A DNA stretch of 64,000 bases from NCBI RefSeq assembly GCF_032362555.1, contig NC_083523.1, forward strand, positions 1,959,501-2,023,500. The letters run 5' to 3'. Below are positions 1 to 64,000 of this stretch, piece after piece. The notes beneath the pieces were generated by a model. That model searched no databases, was not told where the DNA came from, and saw only the letters and a list, made by a program, of their open reading frames with translations. The number at the start of each line of letters is the position of its first letter. Positions within the stretch are counted from its first letter, which is position 1. This DNA comes from Amyelois transitella. Its lineage: Eukaryota; Arthropoda; Insecta; Lepidoptera; Pyralidae. The translations under genes and the position numbers were made by a program.

Positions 1-420
1 AATAAATGTTTATTGTATTTGTAGAAAAATATTACCAATTTTGTAGATTGAAATGAAAACTATTAACTTGCATTGAGCATGGGTGCAGGCTAAGTATTAC
101 GTATTTTGGAATGAAGTAAAGCATGTCTACAGACAGAATGACACATATCCAAACTATTGAAGCTTCAAGCATGTATTAGCAAGTTATTTATTTATTAACT
201 CGTGGTAAGTTAAATTATTATTTTACGAGCATTTTTCAACATTTCAGCAAAACCATACGGGTCGGGATACTTCTGCAAGAACTAGATAATAAAGTAGAAT
301 ATTATTACCGATTGCCAATATCGAACAAATTCATTTGTAAATCAATTATATTATATCGCTTTTTTCTAACCTATGGTCGCAGACAGCCAACTCGAAGGAA
401 AAAAATCTAGTTTTTGCAGA
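1..420. other. AT-rich sequence, no feature recognised
   Basis: There is no convincing open frame, repeat or terminal motif here. The left end of the decayed piggyBac copy that follows probably lies near position 400-430 but cannot be fixed. Confidence 0.5.
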
Positions 421-2768
421 ATCCCGACCCAACCGTACCTTGAAGTTGAAAACCGTACTTTTTCAGAAAGTCAACAGTCCTTTTTTGGGAAATCATACTG
501 GCAACACTGCTCAGTCGGGCGGCAGTCCTGTTGTTTTTTTATTTCGATTTATTGTATCTATATGTTGCTTTTTTAACATGAATTTAATAAAAGGGTGTGT
601 TATAACTGTGTATACATAATTTTACAAAAAAAGTAGTTAGCTAACGAAGGTTTTTTTTATCTTTTTGGCAGGTATTTGATTCGATACTAATTTTATGTTT
701 TTATTTACTGTATTTTTTAGATGACTTCACGGCGTAATTTGAATGATAACGAAATACAAGATATTCTTTTGGAGGAGGAAGATGAAGACGACCTGGTTTT
801 GGGCGAGGCGTCAGAAGACGAACAAGATGAAATTATTGAAGACTTCCGCTTGGAGCAGGATGTAGAGATCGCGCAAACTGCAGGTGATGATGATGAGATA
901 GAATCACTTCAGGATTCGGGAGAAGAACTTGAAGAAGCTTCGCGAGTAAGTTCTACAGGTTCGCCAATTACTGTTCTTAGTGCTCCAGATGTTATGCATG
1001 GTAGAGGTCGAAAAACTCAGAGAAACTGTGATAAATTTGTTTGGTATGGATCTCATCCTCGTTCTTCTCGTACACCCCAGAGGAATATAATATTCCATCC
1101 CCCAGGTAACAAAGGTCCTGCTAGATTTATTACTACTGCATTGGAGAGTTGGCAATTGTTTCTAACAAATGAAGTTTTGGAGAGTTTAGTGTCTTACACT
1201 AATCAAGAGATTTCTGAGCAGCGTAAGAAATATAAATCAGATAGGCCAACCGAACCAGAGGAGAATGATTTTGTTCCGTCCAGCACGCGACCTTCATTTG
1301 TTCGTGATACCTCAATAACAGAGTTGAAAGCCCTGTTTGGTCTATATTATTTATCTGGTGTGCTGAAAATTAATCATTTAACCGTCAAAGAAATATTTGA
1401 TAAGAATACAGGTATCAGTTATTTTAGGTCAACAATGAGTGAGAAGAGATTTGAATTTTTAACTAATTGCCTTCGGTTTGATGATCGATTGACAAGAGCT
1501 GAGAGAAGACAGCAAAGTAAATTGGCTCCGATAAAATAATTATTTGACCATATAGTTGAGACTTCAAAGAAGCTGTATTCCCCTTGTGACTGCACTACAA
1601 TCGACGAGCAATTGCTCGGCTTCAGAGGTAGATGCCCATTTCGCATGTATATCCCGTCTAAACCAGACAAATATGGGATAAAGCTGTTGATGTTTTGTGA
1701 TGCTAAAACATATTACATGATAAATAGCATTATATATACCGGCAAAGATTCAACTCCTAGAGGGATACCCGTTGCAGAGTATTATGCGCTTGAGCTGTCG
1801 ACTAGTATTCATGGCACCAACAGAAACATAACATATGATAACTGGTTCACCTCCATACCTACAGCTCAAAAATTGCTATCCAAAAAAGTAACTACAGTTG
1901 GGACATTAAAAAAAAAATAAAACCGAAATACCTATTAATTTCATTGAAACTAAAGACCGCCCCTTGAATACTTCAGTATTTGCATTTCATGAAGAACTTA
2001 CCTTGCTTTCATTATATTCCACCAAAGCTTAGCAAATCAAAAAAGAAAAACGTTCTCATGTTATCCACCATGCATAACGAACCTGATAAAGATAAGTCTG
2101 TGAATTTGCCAGAAATAATAAGTTTTTATAACGAAACAAAGGGCGGAGTTGATACTTTTGATCAACTTTGTCATACCTACAGTGTATCGCGTAAAACTCG
2201 CCGCTGGAGCCTTTGTGTGTTCTATGGAATTCTAAATATTGTGGGGATTAATTCTATGATATTACTGCGTTCATCCAATGCTGCTAATAAACAAATTTTA
2301 AAGATAGACGCACTTACCTGAAGAATCTGGCTTTTGATCTCTTAAAACCTCACCTAGAAGAGAGATTTATGTACCGAACTTTGCCGAAGTCCCTACAGAT
2401 TAGTATCGGAGATATTCTGGGCAAACAACGACCAATAGTTACGGAAACCTCTTCAGCTCCGAAATCTGGAAGGTGTTACTTCTGCCCAAGGTCAAAAGAT
2501 CGTAAATCTCGCGTACAATGCACCAAGTGCAAACTTTTTATTTGTAATGACCACCAAAGCAAAATATGCCAAAATTGTCTGTAAGTTCCTAATTATTAGC
2601 CTTAAATTGTTAACAATGAGACTGAAATTAATGTTAAATAAGATTAAGCAAATTGATTTTTAATAAAAGTTAATAATTTTTTCGTAAATAGCGTTTTTTA
2701 ATTGGGGTACAGCAGTACCCCAGGGTACCGTTAATTTAATTTTAGTATGGGTACGGTTCTAGGGTTAA
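421..2768 (+). mobile_element. Decayed piggyBac element 1
   Basis: The right end is clear. The sequence reads ...GGTTCTAGGG followed by TTAA at 2765-2768, which is the family's terminal C/G run plus TTAA target duplication. A 7-bp inverted repeat (GGGGTAC/GTACCCC, 2704-2721) sits just inside. The left TTAA and TIR are not preserved. However, the motif AACCGTAC occurs at 431 and 451 and in the opposite orientation near the right end (about 2725 and 2751), so the left end is probably near 421. The element carries a broken transposase. Confidence 0.65.
721..2584 (+). pseudogene. piggyBac transposase, broken
   Basis: A DDE_Tnp_1_7 (piggyBac) transposase readable in four blocks. Block one (721-1539) has an acidic N-terminus followed by the start of the catalytic domain (ESWQLFLTNE, LKALFGLYYLSG). 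A single in-frame TAA at 1537-1539 separates it from block two (TIDEQLLGFRGRCPFRMYIP, then ITYDNWFTS), which holds the first and second catalytic Asp regions. A frameshift follows at the A-run near 1909-1917, then another near 1985-2015 (block from 1980, NETKGGVDTFDQL, third Asp region). A last frameshift near 2321-2369 leads into the Cys-rich C-terminal finger (CYFCPRSKDRKSRVQC...CQNC). At least one nonsense change and three frameshifts make it inactive. Confidence 0.85.
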
Positions 2769-2793
2769 AAAAATCCGCTAGGTTGACAGTTAT

Positions 2794-3200
2794 GGGCCTT
2801 ATCATACTAGCGGTTGGCGAGCGGCTGCGGGGCGGGACGGGCGAACAGCGAATCCGTCGCGAACACTCACGAACAGCGATTTCCTAGCGGACGCGCAGCG
2901 CGACCGCCGCGAGAAGCAGCGTGGACGCCATTTTGTATAAACGACAGTCTGTCTGCCCCGCCTCAGTTCAGTGCGTAACGAGACACGAATGCAGGACGTA
3001 TGGCTAATGATGGCATCATTGGAATATTCGGATATTAATATAGAGTAATTTATTAGTAAAATTCAAAGTCGTTACGTAATATGAGATCTAAAAGCAGAGA
3101 ATTTAGTGATCATAATTGGAAAAAAGGCATGGTAAGACATTTGCAATTTATTTATTTTAAGGCTTTATGGAAAAAACAGTCAAGGAGAAAAATGAAGCAG
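2794..3200. other. GC-rich segment resembling a Harbinger terminus
   Basis: About 150 bp starting GGGCCTTATC is strongly GC-rich against an AT-rich background, with repeated 'gcgaacagcg' and 'gagcggctgcgggg' runs. The five Harbinger elements with a visible left end in this window begin with comparable GC-rich or G-led terminal sequence. Downstream, short ATG frames at 3008 and 3081 are followed by GTAAG-type donor sequences, but I recognise no protein. It may be a solo end of another Harbinger family; no partner terminus is visible. Confidence 0.3.
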
Positions 3201-3250
3201 GTAAGAGAAACACATTAATATTTACTATATATTTACACTAGCGTGCTAGT

Positions 3251-3312
3251 GAAGGCCTGAGCCCCAACAGTGGGGATGTATATGGGCTGTCATGATGATG
3301 ATGAATGAATAA
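3251..3312 (+). mobile_element. LINE 3' tail fragment
   Basis: The sequence '...ccccaacagtggggatgtat' followed by atgggctg and a short (atg)n run resembles the 3' terminus of a common insect non-LTR element. No coding remnant is attached, so it would be a 5'-truncated copy. The clade assignment is from memory and uncertain. Confidence 0.4.
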
Positions 3313-4077
3313 TATTTATATGTACTTATGTTGCCACGGTAATGCCCCTATATTTAAAACAAAATAATCAGCAAAGAACTATGGCAGATTTTTAGGTCAA
3401 GGTTTTAAAAGCGTCTATATATGTCGGCTATACCAAAAATCATAAAATATTTTTCAATAAATTATCAAAATATAAATACCATTTCACAACTAGCTAGATA
3501 AAAGAGTGATAATTAAAAATAGCTATTATGATACCTATTTGATTTTCTATAGAACTCGCCATTTGTTGTTGTCACAGTGTTGACAGCCTTAAAAATGTTT
3601 TTTGTGTGTATTACAATACATCAATATTATTTTTCTTGATTGAATGATTTAACAGATTTTCAATATAAACAAGTCTATTGTTTTTGCTTTTTATAAATTC
3701 ATATTAGATAGCTTTGCAATGAAATGCAGCCATAATAAAGCCTCCTTGACCGTTGATGGACAGGAAGCTAGCTAAAAGGCTGCCAATCAGAGCTGTCAAA
3801 AAAAATGACATTTCTTTTCATTCTTTCCGATTTGAGTTTTCATTTCACACATCTCACTCGCTTGCGCCCGCGTTTCGTTGTGTTCTGTGTATTTTCGTAG
3901 CTTTCCCCGTCTTCTGTTTTTTTTTGACCCGGACTGCCCAAGGACTCTGATTTTGCTTTTTTGAATACGACTTGGATTGTTATTTTGGACTCTGATATTG
4001 CCTATCTGTGACTTGTGCGTGCTTATCCGGATATTGTTTGTGTACCTGCCTACCCGGCATACATACTTTCTGCCAAA
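3313..4077. other. Leader region of the ISL2EU-type gene; otherwise no feature
   Basis: AT-rich up to about 3750, then a T- and C-richer stretch (3780-4077) running without a strong ATG to the first exon at 4078. It probably contains the promoter and 5' leader of the downstream gene. Short open frames here (3753 and 4015 starts) look non-coding. Confidence 0.35.
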
Positions 4078-4671
4078 ATGAGTAGACTTCGACGTGGCCG
4101 TGGCAGATCCTTTGAAGATACACGTATTTTGTGTGTTAACTGCAACATATTATGTGTTAATAGACTACGCCGTTATCCGGCTTTAGACCTGAATCCCCGA
4201 GTTACAGCTTTACTCGCAAGTTTGGTCTATCCAAAAGATGTAAGTATTTTATTATTACTTATAATATATATATGTATAATGTTAGGTATGTCTTTTTAGC
4301 TTGTGGGTATCTTACCTTTTCCATGTATGTAGGTATATACTTGAAGTTGCCTGTTTCATTAAGTATAATTAATTTGTTTCAAAAATCAAGTAGAAGAGAT
4401 CTGTATATATTTTTTATGAGAAAACTCCGGCCGTGCGCTGCGTTAAGCGGGTGCACGGCGCGGGCACCCGCGCGGCGTGATGTTTCATGTAAATTCATAG
4501 AGCAGCGCTGCGTAAAGGCGGAACGCCCGTCACACGCGGCGCGGGCGACGGGGGTACGCTCGCGTGTCCGTGCGACGGAGCACGCGAGCGGAGATGTTTC
4601 TAGAAAATCAGTGAGCGCCGCTGCGTTATCCGTGTCGCACGCGCCGTGCTTGTACAATCAAGTTGATAAAC

Positions 4672-6714
4672 ATGAGTGATATTGATACGGAACGTGTTAT
4701 TTTAGAAGTGCAATGTCGCCCCGCTTTATGGGATCTGTCTAACAACTTGTATAAAGACAGGGATGCGCGTCAAGCTGCATGGCTCGAGATTTGTAAAGAA
4801 TTATACGAAAATTATGAGGACTTCAGTGACACAGAAAAAAAGTCAACAGGTAAATTCTTACTTTTTATTATGACTTTATAAATTTATTTACTACATAATT
4901 ATTTACTTCTTTCATTTATTAAGGTGGGTACAGACTATATAACATAACATGTTATACGACATTGCTATATAACAAGTTTCAGATAATGTGGACACTGAAT
5001 GATATAAAACATGTTAAAATAACATGTAATATGTTACATAGTCTGTACCCACCTTTAGGCTTAGTAAACATTTTGTATTTACTTATGTTAATTGTTATTT
5101 AACTATTGTATTGTGACCTCTTCACGAGCAAATTTTTTTTAACTTAAGTAAATAATCAATAAATACAGCGATCTTGCCACGATACCTTACCGTTTGTGGC
5201 AAAGTAATCAGCGAACTGATCTCGTATTGTATACGAGTTTCTTTGAACTAGCCCAAATCCATTTGTGATATCGCGGATATGGCGGGGTGTTATGACAACA
5301 TCGCTGATATTACCGAATCCGTCTCTTTTTCGTACAAAATTATGCATTATACAAATTGCTTTTATGAAACAAATGGCATGTTCTCTAGAAACGTTAAGTG
5401 GACGATGAAGTATTCGAAACTTATTGGCCATTATTCCAAAGGTTGATTCAATGTAACGTCTAGCTCTTGACAATCTATAATTAAATATTTTCTTTCTATG
5501 ATCCATTGCAATAGCCCGCGCATATGGTCGCATAAGATGTGTAGACAGTCCAAACGCTTCATCTCCAACTATGACGTATGGCACTGGTGTGGTAGCTGCA
5601 GTATTGGTTGGTTTATTATTTTGTAGCACTGGCAATGATTTTGGAGGAGGAATATCTAATAGCTCATCCTGCATCTGTTGAAATAAAGTGCTGTTGGTGA
5701 AAACTGAAGAGTCAGATTCTTTACCTTGTATTCCAACATTTATGTAGGTGAATTCATAGTTTGCGTTACACATTGCAAGCAAGACAATGGAATAGTAATG
5801 TTTGTAATTGTAGTAAAGTGATCCGCTGTGAGGTGGTCTTATAATCCGTATATGTTTTCCATCTACAGCACCTAAACAGTTAGGAAAATTTGTGTTGCTT
5901 AAAAAGCCTTCTGCTATGTCTTCCCATCGCATACGTGTAAATACTGGTATACATTCTTCTTTCAGTCTTTGCCATATAATTTGACAGACATCATTAACAA
6001 TTTTTCGGATGGTAGATTGTCCCGCATGGTACGCCAAGTGCATATCCACGAAAGTATGTCCACTTACTAAGTACCTGTGAAAAATACAAAATTATTTTTT
6101 AAGTATGTATTATTTTTCATTTTTCAGAAAAAAAAATACAAGCGCGATGGAAAACCGCGAGAGATTGCTATACGAAAGTCAAAGCTAGTAACAAGAAACT
6201 TAAGTCTGGTTCTGGTGCTAAAAAAGGAAAAGGGTACAGCTATTATAATATTATGACTTTTCTGGACTCTAACAAAAGAGTAGAAGGACAAGAATCTTTG
6301 GAAAATTCTCAGGACGACTCTTCGGGTCATACAAGTACACTTGAATTGTCCCAACACCCAATAGTTGACACTAGTGAGGTGTTAATACCTGAGACCAGTA
6401 CATCTGGAAATGAAAATGACACAGCAAGCAGAGAAACGCAAAAACAATCAAAGCGTAAAAAGGCGTCGTCGCCGACTCCTTTTGAAATACAATTATTACA
6501 ATCCATACAACACAAAAAGGACGAAGAAAATGATGAAGACTTGTCATTTTTTAAATCTATTATGCCAAACATAAAAAAATTGTCTACATATCAAAAATTA
6601 TTGTTTCGATCAAAGGTATTAAACTTATTAATTGACATTGAAAAAGAAAATGTTATTACATTGGAGGATTTATCGAACATCGTACTGACAAATGACACTC
6701 AAGCAGAACATTAA
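4672..6714 (+). CDS. Harbinger E1 MADF-domain protein
   Basis: Two exons: 4672-4849 (ATG at 4672, donor CAG|GTAAAT, phase 1) and 6128-6714 (acceptor TTTTTCAG), giving about 254 aa with no stop. Residues 1-90 form a MADF domain (ILEVQCRPALWDLSNNLY, AAWLEICKELYENY, then ARWKTARDCYTKVKASNK across the splice). A Ser/Thr- and charge-rich linker follows, then a BESS-like helix (FFKSIMPNIKKLSTYQKLLF). In this superfamily the MADF/Myb protein binds element ends and helps the transposase enter the nucleus. The 1.3-kb intron holds the transposase's main exon in antisense. The TTG at 4663 is less likely as start than the ATG at 4672. Confidence 0.85.
4922..5054. mobile_element. Tourist-like MITE in the E1 intron
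   Basis: A 133-bp segment whose ends are inverted repeats starting AGGTGGGTACAGACTAT, with further imperfect pairing inward (ATAACATGTTAT). It is flanked by TTA on both sides (4919-4921 and 5055-5057). A 3-bp TTA target duplication and no coding capacity fit a Harbinger-related MITE. Confidence 0.8.
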
Positions 6715-7340
6715 TCCTATTATCAATTATTTACTGCATTTATACTCTATTTGAAGAAAGACAAAGATTGGAAGTAGCCTTATAATATTGTTAATTATGA
6801 TAATTACAATGACTGTGATTTTGATTTACTTTACGTATGTACCTACACTACCAAATTGTTATACTTAGTTCTCATTAAAGTAATTGTAGATTAAAATATT
6901 GTTAATTATAATAAGTGATAAATCCAATCACTGTGATTTTACTGTTACTTATGATTATGATAAGTCCAATAACTGATTTGGTTGTATACATGCGTGATCT
7001 TGACTGACAAAATAAAAATATTTTATATCAAGAAAAACATTTTATTTACTTACCTTGCCGTTATTGCCAACCTCTCTATTGGTAATATAATTGATACACT
7101 TCTTACTTTTAGAGTATTAGCACTATGTTTCAAATATGGTTCAAGTTTCGAAAATAATTCATCAAATGTAGACGTTGACATTTTAAAATACTTAAAAAAT
7201 CTCCTCTCATCTTCTCTTAATAGCGTAAACTTGGTTACAAATTCTCCACACAACATTCTGGACGAGACATATGGGCTGATTGGCTGCCGCTGTTGTCTAC
7301 GTCGTCTTTTGGCTAGGTAGTATATCAACAAATAATCCAT
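5156..7340 (-). CDS. Harbinger E1 DDE transposase (HARBI1-like)
   Basis: Two exons on the minus strand: 7340-7054 (ATG, donor AAG|GTAAGT) and 6074-5156 (acceptor TTTCACAG), joining in phase to about 401 aa. Exon 1 supplies a basic N-terminus and a helical region (DERRFFKYFKMSTSTFDELF). Exon 2 is DDE_Tnp_4: GAVDGKHIRI (first Asp, about residue 167), VIVGDEAFGL (second Asp) and RRYIESTFGIMANKFRI (Glu), with NYRLSRARR before it. All three acidic residues are present and the frame is open, so activity is plausible. An upstream ATG at 7448 lies in the terminal repeat region and is less likely to be the start. Confidence 0.88.
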
Positions 7341-7609
7341 TATGAATCGACTGTACACCCGCACGTCTAAAATTGTACTGGCGGCGCTGCGTTTAGCGGG
7401 AGGTCGTTGCGGATACCCGCGACGGGCTATTTGTCCGCGACGGAGCACGACGCGGATGCCCGCGACGGATGCCCGCGTCGGATGCCCGCGCCGTGCACCC
7501 GCTTAACGCAGCGCACGGCCTCCTAGGTTGGCTTTTTACGGCTTATGTCTAGTCTAAGAAGTATTCATTATAGTCACCCATTTAATTAATGTAATTGTTT
7601 CTCTTCCAG

Positions 7610-7864
7610 ATGAATGAGAATGACTTCGTATGTGAAGCATGCAGAGATCTTTTGATATTTGCAATAAATGATAATTTGCAACAAGAAGTTACCAGTGGTG
7701 ATGGAGAACAAGCTGGATCTAGTCAGAGGGGCCACACTAATGTGTGCCTTCTTTGCGGTTGTTCAATTACACAAAGGCAAAGTGACAGGATACTAAGAGA
7801 CAATCCTAATGAACTCCATCAATCTATGATAGACATAATCAAGAACAAAGTAGCGCCACGGCAG
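7610..7864 (+). CDS. Exon 2 of the ISL2EU-type gene
   Basis: An internal exon of exactly 85 codons in phase 0, flanked by TCTCTTCCAG and GTAAAT. It encodes a CEAC pair near its start and CLLCG in the middle, consistent with an N-terminal zinc-binding region shared with exons 1 and 3. The Harbinger E1 element ends 89 bp upstream of it, inside the intron. Confidence 0.65.
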
Positions 7865-8154
7865 GTAAATAAAACAAATATTTGCTTTTCTTTTTCTTGA
7901 GCGATCAACACTGGTGTTAGATTTTTGCATACAAATACTCAGGCTCCAAAGTCTTAAACTTGCCTGCCTAAGAACACACCCAATGTACTTGAAAATTAAT
8001 TATGAGTCTTGTTACTTGAAATAAAATAATTCTTGAAATAAATTAATATGTAAGAATAAAAAGCTACTACAATCAGCTTTATCTGCATTACACATGGATA
8101 TGGTAGAAGTACTATTTATTTCAACTACAAATTATAAAAAAAATATATTTTCAG

Positions 8155-9820
8155 GTAACAACTACCGATAGAGTATGTCATGCATGTTGGCTGAGAACTC
8201 AAAGAGAAGTACGTAGAATGCATCATGTGGACAGTGAACATGGACAACAATCTGCATCAGACATTTCACAAGATCGGGAGGAGTCTTCTGATTTAAATGA
8301 AAGAAGACCTGAGGGTGTGGAAGATGAAACAATCACACAAACGATTTTAATACCTGGATATAAAAGAGCTGCAAACAACAATAAAAGGTGTGTTTTTCTC
8401 AATTGCCCTCAAACAACACTGAGAAGCATATCAGATAATTTTCGTGCTCTTTTGATTAAAGATCATAGGTTTTATATACCTAAATTAGCTCGTATATGCG
8501 ATGATCATATAAATAGCAATTTGTGGGGTACACTTTTCGAAGCTGATAACTCCATTGAAACATTTAGTGCTGATCAAATAGCACATGTTTTTTCATTTGT
8601 CAATTCTTTAAATGTGACAATAGATTTTGAAAACCCATTAGAAATGGATGATCAGCTATTTCGCTACTGGATTGGGTATACAAAGGATCAATTCCGTACA
8701 CTATTAGAAGAAATGCCTCGATTGAGTGAAATTAGAAAAGGGACAGTGGGTTTAGCCATACTGTTAATTAAAATGAGAACTGGAGACTCAGATGAAAGAA
8801 TCTCTTTATTAATTGGAATGCCAAGAAGAACAATGGAGACATTAATGCATAAAGTGCGTGAAATTCTTGTACAAGACTTTGTTCCTTCCAATTTAGGCAT
8901 CAATCATATATCAAGAGAACAGTTGCGTCAACACTCTCTATCAATCCCTGAAGGTTTATATGGGAATGGAAGTAATGCCATTGTTATTTGTGATGGTACA
9001 TACATTTATATTCATAAAAGTTCCAATTACATGTTCCAAAAACAAACTTATTCCCTACATAAATACCGAAACTTGGTTAAACCTTTCTTGATTGTAGCAT
9101 GTGATGGTTATATTATTGATATTTTCGGCCCATACAAGGCAACTACATCAGATGCTGATATTATGAAAAGCCTCTTTTCAGAAGGATCTGCTCTAAGATC
9201 ATATTTTTTAGAAGATGATGTGTTCATTTTAGACCGTGGTTTCAGGGATAGTATTAGTTTATTAGAAGGATGTGGGTATAGAACTTGTACACCAGATACA
9301 CTTTTAGAAGGAGAACGCCAACTTACTACAGCTCAAGCCAATGAGAGTCGCTGCGTAACACTGTGTAGATGGGTAGTAGAGGCTGTAAATGGTCATTTCA
9401 AAACTAATTTTAAATTATTTAGACAAGAATACTTTCACTTGGCTCTGCCTAACTTATGTGAACTTTTTTCAATTGCAGCGGCTCTATTAAATAGGTTTGG
9501 TGTTCGATTTCAAGACAATGTGTACGTAAATGAAATATTAGAGATAATAAGAGAACGTAAAACACTTGAAAATAATTTATCAAATAAAATTGATGAATTA
9601 AATATGAATAGACGCACATCCTTCTTTGAAAGCATCACAGCTGATAGAAATAATATTTCATATTTCCCTGTAATGGAAGAGAGAGATTTAATATTATTCG
9701 CTCTTGGAACTTACCAGATTAGGCAAGCCCGGTCATACTATGGGGAACATATTAGAAGTCATGGGGGATACAGGATAGAAGTGAGTAGAGAATATGTGCG
9801 ATCATCTGAATATGATCTTA
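8155..9820 (+). pseudogene. Exon 3 (5' part) of the ISL2EU-type gene: DDE core
   Basis: Opens after acceptor TTTTCAG with VTTTDRVCHACW. It reads about 550 codons through the THAP-like/zinc region (NCPQTTLRSI...ICDDHI), a helical segment (IRKGTVGLAILLIKMRTG) and the catalytic core with Asp, Asp and Glu in CDGTYIYIH, LDRGFRD and VVEAVNGHF. It stops being homologous at SEYDL, where E2's TIR begins (9821). The open frame continues into E2's GC-rich terminus by chance, so the last part of the nominal ORF is not native. Confidence 0.8.
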
Positions 9821-10076
9821 GGGTGCGTCCACATCTGGCGAATGTGCCGCGAATGTGCAGCTCGCGAGCCGTTTGCGAGCTGCGCGCGTACAATTTTGTT
9901 CGAGCGCCGCTCCTGCGCCGCCCGCGCGCAGTTCACGCGCAACCTAAGCGCCGTACGCGATCAGCGCGCGGGCGGCGCGCTAGCGGCTCGCGTCTTCCTT
10001 CCACCCGCGTCTCAATCCCCGCACCCCTTACCCGCTCAGTTCGTTTCTGATTATTGGAGGTTAAGTACGTGTTGTC

Positions 10077-11791
10077 ATGGAGTGGACGGAGGAGAACTGT
10101 TTACGCTTAATTGAAACATATAAAAGATTTCCAGTTTTGTGGGATCCTAAAGATCAATATTACTATAGAAAAAATGTAAAAAATGATGCGTGGAAAGAAA
10201 TTGGTGCTATAATGGGAAGCGATTATGAACAATGCCGTAGCAAACTGTTAAGTCTTTTATCTTCTTTTAGAAGAGAGAAAGGAAAAAGTCAAAAAAGTAA
10301 AGGGACAGGGAAAGGCGAGTAAAAAACTATTTGTTACTTTTTATGTTTTATTTTATTAGTTAAATTGACTATGTAACTAATATTATTCTATATTTTTAGG
10401 TGCATCCGAGACTTACAAAAGTAGATGGTTTGCCTATGACGCTTTTTCCTTTTTAGCTGATCGGGATAAACCAAGGAAACGTATAAATACTGTAAGTAAT
10501 TAAATCAACAATATTTATCTTGAAATGCAATACGGCCTTCATTTACGCAATAAGAAGCAATCTCATCTCTTATTTCGTTTATTTCTCTTGAATATCTTAT
10601 TTGTGATGTTTGAATATTTGAAAGAGATGTCAAATTAGGTACGGATTGATTTATATACATATTGGAATTAGTTGTATAACTATCGGTGGCGTTCTGTTTC
10701 AAATAATTATGCAAGTGAATAATACTCATAACGACTACTTCAGCAACTTCTGGTTTTAATATCATAGGTTTTCTAAGTACCCTAAAAATGGATGATGCAA
10801 TGCCAAAGGCACTCTCAACAATTCTGCGAGCTCTGCTTAATCTATAGTTAAAAATGCGTTCCGGAGTGCCTTTACTGTGGTTACCGGAGTATGGTTTCAT
10901 CACATGTTTATCTAGAGCAAAAGCGCTGTCAGCAACAAAGAAGTAGGGTATCGCTTTAGTCCTGTAAGGTAATGCTTTTTCTTGTGGTAAATTTAAGGAG
11001 CCATTTTGCATCATCTTGTAGAACTCTGTATCTTTGAATATCCCTCCATCAGATATACGCCCCTGGCAACCAACATCAGCAAACATAAATTTATAATCTG
11101 AGTCTACCAGTGCAAACAGAACAATACTAAAAGTAGATTTGTAATTATGATATTCAGTTCCACTTTTCGGAGGTGCCTGTATGACTATATGTTTACCGTC
11201 TATTGCGCCAATGCAATGGGGCAAATGCCATTTATCTTCGAATCCTTTACTCACTTCTAGCCATATTTCTGGTCTCCTTGGCACCTGAAAAATAATAATA
11301 TAAATATAAAAACATTATTACAGGAACAGGCAGATATAGAACAAGATAAAGTGGATGAGCGACAGGTACAAGATGATGGAATAAATACTGACACTGAAAG
11401 CGACCTGTCTTTTATTGAACCTCCGCCGTCCAAAAAGAAAAAATCGACGGATGATAAAATCGTAACTGAAGCCCTACAATGTTTAAAGACTGCTACAGAA
11501 AAATTGAGCGATAATTCCAAATTGTCACAAGAAGTACATTCATTTATAAATTTTATTGGAGCCAAAATGGAATCTTATTCACGTTCAACAAAAAATATGG
11601 TTCAACAGGCAATATTTGATGTCATAATGAAAGCTGATTCTGGGTACTATGATTATCAACCAAATATGCAAGTGTCAACGCAAGGTTATACAACTTATTC
11701 TCAAAGTGCTTCTACGTCCAGACCGCACAGTCAGGAAAGTAATTATTCGGCAGAAGATACGAATGACAGCTACAGTGATTTGTTTCAATAA
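10077..11791 (+). CDS. Harbinger E2 MADF-domain protein
   Basis: Three exons: 10077-10314, 10400-10491 and 11324-11791, about 265 aa. The MADF domain spans exons 1-2 (NCLRLIETYKRFPVLWDP, DAWKEIGAIMGSDYEQCRSK, then ETYKSRWFAYDAFSFL). The C-terminal exon has an acidic linker, a BESS-like helix (SFINFIGAKMESYSRSTKNM) and a Tyr/Ser-rich tail. Intron 1 only gives an open, homologous frame if its donor is GC (AAAG|GCGAGT). Using the GT two bases downstream leads quickly to a stop. Intron 2 (10492-11323) contains the transposase's catalytic exon in antisense. Confidence 0.8.
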
Positions 11792-12303
11792 TAACTACTT
11801 TCTTTTTGTAAACTTATATGTTGCTTATAAAAAAGGCTATGTGATTATTTAATAAAGATAATTAGAAAAATACTCACACGTACGTTTTCCTTTAAACACT
11901 TGATAATCGCCAAACACACTTCAGGAATAATAATACTTATACTTTGCTTAGAAATTCTAAAAAGGTACTGCAAGCTTGTGTAGGAATCTCCAGTGGCCAA
12001 GAATCGTAATGTCAAACTTAATTTATTTTCAACTGAAATTGGTAGCCTAAAATGCGTTTCCTTTTTAGCAATCTTGAAACTAAGCATGTGTAGTAGATTT
12101 TCATATAATTCTGGTGACAATTTTAAAAAATTTGCATAGTGGCCGCTTAATTGATGGCTTTTTAACTCCGCTACTATATTCTGTTTTCTTTTAAAAATAG
12201 GATTTTGCCACCAACGCCGTTGTCTCTTTTTTTTCCTTTTTATCAGTAATATAATAGCTAATGATGCAGCAATTATATTAAAAGCACTAGTGTCGTCCGA
12301 CAT
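10505..12303 (-). CDS. Harbinger E2 DDE transposase (HARBI1-like)
   Basis: Minus-strand exons 12303-11878 (142 codons, donor CGT|GTGAGT) and 11284-10505 (acceptor TTTCAG) join in phase 0 to about 401 aa. Exon 1 holds the N-terminal helical region (KLSPELYENLLHMLSFKIAK, LRFLATGDSYTSLQYLFRIS). Exon 2 holds the catalytic core: IGAIDGKHIVIQ (Asp), YFFVADSAFALDKH (Asp) and ARRIVESAFGIASS (Glu). The third-domain Glu and all spacing look normal. The ATG at 12303 (MSDDTSAF) is chosen because upstream codons lie in the TIR. Confidence 0.87.
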
Positions 12304-12524
12304 CTTCGAAAGTACTGAGCCAGTAAATGGAACTGTAAGCGCGAGGATTGAGTACGCGCAGATCGCGCGCCGCGCGCACGCCTTATACGAGCCTTGTATG
12401 AGTTGCGCTAAGGCGGCGCAACGAACCATTGCAGTGACTGCATGCGTGCAGCGCGAGTGCAGTTCGCGTACCGTTCGTGAGTTGCACATTCGCGGCACAT
12501 TCGCCAGATGTGGACGCACCCTGA

Positions 12525-12803
12525 GGCAGTGATGATGCTACTTTAATAAGAGGTAGAATAAAATCGAGGCATGTAAGCCGTAAACAATATTATGTCTATG
12601 TTTTAATAGAAAATAATATACCTGGGCGGACTGGTATTACTGAATATTGCTGTAGTTGCCTTGTTGGTCGACGTACCGTTGGATGCTGTGCTCACGTAAT
12701 GACTATAGTTTGGTATTTGGGATGGGCAAGATACCAACCAAATGTCTTTGCACCAGCAGCATTTTTGGATGATGTATTAGTTTTAGAGAATGAAGAGGAA
12801 TAA
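12525..12803 (+). pseudogene. Exon 3 (3' part) of the ISL2EU-type gene: Cys/His tail
   Basis: Immediately after E2's right end the frame SDDATLIRGRIKSRHVSRK...QYYVYVLI runs on to ITEYCCSCLVGRRTVGCC, AHVMTIVWYLGWARYQPN and a terminal acidic tail ending at TAA 12801. The CxC...CC-x-H spacing is SWIM-like. There is no ATG and no stop in the frame, as expected for a severed exon end. Joining to SEYDL at 9817 leaves a one-base phase mismatch. Confidence 0.75.
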
Positions 12804-13442
12804 AATAATGTAAAATTAAATCTTGTTTTTCATTTACTACTTTTCCCTACCTTAACCATACATAAGAGAGACCTCAAACCAATTTTCTATAATAAATACC
12901 TATATGGTAATCAAACATTTTACAAACTGTGGCATGCTAATATTATATACTTACCTAAATATCATTTGTAGTCACTGATACGAATGGTACCTAACCATAA
13001 GTGCTGTAGCTTAACATGCGTAATTGTGAATAATATGCCTTACTCAGTTTCCGTAGTAAAGTATTTGATACAACATAAACTAATATTAAGGTTGATGGTG
13101 ACATAACCTACAAAACTTCAAAACAGTATATTTCAAAAACCTGAAGTCATACGGCTATATAGTTTTTTTCACCAAGATCCAGAAAATAAGCTCTATTAGG
13201 CAAGATATATTTCATTCGTAGACGCTAACTTTAGACATGACCTAAAATGATGTATGGGAAGCTGCCATAGCTCTTTATCTCTTATCGCGCTTCTCGAAAG
13301 TGCACAAAAATTTCCATTAACGTGTGGGTTGTCATAAAGTCAAAATTTTCGTGGTACTTTTTTACGGTGTCTTATTACCTACCTAGAGGTACTTTACAGT
13401 TCAAACTAAAAAATCCTACTTCGAAATCTCAATTCGGACCGA
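12804..13442. other. Non-coding AT-rich interval
   Basis: 3' flank of the ISL2EU-type gene followed by AT-rich sequence. I see no gene, repeat pair or terminal motif. The ISL2EU element's right TIR, if it ever existed, should be here but was not recognised. Confidence 0.5.
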
Positions 13443-14412
13443 CACCGTATTTGACATAAGAATACGATCGCAGAGTGGTTGATTAAAATGGTCCGTAAAG
13501 GCTTTCCTAGAAAGTCCGGAAGTACGCGTCCACGCGATACCCCTTTTGTCAATAATCGGCCTAGTCCGGGATGGCTAAAAGCTTTTTTAAAACGTCACCC
13601 TAATTTAGTTAAAAGAACCAGCGAGGGAGTAACTAAAGCCAGTGCCTGTGTGTCTGAAGCGGACATAAAGAAATGGTTTCTTGAAATAAGAAACTACCTG
13701 ACAAGTGAAAACTTGTTAGAGCCAATTCAGGACCCAAAGTGTATGTTTAATGCTGACGAGACAGGATTTCAGCTGTGTCCTTCTACTGGTCGCGTACTTG
13801 CTGTTAAAGGAGACAAAAATGTTTATTCTGTGGAACTGGAACTCCAAAGAAAACGTTACGGTATTTACCTTTTCCGCTGATGGCAAAACTTGTCCTCCAT
13901 TAATGGTATTTCCTTACAAACGACTGCCTGAGTGCGACATCAGTGCCATCTAAATGGGGTATCGGACGCAGTGATTTAGGGTGGATGACGGCAGATGGTT
14001 TGAACCAGTTTATCACTGAAATATTTGATCCATATCTTACTGAAAGCAACATCAAAAGACCAGTTATTCTATTTATAGATGGTCACAAAAGCCATATCAC
14101 TTTGCAGCTTAGTTTGACTTGCAAAGAGTTATAATTGATCTAGTTGCTCTTTACCCCAACACTACCCGCATCACTCAGCCAGCAGTTGTTTCAGTTTTAG
14201 GCCTATTAATAAAAGATACCGAAACGCAGTTCGAAAATTTCAATCAGAAAACATTGAAGAAGTGATAACAAAATGAAACATCGGTATGATCCTTAAAACT
14301 GTTGTATATTACTTTAAACCTGAAACTATTGCAAATAGTTTACGAGCATGTGGCTTGTCCCTTTGATGAGATTGCTTTAGATTACTCCAAATGTTTAAGT
14401 CAATCAAAGAAT
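13443..14412 (+). pseudogene. pogo/jerky-type transposase, broken (copy A)
   Basis: A CENP-B-type HTH region (PGWLKAFLKRHPNLVKRTSE, VTKASACVSEADIKKWF) leads to DDE_1 motifs: FNADETGFQLCPSTGRV (first Asp), then in a new frame ADGKTCPPLMVFPYKRLPE, IGRSDLGWMTADGLNQFI and VILFIDGHKSHIT (second Asp). Later LYPNTTRITQPA and YFKPETIANS are still readable in shifting frames. There are frameshifts near 13855 and 13930 and several further breaks after 14134. The 5' psq domain is missing. Confidence 0.8.
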
Positions 14413-14542
14413 AAAGAACAGTTGTTTTGACAACAAACTCATGTCCCTAAAAGAATTTGAAAACATTGTAGGTGCCGAAATGAAAGACAAACTAAAAGTA
14501 TTAAAATCTCAAGGTGTCACATGAATGAAACGTCTCCTACAT

Positions 14543-14871
14543 TTAACCCTTAACCACCTACCAGCGGTCACATGGACGATGTGTGCATGTCTTGCGGCTG
14601 CGCACGTTTATGTGTCTAACAGTGATGGAATATGTGTGGATCTAAAATGGATAAAAACATTCAAAGATGGCTTCACCAAGAGATGTCAATTGAGGAAGAA
14701 ATGCCTGACGAGGATTGCAGCGACATAGAATCTGATACAACTGAAGATCAAGTGCAGGTTGAAGATTGTGAATTTGACTCTGAATTGGAAGGTGATAATC
14801 AACAGGATGGTATGGTGTATGGTGGTATGGTGGATGGACTGCAGATAAATTACACAACCAGCTTTCAATGA
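14543..14871 (+). mobile_element. piggyBac 5' end fragment
   Basis: TTAA at 14543-14546 is followed by CCCTTAACCACC, a typical piggyBac-like left terminus. About 100 bp further an ATG (14648) opens an acidic frame (DKNIQRWLHQEMSIEEEMPD, DCSDIESDTTEDQVQ) of the kind found at piggyBac N-termini. The frame ends at 14871 where pogo-type sequence begins, so only the first part of the element remains. Confidence 0.5.
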
Positions 14872-14875
14872 AATG

Positions 14876-15270
14876 GACAAAGGGATTATGGGGATCAATG
14901 GAATATCTCGACTCTTTGGAATTTCATCCAGAACTTTCAGAAGGCGTTACGCTGCTCAAAACAAAACACAATAACCACTGAGGAAACATCCTGTCTTGGG
15001 TTTCAAAATGAAAAAAGGTTGTTGAAAAATGCAGATGCAGGATTTCCTCCTACAGGCAGACAATATGTATGCTAGCATATCAATTTGCTGAAAAACTAAA
15101 ACTCAAATTTGACAATAAAAAGCAATCGGCCGGTGTTACATGGTTCAAAAGTTTTATTGAGAGGAGTCCAGAGTTATCCATAAGACAAACTGAAGGCTTA
15201 TCTGTGGCTAGAGCTAAAGATTTTAGTAGAGAAGAAGTGACTAACTTCTATGAGCTTTTAGGGCGTATTT
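14876..15270 (+). pseudogene. pogo-type N-terminal fragment (copy B)
   Basis: The frame reads GIMGINGISRLFGISSRTFR (HTH_psq-like), then NEKRLLKNADAGFPPTGRQY. After a frameshift it reads LAYQFAEKLKLKFDNK and GVTWFKSFIERSPELSIRQT (CENP-B-type HTH), ending EEVTNFYELLG at a T-run (15270). No catalytic domain is attached. It adjoins the piggyBac 5' fragment directly. Confidence 0.7.
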
Positions 15271-16879
15271 TTTTTTTTTGTACTTTGCCATTTTCACGTG
15301 TCACCGCACTTGTGCCCTTGATTTTTTAAAAGATAATTATCTAATACTTATGATGTGAACGAAATATAAAAAAGCATTTATTTTTGTTTATGTATATATT
15401 TTTTATTTATATTTAAAAAAAAAATTGTATTTTTTATAGTTTTCTGAAAGTTATCATAAGTAGGAAAATGTTATGTCACTCACTGAACTTAGTGGTTATT
15501 CCTTACTCACTTTTGCCGCCAAAACTTTTAAAATTTTATTGAATCCATAGGCAGATATGTAATCTTAACATTTAATAAGCCTCACACGGAAATCTCAACG
15601 CTAAGATAGTAAAATAAGACTTTATTTACTGTAACGCAAATTGGCCTAAGTGGAAAATTCCTACTGAGTTACGTTAATTTTAGCCAAATTTTTAAAGTTT
15701 AAAAACTTTTTGTCGGTTAAAAGGTATTTCTAATTTGACAACACTAACAGAGCTATCATTGGTCGGACGGACGCCATTTTTAGGCACACCTTACTGAGAA
15801 GCCAAAGTGTGTGGGTGTTCATTTGGTGCAGTGGAAATTTTCCATTGATAAACGCGATTATCCAAGGCAAATTTAAGGTAAGACTTATATCCAAAGTGTT
15901 TTTATTTTGTTGACGAGGAAGTTAAGGGCTTATACTTTAACTTTAATTGGAAATACATGCATAAACACAAATATTACATATAAAACATATTTTTACAAAA
16001 TTTCCTTACATAGAAACGTTACGTCCGCTGAGAAACATTTTACTCATTGGATTGAATTTGTAACTCAGTGGAAAGATTAGGGCGTATACATATTGTGAAT
16101 TTATTGGCGATACACCCTGGCTTTACTTGAATGCATTTTAGAAATTTAATTTTTATCGTAAGTCAATAAATTTGTATTCAATAAATATCAGGCTTATCAT
16201 AATATATAAAATACTAGCTGTTGCCCGCGGCTCCGCCCGCGGCAAATGTATATTCGTTTAATGTGGTAGTAAAAGTATACAGACAACAAATAATAATAGG
16301 TACTAAGAGTAATAGGACGTAGGTAGTAGGTATAGCGCGAGCCGCAGTCGTGTTCGTTCAACAACTTATCTACCTACTTAAATAATTTGGAGTGCGTATT
16401 TATTAACTTCACGATATTTCCGAAACTATTAATCCAATTAGTGTGCTGTAAAAGACAAAATCTTCGTAAAATTATCTTGTTGATGAAGTTACTTTTAAAT
16501 CATAAGAACTAATATACTTGTGTAGTAATAAGTCTCCAAATGTACCTTTTAATTTAAATCATTTTACTTTATTTTGTAGTTACTTAACTATAGAAGTTAG
16601 ATGTATTGTGTCGCGGACTTTTTTATTGATCTTCTAAAAACCTATATTTATTTAGTACATTGTACGCATATAAAATCAACAGTGGGGCCAGATTTTGTTG
16701 ATAATGTTTGATATGTATGTATTTGAAATAATTTTTTTGTTGATAATGTTTGATATGTATGTATTTGAAATAATTTGTCCTGAAAACTTCTAGGCGAGTG
16801 AGGGTAGGGAGAACTCAGGGTAGGTAGTGTGTGGTTATAACAACATTTTATTTTGTTTTAGAGTCGCTTAAGTAATAAA
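15271..16879. other. Non-coding interval with probable 5' leader of the next gene
   Basis: AT-rich. Around 15775-15880 a leader-like segment ends in TTTAAG|GTAAGAC, a good splice donor. A matching acceptor TTTGTTTTAG lies at 16851-16860, 20 bp before the ATG at 16880, so a 5' untranslated exon is plausible. At 16213-16243 there is the dispersed arthropod repeat motif ctagctgttgcccgcggctc. No other gene is seen. Confidence 0.4.
16693..16776. repeat. Perfect 42-bp tandem duplication
   Basis: Two adjacent identical 42-bp units (16693-16734 and 16735-16776), each beginning TTTTGTTGATAATGTTTGAT. A simple, recent duplication in the presumed 5' intron of the following gene. Confidence 0.9.
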
Positions 16880-19456
16880 ATGCCCTTAACACCAGCCGAA
16901 AGAATGAAAAAATATAGGGAAAAACTCAAAAGTGACCCCGAAAAATACAAAGCTCAAAAAAAGAAGCACGCAGATTATGTTAAGTCCAAAACCAAGAAAG
17001 TTAGTGAATTATCGGATGAAGAGAAAGAAAAAAAAAGGAAATTATGGAGAGAACAAAAGCGTCACCAAAAACAAAAAAAAGACGTTCTTAATGTACAAGA
17101 AACTTTCAATGAAGAAAAAGCGACACGTAGTAAAACTATGAAAGAAGAAGCTTTAAGAAAGAAACTCTGTAATAATGCAGTAGTGAAAAAATACAATGCG
17201 GCATTGAAACGGATACGTCAATTAACAAAGTTAGTAAACAAATATAAACAGAGGCTTTACAGGAACAAACAGGAGTCTGAAAAAAAGATTTGTGAGTTAA
17301 ACAGTAATTTAGAATTAGTCAATGCAAGAAACGAATTCATGGAATGTACTATTAAGGCCACTTACGCTAAATGCAAATCACAGAAGGAAAAGAAAGTTTT
17401 TAAAGAGATGGTAGAAAGCACCGAAGTACGAGATGCTAGAAAAAAAAATATATTAGGACTGAAGGGGAAAATAAGATTAATTCAGAGAAGACAAAGAAAT
17501 GATAGCATTAAAAATGAAATTGAGAAATTTTATATCAGAGATGATATAACTCGATTAACAGCAGGGAAAAGGGAATGTCGGACTCGTGGAAAAATCACAA
17601 AACAAATACGCTATCTTACTGATACTTTATTAAATTTATACAACATTTACAAAGAAGAAGGTGGAACACGAAGTTTTTCTACATTTTACAAATATAAACC
17701 CTATTATGTTTTAACTCCAAATATTCAAAATAGAGAAACCTGTTTATATGCAAAACACAACAACATAGAAATGATATTCTATGCACTGAAGAAAAACAAA
17801 GTATTATCACATCCAAGTATGAGTGATACCTTGAAAGAATTGTCCTGTGATTTAAAATCAGAGCGATGTATGATGGGTGATTGTATAAAGTGCAGTGGAT
17901 ACAAATTAAACTATAATTTAGAGCCTGGAAAATCCGAGTCACAAACTGAGTGGTATCAATGGGAGAGAGTAAACCATGAATACAAAAAAAATGAAAAGGG
18001 TATTAAAAAAACGGTTATCACTAAAAAGACTGTAAAACTGAGAAAGAGTGGAACCATATCTCAACTTATAGACATGTTTGAGAAAAATATCCCCGTTTTT
18101 AAGAAACATTATTTCATTTGGAGGCATCAACAGAAGCAATATCAGACCTGCATACAAGAACTCAAATCGCACGAAGTATTAATTGTTTGCGATTTTTCTG
18201 AAAATTACGTCTGTAAGCTCTCTGAAGAAATACAGGCTACACATTTTGGAGCGTCAAAACATCAAATTACACTTCATACAGGAATGGTATACTTGGGGAA
18301 TATGAGAGCTAACTCATTTTGTACCATTTCTGACAGTAACTGTCATGAGCCTCCAGCAATTTGGGCTCATTTAATACCGGTGCTGAGATATGTAAAAAAA
18401 ATAAACCTGAGACAAAGGTAATCCACGTATATTCAGATGGACCCACGTCTCAATACAGACAAAAAAAAATTTTTTTTCTTTTGAATTTACTTACTAAAAA
18501 GATGGGATTTGAATATTCAACCTGGTCATTTACTGAAGCGGGCCACGGTAAAGGTGTCGCTGACGGAATTGGTGGCGCTACAAAAAGAGCATTAGATCGC
18601 CAAGTGGCATTTGGTAAAGATATAACAAACGGCTCAGAAGCTTATGATATTTTGAATAAGTGTATGACATCTGTGAAATGCTGGCTGATACCCAATTCCG
18701 ATATAGAAAATTTAACTAAAATTGTTCCCGACAATCTATCTCCTATAGTTGGTACTATGCAGATACACCAAGTTGTTTCATATTCTGAAGGTCAAATTCA
18801 ATACAGTTTGTCTTGTTTTTGCGGTGTTGACAGAGGTCTTTGTGAATGCTACGAATTGAAAACCCATATCTTTAATAAAAAAAATGAGAAAGCATGGAAT
18901 GCAAATAGATCTAGAGAGGTTCCAGATCCAAAAGTATGTTTCCATGAAGAACAGGTAGGCATTAACTTTATATTATTATTTTTTTATTGTTTTAGGGGAC
19001 GATTGGGATACGAACGAACCCAGAACTTTCGAGTTCGATTCTCAATGGGAGCTATATTCTTTGCATGTTTTGACAGTCATTATATTGGTTAGGTTAAAGA
19101 TAGTATTTAATATTTTCAGATTGATGAAGAAGAAGACTGCCTTGAAAATCTACCATTAGTGGAAATGGATGTAAAGATCTTAGATAATTCAGATTTGAGT
19201 ATTGAGCCTATTCCTTTATCTGTAGAGAACAAAATTAACAAGCCGAATGATGAAATTGAAATGATTGATCTAAGTGATAACGACAATCAACAAAAAGTGA
19301 GTTGAATATATATTTCATCTACTTAAAGCTCTAACGAGTAAAACTAATTGAATTTAATATTTGCAGATTGATGAAGACTTTGAAGAAGACTTTTTTAAAA
19401 ACCTACCATTAGCGGATATCGATGTAAACATAACACAGGTCTACAAAATAAAATAA
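16880..19456 (+). pseudogene. DDE-like repeat-family gene, one frameshift and a lost C-terminus
   Basis: ATG at 16880. The N-terminal ~150 aa are very Lys/Glu-rich (LTPAERMKKYREKLKSDPEK) with coiled-coil character. The core has EVLIVCDFSENYVCKL, then HVYSDGPTSQYRQKKIFF and TEAGHGKGVADGIGGATKRA. These Asp-, Asp- and His/Asp-containing blocks look like an RNase H-fold transposase. I know similar 'SDG...HGKxxxDGIGG' proteins as uncharacterised repeated insect and cnidarian genes, but have no firm family name. An 8-A run (18394-18401) shifts the frame; downstream reading resumes as NKPETKVIHVYSDGP. Exons then run to 18954, 19120-19296 and 19367-19456. The last two are related duplicates. The usual C-terminal end is absent, cut where the next element begins. 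Confidence 0.6.
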
Positions 19457-19460
19457 AAAA

Positions 19461-21448
19461 TTTGGTGCTGGCAATCCTATGACATAATTTCGTTAATAAC
19501 TTGATACAAAGTCGTACAAAAGTTTTAGAACGGCAATACTACGTGTAGCTTTTAAACTACCCACATTAAAAATAAATAACCATTTTCTGATGTTTACTGT
19601 GTTCGCATTTCGTCAATTTGTATAACTATCTGATAATATTATTATGTCGTCGTCTAAGAGAAGTTGTTTAAATAATCCGAATACATTTTGTTATATTTGT
19701 GGCGAATATGTGGTGAAAAAATTTAGAAAACCTATAACGGACTTCGTAAAAAAGATATATTTTGACTATTTTAAGATCAAAATTAAGGATTTAGATCGGC
19801 CGTGGTTACCGAAAATCGTGTGTAAATTATGCATTGAACATTTAAGACAGTGGGCAAGTGGTAAACGAGAACATACGAAGTTCAGTGTACCTATGATTTG
19901 GTCAGAACCAAAAAACCTCTTTGATGACTGTTACTTTTGTGTAGTGCAAATGCACGGCATAAATAAAAAGAAAATGACATATCCTGACTTATCGTCCGCT
20001 AGAAGGCCTTTACTATACTCAGACACTACGAGAGTGGAACCATTAGATTTGTCGGGCACAGATATGATGGAGGTCTCTTCGAATGAACAAGACAGTGATT
20101 TTGAAACAGGAGTGCCTTTACTGTTCACTCAAAATGCTTTAAGTGACTTAATAAGAGACCTTGACCTTTCCAAAGAGAGGTCTGAGCTACTAGCATCTAG
20201 ACTTAAAGAGAGGAATCTAGTTGCTCCAGGTACGAAAGTCTCATTTTATCGTAATCGTGAAAGAGAACATCTTCCATTCTTTAGCTCTGAAAACAATTTA
20301 GTTTTTTGTAATGATATTGGTGGCCTTTTGACAAAAATGGGTCTCCCGAGTTACCAAGCCGACGAGTGGAGGTTGTTTATAGACAGTTCAAAGAGGAGTT
20401 TCAAATGTGTCTTGTTAGATATTGGCAATAAATATGCAGCTGTCCCGATTGCACATTCCACGAAGCTAAAAGAGGAATATGAAACTGTAGGCCTTGTTTT
20501 AGAAAAACTGAAGTATCAAGATCACCAATGGGTCATATTCGTAGATTTAGAAAATGGTTAACTTTTTATTAGGTCAGCAAAGCGGGTACACAAAATTTCC
20601 ATGCTTCATATGTTTATGGGACAGCAGAGCAAAACAAGACCATTGGATCAAGAAAGAGTGGCCCTTAAGAGAAAATATGGTAGTTGGTAAACAAAATGTT
20701 ATAAAGCCACCATTGGTTTCCAGGGATAAGATCATTTTACTTCCACTGCATATCAAATTAGGATTAATAAAGCAGTACGTGAAGGCATTGGATAAAACTG
20801 GTTCATGTTTTGATTTCATTTCAAAAAAGTTTCCAGGTTTAAGTAAAGAAAAGCTGAAAGCTGGCATTTTTGATGGGCCACAAATAAGACATTTAATCAG
20901 AGACAAAGATTTCATAAAGTCAATGAATGATTTGGAATTAGTGGCTTGGAAATCGTTCGTTAAAGTTGTTAAAGGTTTCTTGGGTAATGAAAAGGCAGAA
21001 AATTATGTGGAATTAGTTCAAGACCTTTTGAACAACTTTAAGAATCTTGGCTGTAACATGAGCATAAAAGTGCACTACTTGCACAGTCATTTGGATAAGT
21101 TCCCTGAAAATCTTGGTTCCTGTAGTGAAGAACAAGGAGAGCGTTTTCATCAGGATCTAAAAGTGATGGAAGATAGGTATCAAGGTCGCTGGGATGAGCA
21201 TATGATGGCGGATTACTGTTGGAGTATCACACGGGATTGTCAAAATATTGAACATTGTAAAAAATCCAGAAAAAGAAGCTTTCTACCTGCAAAATAACGT
21301 TAATAAATATGAAATATTCGCTAATTATGTTTTATTTATACATATTTCATATCTCCAAAACTACACGTAGCATTACAAAAATAAGTATGTAGTTTTAATA
21401 CGGGTACCCAATGTAATAAGAAACAGTTATAGTTTTGGCGGCACCAAA
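19461..21448 (+). mobile_element. Transposon-like element with diverged TIRs, unnamed family
   Basis: The left end TTTGGTGC (19461) and the right end GCACCAAA (21448) are inverted copies. On each side the inner motif ACTACGTGTAG or its inverted near-copy GCTACGTGTAG ends exactly 85 bp inside the terminal GGTGC. Intervening terminal sequence is strongly diverged. The ~2.0-kb span encloses one gene (19644-21297) with a single frameshift. I could not define a target duplication. Confidence 0.55.
19644..21297 (+). pseudogene. Unnamed transposase-like gene, one frameshift
   Basis: The N-terminus has a Cys-rich region (CYICGEYV, IVCKLCIEHL, CYFCVVQMHG) suggesting a zinc finger. The middle has FKCVLLDIGNKYAAVPIAHS and QWVIFVDLE. 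A one-base shift near 20548-20553 then brings in MVNFLLGQQSGYTKFPCF and CLWDSRAKQDHW, and further on ISKKFPGLSKEKLKAGIFDG, VHYLHSHLDKFPENLG and EEQGERFHQDLKVMEDRYQG. This is a much-repeated uncharacterised insect protein family that I recognise by these motifs. The Asp-rich blocks and HSHLD...EEQGERFHQD are candidate catalytic residues (inference). Apart from the one shift it is complete at about 550 aa. Confidence 0.65.
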
Positions 21449-21937
21449 ATCACTGTAAACCTGTGATTCGATTTGCTAAACAAAATCTTTTCTGAGCATG
21501 CACTATTTGAAGAACATCACAGCTCTAACCCCATTACCAAGGTAAGTAGATACAGTGCAACAGAAAAAAAGGAGGTGAGCGTTCCACAACCAGCCATATT
21601 TACAGAATACAATCGATTTATGGGTGGAACCGACCTAATGGATCAGAACATAAATACTTATCGGGTTGGAATAAGGGGTAAAAAATGGTGGTGGTATATT
21701 TTTACACACTTGCTTGATGCAGCTATTTGTTATGCTTGGGTACTATCAAGAAAAGCAGGAAATGCTGAAAGCCAGCTGGATTTACGCAGACACATAGCAC
21801 AGACATATCTGACTCGATTCCAAAACCTTTCTCTTGGCGGAGGACGGCCGAAATCTGATAAACAATCTCGCACAGATAAGATAGGGTTAGTGATGATAAA
21901 AGGTACGATGGCGATGAAGCAATCAGTTGCATACTAG
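21449..21937 (+). pseudogene. piggyBac transposase C-terminal fragment
   Basis: The frame NPITKVSRYSATEKKEVSVP, FTEYNRFMGGTDLMDQNINT, RVGIRGKKWWWYIFTHLLDA and DLRRHIAQTYLTRF matches the third-Asp region and C-terminal half of a piggyBac-family transposase. Upstream (21449-21500) the same frame is broken by stops. No Cys-rich finger and no TTAA ends are visible. Confidence 0.8.
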
Positions 21938-21957
21938 AAAATAGTTCTAACACAAAA

Positions 21958-22530
21958 GATTTAAGCTCGGATCATCTCTTTCTTTATGACATTTGTAGCG
22001 CTATTAATTTCGGCCGTTGTAGTCAAAGTTTATCCAAAAATAATCCTGGCAAGGTAATTCATTCCAGGTGGCTTACGATGGCGAACAGACTACTTAGATT
22101 ATATGTCTCGACCACAACTCCTACAGAAAACCTGATGCATCTAGTAATATTTATTTTAAAAGTTTACGATCCTATGTGGTTTTCCATTTAAACGAAACCA
22201 ACTTGTAATTACGGTGCGAAACATTTGCATAAAACCATTGCTCTGTCGAGCAACCTTCCCGAGCACCTAAGAAATGTAGTAGATCCGGTCATACAACGGA
22301 ATGGCTTCTTTGGTCATACAGATAACATTTTATTAGCTATGTTTGCAGACGAAAGAAGAAATGTGAGAGTTTTATCACTGCGCAAAATCCTTAAGGCACG
22401 AAATTCAATTGTAACGGGCGTAAGGGAGTTCAGAGTCCCCAACTGAATTTTAGTGCTGAAGACTATATTGACCTTGTCGTCTGGAATGATGTGGCTGTCA
22501 CCGAGCCTCCAATTTTAAAAAACATAAGTA
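21958..22530 (+). pseudogene. Fragment of a repeated, uncharacterised insect ORF
   Basis: Readable blocks are GKVIHSRWLTMANRLLRLYV, then LMHLVIFILKVYDPMWFSI, then HLRNVVDPVIQRNGFFGHTD, ILLAMFADERRNVRVLSLRK and, after a one-base shift at about 22441, LNFSAEDYIDLVVWND. I recognise this as a C-terminal block of a dispersed insect ORF without knowing its function. A stop near 22190 and the shift show decay. Confidence 0.55.
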
Positions 22531-23549
22531 ACATAAGTAACAAAACATAACATAAGCACTATCCTAGAGTGTATTGAAACCCCAGAAAAAAATGATGATT
22601 TTATACTGTCACTTTTAAAAAAGTAGGTACGTAAGTACCCTTGTCACACTTAAGGTACTGAAAGGTGTGTGAAAATAGTAACAGATGCTTCTGCTGCTGT
22701 ATGTGGTCAGATCAGGAGAGATGGTTTCATAAGAACCCGTCTTCTATCTCGAAAAAGAATGCCAGTTTTCGAAACTAAAAAAATTACAAAACGCATTGAT
22801 TTCACATTTTTTTATACTATGTAACTGTAAATTTTCATAATTTGCCATTTTTAGTGACATATCATTATTATTACTTAAGTTCTGATAGTAAATAAGTAAA
22901 TAAACGTTTTATAATAAACTTAAAATATTGTCTAAAAAGTGTACTATTTCGTAATTGCGGGAAGCTTGGGGCAGTATTTCCAAAAACGTATCAAGAAATT
23001 TAATTATACAGTTTTAAATCTAATCACAAGTAACAACTTTTGGCACTAGGTCCATTTCCAAATTCGAAAAAAAAATAACGCTCCACCCTACTGTGCAGGG
23101 CAGAACAAAAACACAATTATGCTAGGAATGCTATGTAAATGGATGACTGAAGCTCCACAAAACATTAAAACAATAAGAGTTGGTATTCCAAGTAGTTGGA
23201 CAATCTTATATACCCCCTGATAGGGTCTTTGCCTGCAGGAAGCGCCAGGAAGATTTTAAGACCATGTTCCAAGGAATAATGCAGAATGCCATGCAATTAT
23301 ACGATTACAATACACAATGAATCCAAGAATTCTGATCGGCGACGCGGCTCCTAGGGGAAGGGAGGGCAAGAAGGTTATGGCGGGCAGAAAGTGTTTACGC
23401 TCTGCATAGATACCAAAGCTAGAAAGAGAGATAAATAGTACACCGTTGTGAAGTTGCTGCAGGCGGTGCGGCAAAAAATGGTGTTCTTGCTTGTTTTTTG
23501 TAAAAATGAGTTTATGTTTTGTGTGCTTATTATAGTTTTTCTTTTTAGA
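22531..23549. other. Mostly unannotatable; one possible transposase scrap
   Basis: AT-rich sequence. Around 23190-23250 the translation VVGHSYIPPDRVFACRKRQ resembles a short motif of insect repeat-family transposases (low confidence). Nothing else was recognised. The ORF on the minus strand at 23256-23666 looks like chance. Confidence 0.3.
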
Positions 23550-24124
23550 ATGGTTCGTGACTACAAACGCACAACTAACAGAGGGTCGTGGTCCGAAGAA
23601 TCCATGCGAGAAGCAGTTAAAGCTGTTTTGGATGCAATAATGGGTTATTATAAAGTAGCTAAACAATTTGATGTGCCACAGACGACATTAGAGAGAAAAG
23701 TTAAGTCTCAGTATTGAAGGAAACATCCGATGAAAACTTACATATACCAATTAAAGTACCATTTGGTCCTAGGCTGCCTGTTTATCTGCGTTTGAAGAAG
23801 ATGAGCTGTTAGCCTACATATTAGAAATGGAAGAAAGGTTATATGGGCTAACGGTTAAAGATGTAAAGGAATTAGTATACAAGTTAGCAATAAAAAATTA
23901 TAAACCTAATCCATTTAAAGCTGAGAAAGAAGAAGCCGGTAGAGAATGGATGAATGACTTCCTAAAACGACACCCAGAGCTTTCAATTAGAAAGCCTGAA
24001 AATAATTCTGCTGCCAGAGCATCTGGTTTTAACAAAGTTGCAGTAGAAAAATTATTTAATTTCCTCTGCAACGTGTACGATGAGCACCAACTCACTCCTG
24101 ACCGTGTATATGTTATGGACTAGG
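23550..24124 (+). pseudogene. pogo-type N-terminal fragment (copy C)
   Basis: ATG at 23550 just after TTTTTAG. The first 55 codons are an HTH_psq domain (WSEESMREAVKAVLDAIMGY, FDVPQTTLERKV), ended by a stop. In a new frame GPRLPVY leads to EDELLAYILEMEERLYGLTV and a CENP-B-type HTH (WMNDFLKRHPELSIRKPENN). It ends at LTPDRVYVMD, just before the DET catalytic triad start, exactly at a perfect inverted repeat. No catalytic domain follows. Confidence 0.75.
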
Positions 24125-24144
24125 ACCTAGTCCATAACATATAC
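24106..24144. repeat. Perfect 19-bp inverted repeat with 1-nt spacer
   Basis: Arms 24106-24124 (starting gtatatgttatggacta) and 24126-24144 are exact reverse complements around a single A at 24125. It sits precisely at the junction between the pogo fragment and the hAT fragment. Confidence 0.92.
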
Positions 24145-24146
24145 CC

Positions 24147-24471
24147 ATTTCAAGACCACCTGCCAACTGGTATGTCAACAAAAGCAAGTGAAGAACTTAT
24201 TGATTTATCGCAAGATTCGTCACTAAAAAAGAGTTTCAATCGTAAGCAGTTAACGAAATTCTGGTTGTCGGTTATCGATAATTATCCATGCCTCTTCTTC
24301 CTTTTACTACCTCATACCTATGTGAAGCCGGATTTTCTGATATGATGAACATCAAAACTAAATATCGAAATAAACTGGACATATCAAGCTCACTGCGATT
24401 AAAAGTAACTCTGAAGTTGATGTAAAAACTGTAATGGCGAAAAATAGAAAACAATTTCATTCTTCCCATTG
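24147..24471 (+). pseudogene. hAT-family (ZBED5-like) C-terminal fragment
   Basis: Reading across frames gives ASEELIDLSQDSSLKKSFNR, then FWLSVIDNYPCLFFLLLPHT and, after a shift, YLCEAGFSDMMNIKTKYRNK and LDISSSLRLKV. This is the dimerisation-domain end (LPFxTTYLCEAGFS...KTKxRNRL) of ZBED5-type hAT transposases. It ends with a stop after about 108 codons. Only the last part of the protein remains. Confidence 0.7.
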
Positions 24472-24730
24472 AAATAACTTTTTTAATGTAGTTATTTAAT
24501 TAAGTAATAAAAAAATGTAAATTTTAATTTTGTTATTTAAAAAGTCCTTCATTTATATTGGTAACGGTTAAATTTCCTAGAAGTGGGTCCGAATTTGGAA
24601 ACTTGTATAAGATGAGTCTTAGTCCAAACAACTTTGGGAACCACTGGACTAGGTGATTAATGCGGGCATTATTCAAAATGTGCGAGCATTATGAATAATG
24701 TCTAGCTTAATCGGGCTAAGTGAATAATTA
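24472..24730. other. AT-rich interval with 'gggcattat' motif
   Basis: No gene. At 24655-24710 the sequence 'gcgggcattattcaaaatg' and following bases align in inverted orientation with 31510-31577, on the far side of the pogo-plus-BEL block. Confidence 0.4.
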
Positions 24731-25158
24731 GGGGAGACCGGGTACAAAAGTAACGGCGGGGCGAAAGTAACAAATCTTCTGTACGTATATCCAACCGTCA
24801 ACAGCGCGTCGATGTCGTAAGTTCACAGCGGGGCAGTTGCTTGCGTGCCCCCTCCCCCCTCGCTTGCATTCAGTTGCCACCCGCGCCTCGCGCTGTTAGG
24901 TTGTGTGAGAAGACGTTTTGTGATTTCGACCAAACGTAAGTATTTTATCCTTTTCTTATTTAGTGTTTTCGTAGTCTTTTAAAGATGATACCAATCTGTA
25001 TTCTTGATTAGATTGATTACACCGTATTTTAATTCATTTTTGTCTAGCACGTTGATATTTTAACAGAAATGTGGTCGGGTACAAAAGTAACATGTTAATT
25101 ATGTGATTTGTTAACTTTTTTTGCTTATCATTGTTATGTGTGTATTAATTTTAACAGG

Positions 25159-25345
25159 ATGCCGCGACAGCGCATCAAAACTACCACACGAGGAACCACT
25201 GACACGGAAGTATACCGAAAAGCGGCTGAAGAGCATTCAAAAAATGGTACAAAAATTAAGAGCCTTAGCAAAAAAATATAATGTTTGTCATGTAACATTA
25301 TACAGATATATAAAAAAAATCGAAGCAGGAAATACTAGCGCCGTT
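25159..25345 (+). pseudogene. pogo copy D, HTH_psq N-terminal part
   Basis: ATG at 25159 follows TTTAACAG. It reads MPRQRIKTTTRGTTDTEVYR, AAEEHSKNGTKIKSL, then after a one-base shift near 25245-25260 LAKKYNVCHVTLYRYIKKIE. This is the psq helix-turn-helix that begins pogo-family transposases. It is cut shortly after by the internal deletion. Confidence 0.7.
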
Positions 25346-25352
25346 ACTACGG

Positions 25353-25382
25353 CGCAACGATAACCTACTGGTTATCGTTGCG
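25353..25382. repeat. 13-bp inverted repeat at the pogo deletion junction
   Basis: CGCAACGATAACC (25353-25365), spacer TACT, then the exact reverse complement (25370-25382). It lies between the last HTH codons and the first remaining DDE codons of the pogo copy. Confidence 0.85.
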
Positions 25383-25443
25383 TCAATAGAGTTTTGCACC
25401 ACCCTATTGCACCCATAAGCTTCAGCTATTAGATAGAGCAGTA

Positions 25444-25609
25444 TGTTTGCGCCAATTAATTATCTGTGCGCAATTTCCATTGTAAAAAAAAAAAGAAGAA
25501 AAATCTTCCCGCCTTTTTTTGAACGTTTTTCCGAATACACAATCTTTTTATCGAGTCCAGAGTTTTATTTTCGTCAAAAATTATAAATCAGGACTAGTTG
25601 TCCTCATCA
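25444..25609 (+). repeat. BEL 5' LTR
   Basis: Starts TGTTTGCGCC, ends CTCATCA. 166 bp, unusually short, with an 11-A run at its first third. Identical to the 3' LTR on inspection. Confidence 0.93.
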
Positions 25610-25629
25610 TGGTCCAAAACCGAAGCCGG
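25610..25629 (+). promoter_or_regulatory. Probable primer binding site of the BEL element
   Basis: TGGTCCAAAACCGAAGCCGG directly abuts the LTR's terminal CA. The leading TGG fits pairing with a tRNA 3' CCA. The tRNA species was not determined. Confidence 0.65.
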
Positions 25630-26461
25630 ATGAATAATTAATGTGGATCAGCGTTAATATGAATAATTTCAGTAAATTTGACGATTATTAATATCACCGG
25701 ACTCGAGGCGGCATTACTACCTAAAGGAAAATTCTGCAGATGACGAAGTACATTTATATGGTGTTAAGTAGTAATATTATATTTAAATAACTAACCCAAC
25801 ACTCGAACAGGTAATGTTAAGTGTGTTAATTAAGGATTTTATAAGGTTAGTACTATTTATTACACTTAATGTTTTTTAATACCTAGCATCTTTCTCCATT
25901 GTTTTTTTACGTAATATTTGCTATAATTATATCCTAATTATACTTAATTAAATAGGTATAGGAAGCATTGTTGTTTCATTATTTGGATATATTATTTGTT
26001 ATTTTAGCAAATTCTTTTATTATTCACGTAAAATAAAGGTGCATAGGTCAATTTATTGTTACTAAGTTATCATCGCAGGTGTATCATAGGAACCTAGGTA
26101 GGTCAATTTTGGTTGCCGTCGTGTGTGATTGTAATTTGTTATTTCGGATTAATGAGCCTATTTTATTTATGGTGATGTACTTATTTTCAATGCAAATTAA
26201 TTAGTTAACTTGATAGTTTAATTTTGCAACGAAAATCACTTAGGCCCTTGTTATAATTTAATAGACAGTAAAGTTTGTTTTATTTTAATTTATCGACACA
26301 TTCATTTTCAATTTATGCATTTTGTTAATTTAATTGTCGACAAATTATTGTTAGATGATTAACGCATTAAATTGGTAGGCATGACTGTATCTTTACTTTA
26401 AACATCGTTTATTTATATTTCCATTGTAAACATTTCAGGTTGACCACATCCGTTTCCCAAT

Positions 26462-28705
26462 ATGTCTGAAGAGAAGGAACTTGTTAAGAAACGAGGTAGT
26501 TTTAAGGGACGTTTGACGCTATTCATCAATTACCTGGATGGGTTGCCAGAATTTGATGAACAGTTGGACAGTTGTACGGTCAGGGAATTGCAATTACGGA
26601 TGGGGAAGATCGAAAGTATGTATGAACTTTACAATGAGGTACAGTTACGTTTAGAATGTTTAGCTGACGATATCAATTTTCGATTAACCGAACGAGCTGA
26701 GTTCGAGTCTTTGTATTACAACTCACTGTCTAGGGCACAGGACTTACTATGTAAGTACAATAATGATAAAGAGTCGGTAAGTAGTGATAAAATTACCCGT
26801 ATTAGTCAACGTAAGCCTGTTAGGTTGCCCACCATTCAGCTCCCAAAGTTCAACGGGACTTATAGCAATTGGTTGGAGTTCCGTGACACTTTTATCAGCC
26901 TTATTCATTATAATGACGAAATTGACCAAATTAATAAATTCCATTACTTGCGAGCGTCTTTGGAGGGATCTGCTGCTGTTGTAATTCATGCCGTTGAGTT
27001 TTCAGCCGGAAATTACGACATAGCTTGGAAATTGATATGTGATCGTTTTGACAACAAAAGATTATTGGTGCAGAATCATTTATCCTCCTTATTTAATTTA
27101 AACACTATAGTGAAAGAGTCATCTTTTGTGTTAAAAGATTTAATTGATCAACTTAATAAAAATCTACGTGCATTGGAGTCACTAGGTGAGCCTGTGAAAC
27201 ACTGGGACACTTTATTAATATATATAGTGACTTGTAAATTACCTCAGCAAACATTGCGTGAGTGGGAGGATCATAAGGGTCGCATAGATAAAGATATAAT
27301 AATAACATTTAGTACATTCCTACAATTCATTCGCATGCGCTCTGATTTGTTGGAAACCTTAGAGTTAGCGCGAGCTCGCAATAATGCTTCTCCCTCTAAG
27401 CATAGTACAGGTAGGATACAATCTATGCTTGTTGCAAATCCCAACAATAATAATTTAAATAATAAGTTGTGTCCGCACTGTAAGTCAGATCACTTGTTAA
27501 GTAGTTGTTCACAATTCCTTGCGCTTAGTGTAGACGCCCGTTACAAGTTAATGCCTAACTATAAAGTTTGTTACAATTGTTTTCGTATTGGTCATTTCGC
27601 CAATCGTTGTAAAAGGCTGGGTTGCAAATTGTGTAAACGCCGTCACAATATATTGTTGCATTTGACGGATAATAAGCGTGTTTCAAATTCTTGCAATAAT
27701 AATGATAATAAAAATACATCACGAGATAGCTCATTTGTTTCTATGCCTTCGTTACCGCCCGCTGACGCTGGGACAAGCACTGATGCGAGTGCAAATAATT
27801 TAACTTTGTCTGCGGATCTCAGTTCGTCTTGTGGTGATAACGGTGAACACCGCGGTGGTGTTTTGTTGTCTACCGCTCTCATCAAGTTATGTGATCAGAA
27901 CGATCGTGAGCACATAGTGCGGGCCCTGCTTGATAGTGGTAGTACCTCATCATTTATGACAGAACGCTTATGTACTCGGCTCAATTTGAATACAAGTCAT
28001 GTTAATGGTTCAGTCTATGGCATAAATAACGTGAGTTCTCACGTAGGCAAAATTTGTCAGGTAAAGATGACGTCTTTATACAACTCTTATACTGCGAAGT
28101 TGAGTTGTTTTATTTTGCCATCGTTAATGAGTGTTATGCCTTGTCGTGAAATCGACATTTTAGACTTGAATATTCCAGATAACATATTTTTAGCGGACCC
28201 CACATTTAATAAGCCGTCAGAAGTAGATATATTAATAGGTGCTGATCTCTTCTGGGACTTGGTCGGGTCACAGAGAATTAGACTAGGTGTAGGTAAGCCG
28301 GTACTGTGTGACACGTTACTAGGCTGGATAGTTTCCGGTCCTGTTACTTATAATCAAGGCAAGCGTAGGTCAAATGATATTTCTTGTAATTTTACTCAGA
28401 CAGATTCCCCTTTTAATGATGATTTTAATAAAATTCACAATGATTTGGTGAAGTTTTGGAATCTGGAAGAGATAAACCCTCCATTCTCTCATTATTCACC
28501 TGAAGAAAGGTTATGTGAGGAACATTTTTTTAAAAATACGACACGTTTAGAAGATGTTCATTTTTGTGTTCGTATTCCTATGAAGCAAAGTCCTTCCATG
28601 TTAGGAGACTCATTCCATAGGGCATCTAAATGTTTTTATTCTCTAGAACGTAGACTAAAAGCAAAGCCTGACTATGGCACTATGTATCGAGATTTCATGC
28701 CTTAA
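26462..28705 (+). CDS. BEL gag-protease polyprotein, truncated before RT
   Basis: 747 codons from MSEEKEL. Residues ~110-330 form the gag-like DUF1759 region (LPTIQLPKFNGTYSNWLEFR). Zinc knuckles follow (CPHCKSDHLLSSC, CYNCFRIGHFANRC, CKLCKRRH). A pepsin-like protease has the active-site triad ALLDSGSTSSF, then LLGWIVSGPV. The ORF enters the short region before RT (FWNLEEINPPF, KQSPSMLGDSF, YGTMYRDFMP) and stops at 28703-28705. The YVDD-containing RT and most of RNase H are absent. A leader of about 850 bp separates it from the LTR. Capsid formation in trans is conceivable; self-replication is not. Confidence 0.88.
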   Translation: MSEEKELVKKRGSFKGRLTLFINYLDGLPEFDEQLDSCTVRELQLRMGKIESMYELYNEVQLRLECLADDINFRLTERAEFESLYYNSLSRAQDLLCKYNNDKESVSSDKITRISQRKPVRLPTIQLPKFNGTYSNWLEFRDTFISLIHYNDEIDQINKFHYLRASLEGSAAVVIHAVEFSAGNYDIAWKLICDRFDNKRLLVQNHLSSLFNLNTIVKESSFVLKDLIDQLNKNLRALESLGEPVKHWDTLLIYIVTCKLPQQTLREWEDHKGRIDKDIIITFSTFLQFIRMRSDLLETLELARARNNASPSKHSTGRIQSMLVANPNNNNLNNKLCPHCKSDHLLSSCSQFLALSVDARYKLMPNYKVCYNCFRIGHFANRCKRLGCKLCKRRHNILLHLTDNKRVSNSCNNNDNKNTSRDSSFVSMPSLPPADAGTSTDASANNLTLSADLSSSCGDNGEHRGGVLLSTALIKLCDQNDREHIVRALLDSGSTSSFMTERLCTRLNLNTSHVNGSVYGINNVSSHVGKICQVKMTSLYNSYTAKLSCFILPSLMSVMPCREIDILDLNIPDNIFLADPTFNKPSEVDILIGADLFWDLVGSQRIRLGVGKPVLCDTLLGWIVSGPVTYNQGKRRSNDISCNFTQTDSPFNDDFNKIHNDLVKFWNLEEINPPFSHYSPEERLCEEHFFKNTTRLEDVHFCVRIPMKQSPSMLGDSFHRASKCFYSLERRLKAKPDYGTMYRDFMP

Positions 28706-28742
28706 TATATAAAGTTAGGTCATATGACTGAAAAAACTAATA

Positions 28743-30409
28743 TTGATAATAGTAAGGGATATTAGTGTTCTAAAATCTTTAGACTTATGGTGGAGCGGTC
28801 CCAGCTTTCTAAAGCAACATAGTTCACATTGGCCTTCTCCATGTAAATCATTAGAGTTAAACGATTTGCCTGAAACTCGACCTTCTGTTTCTTTGAGCGC
28901 TACTATTCGTAATGATAGTCTAAGTTACACTCTTATAGATATTAGTAGATTTTCAAATTATTTAAGGCTTATTCGCACTGTAGGTACTGTTTTAAAATTT
29001 ATTAAATTGTGTAGAAAAAAGCCTACAGCTAGTAAATTTCTGTCACAAGATGATTTGCAGGATGCACTAAATGTTGTCATTATCCAAAGTCCAAAAGAAT
29101 CATTTCCTGAGTATCAAATGCTTTCTGATAATCGTAAATTGCCAAATAAAAGCGCCCTTATTAAATTTAATGCCTTTCTTGATGATAATAAAATAATGCG
29201 TGTTGGAGGACGCTTAGTTAATTCCTTGTTTTGTTTTGAGAAAAAGCACCCTATTATTTTACAGTCCACTCATAAATTTACAAAATTACTTTTTGAATTT
29301 GAACATATAAGGTTAATGCATGCAGGCCCACAATTGATGTTGGCTTCTATTGGAGATTCGTACTGGCCTATAGGCGGACGAAATTAAGCGAGGAGTTGTT
29401 ATCGTAAGTGTGTACGTTGCTGTCGCATATCAGGTAGAACAGTTAGTCCTATAATGGGCAATTTACCACAGCAGCGTCTCCTTCCAGGCGGTTACCCCTT
29501 TCAGTGCACTGGTGTGGACTATGCTGGTCCCATCATGGCTGCTAGTCGGCAAGGTCGCGGATGTAAGCTGATAAAAGTGTACATTGCAATTTTTGTGTGT
29601 TTCACCACTAAAGCTATCCATTTGGAGCTGGTGAGTGACTTAACGAGTAATAAGTATTTATTAGCATTATTTCGATTTATTTCGCGACGGGGAGAGCCCG
29701 ATGATATTTATTCCGATAACGGTACCTCATTCGTAGGGGCCTGCAATGATTTTCGAAGTTTCTTAAAACTAATTGTGATTCCTTGAGCGAACAATTAGCT
29801 AATGATGGTATCAAATTCCATTTTATCCCTGCGTATAGCCCTCATTACGGCGGTCTTTGGGAAGCGGGTGTTAAGTCAACAAAATTCCACCTTAGGCGAG
29901 TGTTGGGAAATTGTAACCTTACGTTTGAAGAGCTTAACACCACGTTAGTCCAGATTGAGGCAATATTAAATTCACGTCCACTGACGCCTCTGTCTTCCGA
30001 TCCAGCAGATTGCACCCCATTGACTCCAGGACATTTTTTGATAGGCCGGCCTCTTACTTCACTTCCACGACATGATATCAAGGACCATTCCACTGCTTCA
30101 TTATCACGTTTCCAACGAATAGAGCAGCTACGCCAGCATTTTTGGGCTCGTTGGAGTAAGGAGTTCGTGTCTGAGTTGCAGCACAGAACCAAGTGGCAAA
30201 AGGGCAACGATACACTGAAGCTGGGTGCATTGGTCGTCGTTAAGGAAGATCATCTACCTCCTCTCAAATGGCGATTGGGAAGAGTCATTGCCGTCCATCC
30301 TGGATCAGATGGAATTGTTCGGGTGGCAGACATCACCACATCTGTTGGAGTCATACGAAGAGCTTTCAATAGGATTTGCCCTCTACCCGTCGACGCAGAG
30401 TTTGGTTGA
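28743..30409 (+). pseudogene. BEL pol remainder: integrase and C-terminal domain, broken
   Basis: Begins after the RT deletion with SLDLWWSGPSFL. It continues to an H2C2-type integrase zinc region (HIRLMHAGPQLMLASIGDSY), one in-frame TAA at 29385-29387, the catalytic core (FQCTGVDYAGPI, IYSDNGTSFVGACNDF), a one-base shift near 29755-29765, and HFIPAYSPHYGGLWEAGVKS (Glu region). It ends with the DUF5641-like block (GALVVVKEDHLPPLKWRLGR). The three lesions make the copy non-autonomous. Confidence 0.87.
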
Positions 30410-30436
30410 AAGAGAGGCTTTCAACGCCCGGGGGCA

Positions 30437-30602
30437 TGTTTGCGCCAATTAATTATCTGTGCGCAATTTCCATTGTAAAAAAAAAAAGAAGAAAAATCTT
30501 CCCGCCTTTTTTTGAACGTTTTTCCGAATACACAATCTTTTTATCGAGTCCAGAGTTTTATTTTCGTCAAAAATTATAAATCAGGACTAGTTGTCCTCAT
30601 CA
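30437..30602 (+). repeat. BEL 3' LTR
   Basis: 166 bp, same sequence as the 5' LTR, preceded by a short G/C tract (cgcccgggggca) likely serving as the polypurine-tract region. Confidence 0.93.
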
Positions 30603-30607
30603 CAGTA

Positions 30608-31021
30608 TTTGGACCATTCAAAAAAATGATAAACGCCGCAACAGACAACTGGATGCGGAATCATCCTGGACAAACAATGACTATCCATTACATTCCTTGA
30701 ATTGTTAGAGAAGCATTTCCTGCTTCAGTCACCGATCGAAATGCAATAGCCGGATTTACCTGTACCGGTATAAGTTCATTTAATAGGAATATATTTACTG
30801 CTGTTGATTATGCACCATCGTCTGTTACTGATCGGCCTTTACAAATGAACAGTGAAATTCTATCTAATCACGTGTGTAGCTTTGATGCAACGACCACCAC
30901 CCAAGTTGATCCAGATACCGCAGTAGATAAACTTCCAGCGTCGAGTGACTTCTTCAGTGGAGCTGGTAGATACATTGCTGGAAAAGAATTTGACTTATGT
31001 TGGGACATTGAGAAAAAATAA
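30608..31021 (+). pseudogene. pogo copy D, C-terminal part of the transposase
   Basis: With the codons left of the BEL element (25405-25443: HKLQLLDRA), this reads VFGPFKKMINAATDNWMRNH, then IAGFTCTGISSFNRNIFTAV and DYAPSSVTDRPLQ, a DDE_1 C-terminus typical of pogo elements. One in-frame TGA lies at 30698-30700. The frame ends at TAA 31019-31021. Confidence 0.8.
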
Positions 31022-31788
31022 ACGTGAAATCCCAATCAACATATATTACTTATCTTTTCATTTGACTTTTATAGTGCTGAAAACTATAAGATGCTAATTA
31101 TGCCAAATAATGAATCCGATTGCTTTAGTTAGTGTTAGTTTATTGCTGTGCTGTAATGTTACTTTATTTTTTGTTTTATAATAATATGTCAAAACTTCTA
31201 TAAAACATACAAAGATATATTTTAATTTTTTTGTGTTTAATTTTCACTTTTGTGTTAACCATATTTTTAATATGACTTTCCTTCAGTTTTAAATTCAAAA
31301 ACTAGTAGATTCTTAATGTTGAAGTACTTGCTAATAAATCCAAATAATAAGACTGATTACTTCAATTGTTAATCATTTAGTTTATTTTAAGTGACAATAA
31401 AAATGAAAAATTACTAATTACATTTGTTTGTACGAGTATTACTCTGCCCAAAGGGTGATGTACAATATGTAGAATGCCCGGTCAATTTGTTTATCTGAAC
31501 AATTATTATTAAATTGCTCTCTCAGATTGGGCATTTTTCATAATGACCGGGCATTATTTATAATGCCCAATTTATCATTTGGACCACAACATACATTCAG
31601 TCAGAAAAGTATCGGGAATGGATTATTTATTTATGGTTCCAAATTCAAATTTTTGTTTTTTTTGTTGTTGTTAGATTGGCACAACTGTTTTCCATTTTGG
31701 CGCGGAGTTTGAGTTGCATCTGTTGTTTACATTAAATACAGTGCTATTTTTAGTTATATCATATCTAGTGTGTATTGCTAATTTCATA
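31022..31788. other. AT-rich interval with an inverted-repeat motif
   Basis: No gene. At 31473-31577 the motif tgcccggtca and its reverse complement tgaccgggca occur about 60 bp apart, forming a hairpin-like block that also resembles 24655-24710 in inverted orientation. From 31650 to 31788 lies the 5' leader of the mariner gene. Its TIRs were not recognised. Confidence 0.4.
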
Positions 31789-32862
31789 ATGGATAAAAAC
31801 ATCGAACAAAGAGTTTGTCTTAAATTTTGCATTGCCAATGGAATATCGTGTTCGGAGTCACTGAAAATGTTACAGAAGGCTTACGGTGAATCGACTTTAT
31901 CAATAACTCGTGCTTATGAGTGGTACAAAGCGTTCAAAAGCGGTCGAGATGTGATGGAAGATTTGCCTCGCTCTGGTAGGCCATCAACGTCTGCAACTGA
32001 AGTTAACATCGCAAAAGTGAAGGAAATAGTGACTGAAAATCCTCATTCAACTTTGAGAGAGATAGCCACCGAACTTTCTGTATCTCACGAGTCGATCCGT
32101 ACCATTTTAACTAATAATTTGGGTATGAAACATGTTGCCGCTCGGCTAGTCCCAAAAGACCTGAATTTTTTTCAAAAACTCAATCGCATGAGAGTCGCTG
32201 AGGACATGCTAGAACGAGTCAATTCCGACCCAACATTCATGAAACGCATTGTTACTGGTGACGAGACGTGGGTTTACGAGTTTGACATGCAAACTAGTCA
32301 ACAAGCTTCGGAGTGGCGCCTTCCAACTGAACCGAAACCGAAAAAACCACGCCAAAGTCGTTCAAAAGTCAAAGTCATGTTGACTGTTTTCTTTGACCAT
32401 CGCGGTGTTGTGCACTCGGAATTCTTGCCGGAAGGTCAAACGGTAAATAAGGAATATTATTTGAGTGTTATGCGGCGTTTAAGAGAGCAAATCCGACGAA
32501 AAAGGCCAGATTTGTGGAAAGAAAATTCTTGGATTTTGCACCATGATAATGCACCTTCGCACAAGGCCATCATTGTGAACGAATTTTTAACCAAACACTC
32601 AACAAATACCATCGAGCTACCACCATATTCACCAGATATGGCTCCAGCCGACTTTTTTCTTTTTCCTAAACTCAAATTACCACTTCGTGGCACCCGTTTT
32701 CAATCGGTAGAAGACATAAAAGAGAATTCGCGGCGAGAACTGAACTCAATTCCGGAAACAGCGTTTAAAAAATGTTTTGATGATTGGATTATTCGTTGGC
32801 GTAAGTGTATCGTTTCTAAAGGAGCATATTTTGAAGGTGATAAAATAAATTTGGATGAATAA
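31789..32862 (+). CDS. mariner transposase, intact
   Basis: 357 codons from MDKNIEQRVC, with no stop. The N-terminal HTH (FCIANGISCSESLKMLQKAY) is followed by a second HTH (TLREIATELSVSHESIRTIL). The DD34D core shows IVTGDETWVYEF (first Asp), LHHDNAPSHKA (second Asp) and the YSPDMAPADFFLFPKLK block carrying the third Asp. The C-terminal part (LPLRGTRFQSVEDIKENSRR, CIVSKGAYFEGD) is complete. The length matches the family norm of about 345-360 aa. Upstream in-frame codons back to 31714 are leader. It cuts and pastes the element at TA sites. It sits directly 5' of a pogo DDE fragment. Confidence 0.92.
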   Translation: MDKNIEQRVCLKFCIANGISCSESLKMLQKAYGESTLSITRAYEWYKAFKSGRDVMEDLPRSGRPSTSATEVNIAKVKEIVTENPHSTLREIATELSVSHESIRTILTNNLGMKHVAARLVPKDLNFFQKLNRMRVAEDMLERVNSDPTFMKRIVTGDETWVYEFDMQTSQQASEWRLPTEPKPKKPRQSRSKVKVMLTVFFDHRGVVHSEFLPEGQTVNKEYYLSVMRRLREQIRRKRPDLWKENSWILHHDNAPSHKAIIVNEFLTKHSTNTIELPPYSPDMAPADFFLFPKLKLPLRGTRFQSVEDIKENSRRELNSIPETAFKKCFDDWIIRWRKCIVSKGAYFEGDKINLDE

Positions 32863-32904
32863 CAAACAGTTTGTGTATTATTGATCTTTTCCTGCTACTT
32901 TCTT

Positions 32905-33285
32905 GACAGAGTAGTATATAACTGTGACGAAACTGGGGTTTCTGTTGTGCCAAAGACAAAATCAAAGATAATCGCTAAAAGAGGACGGAAACAGGTTGGA
33001 GCCATAGTTTCAGCAGAACGAGGACAGACGGTAACGGTCGAGATATGCTTCAGTGCAGCTGGAAACTACATGCCACCTATGCTTATTTTTCCAAGAAAAA
33101 GGATGACTCCAGAGCTGATGGTGAATTCACAAGCTGGTGCTTGGGGCACATGTAGTGTTTCAGGCTGGATTACTTCCGAGCTGTTCCTCCAATGGTTTAA
33201 GAGATTTTTGATTTTCAGTGGAGCATCTAAAAAGAGACCCGTGCTTCTTTTACTGGATGGGCACAGCACACACATCGATTTTTTT
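32905..33285 (+). pseudogene. pogo-type DDE fragment (copy E)
   Basis: Reads VVYNCDETGVSVVPKTKSKI (first Asp), ICFSAAGNYMPPMLIFPRKR, WGTCSVSGWITSELFLQWFK and RPVLLLLDGHSTHIDFF (second Asp), then stops. This is the front half of a DDE_1 catalytic domain without HTH or C-terminus. A TTCTTGACAG just before it could be an old splice acceptor. The frame itself is unbroken for about 125 codons. Confidence 0.78.
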
Positions 33286-33851
33286 TAATAGATTTCGACA
33301 TCGGCTCATTTCAGTTGCCGTGACCTTGTAGGAGCGAAAGCACACGCTAGTTTACATCAAAGGCGTCATAATTCATACTAAAACTATCTTCCGGAAAAGG
33401 TAAGCAATAATTAATTTAATATTATTTTTGTTACAATGACACATCTTTTCCATTACACGGTTTCTCGCCGTGAAAATCTACGGTTAATTCGCCGCGTGTA
33501 GGCACGGTCGTCAGTGTGGTATGGATCACTATATGAGCTTGTCGACATGCACGGTGGCGCCAAGGCACGGCGCCGCGGCCGCGTGCGCCGTGACTGCCCC
33601 TCGGCGCGCCGCGTCTACGCACGGCGTGATTTTCACCAGTGTTGTATGGCAGTCTATCGGGTTGTGTCGACGGTGCCGGACGTAGGGCGTGGACCCATGT
33701 CTACGGTGCGGCGCCGTTTGCCGTGCAACGGTACGGCACCGCCGCCGGCAGATGGCGCGGCGCCGTGCCGCGCCACGGCGTCGTGTACCGACGTGCTCAT
33801 TATTGTGTTGTCAGTTGCATAGTGCGCACGTGGTAATTTTTTTTGCATAAA

Positions 33852-35815
33852 ATGGCGGACGATTTAGATTTAGACTTTTTGATTTCACTAGTGGAAGCAC
33901 GTCCCGTTCTCTGGGATAAGTCAAAGGAGGATTATAAGAATAAAAATTTAAAAACAGAAGGGTGGAAAGATGTCTGCCTAAATATTTTTCCATCATTCGA
34001 CAGCATGGACAATAAAGAAAAAACGAAACTCGGTGAGTATATACCTACCTATTTATTTATCTTTTTAACTTAATAAAGTGAATACAATAAACATCAAAGT
34101 GAAATCAATGCATTAATGCTTAGTATTATTATGAACTTGCCATTTACACACACTCAATACATTTGGTGGGTTCGATCCGTGACCCAACTTTAGTTATATT
34201 TTGCTTAGTTGCCAACTAAGCGCACCGACATCACTATTAAAGTATTTACAAAATTCGTCTCTTATATTGACAGGATTTGTTAAGGAAACGTCATCTGCTG
34301 TTTGTGGAAGGTTCAAAAAACAGTCGTCAATATATAACTCCTCTGATTTTCTAACTCCATCTCGACTTACAACAAAATTGTGTAAAACACAACATGCTTT
34401 GATAATGTCGGTCGCAAAATTATATTGAACATTTAAGGGCCGATGAAATACTCGCCATTTATTTGCGAAAATACCAAAAGCACACTCGACATATCTTCTT
34501 GCTCGACTCAAACGATAGTTGAAAACCCTTTGTTCTTCTCTGAGATGCTTCCCTGGGTATGGACGAATTAGATTGTTAAGTAACGGTAGGCCTTCATCAG
34601 CGATAAAAACATAGGGAACTGAATTTTGGAGCCCCGGTAAAGGCTTTGGCGCTGGTATGGGAAGTCGATTTTGCAATAATAATTCGTATAGTTTTGAATT
34701 GTGGAAAATGGTGGAATCACATTCCTTTCCATACGATCCTATATCAACATATACAAATCTATACTTAGAATCCACCAGTGCCAGCAAGACTATAGAGTTA
34801 AAACTTTTATAGTTAAAAAAAAGGGACCCACTGTGGGCAGGACTACATATTCGGATGTGTTTCCCGTCCAATGCCCCCATGCAATTCGGGAAATTTGTTC
34901 TTACGTCAAAATCCTTAGCTATTTTTTCAATTCGCTCTTCGGATATTTTCGGTATACTTTCACTTAAAAGAATGTCCCATATAGCACGACAAACATCTCG
35001 TACAATTTTTCCAATTGTAGATTTTCCACGATAATCTGTGAATTCCATATCTCTGAATGAATTCCCTGTTGCCAAAAATCTGCAAAAGAAACATTTCTTA
35101 AAATTTTACAGACCATTATAAAAGCAATTTTATTATCAGTTCTATTTTTATAACGATTGTTACAGGTAATGACGTCATAAAAAAATGGACTAACATTAAG
35201 GATAATTTTTTCAAATATACAAAGAAGGTAGAACTTTCAAAGAAATCTGGAGCTGGTGCTAAACGTATAAAAGAATATCATTTGTATAGACAACTCATGT
35301 TTTTACAAAAAAATGCACCAAATTTAACTGAAGATAGTATAGAAGAAGAATCTCAAACTCCGAACACAAGGTCAAGATATCAACCCTACAGAAAAACTAC
35401 GCTAAAACGAAAACCAAGTTGCGATGAATTTGAGAAGCAAATCGTCGAAACTTTAGCTGCTTCTGAAAATCGACACCTGTCATTTTTTAAAGCCATTTTA
35501 CCGTCTCTCAACAAGTTAAATGACCACCAGACCTTGCTATTTCAAAGCGGGGTTTTAAAGATTTTAACAGATTTCCATCAATCACCATTCCAGTCATATA
35601 GCGGGTACCAGACAGCAACATCTTACGACGCTAACTATAACCAAACTGCCCAACAACCACAAGCTACAATGTCTTATGAAACTAACTATCAAACAGCTTG
35701 TAATTCATCAAACCCAATTAGTATAAATCGTCGCGAAACATCACCAGTCTCAACTTTGGAAGACATCATGTCTAATACCACAGATACACTGGAATCCGAA
35801 TACGATTTTTCTTAA
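33852..35815 (+). CDS. Harbinger E3 MADF-domain protein
   Basis: Two exons: 33852-34032 (donor CTCG|GTGAGT, phase 1) and 35166-35815 (acceptor TTGTTACAG), about 276 aa. The MADF domain is split by the intron (FLISLVEARPVLWDKSKEDY, TEGWKDVCLNIFPSFDSM, then KKWTNIKDNFFKYTKKVELS). Basic GAGAKRIKEYH leads to a linker and a BESS-like helix (FFKAILPSLNKLNDHQTLLF). The tail is Gln/Asn/Ser-rich. The intron contains the antisense catalytic exon of the transposase. Confidence 0.86.
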
Positions 35816-38073
35816 ATCATAATAAATACGAAAAAGATTACATTATTACTGATTTATATTATAATGTTCGAAATTGTGGAAGCACTTAAGAGTATGAAAG
35901 CGGGAAAGGCTGCTGGGTGTGATAGAGTGTCGGTCGAGATGCTTAAAGCAGGAAAAGGCGTAGTAGCTAGTCAGTTGTACTGCCTTTTCAATTTGTGTTG
36001 GAGAAGCGGCCGAGTACCAAAAGATTGGTGTAAGGCTGTTATCGTGCCACTTTACAAAGGAAAAGGGTCACAGCTGGACTGCAAAAATTATCGTGGTATA
36101 AGCCTGCTTAGCGTCGTCGGCAAATTGTATGCTAAGGTATTGATTAATAGAGTCAGGAATGAAACTGATGACAAAATATGGGATGCTCAAGCGGGATTTC
36201 GAAAGGGAATGGGATGTACTGATCAGGTCTTTTCCTTGCGGTGCATAGCCGAAAAGTTTTTGGCCAAGAGTCAAAAAGTCTATTGCACATTCGTAGATCT
36301 GGAAAAGGCCTATGACAGAGTTGAGAGGAATGAATTGTGGTCAGCACTTTCTATGCATGGGGTGAGCAGTCTCTTAATACGAGCACTGAAATCCTTATAT
36401 GAGGATTCGAGTGCTTGTGTCAGGATAAACGGAGCGCACACTGAGTGGTTTAAGATTGAGAAAGGCGTTAGGCAAGGATGTGTTGCGTCACCGTGGCTGT
36501 TCAACCTATTTATGGATAGCTGTTTGACAGATTTGAAAGAGTCTAAAAGTGGATTAAGGATGAATGAGTTACTCGTCAAATGTCTGCTCTATGCCGACGA
36601 TCAGGTTATACTGGCGTCATCAGCGGAGGAGTTACAGGAGATGGTAAACTGTATGCATGAAGCTTTAAAAGAGAAAGGAATGAAAGTGAACGTAAGTAAA
36701 ACTAAAACACTGGTTTTTGAAATGGAGAAAGAAATGACAGCATGTAATATTTTGATTGGAGGAGAAAAAGTGGAGCAAGTGAAAGAGTTTGTATATCTAG
36801 GATCAAAGTTTACATCAGATGGCAAGTATGATAGTGATATTGAAAGGAGAGTGAACGCGGGGAACATGGTGAATGGAGCTTTGCATGCCTTTATGAGCAG
36901 TCAGAAACTATCCAAAAAGGCTCGACTGGCTGTGCACAGGGGCGTGTTGGTCCCGACATTAATGTATGGGAGTGAAAGTTGGGTATGGCAAAAGAAGCAT
37001 GAAAGCAGAATAAATGCAGTGGAAATGAGAGCGTTAAGGAGTATGATGGGTGTGAAATTGAGTGACAGGATAAGGAACAGCGTGATAAGGGAATGTTGTG
37101 ATGTGAAAGAAGATGTAGTTACAGGAATAGAAAAGGGTATGTTAAGATGGTTCGGTCATGTGGAGAGGATGAATGAAAGCAGGTTGACTAAGCAGATATA
37201 CAAGGAGAGTGTGGAGGGAAAGGTCGGAGTGGGAAGACCTAGACGAACGTATCTTGATCAAATTAAGGACGTCCTGGTAAAGGGTCAGGTCAAAAGTACC
37301 CGAAACCGCCGAGCTTGTATGAAGAGAGTTATGAATGTGGACGAAGCGAAAGAAGTATGCAGAGATCGTGGCAAGTGGAAAGAGGTAGTCTCTGCCTACC
37401 CCTCCGGGAAAGAGGCGTGATTTTATGTATGTATGTATGTATGTATGTTATATTATAATTTTGTAAGAAAACGGTTTTTTTATTGATTTTCTTCTTTGTT
37501 GATTTTTTTTTGTTTGATTGTTATTGATACAAAGATTACAATATTATGGTTGCGAAAAGAAGTAAAAAATATACATTTGTTTAAATGCGTGAACTTGATT
37601 GTTTTATTTAAATTCTGCAAAAAGGACCACTTGACGAGTTAGCAATTTTAAAAGGCTTGGCGGATTGACACAAAACACAGACCTAGCTAATACATACGTA
37701 TGAATACATCAAAGAAAATATTTCTATGATTAGAATATGTAAATAAGTTGAAATAAATTTCTTTTTTTTACCTTATAGTTAAGCCTAGCATTTCCATGGG
37801 CCCAACAGGTTTCCTGAACACGTATTTCTTCTGTATACGAGGCGCTATTTTGGTTAGCAGTTCTTCAAAACTTGATATAGACATTCTAAAATATTCGTAA
37901 AATTTGTCATCACCACATATTTTCAACGCTTCATATTTCCTCTTAAAATGATCTCCATCATGGTTCATTATAGAAAGGTATGGATTTACCCAATATTTTC
38001 TTTGATTTCGTTTTTTCTTCATTCGTCGACGTCTTAACAGCAACAGGAGCAGGATACGTCTTTTGCGGTCCAT
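34194..38073 (-). CDS. Harbinger E3 DDE transposase (HARBI1-like)
   Basis: Minus-strand exons 38073-37772 (ATG MDRKRRIL, donor AAG|GTAAAA) and 35079-34194 (acceptor TTTTGCAG) join in phase to about 395 aa. Exon 1: basic N-terminus and EYFRMSISSFEELLTKIAPR. Exon 2: GALDGKHIRICSPAHSGSLF (Asp), VPYVFIADEGLPLLNN (Asp) and RRYVECAFGIFANKWRVFHR (Glu). The frame is open throughout. The 2.7-kb intron contains the MADF last exon in antisense and also the LINE insertion, so the LINE does not disturb the coding sequence. Confidence 0.88.
35864..37420 (+). CDS. LINE reverse transcriptase ORF (5'-truncated)
   Basis: About 518 codons open. RT motifs in order: KAVIVPLYKGKGSQLDCKNY, GISLLSVVGKLYAKVLINRV, AGFRKGMGCTDQVFSLR, TFVDLEKAYDRVERNELW, KGVRQGCVASPWLFNLFMD, LLYADDQVILASS (catalytic YADD) and VYLGSKFTSDGKYDSDIERR. 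The C-terminal part (MLRWFGHVERM, VGVGRPRRTYLDQIKDVL) is present up to the stop near the tail. The ATG overlaps the target duplication, so it is not the native start. The N-terminal endonuclease is absent. The clade is not settled; RTE/Jockey-like elements are candidates. Confidence 0.88.
   Translation: MFEIVEALKSMKAGKAAGCDRVSVEMLKAGKGVVASQLYCLFNLCWRSGRVPKDWCKAVIVPLYKGKGSQLDCKNYRGISLLSVVGKLYAKVLINRVRNETDDKIWDAQAGFRKGMGCTDQVFSLRCIAEKFLAKSQKVYCTFVDLEKAYDRVERNELWSALSMHGVSSLLIRALKSLYEDSSACVRINGAHTEWFKIEKGVRQGCVASPWLFNLFMDSCLTDLKESKSGLRMNELLVKCLLYADDQVILASSAEELQEMVNCMHEALKEKGMKVNVSKTKTLVFEMEKEMTACNILIGGEKVEQVKEFVYLGSKFTSDGKYDSDIERRVNAGNMVNGALHAFMSSQKLSKKARLAVHRGVLVPTLMYGSESWVWQKKHESRINAVEMRALRSMMGVKLSDRIRNSVIRECCDVKEDVVTGIEKGMLRWFGHVERMNESRLTKQIYKESVEGKVGVGRPRRTYLDQIKDVLVKGQVKSTRNRRACMKRVMNVDEAKEVCRDRGKWKEVVSAYPSGKEA
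35866..37447 (+). mobile_element. LINE (non-LTR retrotransposon), 5'-truncated, recent
   Basis: Bounded by a perfect 12-bp target duplication TTATATTATAAT (35854-35865 and 37448-37459). It has a 3' (ATGT)n tail, and its 3' terminus matches two other minus-strand fragments in the window (40544-40593 and 57879-57990). The endonuclease part is missing. It is inserted in the transposase intron of E3. Confidence 0.92.
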
Positions 38074-38279
38074 AACAAGCCAAAACTAATTTTGGTATAA
38101 GTGCTGAGCGTGTACGTGCCGGTACACGACGCCGTGGCGCGGCACGGCGCCGCGCCATCTGCCGGCGGCGGTGCCGTACCGTTGCACGGCAAACGGCGCC
38201 GCACCGTAGACATGGGTCCACGCCCGTACGCACGGATTCGTGACCGCTTATATATGCTGTTTCGCGATTTTATTATAAA

Positions 38280-38454
38280 ATGAACATAAATCAAGAATTA
38301 TTAATTACGTTGATTCAAGAAAGGCCTGTAATATGGGATAAGACCATCGACGATTATAAAAATAAGCGGCTTAAATATGATTCCTGGAAAGAAATATTTA
38401 TTCATTTCCAGCCCACATTTGAAGATTTAAGTGGTGATGAGAAAAACAAGTTTG
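38280..38454 (+). CDS. Harbinger E4 MADF exon 1
   Basis: ATG at 38280 opens LLITLIQERPVIWDKTIDDY and DSWKEIFIHFQPTFEDLSGD, the first half of a MADF domain. It ends at donor TTTG|GTAAGT in phase 1, as in E1, E3 and E5. The matching MADF second half is not found downstream, so the gene is broken. Its sequence is closer to the E3 protein than to the others by eye. Confidence 0.7.
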
Positions 38455-38488
38455 GTAAGTTAAAGATATTTAATTATTAACTTTTTAC

Positions 38489-38895
38489 TTATGCATAGTT
38501 GTTTTGATAGGAGAGGCGACCTTCGTTAGATACAAAATATTGTGCAAATCTGTTGCGAACTTCATTAGCCGCCAAACTTCCGCGAACTGCATTCGTGATA
38601 GGTAACTGGATTAGTTCCGATTCTGAATCAAGGGTGGACTCATTTTCACTCGCATTGTGAAACTGAAAGTTTTCCTGCTTATGTATAAAATTTTGCAAAA
38701 CACAACATGTTTTCACAATATCAACTGCCAAATCGATGGACACATTCATTGGCCGGTGAAAAATTCGCCATTTATTGGATAAAATGCCAAACGCACATTC
38801 AACAAATCTTCGCGCTCTTGTGAGTCTGTAGTTAAATGTACGTTTTAATTGATCAAGCTGATGACCACCAAATAGACGAAAGTAATTAAGTTTTA
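38489..38895 (-). pseudogene. Harbinger E4 transposase, C-terminal remnant
   Basis: On the minus strand the frame reads FNYRLTRARRFVECAFGILS (catalytic Glu), NKWRIFHRPMNVSIDLAVDI and KTCCVLQNFI, then a C-terminal tail to the stop at 38489. Upstream it fades after FGGHQLDQLK at about 38890. Both Asp residues and the first exon are gone through an internal deletion. Confidence 0.82.
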
Positions 38896-38911
38896 CTTTT
38901 TTTTAGCAAAC

Positions 38912-39349
38912 GAAGAGGGGAGGGTTGATGTACAAACATACGGACTTTGATAACATTCAACCCAATATGAGTAACCGGTCAAATTTAAGGTCCTCTAGAT
39001 CTTCAAGCTCCTCTAGTTCTTCAAGCAGTTACTCTTCTTCAAATAGCTCATCTTCTAATTCATACAAAGAAGGTATTTATTACCTGTCAATAATATTTCT
39101 TTATGAATATTATTCATTATTTGTAAAATGCTATTTTGTTTATTAGGTACATATGTACTTATTTTATTCGAATTTACAGATAGCGATGACTCCGTAAAAG
39201 ACCGCTGTACCAATCAGAAAACTTTCAACGACCATCATCTCCTGCTTCTTGAAAAAATTATTCAACGGCGGCCAACACTAATGGATCAACGGATGCTAGA
39301 ATTAACGAATCGCAAGAAGTATTTACCGTCGTGTAGAACATTCTCGTAG
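38912..39349 (+). pseudogene. Possible MADF 3' exons of E4, Ser-rich
   Basis: After TTTTTTTTAG at about 38905 a frame reads LMYKHTDFDNIQPNMSNRSN and a run of Ser codons, up to a possible donor (GAAG|GTATTT, about 39071). After TTTACAG (39179) a second frame reads DSDDSVKDRC and HHLLLLEKIIQRRPTLMDQR to a stop at 39349. Position and splice signals suit the last exons of the E4 MADF gene. No domain is recognised. Confidence 0.35.
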
Positions 39350-39438
39350 ACGGCTACTGTCAAAATTTTAGTCGAATAGGACTTGTAGTTTTGTTTTTAG
39401 CGCGTGTAGAAGCGGGCGTGTGGGCGAATTTTAGAAAA

Positions 39439-39571
39439 ATGGAAAAAGAACAATATCGGTCGGTGATTCGATTCTTGTTTTTGGAAGGGAAATCGCGCAG
39501 CGAAGTCAAAGAACGCTTGGATGCTGTGTACGGTGACTCTTCTCCTTCGATGGCGACCGTCAAAAATTGGT
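39439..39571 (+). pseudogene. mariner 2 transposase, N-terminal block
   Basis: MEKEQYRSVIRFLFLEGKSR, SEVKERLDAVYGDSSPSMAT and VKNWFN form the HTH_48-type first helix-turn-helix of an MLE transposase. It is interrupted exactly at the TTAA of the piggyBac insertion. Codons after 39575 in the open frame belong to the piggyBac terminus. Confidence 0.82.
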
Positions 39572-40013
39572 TTAACCCTTTGACCGCCGTGGACACCTTT
39601 AGGCGTCCAGCGGAAACTGTCTTGAGACGCCGACGACTTCTTAAGTAGCCGAGATTCGTATCACATTCAAACAAAAAAAACTTTACTTTAATACTAATCT
39701 TATTGAAATAATATCGATAGGTAGCTTGATTATTCGTCAAACTTTGGTTTAACCGAGGCGGAATGAAGAAAAAATATAAAAACACCCATTTAAAGCTTAA
39801 TTTACAATTACCTAAAATTTAATGAAAATACACTATCAAGTAGCGCCAACGACACCTTTAAGTGTCGCGTAGTGATGGGAAATTGTAGTTTTTTTACAAG
39901 TACCTACATTTAATGTTCCTTATGTTATTGTAGTGGGTATTCATTGAAGCATGTTTCTATTGCTCTCAGTTATATGAGATCAGAACTAGTCGTAGTACTG
40001 TCATTGCCTAAAT

Positions 40014-40451
40014 ATGGAAGAAGAGAGGCCATCTTCGCCGTCGATATTATTCGGATTCTCAAGTCGTAAAAGAAAGTATAGAGAAACAGAAAATTCTAAT
40101 AATAAGCAGACAAAAACAGAATACACTATTACAGACACTATGGTGTACAGAAAAACTACAAAAGAAGGAAATATTTCTTATTCTACTCGTCATTTGCCCG
40201 ATGTTAATTTCGACGATAGAAGACCGTCCGATAAAAGGAATGAAGACTTTGCAAGGTTGGTGGCTTTTGAATTAGAGCGTTTGCCGGAAAACAAACGTTC
40301 AAATGCATATCCGCAAATTTTAAATCTTATAAGATTGTTGAGAGGGGACCCTGATTTGGACCAAGTCATAGAATTTGTACCAATCCAAAGTGAAAGTGAA
40401 GGAGAAGAAACGGAAGAAGAACAATCAATACCACTCAATATAGCTCTGTAA
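40014..40451 (+). CDS. Small BESS-like ORF carried in piggyBac 3
   Basis: 145 codons from MEEERPSSPS. The N-terminal half is Ser/Lys-rich with a basic cluster (SSRKRKYRETENSNNKQ). The C-terminal half has FARLVAFELERLPENKRSNA followed by a helix, resembling a BESS motif, and an acidic tail (SESEGEETEEEQ). No MADF domain is attached. A TATA-less AT-rich leader precedes it. It could be the element's own accessory protein or a captured piece of a MADF-BESS gene. The assignment is by eye only. Confidence 0.45.
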   Translation: MEEERPSSPSILFGFSSRKRKYRETENSNNKQTKTEYTITDTMVYRKTTKEGNISYSTRHLPDVNFDDRRPSDKRNEDFARLVAFELERLPENKRSNAYPQILNLIRLLRGDPDLDQVIEFVPIQSESEGEETEEEQSIPLNIAL

Positions 40452-40543
40452 TAATTGTTAATCGTCGGTAATAAATAAATATTAATGTTGTTGAAGTTTC
40501 GTATACAAGAGTGTTTTATATTAATTAATATTATTATATATAA

Positions 40544-40593
40544 TACATACATACATACATACATAAAATCACGCCTCTTTCCCGGAGGGGTAG
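40544..40593 (-). mobile_element. LINE 3' end fragment
   Basis: On the plus strand it reads (tacatacata)n followed by aaaatcacgcctctttcccg and gaggggtag. This is the reverse complement of the last ~25 bp and (ATGT)n tail of the LINE at 35866-37447. It is a very short 5'-truncated insertion. Confidence 0.85.
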
Positions 40594-40883
40594 AAATAAA
40601 TAATAATATATTAATTTCCTAAACCTCTAAATATTTAGCATCATAAATAATTATTAAGTAACGAAATTATTCATCTTTTTCGTAAAATCTCAATATTATA
40701 ATTATATACCTTCATTTTATCGATAAAAATTACGGACGTTTCTAGATAATTTTACAATTAACGTCCCCTATACGCCACAGACACCTTTAGGCGCCCGCTT
40801 GTGACGTCAGAAGCGAAAGCAATTTATCGACTAGTGCTTGCAAGATGTGGGTAGAAAAATAAATAAAATATATCGAAATACCC

Positions 40884-41450
40884 GTGAATCATATGTTAAC
40901 AACTATTCATAAAGACGAAATGGGGCCAACAGAAAAAATGGACCTAATGACTGGTTTGCCTAAACTGAAGCCTGAGTGTATCATTGACTATAATAAAAAT
41001 ATGGGTGCCGTGGATGTCTGTGATATGATGTTAAGCGGTCTACAATGCATAAGAAAAACCATTAAATGGTATAAGAAACTATTTTTTCACATCCTAGACT
41101 TACATTTGCTGAATTCGTATCATATCTTTAAAATAACTTGCAAAGACGATTTTAGCCCTAGTTTCAGGAAATACCAATTGGTATTAATAGAACAGCTTGT
41201 TCAGAAATATGGTGAGCAATCAGTTCATAAAACATTACCGTCTACATCTCGTGCCTTAGAACAACCTACGCGATTCTTGCCCGGAGACGGAGCTCGACAT
41301 ATGCCTTCATACGTTCCCAAACAAAAGAAACTTCGATGTAAACTTTGTGCTCGATCTAAAAAACGACGCACCACCAGATACATGTGTGCAGTGTGTACAG
41401 TGGCACTTTGCGTAGTTCCATGTTTCCAGCTTTATCATAAAAAAAAATAA
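40884..41450 (+). pseudogene. piggyBac 3 transposase, C-terminal third
   Basis: The frame LPKLKPECIIDYNKNMGAVD (third Asp region), IRKTIKWYKKLFFHILDLHL and FSPSFRKYQLVLIEQLVQKY leads to the Cys-rich finger (CKLCARSKKRRTTRYMCAVC). The first two Asp regions are absent, so the protein cannot be active. The C-terminal finger is what binds element ends in the family. Confidence 0.85.
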
Positions 41451-41499
41451 TTATTCATAATTTTTATTTTTTGTTGGTGTTGTTAAGTAAGACAATACA

Positions 41500-41546
41500 T
41501 ATATAAATAAAAGTCAAAAACTTAATTTTTGACTTTTATTTATATA
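41500..41546. terminator. Perfect hairpin with AATAAA, 3' of the piggyBac 3 gene
   Basis: 21-bp arms (41500-41520 and 41526-41546) with loop CTTAA. The plus-strand arm contains AATAAA 60 bp after the stop, so it is placed as a polyadenylation region. Being an inverted repeat it gives the same signal on the minus strand. Confidence 0.55.
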
Positions 41547-42158
41547 TTTATTGATTTGGTTAGCAAAGGCCTACAAATCTATAATGGAACAAAATACTTT
41601 TTTTATGTAAGTGGGTACTTATATAGGTAAAATTGGTTTTGTCTTTATTCAAAAAAAGTGTTGCGATGTCAAAATTTGCTGTACCTACTGGTGTAATGTG
41701 ATCAAATTTTCCGCTGGAACTAATTAGATAAAATTACACTACTAAGTAGGTAATCGAAATTTACCGCTATCATAATTTTATCGTGCTCGTGGACAACACT
41801 ATCGATTTAATAAATTATCTCCGAAAAGATACACCACTGACGCCACGGACGACTAAAGGAGTCGCCTAGTGATGTGAAAAATCGATGTCATTGAAATCAT
41901 TTAAAAGGTTTTTTTTATGTGTTTATATATTTGAATTGCATTATTTTTGGTTAAAATCAAGTAATATGTATTGTTTGATGTTTATGTGTGGTAACGGGAA
42001 AAATTAAACAAGGAATAAATAAGGTTCGTTTTTTTTTTAATATTTTTTCGATAACTATTTACCCAACCCTATCCTCAAAGTGCCGCCGTTTTCGCAAAAA
42101 GTACCCGTGGCGTCGGTGACACGTTTGTCGGTTTTGCTTATGGCGGTCAAAGGGTTAA

Positions 42159-42351
42159 TGAATTTCAACGTGGTCCACGTCAGTTTTTGATGAGCCACGC
42201 CCCGGTGCCCCGAGAACGGTTACTGCGGAGAAGAACGTTACAAAAATCCATGACCTTGTATTGGCAGACCGCCGATTGAAGGTACGCGAGATAGCCGAGA
42301 CAGTAGGCATCTCAAAAGACCGCGTGGGTCATATCCTGCACGAAATTTTGG
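42159..42351 (+). pseudogene. mariner 2 transposase, middle block
   Basis: Continuing from the N-terminal block, the sequence reads NEFQRGPRQFL and then, with frameshifts, KIHDLVLADRRLKVREIAET and VGISKDRVGHILHEILG, the second HTH. It is interrupted at GCAT by the Ty3-like element. Small frameshifts inside the block show independent decay. Confidence 0.78.
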
Positions 42352-42355
42352 GCAT

Positions 42356-42475
42356 TGAGATGTATGTATCACCCGTGTACTCCTATTAATATATATGCGT
42401 ATCATGCGTATGAATAAATCAGTGTTTAATCAGCCTTTGGCCGTTTCACTAGTCTCCACTCGCCACTTCCCTACA
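42356..42475 (+). repeat. Ty3-like 5' LTR
   Basis: 120 bp. Contains AATAAA and a TATATAT stretch. It is followed directly by TGGCGACCCTGCCAGGAT (42476-42493), a plausible tRNA primer binding site. Confidence 0.87.
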
Positions 42476-42681
42476 TGGCGACCCTGCCAGGATCAGAAGA
42501 TTACGTTGCGCCGCCAGCCTGTCGCGCCCGAATTCGATACCGTCGCGAAGCGTGTAAGGTGCAGAGTGTGCACCGAGTACCGAGAAGCTGTTTCGACTTG
42601 TGTGGTCCATATTGTGTCATCATGGAAGCTTCCAGAGCGCTCATTACTGTGCTAAGTGACACTTGTGCTTGTGCTAAAAAA

Positions 42682-42975
42682 ATGGGTTCGTCGCAAACTA
42701 AGGAAGAGCTGGTGATCCCTGAAAATGCAGCTGGGGGTGTGAATAATGTGCAGATAGAGGATTTCCGCACGCACCTTAAGAACACAGATATATTGATGCT
42801 CTTGGTTGAATTGGGCGTGGCATGTATTATCATATACTTGCTGTTCCGAATTTATCGGAAATGCCACTTGCGCTGGATTCGAGAGGAGTTCCGGCATAGT
42901 TCCAGCAGAGGGTCGTTCTTTCGGAGGCGACAAATGTACCCGGACGTGAAGATCGGCGATACGGCAAACGTGTAA
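42682..42975 (+). CDS. Small N-myristoylation-motif membrane protein
   Basis: 97 codons starting MGSSQTKEELVIPENAAGG. MGSSxx fits an N-terminal myristoylation signal. A single hydrophobic helix follows (LMLLVELGVACIIIYLLFRI), then a basic tail (RKCHLRWIREEF, RGSFFRRRQ). I recall similar small 'MGxxxSKEE...NAAGG' ORFs near the 5' end of insect Ty3-type elements, function unknown. The longer open frame from 42475 runs through the primer binding site and is not taken as coding. A gag-like or membrane-targeting role is possible (inference). Confidence 0.6.
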   Translation: MGSSQTKEELVIPENAAGGVNNVQIEDFRTHLKNTDILMLLVELGVACIIIYLLFRIYRKCHLRWIREEFRHSSSRGSFFRRRQMYPDVKIGDTANV

Positions 42976-43388
42976 TAGATATTGTAAAAGTGCGGTCTTC
43001 ATGAGTGGAAAAAAAAGGCAATAGGTGAAGTGATTGTGTTATAGCGTGGATCGTCATATTAGGTCTTACGCACGTATATATGTATTCGTCGGACTATATA
43101 TATTCCGTATAAATCATAAATTACTTAGGGACATTAAGTTAAATAAATAAGTGAGGTATTACGATTTAATGTATGTACCTACAGCGTGTTTAATCATAAT
43201 AATCATATGTTATGCTTATTATCAATATCATTGAAACTTAGTGAACTGATACCTTCGACGCTCGTAACCCAGGTATGTAAACATTTACATAGCATTTTAT
43301 TTTTGGTACTTATGTAGGAATAAGTTTATATAGAATGATATATTTATGGCTGATTTTGCAAAGAACCTTTATGAACGCTTGTTAGAAA

Positions 43389-43631
43389 TTAGAACTTACT
43401 TAATAAAAATTGGACCTGCTCGCAGAAAAGGCGAATTTTCTCCATAGCAGACGAAGCTGTACTTGTTATAGTCATGCGTTCTTTCGTATGATGTGATGAA
43501 TACTTTTGTCGTTGACACATATCGCATCTCCTTACGAATTCTGTCACATGGGCCTCCATACCAGGCCAAAAATAGTATTTTTTGATATTGTTAGACATCC
43601 TTTTTATGCCCGCGTGGCCACTTGTGGGCAA
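43389..43631 (-). pseudogene. Integrase zinc-binding domain, inverted piece
   Basis: On the minus strand it reads ILPTSGHAGIKRMSNNIKKY and YFWPGMEAHVTEFVRRCDMC, then QRQKYSSHHTK, the HHCC (H2C2) zinc-binding domain of a Ty3-type integrase. It lies head-to-head with the C-terminal integrase piece that starts near 43640 on the plus strand. Confidence 0.82.
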
Positions 43632-43639
43632 AATATGGA

Positions 43640-43995
43640 AATTACCTTCAAATTTAAATTCAAGTAAAGTCGATCCATTGTACAATTTGGATAGTTATCC
43701 ATTAGAACTAAAATATAGACTCCAGATATCTAGCAAAGAGGCATACGCTAATTTAGTGAATAGTAAGTTGAATAGAAAGCTTAAATACGACCGCAGTGCT
43801 AATCCTATGGCGTATAAGCCAAATGATTTAATTTTAGTACGTAATGAAACTGGTAATAAGTTCCAGAGCATTTATTCAGGTCCGTATAAGGTAATTAGAG
43901 ATATGACACCCAATGTAGAAATCTTAAAGGGTAACAAACCAGATATCATACATAAGAACAGGACAAAATTGTATATTCAACCAATAAATGTATAA
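43640..43995 (+). pseudogene. Integrase C-terminal piece
   Basis: Reads VDPLYNLDSYPLELKYRLQI, LVNSKLNRKLKYDRSANPMA, YKPNDLILVRNETGNKFQSI and YSGPYKVIRDM to a stop at 43995. This is the C-terminal, chromatin/DNA-contacting part of Ty3-type integrases. The catalytic D,D35E core expected between it and the zinc finger is missing. Confidence 0.8.
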
Positions 43996-44341
43996 CAAAA
44001 AAAAAAGTGTATTTAGTTAGTAAATAGTATACTGTTTTATGTTATATAAAATAAATTCAGTAGGTACCTTCTGATATTGTTAAGTATTATATAATCTATG
44101 CTTCTAACTTCTATAACTTCTGATTTAATATAACATGAGTTTTAAATTATGGAGCACCTGTATTTTAAACTATAGGTATATGTATGTGATTATTTTTTTA
44201 AGGTACTTATCTGTAACGACATGTAATATTGTAATAGAGGGTTTAAAGATGGAGGTATCAGTTAGGCAAAAGAAAAATGTACTAGGGTTTAAGCAATAAA
44301 ACAAATGTAATCATTTATTTTATTTTCAATTGGTATGGAGG

Positions 44342-44461
44342 TGAGATGTATGTATCACCCATGTACTCCTATTAATATATATGCGTATCATGCGTATGAA
44401 TAAATCAGTGTTTAATCAGCCTTTGGCCGTTTCACTAGTCTCCACTCGCCACTTCTCTACA
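44342..44461 (+). repeat. Ty3-like 3' LTR
   Basis: 120 bp, near-identical to the 5' copy. It differs at CCCATG versus CCCGTG and at TTCTCTACA versus TTCCCTACA. Confidence 0.87.
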
Positions 44462-44951
44462 GCATGAGAAAGCTGTCGGCGAGATGGATGCCGCGTTTGC
44501 TCACTCCGAACAACAGGCGCAACCGTGAAACCACTTCAGAGCAGTGTTTGACGCTGTTTAAGCGCAATTCGAAGGAGTTTCTTCGTCGTTTCGTGACCGT
44601 CGACGAAACATGGATCCACTGGTACACTCCAGAGACCAAGGAACAGTCGAAACAGTGGACTTCACCCGGCGAACGTGCTCCCAAGAAGGCAAAGACTGTG
44701 CAATCGGCAGGAAAAGTGATGGCCACTGTTTTCTGGGATTCACAAGGTGTGATCTACATCGACTACCTGGAGGAGGGCAAAACGATCACAGGGCTGTACT
44801 ATGCCGAATTATTGAGCCGATTTGACGCCGAATTGCGGAAAAAACGGCCGCATTTGGTGAAGAAAAAAGTGCTCTTCCACCACGATAACGCACCAGCTCT
44901 CACTTCCGCCGTCGCCGTATCGAGTTAAAAGGAGACTATGTCGAGAAATAA
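44462..44951 (+). pseudogene. mariner 2 transposase, C-terminal block with deletion
   Basis: Reads MRKLSARWMPRLLTPNNRRN, FVTVDETWIHWYTPETKEQS (first Asp), VIYIDYLEEGKTITGLYYAE and VLFHHDNAPALTSAVAV (second Asp). It then jumps to ELKGDYVEK and TAA at 44949-44951. The segment carrying the third Asp and most of the C-terminus is deleted, leaving an inactive protein. Confidence 0.88.
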
Positions 44952-45018
44952 ATCGCCACTTTTCAAAAAAATTCGTTTTTTTTTGGTAGGCTAAGTACTT
45001 ATCGGACCGCCCTCGTAT

Positions 45019-45308
45019 ATAAAAGAGTACATAAGATCAAGAACCGGCAGGATACACATTTATTATCTTCAGCAGATTTTCGTGAAGACATTGCAACGGT
45101 ATTATGTAAGATGGGGACCAAAACTACATTAACACGCCGCACAATTGGACCCGAAATCCAGGCCAAAAAACGCAAAGGTCCAGCTCAATACGTCCCTCCA
45201 GCAGCTGTGAGGCAGGACCAAGTGGGACATTGGCCTGTATGGGCTAGCTGTGCAGGAGTCTCCCAAACCATCTGTGAAAAATGTGGCGTAGGCATTATGC
45301 TACAATAA
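45019..45308 (+). pseudogene. piggyBac-type C-terminal fragment
   Basis: Reads SADFREDIATVLCKMGTKTT, TRRTIGPEIQAKKRKGPAQY and GHWPVWASCAGVSQTICEKC. The C-terminal Cys cluster (C..CEKCGVGIM) and GPAQYVP are familiar from piggyBac-derived proteins. It begins at the right end of mariner 2, so mariner probably inserted in this older copy. The rest of it was not located. Confidence 0.6.
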
Positions 45309-45639
45309 GCAAAATAACTGCTTCAGGGCGTTTCTACATACATCCATACATCCTAAAGGAACATTGTGATACAATGTAACATATCTGTCACACCCCCTTT
45401 TTTTATTATTATCTAAGTTCATTAATTAATAAAACTTAAATTAAAAAATACGTGTTTTTTTTTATTTATGCTAAACTATCAGAAATTAAACTTTTTAAAG
45501 AAAAAAGTGATGTTGAGTTATAAAGGGGTAATACTTTAAATTTTTTATGTGATTTTAAATATGAGACTCATTTAAAGTTGAATTTTAGTACTTATAAGAT
45601 TGATAGTGCCATTATTGTCCGCCTAAATGTTAAAAAGTA
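45309..45639. other. AT-rich interval, no feature
   Basis: 3' flank of the piggyBac fragment. No gene or repeat recognised. Confidence 0.5.
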
Positions 45640-46026
45640 GGGGAGATACGGGCAAGACGGGGCACCCGGTCTTTTATAACCTTCTAGTCTCGCGAACACG
45701 TTCAAACTCGCACAGATGATGTGGCACCACGACGGCTTCCAGTGCACTCTCGTATGTGATTCGTGCGACACGTATTTTTTAGGTTATCGAAACAAAAGTG
45801 ATTTCGCCAAGTTTTCTTATTATTTTCTCAATTCGTTTAGTACGTGTTTAATTTACAAGTAATAGTAGTGTAAATGAGATAAGAGTTTATCCGCAAGCGC
45901 CGAATATTACGCTAACAGGTAAAAACTGGTTTATTTCTGTCTGTGTGTTGTTTATTTTGTTTTTTTTTTAAATACATCAAGACCCATGAGGGCAAGATGG
46001 GGTATGTGTACCCCGTCTTGCCCGCT
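45640..46026. mobile_element. Possible pogo-related MITE
   Basis: Starts GGGGAGATACGGGCAAGACG after TA. The motif GGGCAAGACGGGG returns inverted at 46007-46023 (ccccgtcttgccc), and 45990-46023 is itself a hairpin (gggcaagatggggta with one mismatch to its partner). No coding frame. The GGGGAGA start is shared with 24731 and 59122. Confidence 0.45.
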
Positions 46027-46103
46027 CTAAGTTTTTAATACGGTTCGAGCTTTTGTGTTTATTAATGTTAATGTATCTCTCTCTCTATATGTATGTTTGT
46101 GAT

Positions 46104-46137
46104 TGTATACAAGGTGTAACGGAAAGGGGGTTATCAT
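46104..46137 (+). repeat. Inverted partner of 60881-60912
   Basis: tgtatacaaggtgtaacgga followed by aagggggttatcat recurs, inverted with small differences, at 60881-60912. Both look like terminal sequences of one element family. Confidence 0.6.
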
Positions 46138-46345
46138 AAAAAGTGGGTGGATACTATACCTTAAATAGATTCTTCCTACTGCTACTGCTGGTCCTTATCA
46201 TCATGTTCATAAATGCATGTCAATAAAATTTCGCAATAAAATGTATTTATTTAAATGTAAACAAACGTGGCAAATCACTATCGGGTCAACATCCCCAATT
46301 CAAAACAACACACACACTAAAGGTCTTCGCACATTATAACAACTC

Positions 46346-47128
46346 ACCGGCGACTCGACTCTATGCTAGACATTGAAATTAAAGCCCTGTATCATATGTT
46401 CAAGGTTCAATTTCAAAAAATGATTATAAAGTAGTGTACAACGAGTGGCCTACGCATCGTACACTAGAGGTCAACCCCGACACGTTTGTCACGCAATGAC
46501 CATACGTCGTCCACGCAACGACCACACGTTGTCCACGTAACGACTATGCCAGGGGGGTGACACTCCATAGTAACTTGACGTTTCGGAAAGATAGAGGTGC
46601 CCTCTGGACGTTGTCCCCAAACTAGTATCGAAAGGGATGCCCACAGTAAATCGTTGAGTTTCGAAACTCGATTCCTTCATCATCGATTTACAAACAAAAT
46701 AATTTTTGGTTGCTTTTCTGCTGTATTAAATATAAATAAAATAATTTAAACATAATATATATATCACAATAATATAAATTTGATGTTTTATTTCTAAGAA
46801 TATGACTAAACAAAAAATAAACAAATCGATTTTTTATAACTGTAATCGAGTTGATCTCGAGCATAACATGGGGGATGTCCCTAAAGTGTTCACAAAATGG
46901 CTACTGTTCTGTGCGTATGCGCTTTTCAATAGTATTTTTGTGTATTCTTCATTTATTTCGTTTTTTTAACTCCGGTAAGAGCGTCAAGTCGAGCCCTCAG
47001 TGTTCCTTCGCCTTACCGTCGAGAATTTCCGAGAGGTTTTGTGTTAGTGCTAAAACTAAATAACGATAGGACGTTTGCGATAAAGACGCTTTTCATTTAT
47101 TTTTAGTGTTTTTCTAGTGTATTTCAAT
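46346..47128. other. E5 left subterminal region and leader of the P-type gene
   Basis: Contains repeated cgtNgtccacg/acgttgtcc units (46495-46630). The segment GCCCTCTGGACGTTGTCCCC at 46598-46617 has a near-exact inverted counterpart at about 51219-51240, on the other side of the P-type gene. These may be P-element terminal sequences or E5 iterons. No 8-bp target duplication was confirmed. Confidence 0.45.
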
Positions 47129-50100
47129 ATGCCTAGACTCTGTGCATTTGGGTGTTCGTCCAAGGGTAAGTTCAAACACACATTAGACAAGATTTGTGCA
47201 TTACCTGTCCCAAACCAAAAACAAGTTCTATGTACATGTTATCTTTTTACGCTATACCTGCTATGAAATTTAGAAGATTGATAACCATTATTATAACCAT
47301 AATAAAACCCAGAGCACAAAGGGTACTTACTTCTTAGTTTTTGTCACACAATATTAGTTGATGAGTTAGGTTACTTATAAAAATTTATGAAAAAAAAGTT
47401 TCTGTGTTCTCGTTTCAGTCAAATGTACAAATGTTATTCAATGATGATATTATAATAACCAATCACTGTTTAATATTTTCAGGTACAATAATGCATCGTT
47501 TTCCAGATGCAAAAAAATATCCTGATCGTTTCAAGGCATGGGTCACTCTGGTTGGTGGAAAACTTGTAACGGAAACTGATTTTGAGCATTTTAAGAAGAA
47601 GATGGTTTGCGATAAACACTTCACGCAAAACGACAAAAACAGGAACCATCGCTTAAACAATTCAGCAATACCTTCACTTTATTTATCGGGTCAGTTTCAA
47701 CTCAATTATAATGTACTTTGATATTTCTAGTTCTAAAATGATAAAGAGAATCCGATCATCTATTTGAGACCATTTAATCCATTCCGAATTCAGATTACAA
47801 GATCGGAGCAAGTGCTTAATTTGTTTCTTTTACTTTTTAGGGACACCAATGAATGAGAGTGAAAGTGCAAGTGATCAAGTTACTGTAGAAGAGACAACAC
47901 CCACACTTTGCAGTACTACTACTCATAGCGAAATATTGTTACCTGATAACATAGGTAATAAATTAATATAAGTTGTATATATATTTATTAAATAGTTTAT
48001 TTTTTTAATATTACAACCATTTAATTATGTTTTCAGGCTCCCGCCATCAATTTTCTATAGCGGAGTATGTTCAAACAGAACACAATTATAGTGTTATCAG
48101 CAAAAGTAGAGATGACTCCAGAAAAGGTATGTAATATGATTTATATATTTTTACATCTTTTATAATAGTTCCATGTTTATCATCAAGTCACGCAAGTTAT
48201 ATTTGATTTAATTCAAATATTTATTCTGAAAAAAGGCAATGACAGGCTCTTTTCAATGTTCAATTGAAAAAAAAAAAATTGAATAAAATATACACAGTCA
48301 AATCACACAAATTCAGTAAGCCCCAATGTAAGTTCGAGACTTGTGTTATGGGATTCTAACTCAACAATACTATATTTCATAACATATACATATAAAAATA
48401 CCCATCCAAGACCTAGATCAATCAGATCAAGTTCATTTTCCATCATTGCCCGACCATGATTCCGTTACGCCATGGAGGTCGTCGAATTTTTTTATCTAAT
48501 GTATATGATTTGTCAAAGCTTTAAACTACTAGAATTTTGAACGAGACTAAGACTTTAATTTTAACACATTGGTTCTTTTCAGTACCATTGAAGGAATCTG
48601 TTCGACGAACTTCAAAAGTTTTTCAAAAAGACATCCGTATGCTGCGCTTGGAAATATCACGCTTGCGTAAGAAAACAACAACTTTCAAGGCGAGATTGGC
48701 TAATGCAGAAAAACTTGCTGAGAACACTGCATTTCAACAAGTGGCAGAAAAAATGTCGTCAACATCGCAACTATTTATGCATATGCAATTGCAAAATGTT
48801 AAAAAATCAAAAGGAAGGCGTTTCACTATTGAAGAAAAAGTTCTATGTTTGTCATTGTTTAAAAAGAGTCCGAAATGCTATAAACTTTTACATAAATATT
48901 TTACTTTGCCATCCATAAAGGCTATGCAACGATTAATTAGCCAAATAAAAGTATGTCCGGGGATCAACCCCATAATTTTTAAAAAACTCAAAGCTACTGT
49001 ACTGGATATACCAGTAAATGACCGTCTTTGCAGTTTAATTTTCGATGAGATGTCATTAACACCACAAGTGTCGTATGATGCACACAAAGATAGTTTGGAA
49101 GGGTTTTCCACTAATAAGACGACTGAATTCGCTGACCATGCTCTGGTATTCATGATTAAGGGCATCAAAAGTAATTTTAAACAACCAGTTGCGTATTATT
49201 TTACGACAAAATTAAATAAATTAGAATTAAAAACTGTTATTAAAGAGGTAATTATCAATTGCCAAAATGCAGGCTTAATTGTAATAAATACCGTATGTGA
49301 CCAAAGCACAGTTAATGTAAGTGCAATATCAGACATGGTTAGTGATACAAAAGCTTTATTTTTAAAAAATGGTAAAGAGTGGCGCCATGACGTTATACGC
49401 GTTAATAAACGGAACATTATACCACTATATGATGTCCCTCACCTAATTAAAGGTATTCGAAACAATTTATTAAATAAAGACATGTCATATGAAGTGGATA
49501 ATGAAATATATGTAGTAAAGTGGGAGTATTTTCAAAAATTATATGCAGCAGACACTTCTTATGGGGAATTGAGGTTATTAGATAAAATTACGGAAGAGCA
49601 CATTAACCCAGAAAAAATAAATAAAATGCGGGTAAAATGCGCAACACAAATATTTAGCCACAGCGTTGCTGTGGCTGCAGAACATTTAACCGGTAGGGGC
49701 AATTTGCCGATTGAATGTAAGCAATTAATTAAAATTACCTTATTATTGGACAATTTGTTTGACAGCCTTAATGTAAACTCTTTTAATCCTATTAATGGTA
49801 AAAAATATAAAGGTGCTGTCAGGCGAAATTCTTGTCATCACCAATTGTGGAGAAATGCAAAACAAATTTTGAAGACTATTAGATTTAGAGAAAAGAAATT
49901 TGTTGGAAACAAAATTAGATTGACTGAAAAAGTGGTACCATCTGTCACAAATTTTATAAAAACGATTGAGGGCATGGAAGCAATTTGGGATGTTTTGTCT
50001 AAAAAGTATGGTTTTGATACATTGTTTACTCGTAATTTTAATCAGGACCCAGCAGAAAACTTTTTTGGGAATGTCAGAAGTTTCGGAGGAAGAAATAATG

Positions 50101-50828
50101 CTCCTAATTCAGTTGCCTTTCAAGGAGCATTTAAGGCGCTTTTATTAAATAATTATAACTCTCCTCATTCTAATCGATCTAACTGTGAAGAAGACAATAA
50201 CAAATGTCTGCAGTCATTACATTTTTTTTTAGATAAAGAAATCATTGAAACTTCTGATGTTCCTACTCATGAAGGAAATGTATTTTGTAATGAAGATATT
50301 TTTGATGTAGTCGATTTTAATAATGAAATAGACGCAGGTCAAAGAAATTATGTATGTGGATGGGTCTTGACTAAATGCTTAAAAAATGTTGCAAAAGGCT
50401 GTAAACAATGTAAAGAAGACTTACTTGATAACAAAAATGATAACGAAAGTAATGCATTCATAAAAGCAAAAGAATATGCCAACAAGAAATGGCTTTGTTA
50501 CCCCAACAAATATACAGAACATTGCTTCCATGAAATACAAAATATAATAATATCATTTTTGAAAAAAGACGCACCAAAAACAAATGTAAAAAAAAATATA
50601 TGTGCTTTTATTAACTTATTAGTTAATTTCCCATTTAAATGTCAGAGGCACAACGAAGTTTTAAAAGAATATTTCACTAATATTACCCTCAACGTAGTGT
50701 TACACAGTTGGTGTCGCTCAGTCAACCGAATTTTGAGTGGTAAAATAAAATATGAAGGGGAGGACGAAATTAAAACAGCTGCACAATTGTACTACGATAA
50801 ACACAAACATTATAAAAATAAAAAATGA
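47129..50828 (+). CDS. P-element-type transposase with THAP domain, intact
   Basis: Five exons join in frame: 47129-47165, 47483-47689, 47841-47954, 48037-48126 and 48583-50828, about 897 aa. The THAP zinc finger occupies residues 1-80: C5 and C9 (LCAFGC), C55/H58 (VCDKHF) and AIPSLYL at its end. A Lys/Leu-rich coiled coil follows (IRMLRLEISRLRKKTTTFKA). The RNase H-like P transposase core shows LIFDEMSLTPQVSYD (first Asp), VINTVCDQSTVNV (second Asp) and FNQDPAENFFGNVRSFGG (Glu). A C-terminal CxxC region (GCKQCKED) is present. THAP binds element ends and the core cuts DNA in known P elements and THAP9. All splice sites are GT-AG. It resides within the 5' part of Harbinger E5. Confidence 0.88.
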
Positions 50829-50976
50829 TTAATGGTGTTAACTTGTTTTATTTTTTCTTGTTCAACAGAACCTATTAACATTGTTTTTTACTTTTGTCTG
50901 TGTTATTGTCCTATTTAAGTATTTCATATTAAACTTTTTTGAAATACCTAAACAGGATAATAACACAGAAAGTTCA

Positions 50977-51113
50977 GCAGTGGAAGTTCGAACAGTGTTT
51001 GCGTTCCTATCGACAATTTTCGTTAACTTTCAAAAATATAAATATTGTACAAATTTGTGAAAGTTAACGAAAATTGTCGATAAGAACGCAAATACTGTTC
51101 GAACTTTCACTGC
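50977..51113. repeat. 137-bp foldback element
   Basis: Arms of about 55-60 bp, beginning gcagtggaagttcgaacagt, are reverse complements with about three mismatches around a short AT spacer (ataaatattgtac). No coding frame, no clear target duplication. It lies about 150 bp 3' of the P-type gene and may be a MITE or part of that element's 3' end. Confidence 0.85.
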
Positions 51114-51465
51114 AGAAAAGTTTTCACAAATTCAAAACATACCTATAAGTATAGGTACCTGTATAAATAAATATACCAATACTATAGGTAGGCATGTATA
51201 GGTATATCAACGGAGCTTTAGTTCAGGGGACAACGTTCAGAGGGCGCCTCTCTTCAATCGTGAAGCAAAAAATCAACGCGAGAGGGCTCTCTTTTCCTAC
51301 AGTATTACTTTACTCTTTGGACTATGCGTTTGCGACTGACGCGTGACGGGCAACCATTTGCCAGCCCACCCGTCCGCCCCGTGCCTTCCCCCCGCCCGCC
51401 ATCATTCACTATAGAATCGAAGGACGGAGTGCACTTTGGCGGTACACGGTGATTTTTCGAAAATC

Positions 51466-54285
51466 ATGCAGAAAGAAAAGTTGATAGAAGAAGTGCGAAA
51501 ACATCCGCTACTATACGACCTTAGTGATCCGAAATATAGTGACGTACATAAGAAGGAAAAGGCATGGAATGAAATCGCTATTGTATTGTCGCAACCAGGT
51601 AAGAATTTTTTTCTACTCCGGTACATTTATCTGTTAATTATATAGTCCCGAACACCTATATAAAAGCTAGTCTTATTCAATTGCAAAAAAGTCGATCTAG
51701 TCTTTTTTGTAATTGAATTTTGCAAAAACTAACTGTCATATGTGACTATACAACTTCCCGCTCTTAATTATGCGGTATTGCTGTGTTTGTTATATTTAAT
51801 CCCTAGTCGTAGAAAAAGTTTTGTATGCGACGTTGCATTAACACTCACCACGCCACTCACCATTTTTGAACCCTCTTATACAACTATTGCATAAAATACT
51901 ATTAACATAATTAATTTCTATTTGTGACGTTTTCAGTGTTGGTATTGAGTTATTGATTTTGCCATAATCTACAGAAATTCAACTATCGAACAAATAAATA
52001 TGTGTGATTCTAATAGATATTAAAAATAATGTTAAAACTTTTAAGTCATTTCATTAAAGTACATTGTTGAGAAAATTTAATTCAACCTGTTACATCCAAA
52101 AAGTATGTAGGTTATTGTACAGTTAACAGTACCTACGATTTTCTACTTGGACACTCCAAAAATCTTGGTTTATCGTAAAAATTAGTTTTTTTCACATACA
52201 GTAATATAAAATCCCAGAATTTACTGATATAAAATATTAAATCTACGTCATATATATATTTTATTTTTAGTTTGGGTTTCTGTATGTTATAATAAAGTGC
52301 CTTACGTATATTTAATATAGGTAATCAGTAATAAAATCCCACCTTAGTATAGAAACTTGTTTAATATTCTTAATAAGCCAATAATATTATAACCAACTTC
52401 TTACGATTATTACATATTAATTATCCATGATCTATATTAAATGCTGCCACGGAACTCGTCCTTCGGGAGATTGAAAATAAGTTGCAAACATATCACGAGT
52501 TTCAAAAGCAGATGCCGAAGATTCACTTATATCTTCTGGAATTGTACTTAGATTACTTAGTAATCTCTGTTCATCATCATTATTGGCCGAACTCTGCCTT
52601 GTGTTGAGTTCATCATCGGATGTTATATTATAACACCGCATGACATTGTGTAAAATACACGTCGCAAAGACCACAATATCAACATATTTTGGGTGTAAAT
52701 GCAAATTCTTATTATAAATTCCAAATTTTTGATATAAGATGCCGAACGCGTTTTCAACTACTCTGCGAGCTCGCGATAAGCGATTATTGTATATTCTTTC
52801 CTTTTCTGAAATGCCACTTGAACGTGGATATGGTCGCAATAAATTCCATTTTAAAGGAAACGCTTCGTCGGCTACAAAAACATGTGGCATTATTATTTCA
52901 GTACCAGGTAATGGTGTGGCAGTTGGAATATTAAATGTATTCATTTCAATCGCTCTTCCTAATCTTGACGATGCCAAAATTCCGCCATCACTATTCTTGC
53001 CATAGGCCCCTATATCGACAGCTATAAATCTGTATTTATCATCGACGATAGCCATGAGGACGATAAAGAAGTGTTTTTTATAATTAAAAAATAGCGAGCC
53101 GCTGCTAGGAGGGGCAATTATGTTTACATGTTTGCCGTCGATGGCACCTATACAGTTTGGAAAATTCCATTTTTTATTGAAACCATCTGCGATTCTTTTC
53201 CAGTCTTCGGTAGTAGGTGTGGGCATGAACTTCCCCTTCATTGTATTTATAATCGCATTGCACACATCTTTTAATATCGACCGGATGGTACTTTCGCCTA
53301 ACCGAAAGCTTGAACTCATAGTCCTAAATGAACAGCCACTAATCAAGTACCTGAAACAACCAATTTTTCTTTATATTTATATTATTTTGTTACAGCGTCA
53401 GAATGTAAGAAGATATGGCAAAACTTAAGGGAATATCATAGAAGAGCCATTAAAAAGAAAGCAACTAAAAGTGGTCAGAGTGCTAATACTAATAAAAAAT
53501 GGCAATTTGAAACTGAAATGTCTTTTTTATTACCACATTATAAAGAACGGTCTACAGTGACGTCAGTGAACAACACAGATGATGGTGATGATGAAAATAG
53601 CTTATCTGCTGCGGAAATTCTTGCCAATGTGACTAATAATGAAGAATCTCAAGACTCGTCAATTATCTCGGAGCGTCCTGAATCTTCGGTGTCTATGTAC
53701 AATTCATCTAGATCAGTGTTTCCTGACATTCCAAAAACGACAAAACGAAAGAAATTGCAAGAAACAAGTGCATCGGCGGTTTTAATGGAATATTTATTAA
53801 AAAACAAACACGATGAAGATGGAAAGCAGAATGACGAAATGGATAAATTTTTTTTAAGTATTTCTAGCACAGTAAAAAAATTATCTACCTATAATCAAGC
53901 ACTTTTAAAGTCAAGAATTTTTAATTTAGTTTCGGAAGCTGAAATACAAGAACTGCAAAATAATCGAAACTGTTACTATGATGATTTTTTTGCACCAGGA
54001 ACTTCTGGCTACACAACTCAAAACCTAAATGCAGGTACTACCGGTAGTATCTACACAACTCAAAACCTAAATGCAGGTACTACCGGTAGTAGCTACACAA
54101 CTCAAAACCTAAATGCAGGTACTACCGGTAGTATCTACACAACTCAAAACCTAAATGCAGGTACTACCGGTAGTAGCTACACAACTCAAAACCTAAATGC
54201 AGGTACTACCGGTAGTAGCACCGCTAGCACCCAACAGCAAAATACAACGCCTATGGAAGAATCGAGGGTTGATGGTTCTTCTTAA
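51466..54285 (+). CDS. Harbinger E5 MADF-domain protein
   Basis: Exons 51466-51598 (MQKEKLIEEVRKHPLLYDLS, donor CCAG|GTAAGA, phase 1) and 53396-54285 (acceptor TTGTTACAG) give about 340 aa. The MADF domain continues after the splice as ECKKIWQNLREYHRRAIKKK. Acidic/Ser-rich linker, BESS-like helix (FFLSISSTVKKLSTYNQALL), then five 14-residue repeats (YTTQNLNAGTTGS with I or S) and a short tail. The repeats are unique among the MADF proteins here. The 1.8-kb intron contains the antisense transposase exon. Confidence 0.84.
51640..52431. other. MADF intron part, small hairpin only
   Basis: AT-rich intron sequence. A 17-bp-arm hairpin (attcaattgcaaaaaag and its partner, about 51676-51720, one mismatch) is the only structure noticed. 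Confidence 0.5.
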
Positions 54286-54685
54286 CACAATTAAAGTAAA
54301 ATTGCTTTGCTTTGATTTATCCTTTAACTTGATATATAAATAAATACATATAAATTATAAAAAAGTTTCTTATTGCTTACCTTAATGTCACTGCCAGCTT
54401 TTCTTCCGGTGATACAGCTTCTCTAAATCGCGTGTTTCTTTTGTAGATGTCGTCCTCAATAATATTAAGTATATAATAAAACAAGTATCTCGGCATACGG
54501 AAATAGATATAGAATTTTTCTTCGTCATCTAGCAGACGTTTCCGGATATTCCAATATTCCCCTTCTGATTTCCTTTGTCGCAACATATCATGTACCCAAT
54601 ATCTTCTTTTCCTGCTGTTTCGTTCATTTTCATTATCAAATATAATAGCTATAATCGCCAGTTCACTGAATGTAAAGTTCGACAT
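52432..54685 (-). CDS. Harbinger E5 DDE transposase (HARBI1-like)
   Basis: Minus-strand exons 54685-54381 (MSNFTFSELAIIAIIF, donor AAG|GTAAGC) and 53350-52432 (acceptor GTTTCAG) join in phase to about 407 aa. Exon 1: RRYWVHDMLRQRKSEGEYWN, FYIYFRMPRYLFYYILNIIE. Exon 2: CIGAIDGKHVNIIAPPSSGS (Asp), PHVFVADEAFPLKWNL (Asp) and ARRVVENAFGILYQKFGIYN (Glu). No interruption. An earlier ATG at 54835 lies in the subterminal repeats and is disfavoured. Confidence 0.88.
54009..54218 (+). repeat. Coding minisatellite, five 42-bp units
   Basis: Five in-frame 42-bp units (TACACAACTCAAAACCTAAA...) alternate between ...AGTATC and ...AGTAGC endings, suggesting duplication of an 84-bp pair. Each encodes 14 residues of the E5 MADF protein. 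Confidence 0.93.
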
Positions 54686-54915
54686 TTCATAAGCAACACG
54701 ACTTCTTTGGACAAAATTTAACCGAAAACTGAGGTTAGACGAGTTGTCTGTTGAATACGCATTACCCACTCGTTGGCACCGCGTTGGCCACTCCTTGACA
54801 CCGCGTTGTCCACTAGTGACCATTGGGTGGATCAACTAGTTGACTACTCATCTAGAGTGTGAGTAGAGTTGCTGCCGCGTTGGCGTGGAGTTGTTATAAT
54901 GTGCGAAGACCTTAA

Positions 54916-55126
54916 GACACTATCGATGTACACTAAAACACTAACTCCTCACTCGTCATTTTCTCCTGGTACCGTCGGCGACCTAAGTCGTAGGTAGCCG
55001 CTTTGTCGGCGCCGTCAAAGAGATCGCGGCAAGGCGGCGAACGTTTGACGAAGATTCTAAAACAAACAAATAAGACTCGTTTACTTAATCAATAAGAATC
55101 ATTTTGCTTTGACAGAGGTACGTCGT
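54916..55126. other. Short interval, no feature
   Basis: Sequence between E5 and piggyBac 4 with a moderately GC-rich patch (54960-55050). Nothing recognised. Confidence 0.5.
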
Positions 55127-55130
55127 TTAA

Positions 55131-57813
55131 CACGTTCATCGCCGACTATTATTTTACAAAATCATAAAAAAATGTCATTGGTTTTTATGATTATTTATAG
55201 GTTTATTTGTTCATATATAAAAGTTTTACAGTGATATTTGTTTATTTTGGCTTTATTTTAGGGTTTTTTTAAGTGCCGGTCATTATGACCCGGCGCGGCC
55301 TAAACGGAATAATTATTACATTCAGGCCGTGCCGGTCACAATGCCGGTCAGCGTACTTATGTACGCGTAATTTTCGATCGATGAGACATAGACAAACGTT
55401 ATAGACACGTCTACTACGCACGGGTACCGCGCGCCTAATGGATGCTAGCGCGGGAGTACACCGTGCGTGCGGTTGTTGTTCCCGCCTCCCTTCACCCCTT
55501 TCACCTCTCCCTATGACTCAAGCCAATCACGGATTGTTTTTGTTAGTTCGCACCTTGTTTTGGTCATCAAATGCACACTAAGATTTTGTTTAGCAGAAAA
55601 AATAGTTTTATTGTTAAAATGGACACTTTTTTTGACTTTGAGTTTACACAAGAACAATTACATGTAATTGACAGTTTAGAGAGGTCACATTGCAGTACTG
55701 ACCATGTCTTATGTGAGGGTGATGAAGTGATAAATATTCCACGTACCAGAAAACGTAGAGTTATTTTGTCGGACAGTGAAGAAGATGACCGTGATTTGTC
55801 TCCAGCTTTATCCGGCCATACACCTGAATGTGAGTGGTACCAGCCACGTGGTAAGCAGCCTCGTTTAATTCCTTTTACCGAAATACCGGGACTGAAACCT
55901 TACTCACTTCGAAATCAACTAGCCAATGCTACACCTATTGATTTCTATTCCCTCTTAGTCACTGACCAGTTATTTGAAAATATAGCACATCAGACGAATA
56001 TATTTGCCCAACAGAGTATCGATAAAGGTGGCATTAAAGATAAGTCGAGACTACGGCTCTGGACGCCAACCGACAAAGAAGAAATGAAACGATTTTTAGG
56101 CGTGATTATTTGGATGGGTATAGTGAAGTTACCAAAAATCGTAGACTATTGGTCTAATGATGAAATGTTGGGTCAATCTTTTGCAAAAAAGACTATGAGT
56201 CGCAACCGCTTCGAAGTTTTGCTTAGAATGCTCCACTTTTCCAACAACGAAGAAGTTCCAAAAAATGACCGGCTGGGTAAAATACGAAGATTGGTTGAAA
56301 TATTGAACCAAACATTTTCAATTCATTATACTCCCGATGAATGTTTATGCGTCGATGAAAGTATGATACCATTTCGTGGGCGTATCATTTTCCGCCAATA
56401 TAATAAGTCGAAAAGACATAAATATGGCATCAAGCTATTTAAATTGTGTACTACTCCTGGCTATACGACAAAGGTGGAGGTATATGGAGGAAAGACATTA
56501 GATTCACAGGATAATACTCCAACCAACGTTGTCTTGAATTTAGCACGTAACTACTTTGGAAAAGGTCATACCATGTTCGTAGATAATTGGTATACAAGCT
56601 TAGATCTAGCTGAGAAGTTAGTTCAACACGATACTCATTTAGTAGGGACCCTACGAAAAAACAGGAAGAACTTACCAAAGGACGTCATGACTGGAAATCT
56701 GAAACCGGGTGAGTTTATGGCAAAAGAAAACAACAACGGAGTCACGGTTATGAAGTGGAAGGATAAGAGGGACGTGTGTTTGTTGTCAACCAAACATTCA
56801 ATTGGTTTTACAAAAAAAAAGAACAAAAGAGGGGTTGAAACAATTAAACCGAAAATTGTGATTGATTATAATAAAGCCAAAGCAGCCGTTGACTTGTCTG
56901 ACCAAATGAGTGCTTATTCGAGTCCATTGCGAAAGACGTTAAAGTGGTATAAGAAGCTCGGTATCGAATTATTACTCAATACTGCTGTAGTAAATGCAAG
57001 AGTACTATATGAAAGTACAACGAAGAAGAAGATATCTGTCGTCAATTTTAGGCGACTGTTGGCAAAGCAGTTGATTGAGGGTAGTCAAGAAAATACGGGA
57101 TTGACCACACCACGACCCAGAAGACAAAAACACGAGCTTAAGAAAAAAGAAGGTGCAGCAGTATCAACAAGAAAATTTTGTCGTGATTGTTACAAATCAA
57201 ATGTTGAGTTGCATGGAAGAAATGTCGCCAAGAACAAAACAAAGAAGGTTTCTTGGTTTTGCACTATTTGTCCCGGCAATCCCCATTTATGTCGTCAATG
57301 TTTTGACAAATGCCACTAAAATGTTTAAATATCCATTTAGAGTTGAATTAATCTTTAGTTTGATTGTTGTTCGTATGACGATTTGTAATTGTGGTTTGAT
57401 AAAAAACGTTCCTAATACATATTTTTTGTTCTATTGTCTTTCTTTTTTTCTTAAATTTTGATAAAAACATGCCTAAAATTAATAATATTCTGTTGTCTTT
57501 TCATTTTTATGCATAAATGCAACTTATAACAGAAATAAAAATATATGATTCGAAATCCTATGTTTTTTCATTAACTTTTTTCTCTAAGTCCTAAAAACAG
57601 GTATGCCATCAAAAAATCAAAAAACCAAGTAGTTACAGGTGTTCATTGGGGCCGCGCCGGTCACATTGTATGGCTGAATACACAGATTTTGCATTCTGCG
57701 GCGCGAACGGGCTTCGCAAAGGTAGGTCTGGCGTGCCGGTCATTTTGATCCCCCATGGCCCAAATGGCTAGATCAAGTGCCGGTCATTTTGACCCACCAT
57801 GGCGATGAACGTG
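55131..57813 (+). mobile_element. piggyBac element 4, complete
   Basis: TTAA at 55127-55130 and 57814-57817. TIRs are CACGTTCATCGCC at both ends. 2683 bp with one intact transposase. The subterminal motif GTGCCGGTCA occurs at least twice on the left (about 55274, 55331) and twice on the right (57734, 57777), often followed by ttNtgaccc, with a partial match (gccggtcacatt) at 57657. Confidence 0.95.
55571..57319 (+). CDS. piggyBac transposase, intact
   Basis: 582 codons from the ATG at 55571; the ATG at 55619 (MDTFFDFEFTQEQ) is an equally good or better start (566 aa). The N-terminus is acidic (RVILSDSEEDDRDLSPALSG). DDE_Tnp_1_7 domain: EMKRFLGVIIWMGIVKLPKI, CLCVDESMIPFRGRIIFRQY (first Asp), GHTMFVDNWYTSLDLAEKLV (second Asp), IVIDYNKAKAAVDLSDQMSA (third Asp region) and LRKTLKWYKKLGIELLLNTA. 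The C-terminal Cys/His finger (CRDCYKSN...CTICPGNPHLCRQC) is present. It excises precisely at TTAA in known members. Every conserved block is intact, so the element may be active. Confidence 0.93.
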   Translation: MHTKILFSRKNSFIVKMDTFFDFEFTQEQLHVIDSLERSHCSTDHVLCEGDEVINIPRTRKRRVILSDSEEDDRDLSPALSGHTPECEWYQPRGKQPRLIPFTEIPGLKPYSLRNQLANATPIDFYSLLVTDQLFENIAHQTNIFAQQSIDKGGIKDKSRLRLWTPTDKEEMKRFLGVIIWMGIVKLPKIVDYWSNDEMLGQSFAKKTMSRNRFEVLLRMLHFSNNEEVPKNDRLGKIRRLVEILNQTFSIHYTPDECLCVDESMIPFRGRIIFRQYNKSKRHKYGIKLFKLCTTPGYTTKVEVYGGKTLDSQDNTPTNVVLNLARNYFGKGHTMFVDNWYTSLDLAEKLVQHDTHLVGTLRKNRKNLPKDVMTGNLKPGEFMAKENNNGVTVMKWKDKRDVCLLSTKHSIGFTKKKNKRGVETIKPKIVIDYNKAKAAVDLSDQMSAYSSPLRKTLKWYKKLGIELLLNTAVVNARVLYESTTKKKISVVNFRRLLAKQLIEGSQENTGLTTPRPRRQKHELKKKEGAAVSTRKFCRDCYKSNVELHGRNVAKNKTKKVSWFCTICPGNPHLCRQCFDKCH

Positions 57814-57878
57814 TTAAGACATTCAATCGATTTGAAAATATTCGCATGAAATGCAAAAGAAATAATAATTACCTACAT

Positions 57879-57990
57879 ACATAAAACCACGACTTTTTCC
57901 CGGAGGGATAGACAGAGACTACATCTTTCCACGATCTCTGCATACTTCCTTCGCTTCATCCACATTCATAACTCTTCATGCAAGCTAATA
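57879..57990 (-). mobile_element. LINE 3' end insertion, 112 bp
   Basis: Reverse complement of the LINE 3' end seen at 37320-37447 (contains ttttcccggagggatagaca and the cttcgcttcatccacattca region), with a short tail of tacata repeats. The 15-bp target duplication AATAATTACCTACAT lies at 57864-57878 and 57991-58005. Confidence 0.9.
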
Positions 57991-58065
57991 AATAATTACC
58001 TACATTACAAAATAAATTGGTAACTAAGTCAAAGAAAGATTGAAAACCTACATACCTTTCAAAGA

Positions 58066-58540
58066 AAGGGTTCAAAACGTCGACCTCCTTGGATGCACAA
58101 GTCAGCTCTCCGGTAAATGGAAACCCAGACATTGCGAAGCATTCCTGGCGTTACAGTATCGCATGCGGTTTGATGCGGGCAACCATTTCTTCGCTCGAAG
58201 GGGAATCCGACGCATACACTTTATTTTTAATGTATCCCCAGAAAAAAATGTCAAGTGGTGTGAGTTCTGGAGACCGCGGAGGCAATGCGATACGTCCTCC
58301 TCGTCCAATCCATTCCGGGAACCGGGCATTGAGGTGGCTGCGCTCATCACGAGCGAAGTGAGCTGGAGCGCCACCATGTTGGAATATTAGGTTGTTTTCC
58401 ATCACGATATCCACGTAACTTCTCACTGGCATTACTGTTCCTCATTTAAGTAATTTTCTAGGAAATTTAGGCTGTTAGGCAAAAAATATGGTTCAACGAC
58501 AACATCTCCGACTATTCCAGCATCCAGCCAACACATTTAT
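58066..58540 (-). pseudogene. Tc1/mariner-like transposase C-terminal fragment
   Basis: On the minus strand: AGIVGDVVVEPYFLPNSLNF, then FQHGGAPAHFARDERSHLNA, RFPEWIGRGGRIALPPRSPE and LTPLDIFFWGYIKNKVYASD, and after a shift CIQGGRRFEPFL. The block with (D)GAPAHF (Asp replaced by Gly in HGGAPAH) and SPELTPLDIFFWG is the second half of a DDE_3-type transposase common in insects. Frameshifts and the lost Asp show it is dead. Confidence 0.75.
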
Positions 58541-58711
58541 CCGCCACTGGTGCTGGAAAGATGACTCCGTAAAAACATGTGGATTGGTAGCTAGGTATGC
58601 GACCAATAATGTTCATTGTAGTCGTAATAATATTCTGAATTACTCAAAGAAATCACGAAAGAGAACACGTGTACGAAAAAGTCAAAACACAAACACAAAC
58701 AATGTTGTCAT

Positions 58712-59036
58712 CAGTGCTGCCAGACCAAAAATCCGATTGAGCGCTGTAAGATGTAAAAAAGCGCTCGATTTCTTGGAAATTGTGCTTTAAAAAAGCGCTA
58801 GATATCGCGCTAAAAGAACAATTTTTCTTGAATGAAATAAAGCAAACAAACAAAAAAACACTCTATTAGGCTTTAAAATAACTGATGCTGATAGAGCCAT
58901 AGAGTTTTTTAATATGTCATGATGTAAATTAAAAAAAACACCAGATTATCCGCTAGGTGCCATAATTCTGTAAAGCGCACCAAACACATAAAAAAGCGCT
59001 AGATCTAGCGCCCAAAGCGTTAAAATGGCAGCACTG
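58712..59036. mobile_element. hAT-like MITE
   Basis: 325 bp with ends CAGTGCTGCCA/TGGCAGCACTG. Flanked by GTTGTCAT (58704-58711) and GTTGTCAC (59037-59044), an 8-bp duplication with one difference, as made by hAT transposases. Several AGCGCTAGAT-like palindromic units lie inside. No ORF. Confidence 0.8.
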
Positions 59037-59121
59037 GTTGTCACGCAAATGGATAGCGAACGACTGATTGACTTCTCAAATAATTGTACATTTCCGCTTC
59101 CCGATTCTGGCATCCTAGTAC

Positions 59122-59150
59122 AGGGGAGACACGGGCAAAGTCGACCACGG
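59122..59150 (+). repeat. pogo-type terminal motif
   Basis: TACAGGGGAGACACGGGCAA resembles the starts at 24731 and 45640. No matching far end or gene was found nearby, so it is a solo end or fragment. Confidence 0.4.
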
Positions 59151-60961
59151 TCACGTTAACCGGCTATTTTTGTAAACAAAGGTGAAATAAAATTATTTTA
59201 GTACAAATATGTTTTGTCCCTTTGATTCAATATCTTATTAATTTTACCATAATAAACGGGTTAAAAACAGTATTATTTGATTTCAAAATTTTACCATACT
59301 TACTACCACTCTTACCAATAGGAAAAAGTGGCATGTACAAAACGTGTTTCCTAGGTTGACTAAATGTTGACAACTTTTTTATGAATGTGGCGATAAAATT
59401 AAACAAAGTAAAAGTTTACTAATCACAAACGTAAATAATCAGGTGGGATCATCATTTTACCCTCACTTACCCTAAAGCGGAAGAAAGGATACGTGTACAT
59501 CACCTGTCTCGCGGCGTAGCGCCATTGGTCGGCGCTTAGTGTACTAGACAGTGAACCCATTGACTGCGCACACACACACTCTCAAATTTGAATATTGACC
59601 TTGAATTAGTCGAATTTAAGAACGAGAGACAAGTACTCTATCTAGTCTTGCCTTCTCGTTTTGGTAAATTAGGGGCCCGTTTTCATTTATTTTTAAGTAG
59701 ATAAATTAAACCTCTTGCGTATCCATGAAATCCTGGTAGCTAAATGATTAATTCCTTTATTTTATTCGGAGATGTTTTTACCCATGATGCAAAAAAGAGC
59801 AGTGTTGTTGATGCAGATGACGCAGAGAGACTGCCGTCTGACGTCCGCAAGGATCAGAGACTTAAAAGAAAACATGTTTCCCTTCACGAACATTTCTTTC
59901 TTCCCGGACTTTTAACAACCTATGTAAACGTCATTTAAGTACTAGATCATTAGTAATAGTTTTATTAATTTATGACGATATTCGTTACTTGGCTTCTTAA
60001 AATATGAAAAAGAATTTCGTTCGTAATAGAAAATTTCTTAAAATATCCGGAACCATTTTAATACATTATTAATCGACCTTGCTCTTTGCTCCTTGCAAAG
60101 AAAAGTCACGCCTATTTCAGGGTTCATTTGGAAAATTTTAGTTAAAACCAACAACAATAGTTTGCTCGGATTTTGTGATTCAATAATAGTTTGATTATTT
60201 CTCTTTTTAATTATTATTTCTTTAAAAAATATTTCTTTCATATTTAAGTTTTTCATAATGTTACAAACACGTTCTCTGGTAACTACTACATTGATATTAT
60301 TCAGTACGCTTAGTTCGTTGTTTTACTTTTACTTTATTACTGTAAAAACGCCAGTCCGGTATTTTAGTTGCTACAATTAATCTGCTAAAGTAATTGATGA
60401 GAAACTGTTAGTCAGTTTTCTTTTTTGCCATGAGATTGAAGAGTCATATGAAACACTGATATTCAAACAGCCTTCAGTGTAAAGTTGTAATTTTAATGAG
60501 ATAAAGTAAAAAATCAAGTTTCGCAGGTGGGACTCGTCAGCTAAATAGTAAAAAGTAAAGAAAAAAGCAGGAACACTTAGTTAAGAAAAACAAAAAAAAA
60601 AGATATCCGGAACCCTGGCTCTAAAATACTATTTTAAAGTACCAGGAGTACAGACGGGTGGCGTCGACATTAGGCCAGTGGGCCAATGGGTGTGATCGTT
60701 AAGATGCTATTGACCTCACAGCTGTTTACTGCTGTAGTGTTGTGCAAGTTTTAATAAAATAACATAAAATAAAATAAAATCGGCTGTAAAAAATAAAAAT
60801 TTCAAAATAAAAAATTTACTTTTAGGGTTTTGCGTGGCACCAGGCTGTTTGTTACCGGTAACTCGTTTGGTGTACTCAATATGATAACCCCCTTTCCGTT
60901 ACACATTGTATATGCATGTGGCTTGACTGTGTAATGCATAGGCGGACTTGTTTGTTTTAGC
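59151..60961. other. Unannotated AT-rich interval
   Basis: No recognisable gene. The ORF at 59744-59938 has no familiar motif. 60881-60912 is the inverted partner of 46104-46137. Simple (ataaaat)n sequence lies at 60755-60780. Confidence 0.4.
60881..60912 (-). repeat. Inverted partner of 46104-46137
   Basis: atgataaccccctttccgtt followed by acacattgtata is the reverse complement, with small changes, of 46104-46137. Confidence 0.6.
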
Positions 60962-61240
60962 ATGGTGAAAACATACAAGAGAAAGACAAATAGTGACGAG
61001 TGGGCGAAAGAGAGCATGGAAAAAGCAGCAAAGACATTTTCAGTTCCTTAGACTACTCTAGAAAGAAAAGTAAAAAAAGCCCGGGAGAACTTGGCCCTAT
61101 CTCCATCTAAAAGTATTAAAGTAAAGGTTTCATTAGGACCTAATCAACCTGTTTTCACAGAAAAAGAAGAGGACGAGCTTTGTGGCTATATATTGGACAT
61201 GGAGACTAGACTTTACGGACTTACAGCCAAAGACTTAAGT
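60962..61240 (+). pseudogene. pogo-type N-terminal fragment (copy F)
   Basis: ATG at 60962 after TTTTAG. Reads MVKTYKRKTNSDEWAKESME, AAKTFSVP, an in-frame TAG, then TTLERKVKKARENLALSPSK, VKVSLGPNQPVFTEKEEDEL and CGYILDMETRLYGLTAKDL. Same family as copy C (23550), with part of the psq helix deleted. Harbinger E6 begins right after AKDL, interrupting the coding sequence. Confidence 0.78.
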
Positions 61241-61456
61241 GGGTGATAGACGGGCGAGCAAGTACGCGTACTTTAAAACCGCCGAGTAAGTTCGTCGGCG
61301 ATCCAACCGGTTTGAAATCTTACTCGTAGCTCGTCTTGGCTCGTACGTGTGGCAGCACTGCCAGCCGCGAGCCGCCATTTTGTTTCGCCAGTCTGTGGAC
61401 GCGCACGCTTGTTTAAATTGCAATTTTTGTTAATTTTGATTCAGAAATTTCTCAAA

Positions 61457-63393
61457 ATGTGTGATTTTCGAACTTATTCACATGAACTGCTAACCGAATT
61501 TATAGAAGCTTTCCGAAATAACCCTTGTCTTTGGAAAATTAGAAGCAACGACTACAAAGACAAAAATTTGAAGCTTCAAGCACACAATAATTTATTAGAA
61601 ATTATACGGAAGGTAGAAAGAGATCCTACGATTGAGAACGTCAAGAAAAAAATTAATTCATTAAGGGCTGGGTTCCGAAAAGAACATAAAAAAGTGCAAG
61701 ATAGCAAGAAGACAGGTTCAGGAACTGACCAGGTATACGTGCCAAAATTATGGTATTATAGTCAGCTTGAATTTCTCAAAGATCAAGGCCAAGGTAAGTT
61801 TAATTATTTATTAAAGAATTTCTCTATACACTATTATATTATACGTGCGTATTCTTTGTTATGTCTGTGCCTAAATTAGGTACTTACCTAAAATAGAGTA
61901 CCTATTATAGCACTTTTTTTCATTACAATAATGACATTGTGATGTTGAACATTAAAACCAAAAGTAAATTTAGAGGGTTTTTATTTAATTACAGGTGAAC
62001 AATCAACTGACAATATAGACAGCAGCGAACAGGAGACACCTAATGATAATGAAAATACATTTCATGCTGAACATAGTGAAAATGATACCCAGGTAAAAAT
62101 ACTATTATTATATCATGCTTTGTTGCCATGACACTGCACCACTAGTATTAAAGTAGGTTTCATACTTTTCTCTGATAATTTTTGCATTTTGAGTGGGGTT
62201 AAGACTATGTGTTTGTTGTAGTGCCTGTAATTCTCCATTTTGTGGTCTCAGCCCCAAATCAATAGTTCCATTTTCGTGATTTTCAGTATCAAAGTGCTGA
62301 TGTGGACTGTAAGGTTGGCTTACTTTTTTCCTTAAAAAATTGTGCAATACACAACATGCCAAAACTATTTTGTTAATATTTTGCACACTGGTATTTATAG
62401 GCGATCGAAAAATGTGGAATCTTGCCGCCAGAATTCCAAAAACATTTTCTATAATTCTTCTAGCCCTGCATACTCTATAATTGTATATCCTCTTACTTGA
62501 GCTAGCCTGTGATTGCCTTTGTGGGTACGGTTTCATAAAATCTGTCCTCAAAGCAAAAGCCTCGTCGCCAATAAATACATCAGGCAATTCTTCTGAATGT
62601 CCGCTTGGTTTTCTGGGGCTAGGAAGATTTAAGCGCTTGGAATTCAATCTTTGAAAGAATGTAGTTTTTTGTAATACACCACCATCAGAAATACGTCCAT
62701 TTGTTCCAATATCTACATAAATAAATTCATAATTTGCATTTGCAATTCCCATAAGTACAATACTGTGATACCCTTTATAATTAAAAAAATGTGAGCCGGC
62801 TCCGGCAGGAGGGACTATAGCTACATGTTTCCCATCGACGGCTCCTAAACAATTTGGAAATTGCCATGTACGCTCAAACTCTTCAGCAATTGCTAGCCAT
62901 TCTTCTTCTGAACTCGGGAACTGTAACAAAAAAACCCATAATTCAGTATAAATGATATCATTTTTATTTACAGAGTACCATTTGCAACCTGCGACACCTG
63001 CAACATCTGTTGCTTCATCTGCACGTCGTAAGCGACACGGCAATGCCGCCATTGAAGACACAATATCGTTAATAGGTAAAAGATTACAAAACCCAGATGA
63101 TGAATATGTCGCATGTCGCAATTAAACTCCGCAACATGACTGCTATTCAACAAGGCATAGCTGAATAGCTCTTCAATGAAGTTATGTTTTTGGGACGGTT
63201 TGAAAAATAAACATTCAATACAAGTATACATAATCCAGTTCCAGTCCAGGTACCCCAAAGACCATTGATACACATGCCAGCTGTTTCAGTCCAGCTGCAA
63301 GAAACACAAGTATATAACTTGACACAAGGCTCGCAAACTATTAGTATCCCGGACACCCTGATTGAATATTTAAACTTTAATAATAATAACTAA
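61457..63393 (+). pseudogene. Harbinger E6 MADF-domain protein, 3' end broken
   Basis: Exon 1 is 61457-61793 (LTEFIEAFRNNPCLWKIRSN, HNNLLEIIRKVERDPTIENV, INSLRAGFRKEHKKVQDSKK, LWYYSQLEFLKDQ), a complete MADF domain. Exon 2 is 61995-62092 (acidic). Exon 3 starts at about 62976 after an AG used inside ACAGAG. It reads PATPATSVASSARRKRHGNA and DDEYVACRN, then stops at about 63124. In the next frame KLRNMTAIQQGIAE, a TAG, FNEVMFLGRFEK, a TAA and more tail up to 63393 are still readable. So a frameshift and two stops destroyed the C-terminus. Confidence 0.7.
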
Positions 63394-63977
63394 AAATAAA
63401 TAAAATAGTACCTACGTTACATTTGTACCTGTTCAAGAGTAAATTTATTTGTTAAGCATTAATGTTAATGTTCCATTGCAAAATAAAGTCTGACTATTTG
63501 TACTGAGTTATTTTATTTATAAAGTACCTATGTAATGATACATACCTTCAAATATGTTTTCAGTGCAGAGTAGATTGCGTCACATGTCTCAGGAATTATG
63601 TACCCCAATGACTGTCTTGATATCGCTTACGAATACATTACGTCTTTATATGTTCCACCAGTTATCAAAAATCGTAATGTTGCACTTAAACGTTCATGCG
63701 GTGAAATAGCTTCTCTCATGCAAGTATCCTGTTTAGCTATAATTGCTGTGACTAAACACAAAAGTTCTTCATACACAGGCTCAGGCATTCTGAAATAATT
63801 CTGGAAATCTTCCTTCTCTTCACGTAACTCTCTTACTAAATTCACATGTGATAAACGCTCTCTTTTTGTAAGCCAGTTCTTAACCCACACTTTTCGCCTT
63901 TGTCTATTGTTTTTAATTTTTGAAATGTAATACGATATAATTCCTAAATAACACAAAGCTTCTTCAGTAGACGACAT
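62108..63977 (-). pseudogene. Harbinger E6 DDE transposase, one nonsense codon
   Basis: Minus-strand exons 63977-63546 (MSSTEEALCYLGIISYYISK, FRMPEPVYEELLCLVTAIIA, LRFLITGGTYKDVMYS, donor AAG|GTATGT) and 62920-62108 (acceptor GTTACAG, FPSSEEEWLAIAEEFERTWQ). Core: CLGAVDGKHVAIVPP (Asp), LPDVFIGDEAFALRTD (Asp) and ARRIIENVFGILAARFHIFR (Glu). The only lesion is TAA at 63627-63629 in exon 1; reading continues in frame as AISRQSLGYIIPETCDAIYS. About 414 codons in total. The open frame upstream of 62920 is intronic. Confidence 0.85.
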
Positions 63978-64000
63978 CGCGATACGGTGTGAGTAATTTG

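Follow-up and report, generated by a model that had tools for sequence, protein, structure and literature searches.

At positions 4429-7520 of the window (the whole 64-kb stretch of genome DNA that was analysed) lies a complete Harbinger element, E1. It carries a MADF gene on the forward strand and a DDE transposase gene on the reverse strand, and an exon of each gene is placed within an intron of the other. Gene models were rebuilt from the sequence with exact splice boundaries, and the splicing they contain is predicted. The parts of E1 are:

4429-7520: E1, complete Harbinger element of type A (the types are defined below), with TIRs at 4429-4470 and 7479-7520 and TCC on both flanks
4672-4849, + strand: MADF exon 1, first half of the MADF domain; donor gtaaat
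5156-6074, - strand: transposase exon 2, with the whole DDE_Tnp_4 match; within the MADF intron 4850-6127
6075-6127: 53-nt spacer separating the opposed 3' splice sites
6128-6714, + strand: MADF exon 2, second half of the MADF domain plus BESS; within the transposase intron 6075-7053
7054-7340, - strand: transposase exon 1, N-terminal part

The surroundings of E1 (window positions 1-64000) are crowded with further mobile elements. Within the E1 MADF intron itself there is a MITE-like insertion of ~135 nt (4921-5055), with 26-nt inverted ends and TTA on both sides. E1 in turn sits in a likely intron of another Harbinger-like gene on the + strand (4083-9820), whose 3' coding part is interrupted by a second element, E2. 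The parts of this + strand gene are Cys-rich exons followed by DDE_Tnp_4 (4083-4240, 7610-7865 and 8155-9820, limits set by eye), the domain being matched in the ORF 8107-10050. Among ten ORFs scanned, we also found two DDE_Tnp_1_7 genes (721-1539 and 55547-57319), a mariner-like gene (31675-32862), a TNP-like gene (48525-50828) and a DUF1759 polyprotein (26444-28705).

Elements comparable to E1 recur along the window, in one case as a deleted copy (E4). The comparison of elements covers this one 64-kb window, and their parts are:

9821-12521: E2, type B, with TIRs; flanks TTA and TGA
10077-10314, + strand: E2 MADF exon 1; GC donor
10400-10491, + strand: E2 MADF exon 2, end of the MADF domain
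10505-11284, - strand: E2 transposase exon 2, catalytic; within the MADF intron 10492-11323
11324-11791, + strand: E2 MADF exon 3; within the transposase intron 11285-11877
11878-12303, - strand: E2 transposase exon 1; includes the 42-codon segment found in exon 2 of type A
33685-38225: E3, type A, with 106-nt perfect TIRs and GTA on both sides
33852-34032, + strand: E3 MADF exon 1
34194-35079, - strand: E3 transposase exon 2, catalytic
35166-35815, + strand: E3 MADF exon 2
37772-38073, - strand: E3 transposase exon 1
38280-38454, + strand: E4 MADF exon 1, in a deleted copy with two of four exons recognisable
38489-38902, - strand: E4 catalytic-exon remnant, with a DDE_Tnp_4 match
51466-51598, + strand: E5 MADF exon 1; type A
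52432-53350, - strand: E5 transposase exon 2, catalytic
53396-54285, + strand: E5 MADF exon 2, with a repeated C-terminal tail
54381-54685, - strand: E5 transposase exon 1
61457-61793, + strand: E6 MADF exon 1, complete MADF domain; type B
61995-62092, + strand: E6 MADF exon 2
62108-62920, - strand: E6 transposase exon 2, catalytic
62976-63180, + strand: E6 MADF exon 3, with a broken frame; start uncertain by 2 nt, end provisional
63546-63977, - strand: E6 transposase exon 1, with one internal stop

The MADF gene has three exons in E2 and E6, and the first E2 intron (10315-10399) is a GC-AG intron. For E6, the last MADF acceptor was set 2 nt beyond the first AG to keep the frame. At the C-terminal end of the E5 MADF protein (54009-54220) are near-perfect repeats of a 14-residue unit.

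The assignment of these genes to MADF and Harbinger transposase families, made in the first-pass annotation, is confirmed by profile matches. MADF (PF10545) is matched in E1, E2, E3, E5 and E6, and DDE_Tnp_4 (PF13359) in the same elements and in the E4 remnant; BESS is matched in E1 and E5 only. TIRs are present in E1, E2 and E3, while the right end of E6 falls beyond the window and no TIRs were found for E5 (inverted-repeat score 20 against a shuffled maximum of 28). A 3-bp target site duplication flanks E1 (TCC/TCC) and E3 (GTA/GTA), with one mismatch in E2 (TTA/TGA).

In E1, E2, E3, E5 and E6 the exons follow the order MADF-5', transposase-3' (antisense), MADF-3', transposase-5' (antisense). 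The first-pass annotation had proposed that the antisense catalytic exon lies wholly within a MADF intron and the last MADF exon wholly within the transposase intron, and for both statements the rebuilt gene models agree in 5/5 of these elements, which are the ones with all four blocks. The spacing it gave for the two opposed 3' splice sites was recomputed with identical values: 53 nt in E1, 39 nt in E2, 86 nt in E3, 45 nt in E5 and 55 nt in E6. Once joined, the frames of both genes are open in four elements (E1, E2, E3 and E5); E6 is decayed, with a stop in the transposase 5' exon and stops in the last MADF exon. In E3, a reverse transcriptase ORF (35816-37420, RVT_1) occupies the part of the transposase intron that separates the MADF stop from transposase exon 1; the E3 interlock thus contains a large insertion and yet keeps both joined frames open. 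The layout was said to persist despite strong divergence, and it does: the catalytic exons are 37-47% identical to that of E1. E4 had also been credited with the same order. Its two exons do fit that order, but they are only MADF exon 1 and the catalytic-exon remnant and do not show an interlock; E4 was therefore rejected as support. In the 498 nt that follow to the right, nothing resembling the last MADF exon or transposase exon 1 rose above shuffled controls. Judged from the sequence, we regard the Harbinger interlock as a real structural variant of a known transposon superfamily.

It might be objected that the genes are not spliced in this way, and that the blocks are separate ORFs or scrambled copies. 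Several observations make this highly improbable. Intron phases are consistent within each type: in type A, the transposase intron is in phase 2, 2, 2 and the MADF intron that hosts the catalytic exon in phase 1, 1, 1 (also 1 in E4), and in type B both of these introns are in phase 0, 0. The MADF Pfam profile is split alike in 3/3 type A elements, exon 1 ending at profile position 36-40 and exon 2 starting at 44 of 84, and joining the halves improves the match (in E5, 3e-10 and 8e-6 separately and 5e-21 joined; the joined match is 5e-15 in E1 and 1e-13 in E3). A relative that has no intron at either transposase position, L001, aligns without gaps across both transposase junctions, and the four open joined frames speak against the objection as well. 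The consistent phases, the better joined MADF matches and the gap-free L001 alignment make the predicted splicing credible, and the splice sites proposed in the first-pass annotation can be judged sound.

That annotation had treated the five copies as sharing one layout. The interlock is indeed common to all of them, but it comes in two variants. According to the predicted gene models, there are two splice architectures, newly recognised here: type A (E1, E3, E5 and, as far as it is preserved, E4) and type B (E2 and E6). In type A, the transposase intron is in phase 2 and lies just before a 42-codon segment beginning [YF]L.[ST]G, and the phase 1 MADF intron halves the MADF domain. In type B, the phase 0 transposase intron follows the 42-codon segment, and the catalytic exon is in a phase 0 MADF intron downstream of the whole MADF domain. 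Both introns are thus further 3' in the proteins in type B than in type A. Simple drift of splice sites from type A to type B was considered and rejected, as the DNA itself lies on different sides: relative to the last MADF exon, the 42-codon transposase segment is to the left in 3/3 type A elements and to the right in 2/2 type B elements, and relative to the catalytic exon, the end of the MADF domain is to the right in 3/3 type A and to the left in 2/2 type B. With the DNA of both genes so placed, the interlock would have arisen twice or been rebuilt by rearrangement. The sequences suggest, in other words, that both genes were rearranged and that the interlock either survived this or was made anew afterwards, being rebuilt or formed more than once.

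Phylogenies bear on this point. In the transposase trees, which used as outgroup a 300-residue slice of a zinc-finger DDE protein on a very long branch, the only starred group is E1, E3 and E4 (97/97; without E4, E1 and E3 group at 84/98), and the placement of E2, E5, E6 and L001 is not resolved. The MADF tree, with very long branches, sets E2 and E6 apart from E1, E3 and E5 (95/94). Because the transposases are distant and E2, E5, E6 and L001 have no resolved position, the two types may reflect either two origins of the interlock or its rebuilding.

The elements are compact to different degrees. Exons make up 64% of E1, 74% of E2 and 45% of E3, which carries the reverse transcriptase insert. 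In E1-E3, both genes start 149 to 257 nt from the element ends used for this measurement, and GC content is 0.58-0.66 at the ends and 0.33-0.37 in the body, the GC-rich ends adjoining both start codons. In E5, the right end has 0.46 GC with the assumed ends, and an 833-nt gap beside the MADF donor shows that this copy is not compact. Transcript ends and overlaps were estimated from AATAAA hexamers rather than mapped ends. In the MADF sense, transposase exon 1 is preceded by an AATAAA at a distance of 43 nt in E1, 27 nt in E2, 20 nt in E3 and 42 nt in E5; two earlier hexamers occur in E3, one of which is 6 nt past the stop, and in E6 the nearest is 64 nt from transposase exon 1, with three earlier. 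In the transposase sense, AATAAA lies 20 nt (E1) and 25 nt (E3) from MADF exon 1, E1 having two more between this one and the transposase stop, and the only one found in E5 is 667 nt from MADF exon 1. These positions imply that exons nearly tile E1-E3, save for the E3 insert. The transposase genes of E2 and E6 end with a stop only 13-15 nt away from the MADF donor, and the next AATAAA in their sense is not reached until the preceding MADF intron. Their predicted 3' UTR would therefore run across MADF exon 2 (92 or 98 nt), and the mature mRNAs would pair. Predicted precursors overlap by about 2.1 kb in both E1 and E5 and by about 1.5 kb in E2 (roughly 1.5-2.2 kb overall).

How might such a layout have come about and persisted? 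We think it probable that these are two-gene PIF/Harbinger elements whose convergent genes are held in a compact, hard-to-undo interlock, rebuilt or arisen twice, with mutual dampening as a by-product. The MADF gene (+) and the DDE transposase gene (-) would start near opposite ends of the element, each from a promoter there, and converge, and splicing would carry each over its partner's 3' exon, giving the order M5'-T3'-M3'-T5'. Four exons can be arranged in six orders; two of these keep both first exons at the ends, and by this reasoning the interlock is one of only two such orders. The partner's exon would fill each intron, which would make for compact packing, and the layout would be hard to undo, since removal of either intron deletes an exon of the other gene. 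Compactness, together with introns whose loss would in either case destroy the partner gene, would then be enough to account for persistence within type A. The short spacing of the acceptors presumably needs no regulation either, as two facing 3' splice sites in a packed element would suffice. Both mRNAs would depend on splicing, and the complementary precursors would probably cause some mutual dampening, as a by-product and not a cause. A possible origin would be a convergent gene pair whose central part was duplicated in tandem and which then lost one of the two copies of each 3' exon. We found no remnants of duplicated 3' exons in seven gaps (best real match E 0.13, best shuffled 0.005), which leaves the proposed duplication without direct support.

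One alternative is pure descent, in which the layout would be a frozen accident inherited by all copies of a single interlocked ancestor. In type A both genes have their introns at matching positions and in matching phases, E2 and E6 stand apart from E1, E3 and E5 in the MADF tree, and exons so arranged are, on reasoning, not separable one at a time, all of which would be expected from descent. What it leaves unexplained is type B, with the introns and the DNA of both genes placed differently, and as a full explanation we hold it to be rather unlikely. The other account turns on selection. Here the interlock would be a selected control device, in which dsRNA/siRNA or coupled splicing limits the element and balances the two proteins. 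That the interlock occurs in two architectures speaks in its favour, as do the predicted transcripts: the two precursors overlap along most of E1, and once mature the mRNAs would hardly touch in E1 or E3. The transposase 3' UTR predicted to cross MADF exon 2 in E2 and E6 can also be counted on this side. As a sign of such selection, a shortage of antisense poly(A) and splice motifs was sought in the last exons of E1, E2, E3 and E5 (E6 was left out); measured against codon-preserving shuffles, these motifs were not significantly depleted, at low power (six motifs, both strands, 6,090 nt). The strongest trend was for strong antisense 5' splice motifs (0 seen vs 2.2 expected, one-sided 0.093), and antisense AATAAA was above expectation (7 seen vs 4.4 expected). 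Together with the shuffle result, two further points count against a control device: MADF-sense AATAAA is found inside the catalytic exon of E1, E5 and E6, and the domesticated pairs of insects are reported to be neighbouring genes (PMC9710019, in the text available). On balance, we consider such a device unlikely. The proposal of the first-pass annotation that selection may hold the layout thus found no backing: shared descent covers type A, and the antisense motifs are not significantly depleted.

A selected role is nevertheless kept in play, because compactness and hard-to-lose introns explain the difference between types A and B less well. In one form, which we find doubtful, the interlock evolved at least twice or was rebuilt because reciprocal nesting is useful: full-length antisense precursors would all be complementary to the partner and only spliced RNA would escape pairing, so that the element would carry a built-in brake. 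Were this true, both proteins would depend on the splicing competence of the cell. Returning to the compact interlock that we favour, reciprocally nested coding genes represent two transcription units that are not separable one at a time. The presence of two versions in one element family offers a natural test of whether antisense layouts are accidental or selected, and bears on transposon self-limitation. Two predictions can be made: simple gene finders would mis-annotate interlocked elements, and a leftover intron may be what remains of the interlock in domesticated transposase genes.

Relatives outside the window are few. L001 was one relative among 29 pattern matches in genome contigs, and lies on a 3.7-kb contig of a metagenome-assembled genome that looks eukaryotic. 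Besides being without an intron at either transposase position, it has a broken frame in the catalytic part and is cut off by the contig end; a MADF gene was looked for in it by ORF list only. Four scans of viral contigs gave no relative, tblastn against plasmids gave no match, and solved structures gave 0 matches to the transposase profile. No earlier description of interlocked Harbinger genes was announced in titles or abstract openings among the matches listed; one may exist, Repbase being outside the search. The layout is likewise not described in the available parts of PMC9179366, PMC8437027, PMC2884549, PMC11893794 and PMC2330155.

Compared with known systems, the elements resemble PIF/Harbinger transposons, with their DDE transposase and Myb/SANT/MADF protein, in both proteins, in the TIRs (E1-E3) and in the 3-bp flanking repeats (E1 and E3). 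In Medicago PIF/Harbinger elements, as far as the accessible text of the paper goes, orf1 is located upstream or downstream of the transposase (PMC2213677), whereas here the two genes, on opposite strands, have interlocked exons. The co-domesticated insect pairs DPLG7/DPM7, APLG/APM and LPLG2/LPM2 likewise consist of transposase and MADF genes from one element (PMC9710019). Unlike the elements in the window, they are host genes, and the available text of that paper describes no interlocked exons. The domesticated pairs are adjacent, at 97 and 179 bp in Anopheles gambiae and farther apart in some species, and one pair is annotated as dicistronic (PMC9710019). From what was seen, the interlock is not universal in the superfamily, given that L001 is without both transposase introns and that the insect pairs are described as adjacent. 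A cockroach domesticated gene has two exons, with an intron of about 900-1500 bp (PMC9710019), and we speculate that this intron could be a fossil of the interlocked layout. Antiparallel overlapping genes of animals, for which convergent, divergent, nested and embedded classes are distinguished in the accessible part of PMC2330155, also have coding exons within introns of the opposite-strand gene. The overlap in the Harbinger elements differs from these classes (PMC2330155, same part): it is reciprocal, it belongs to a transposon, and it recurs in copies that have diverged.
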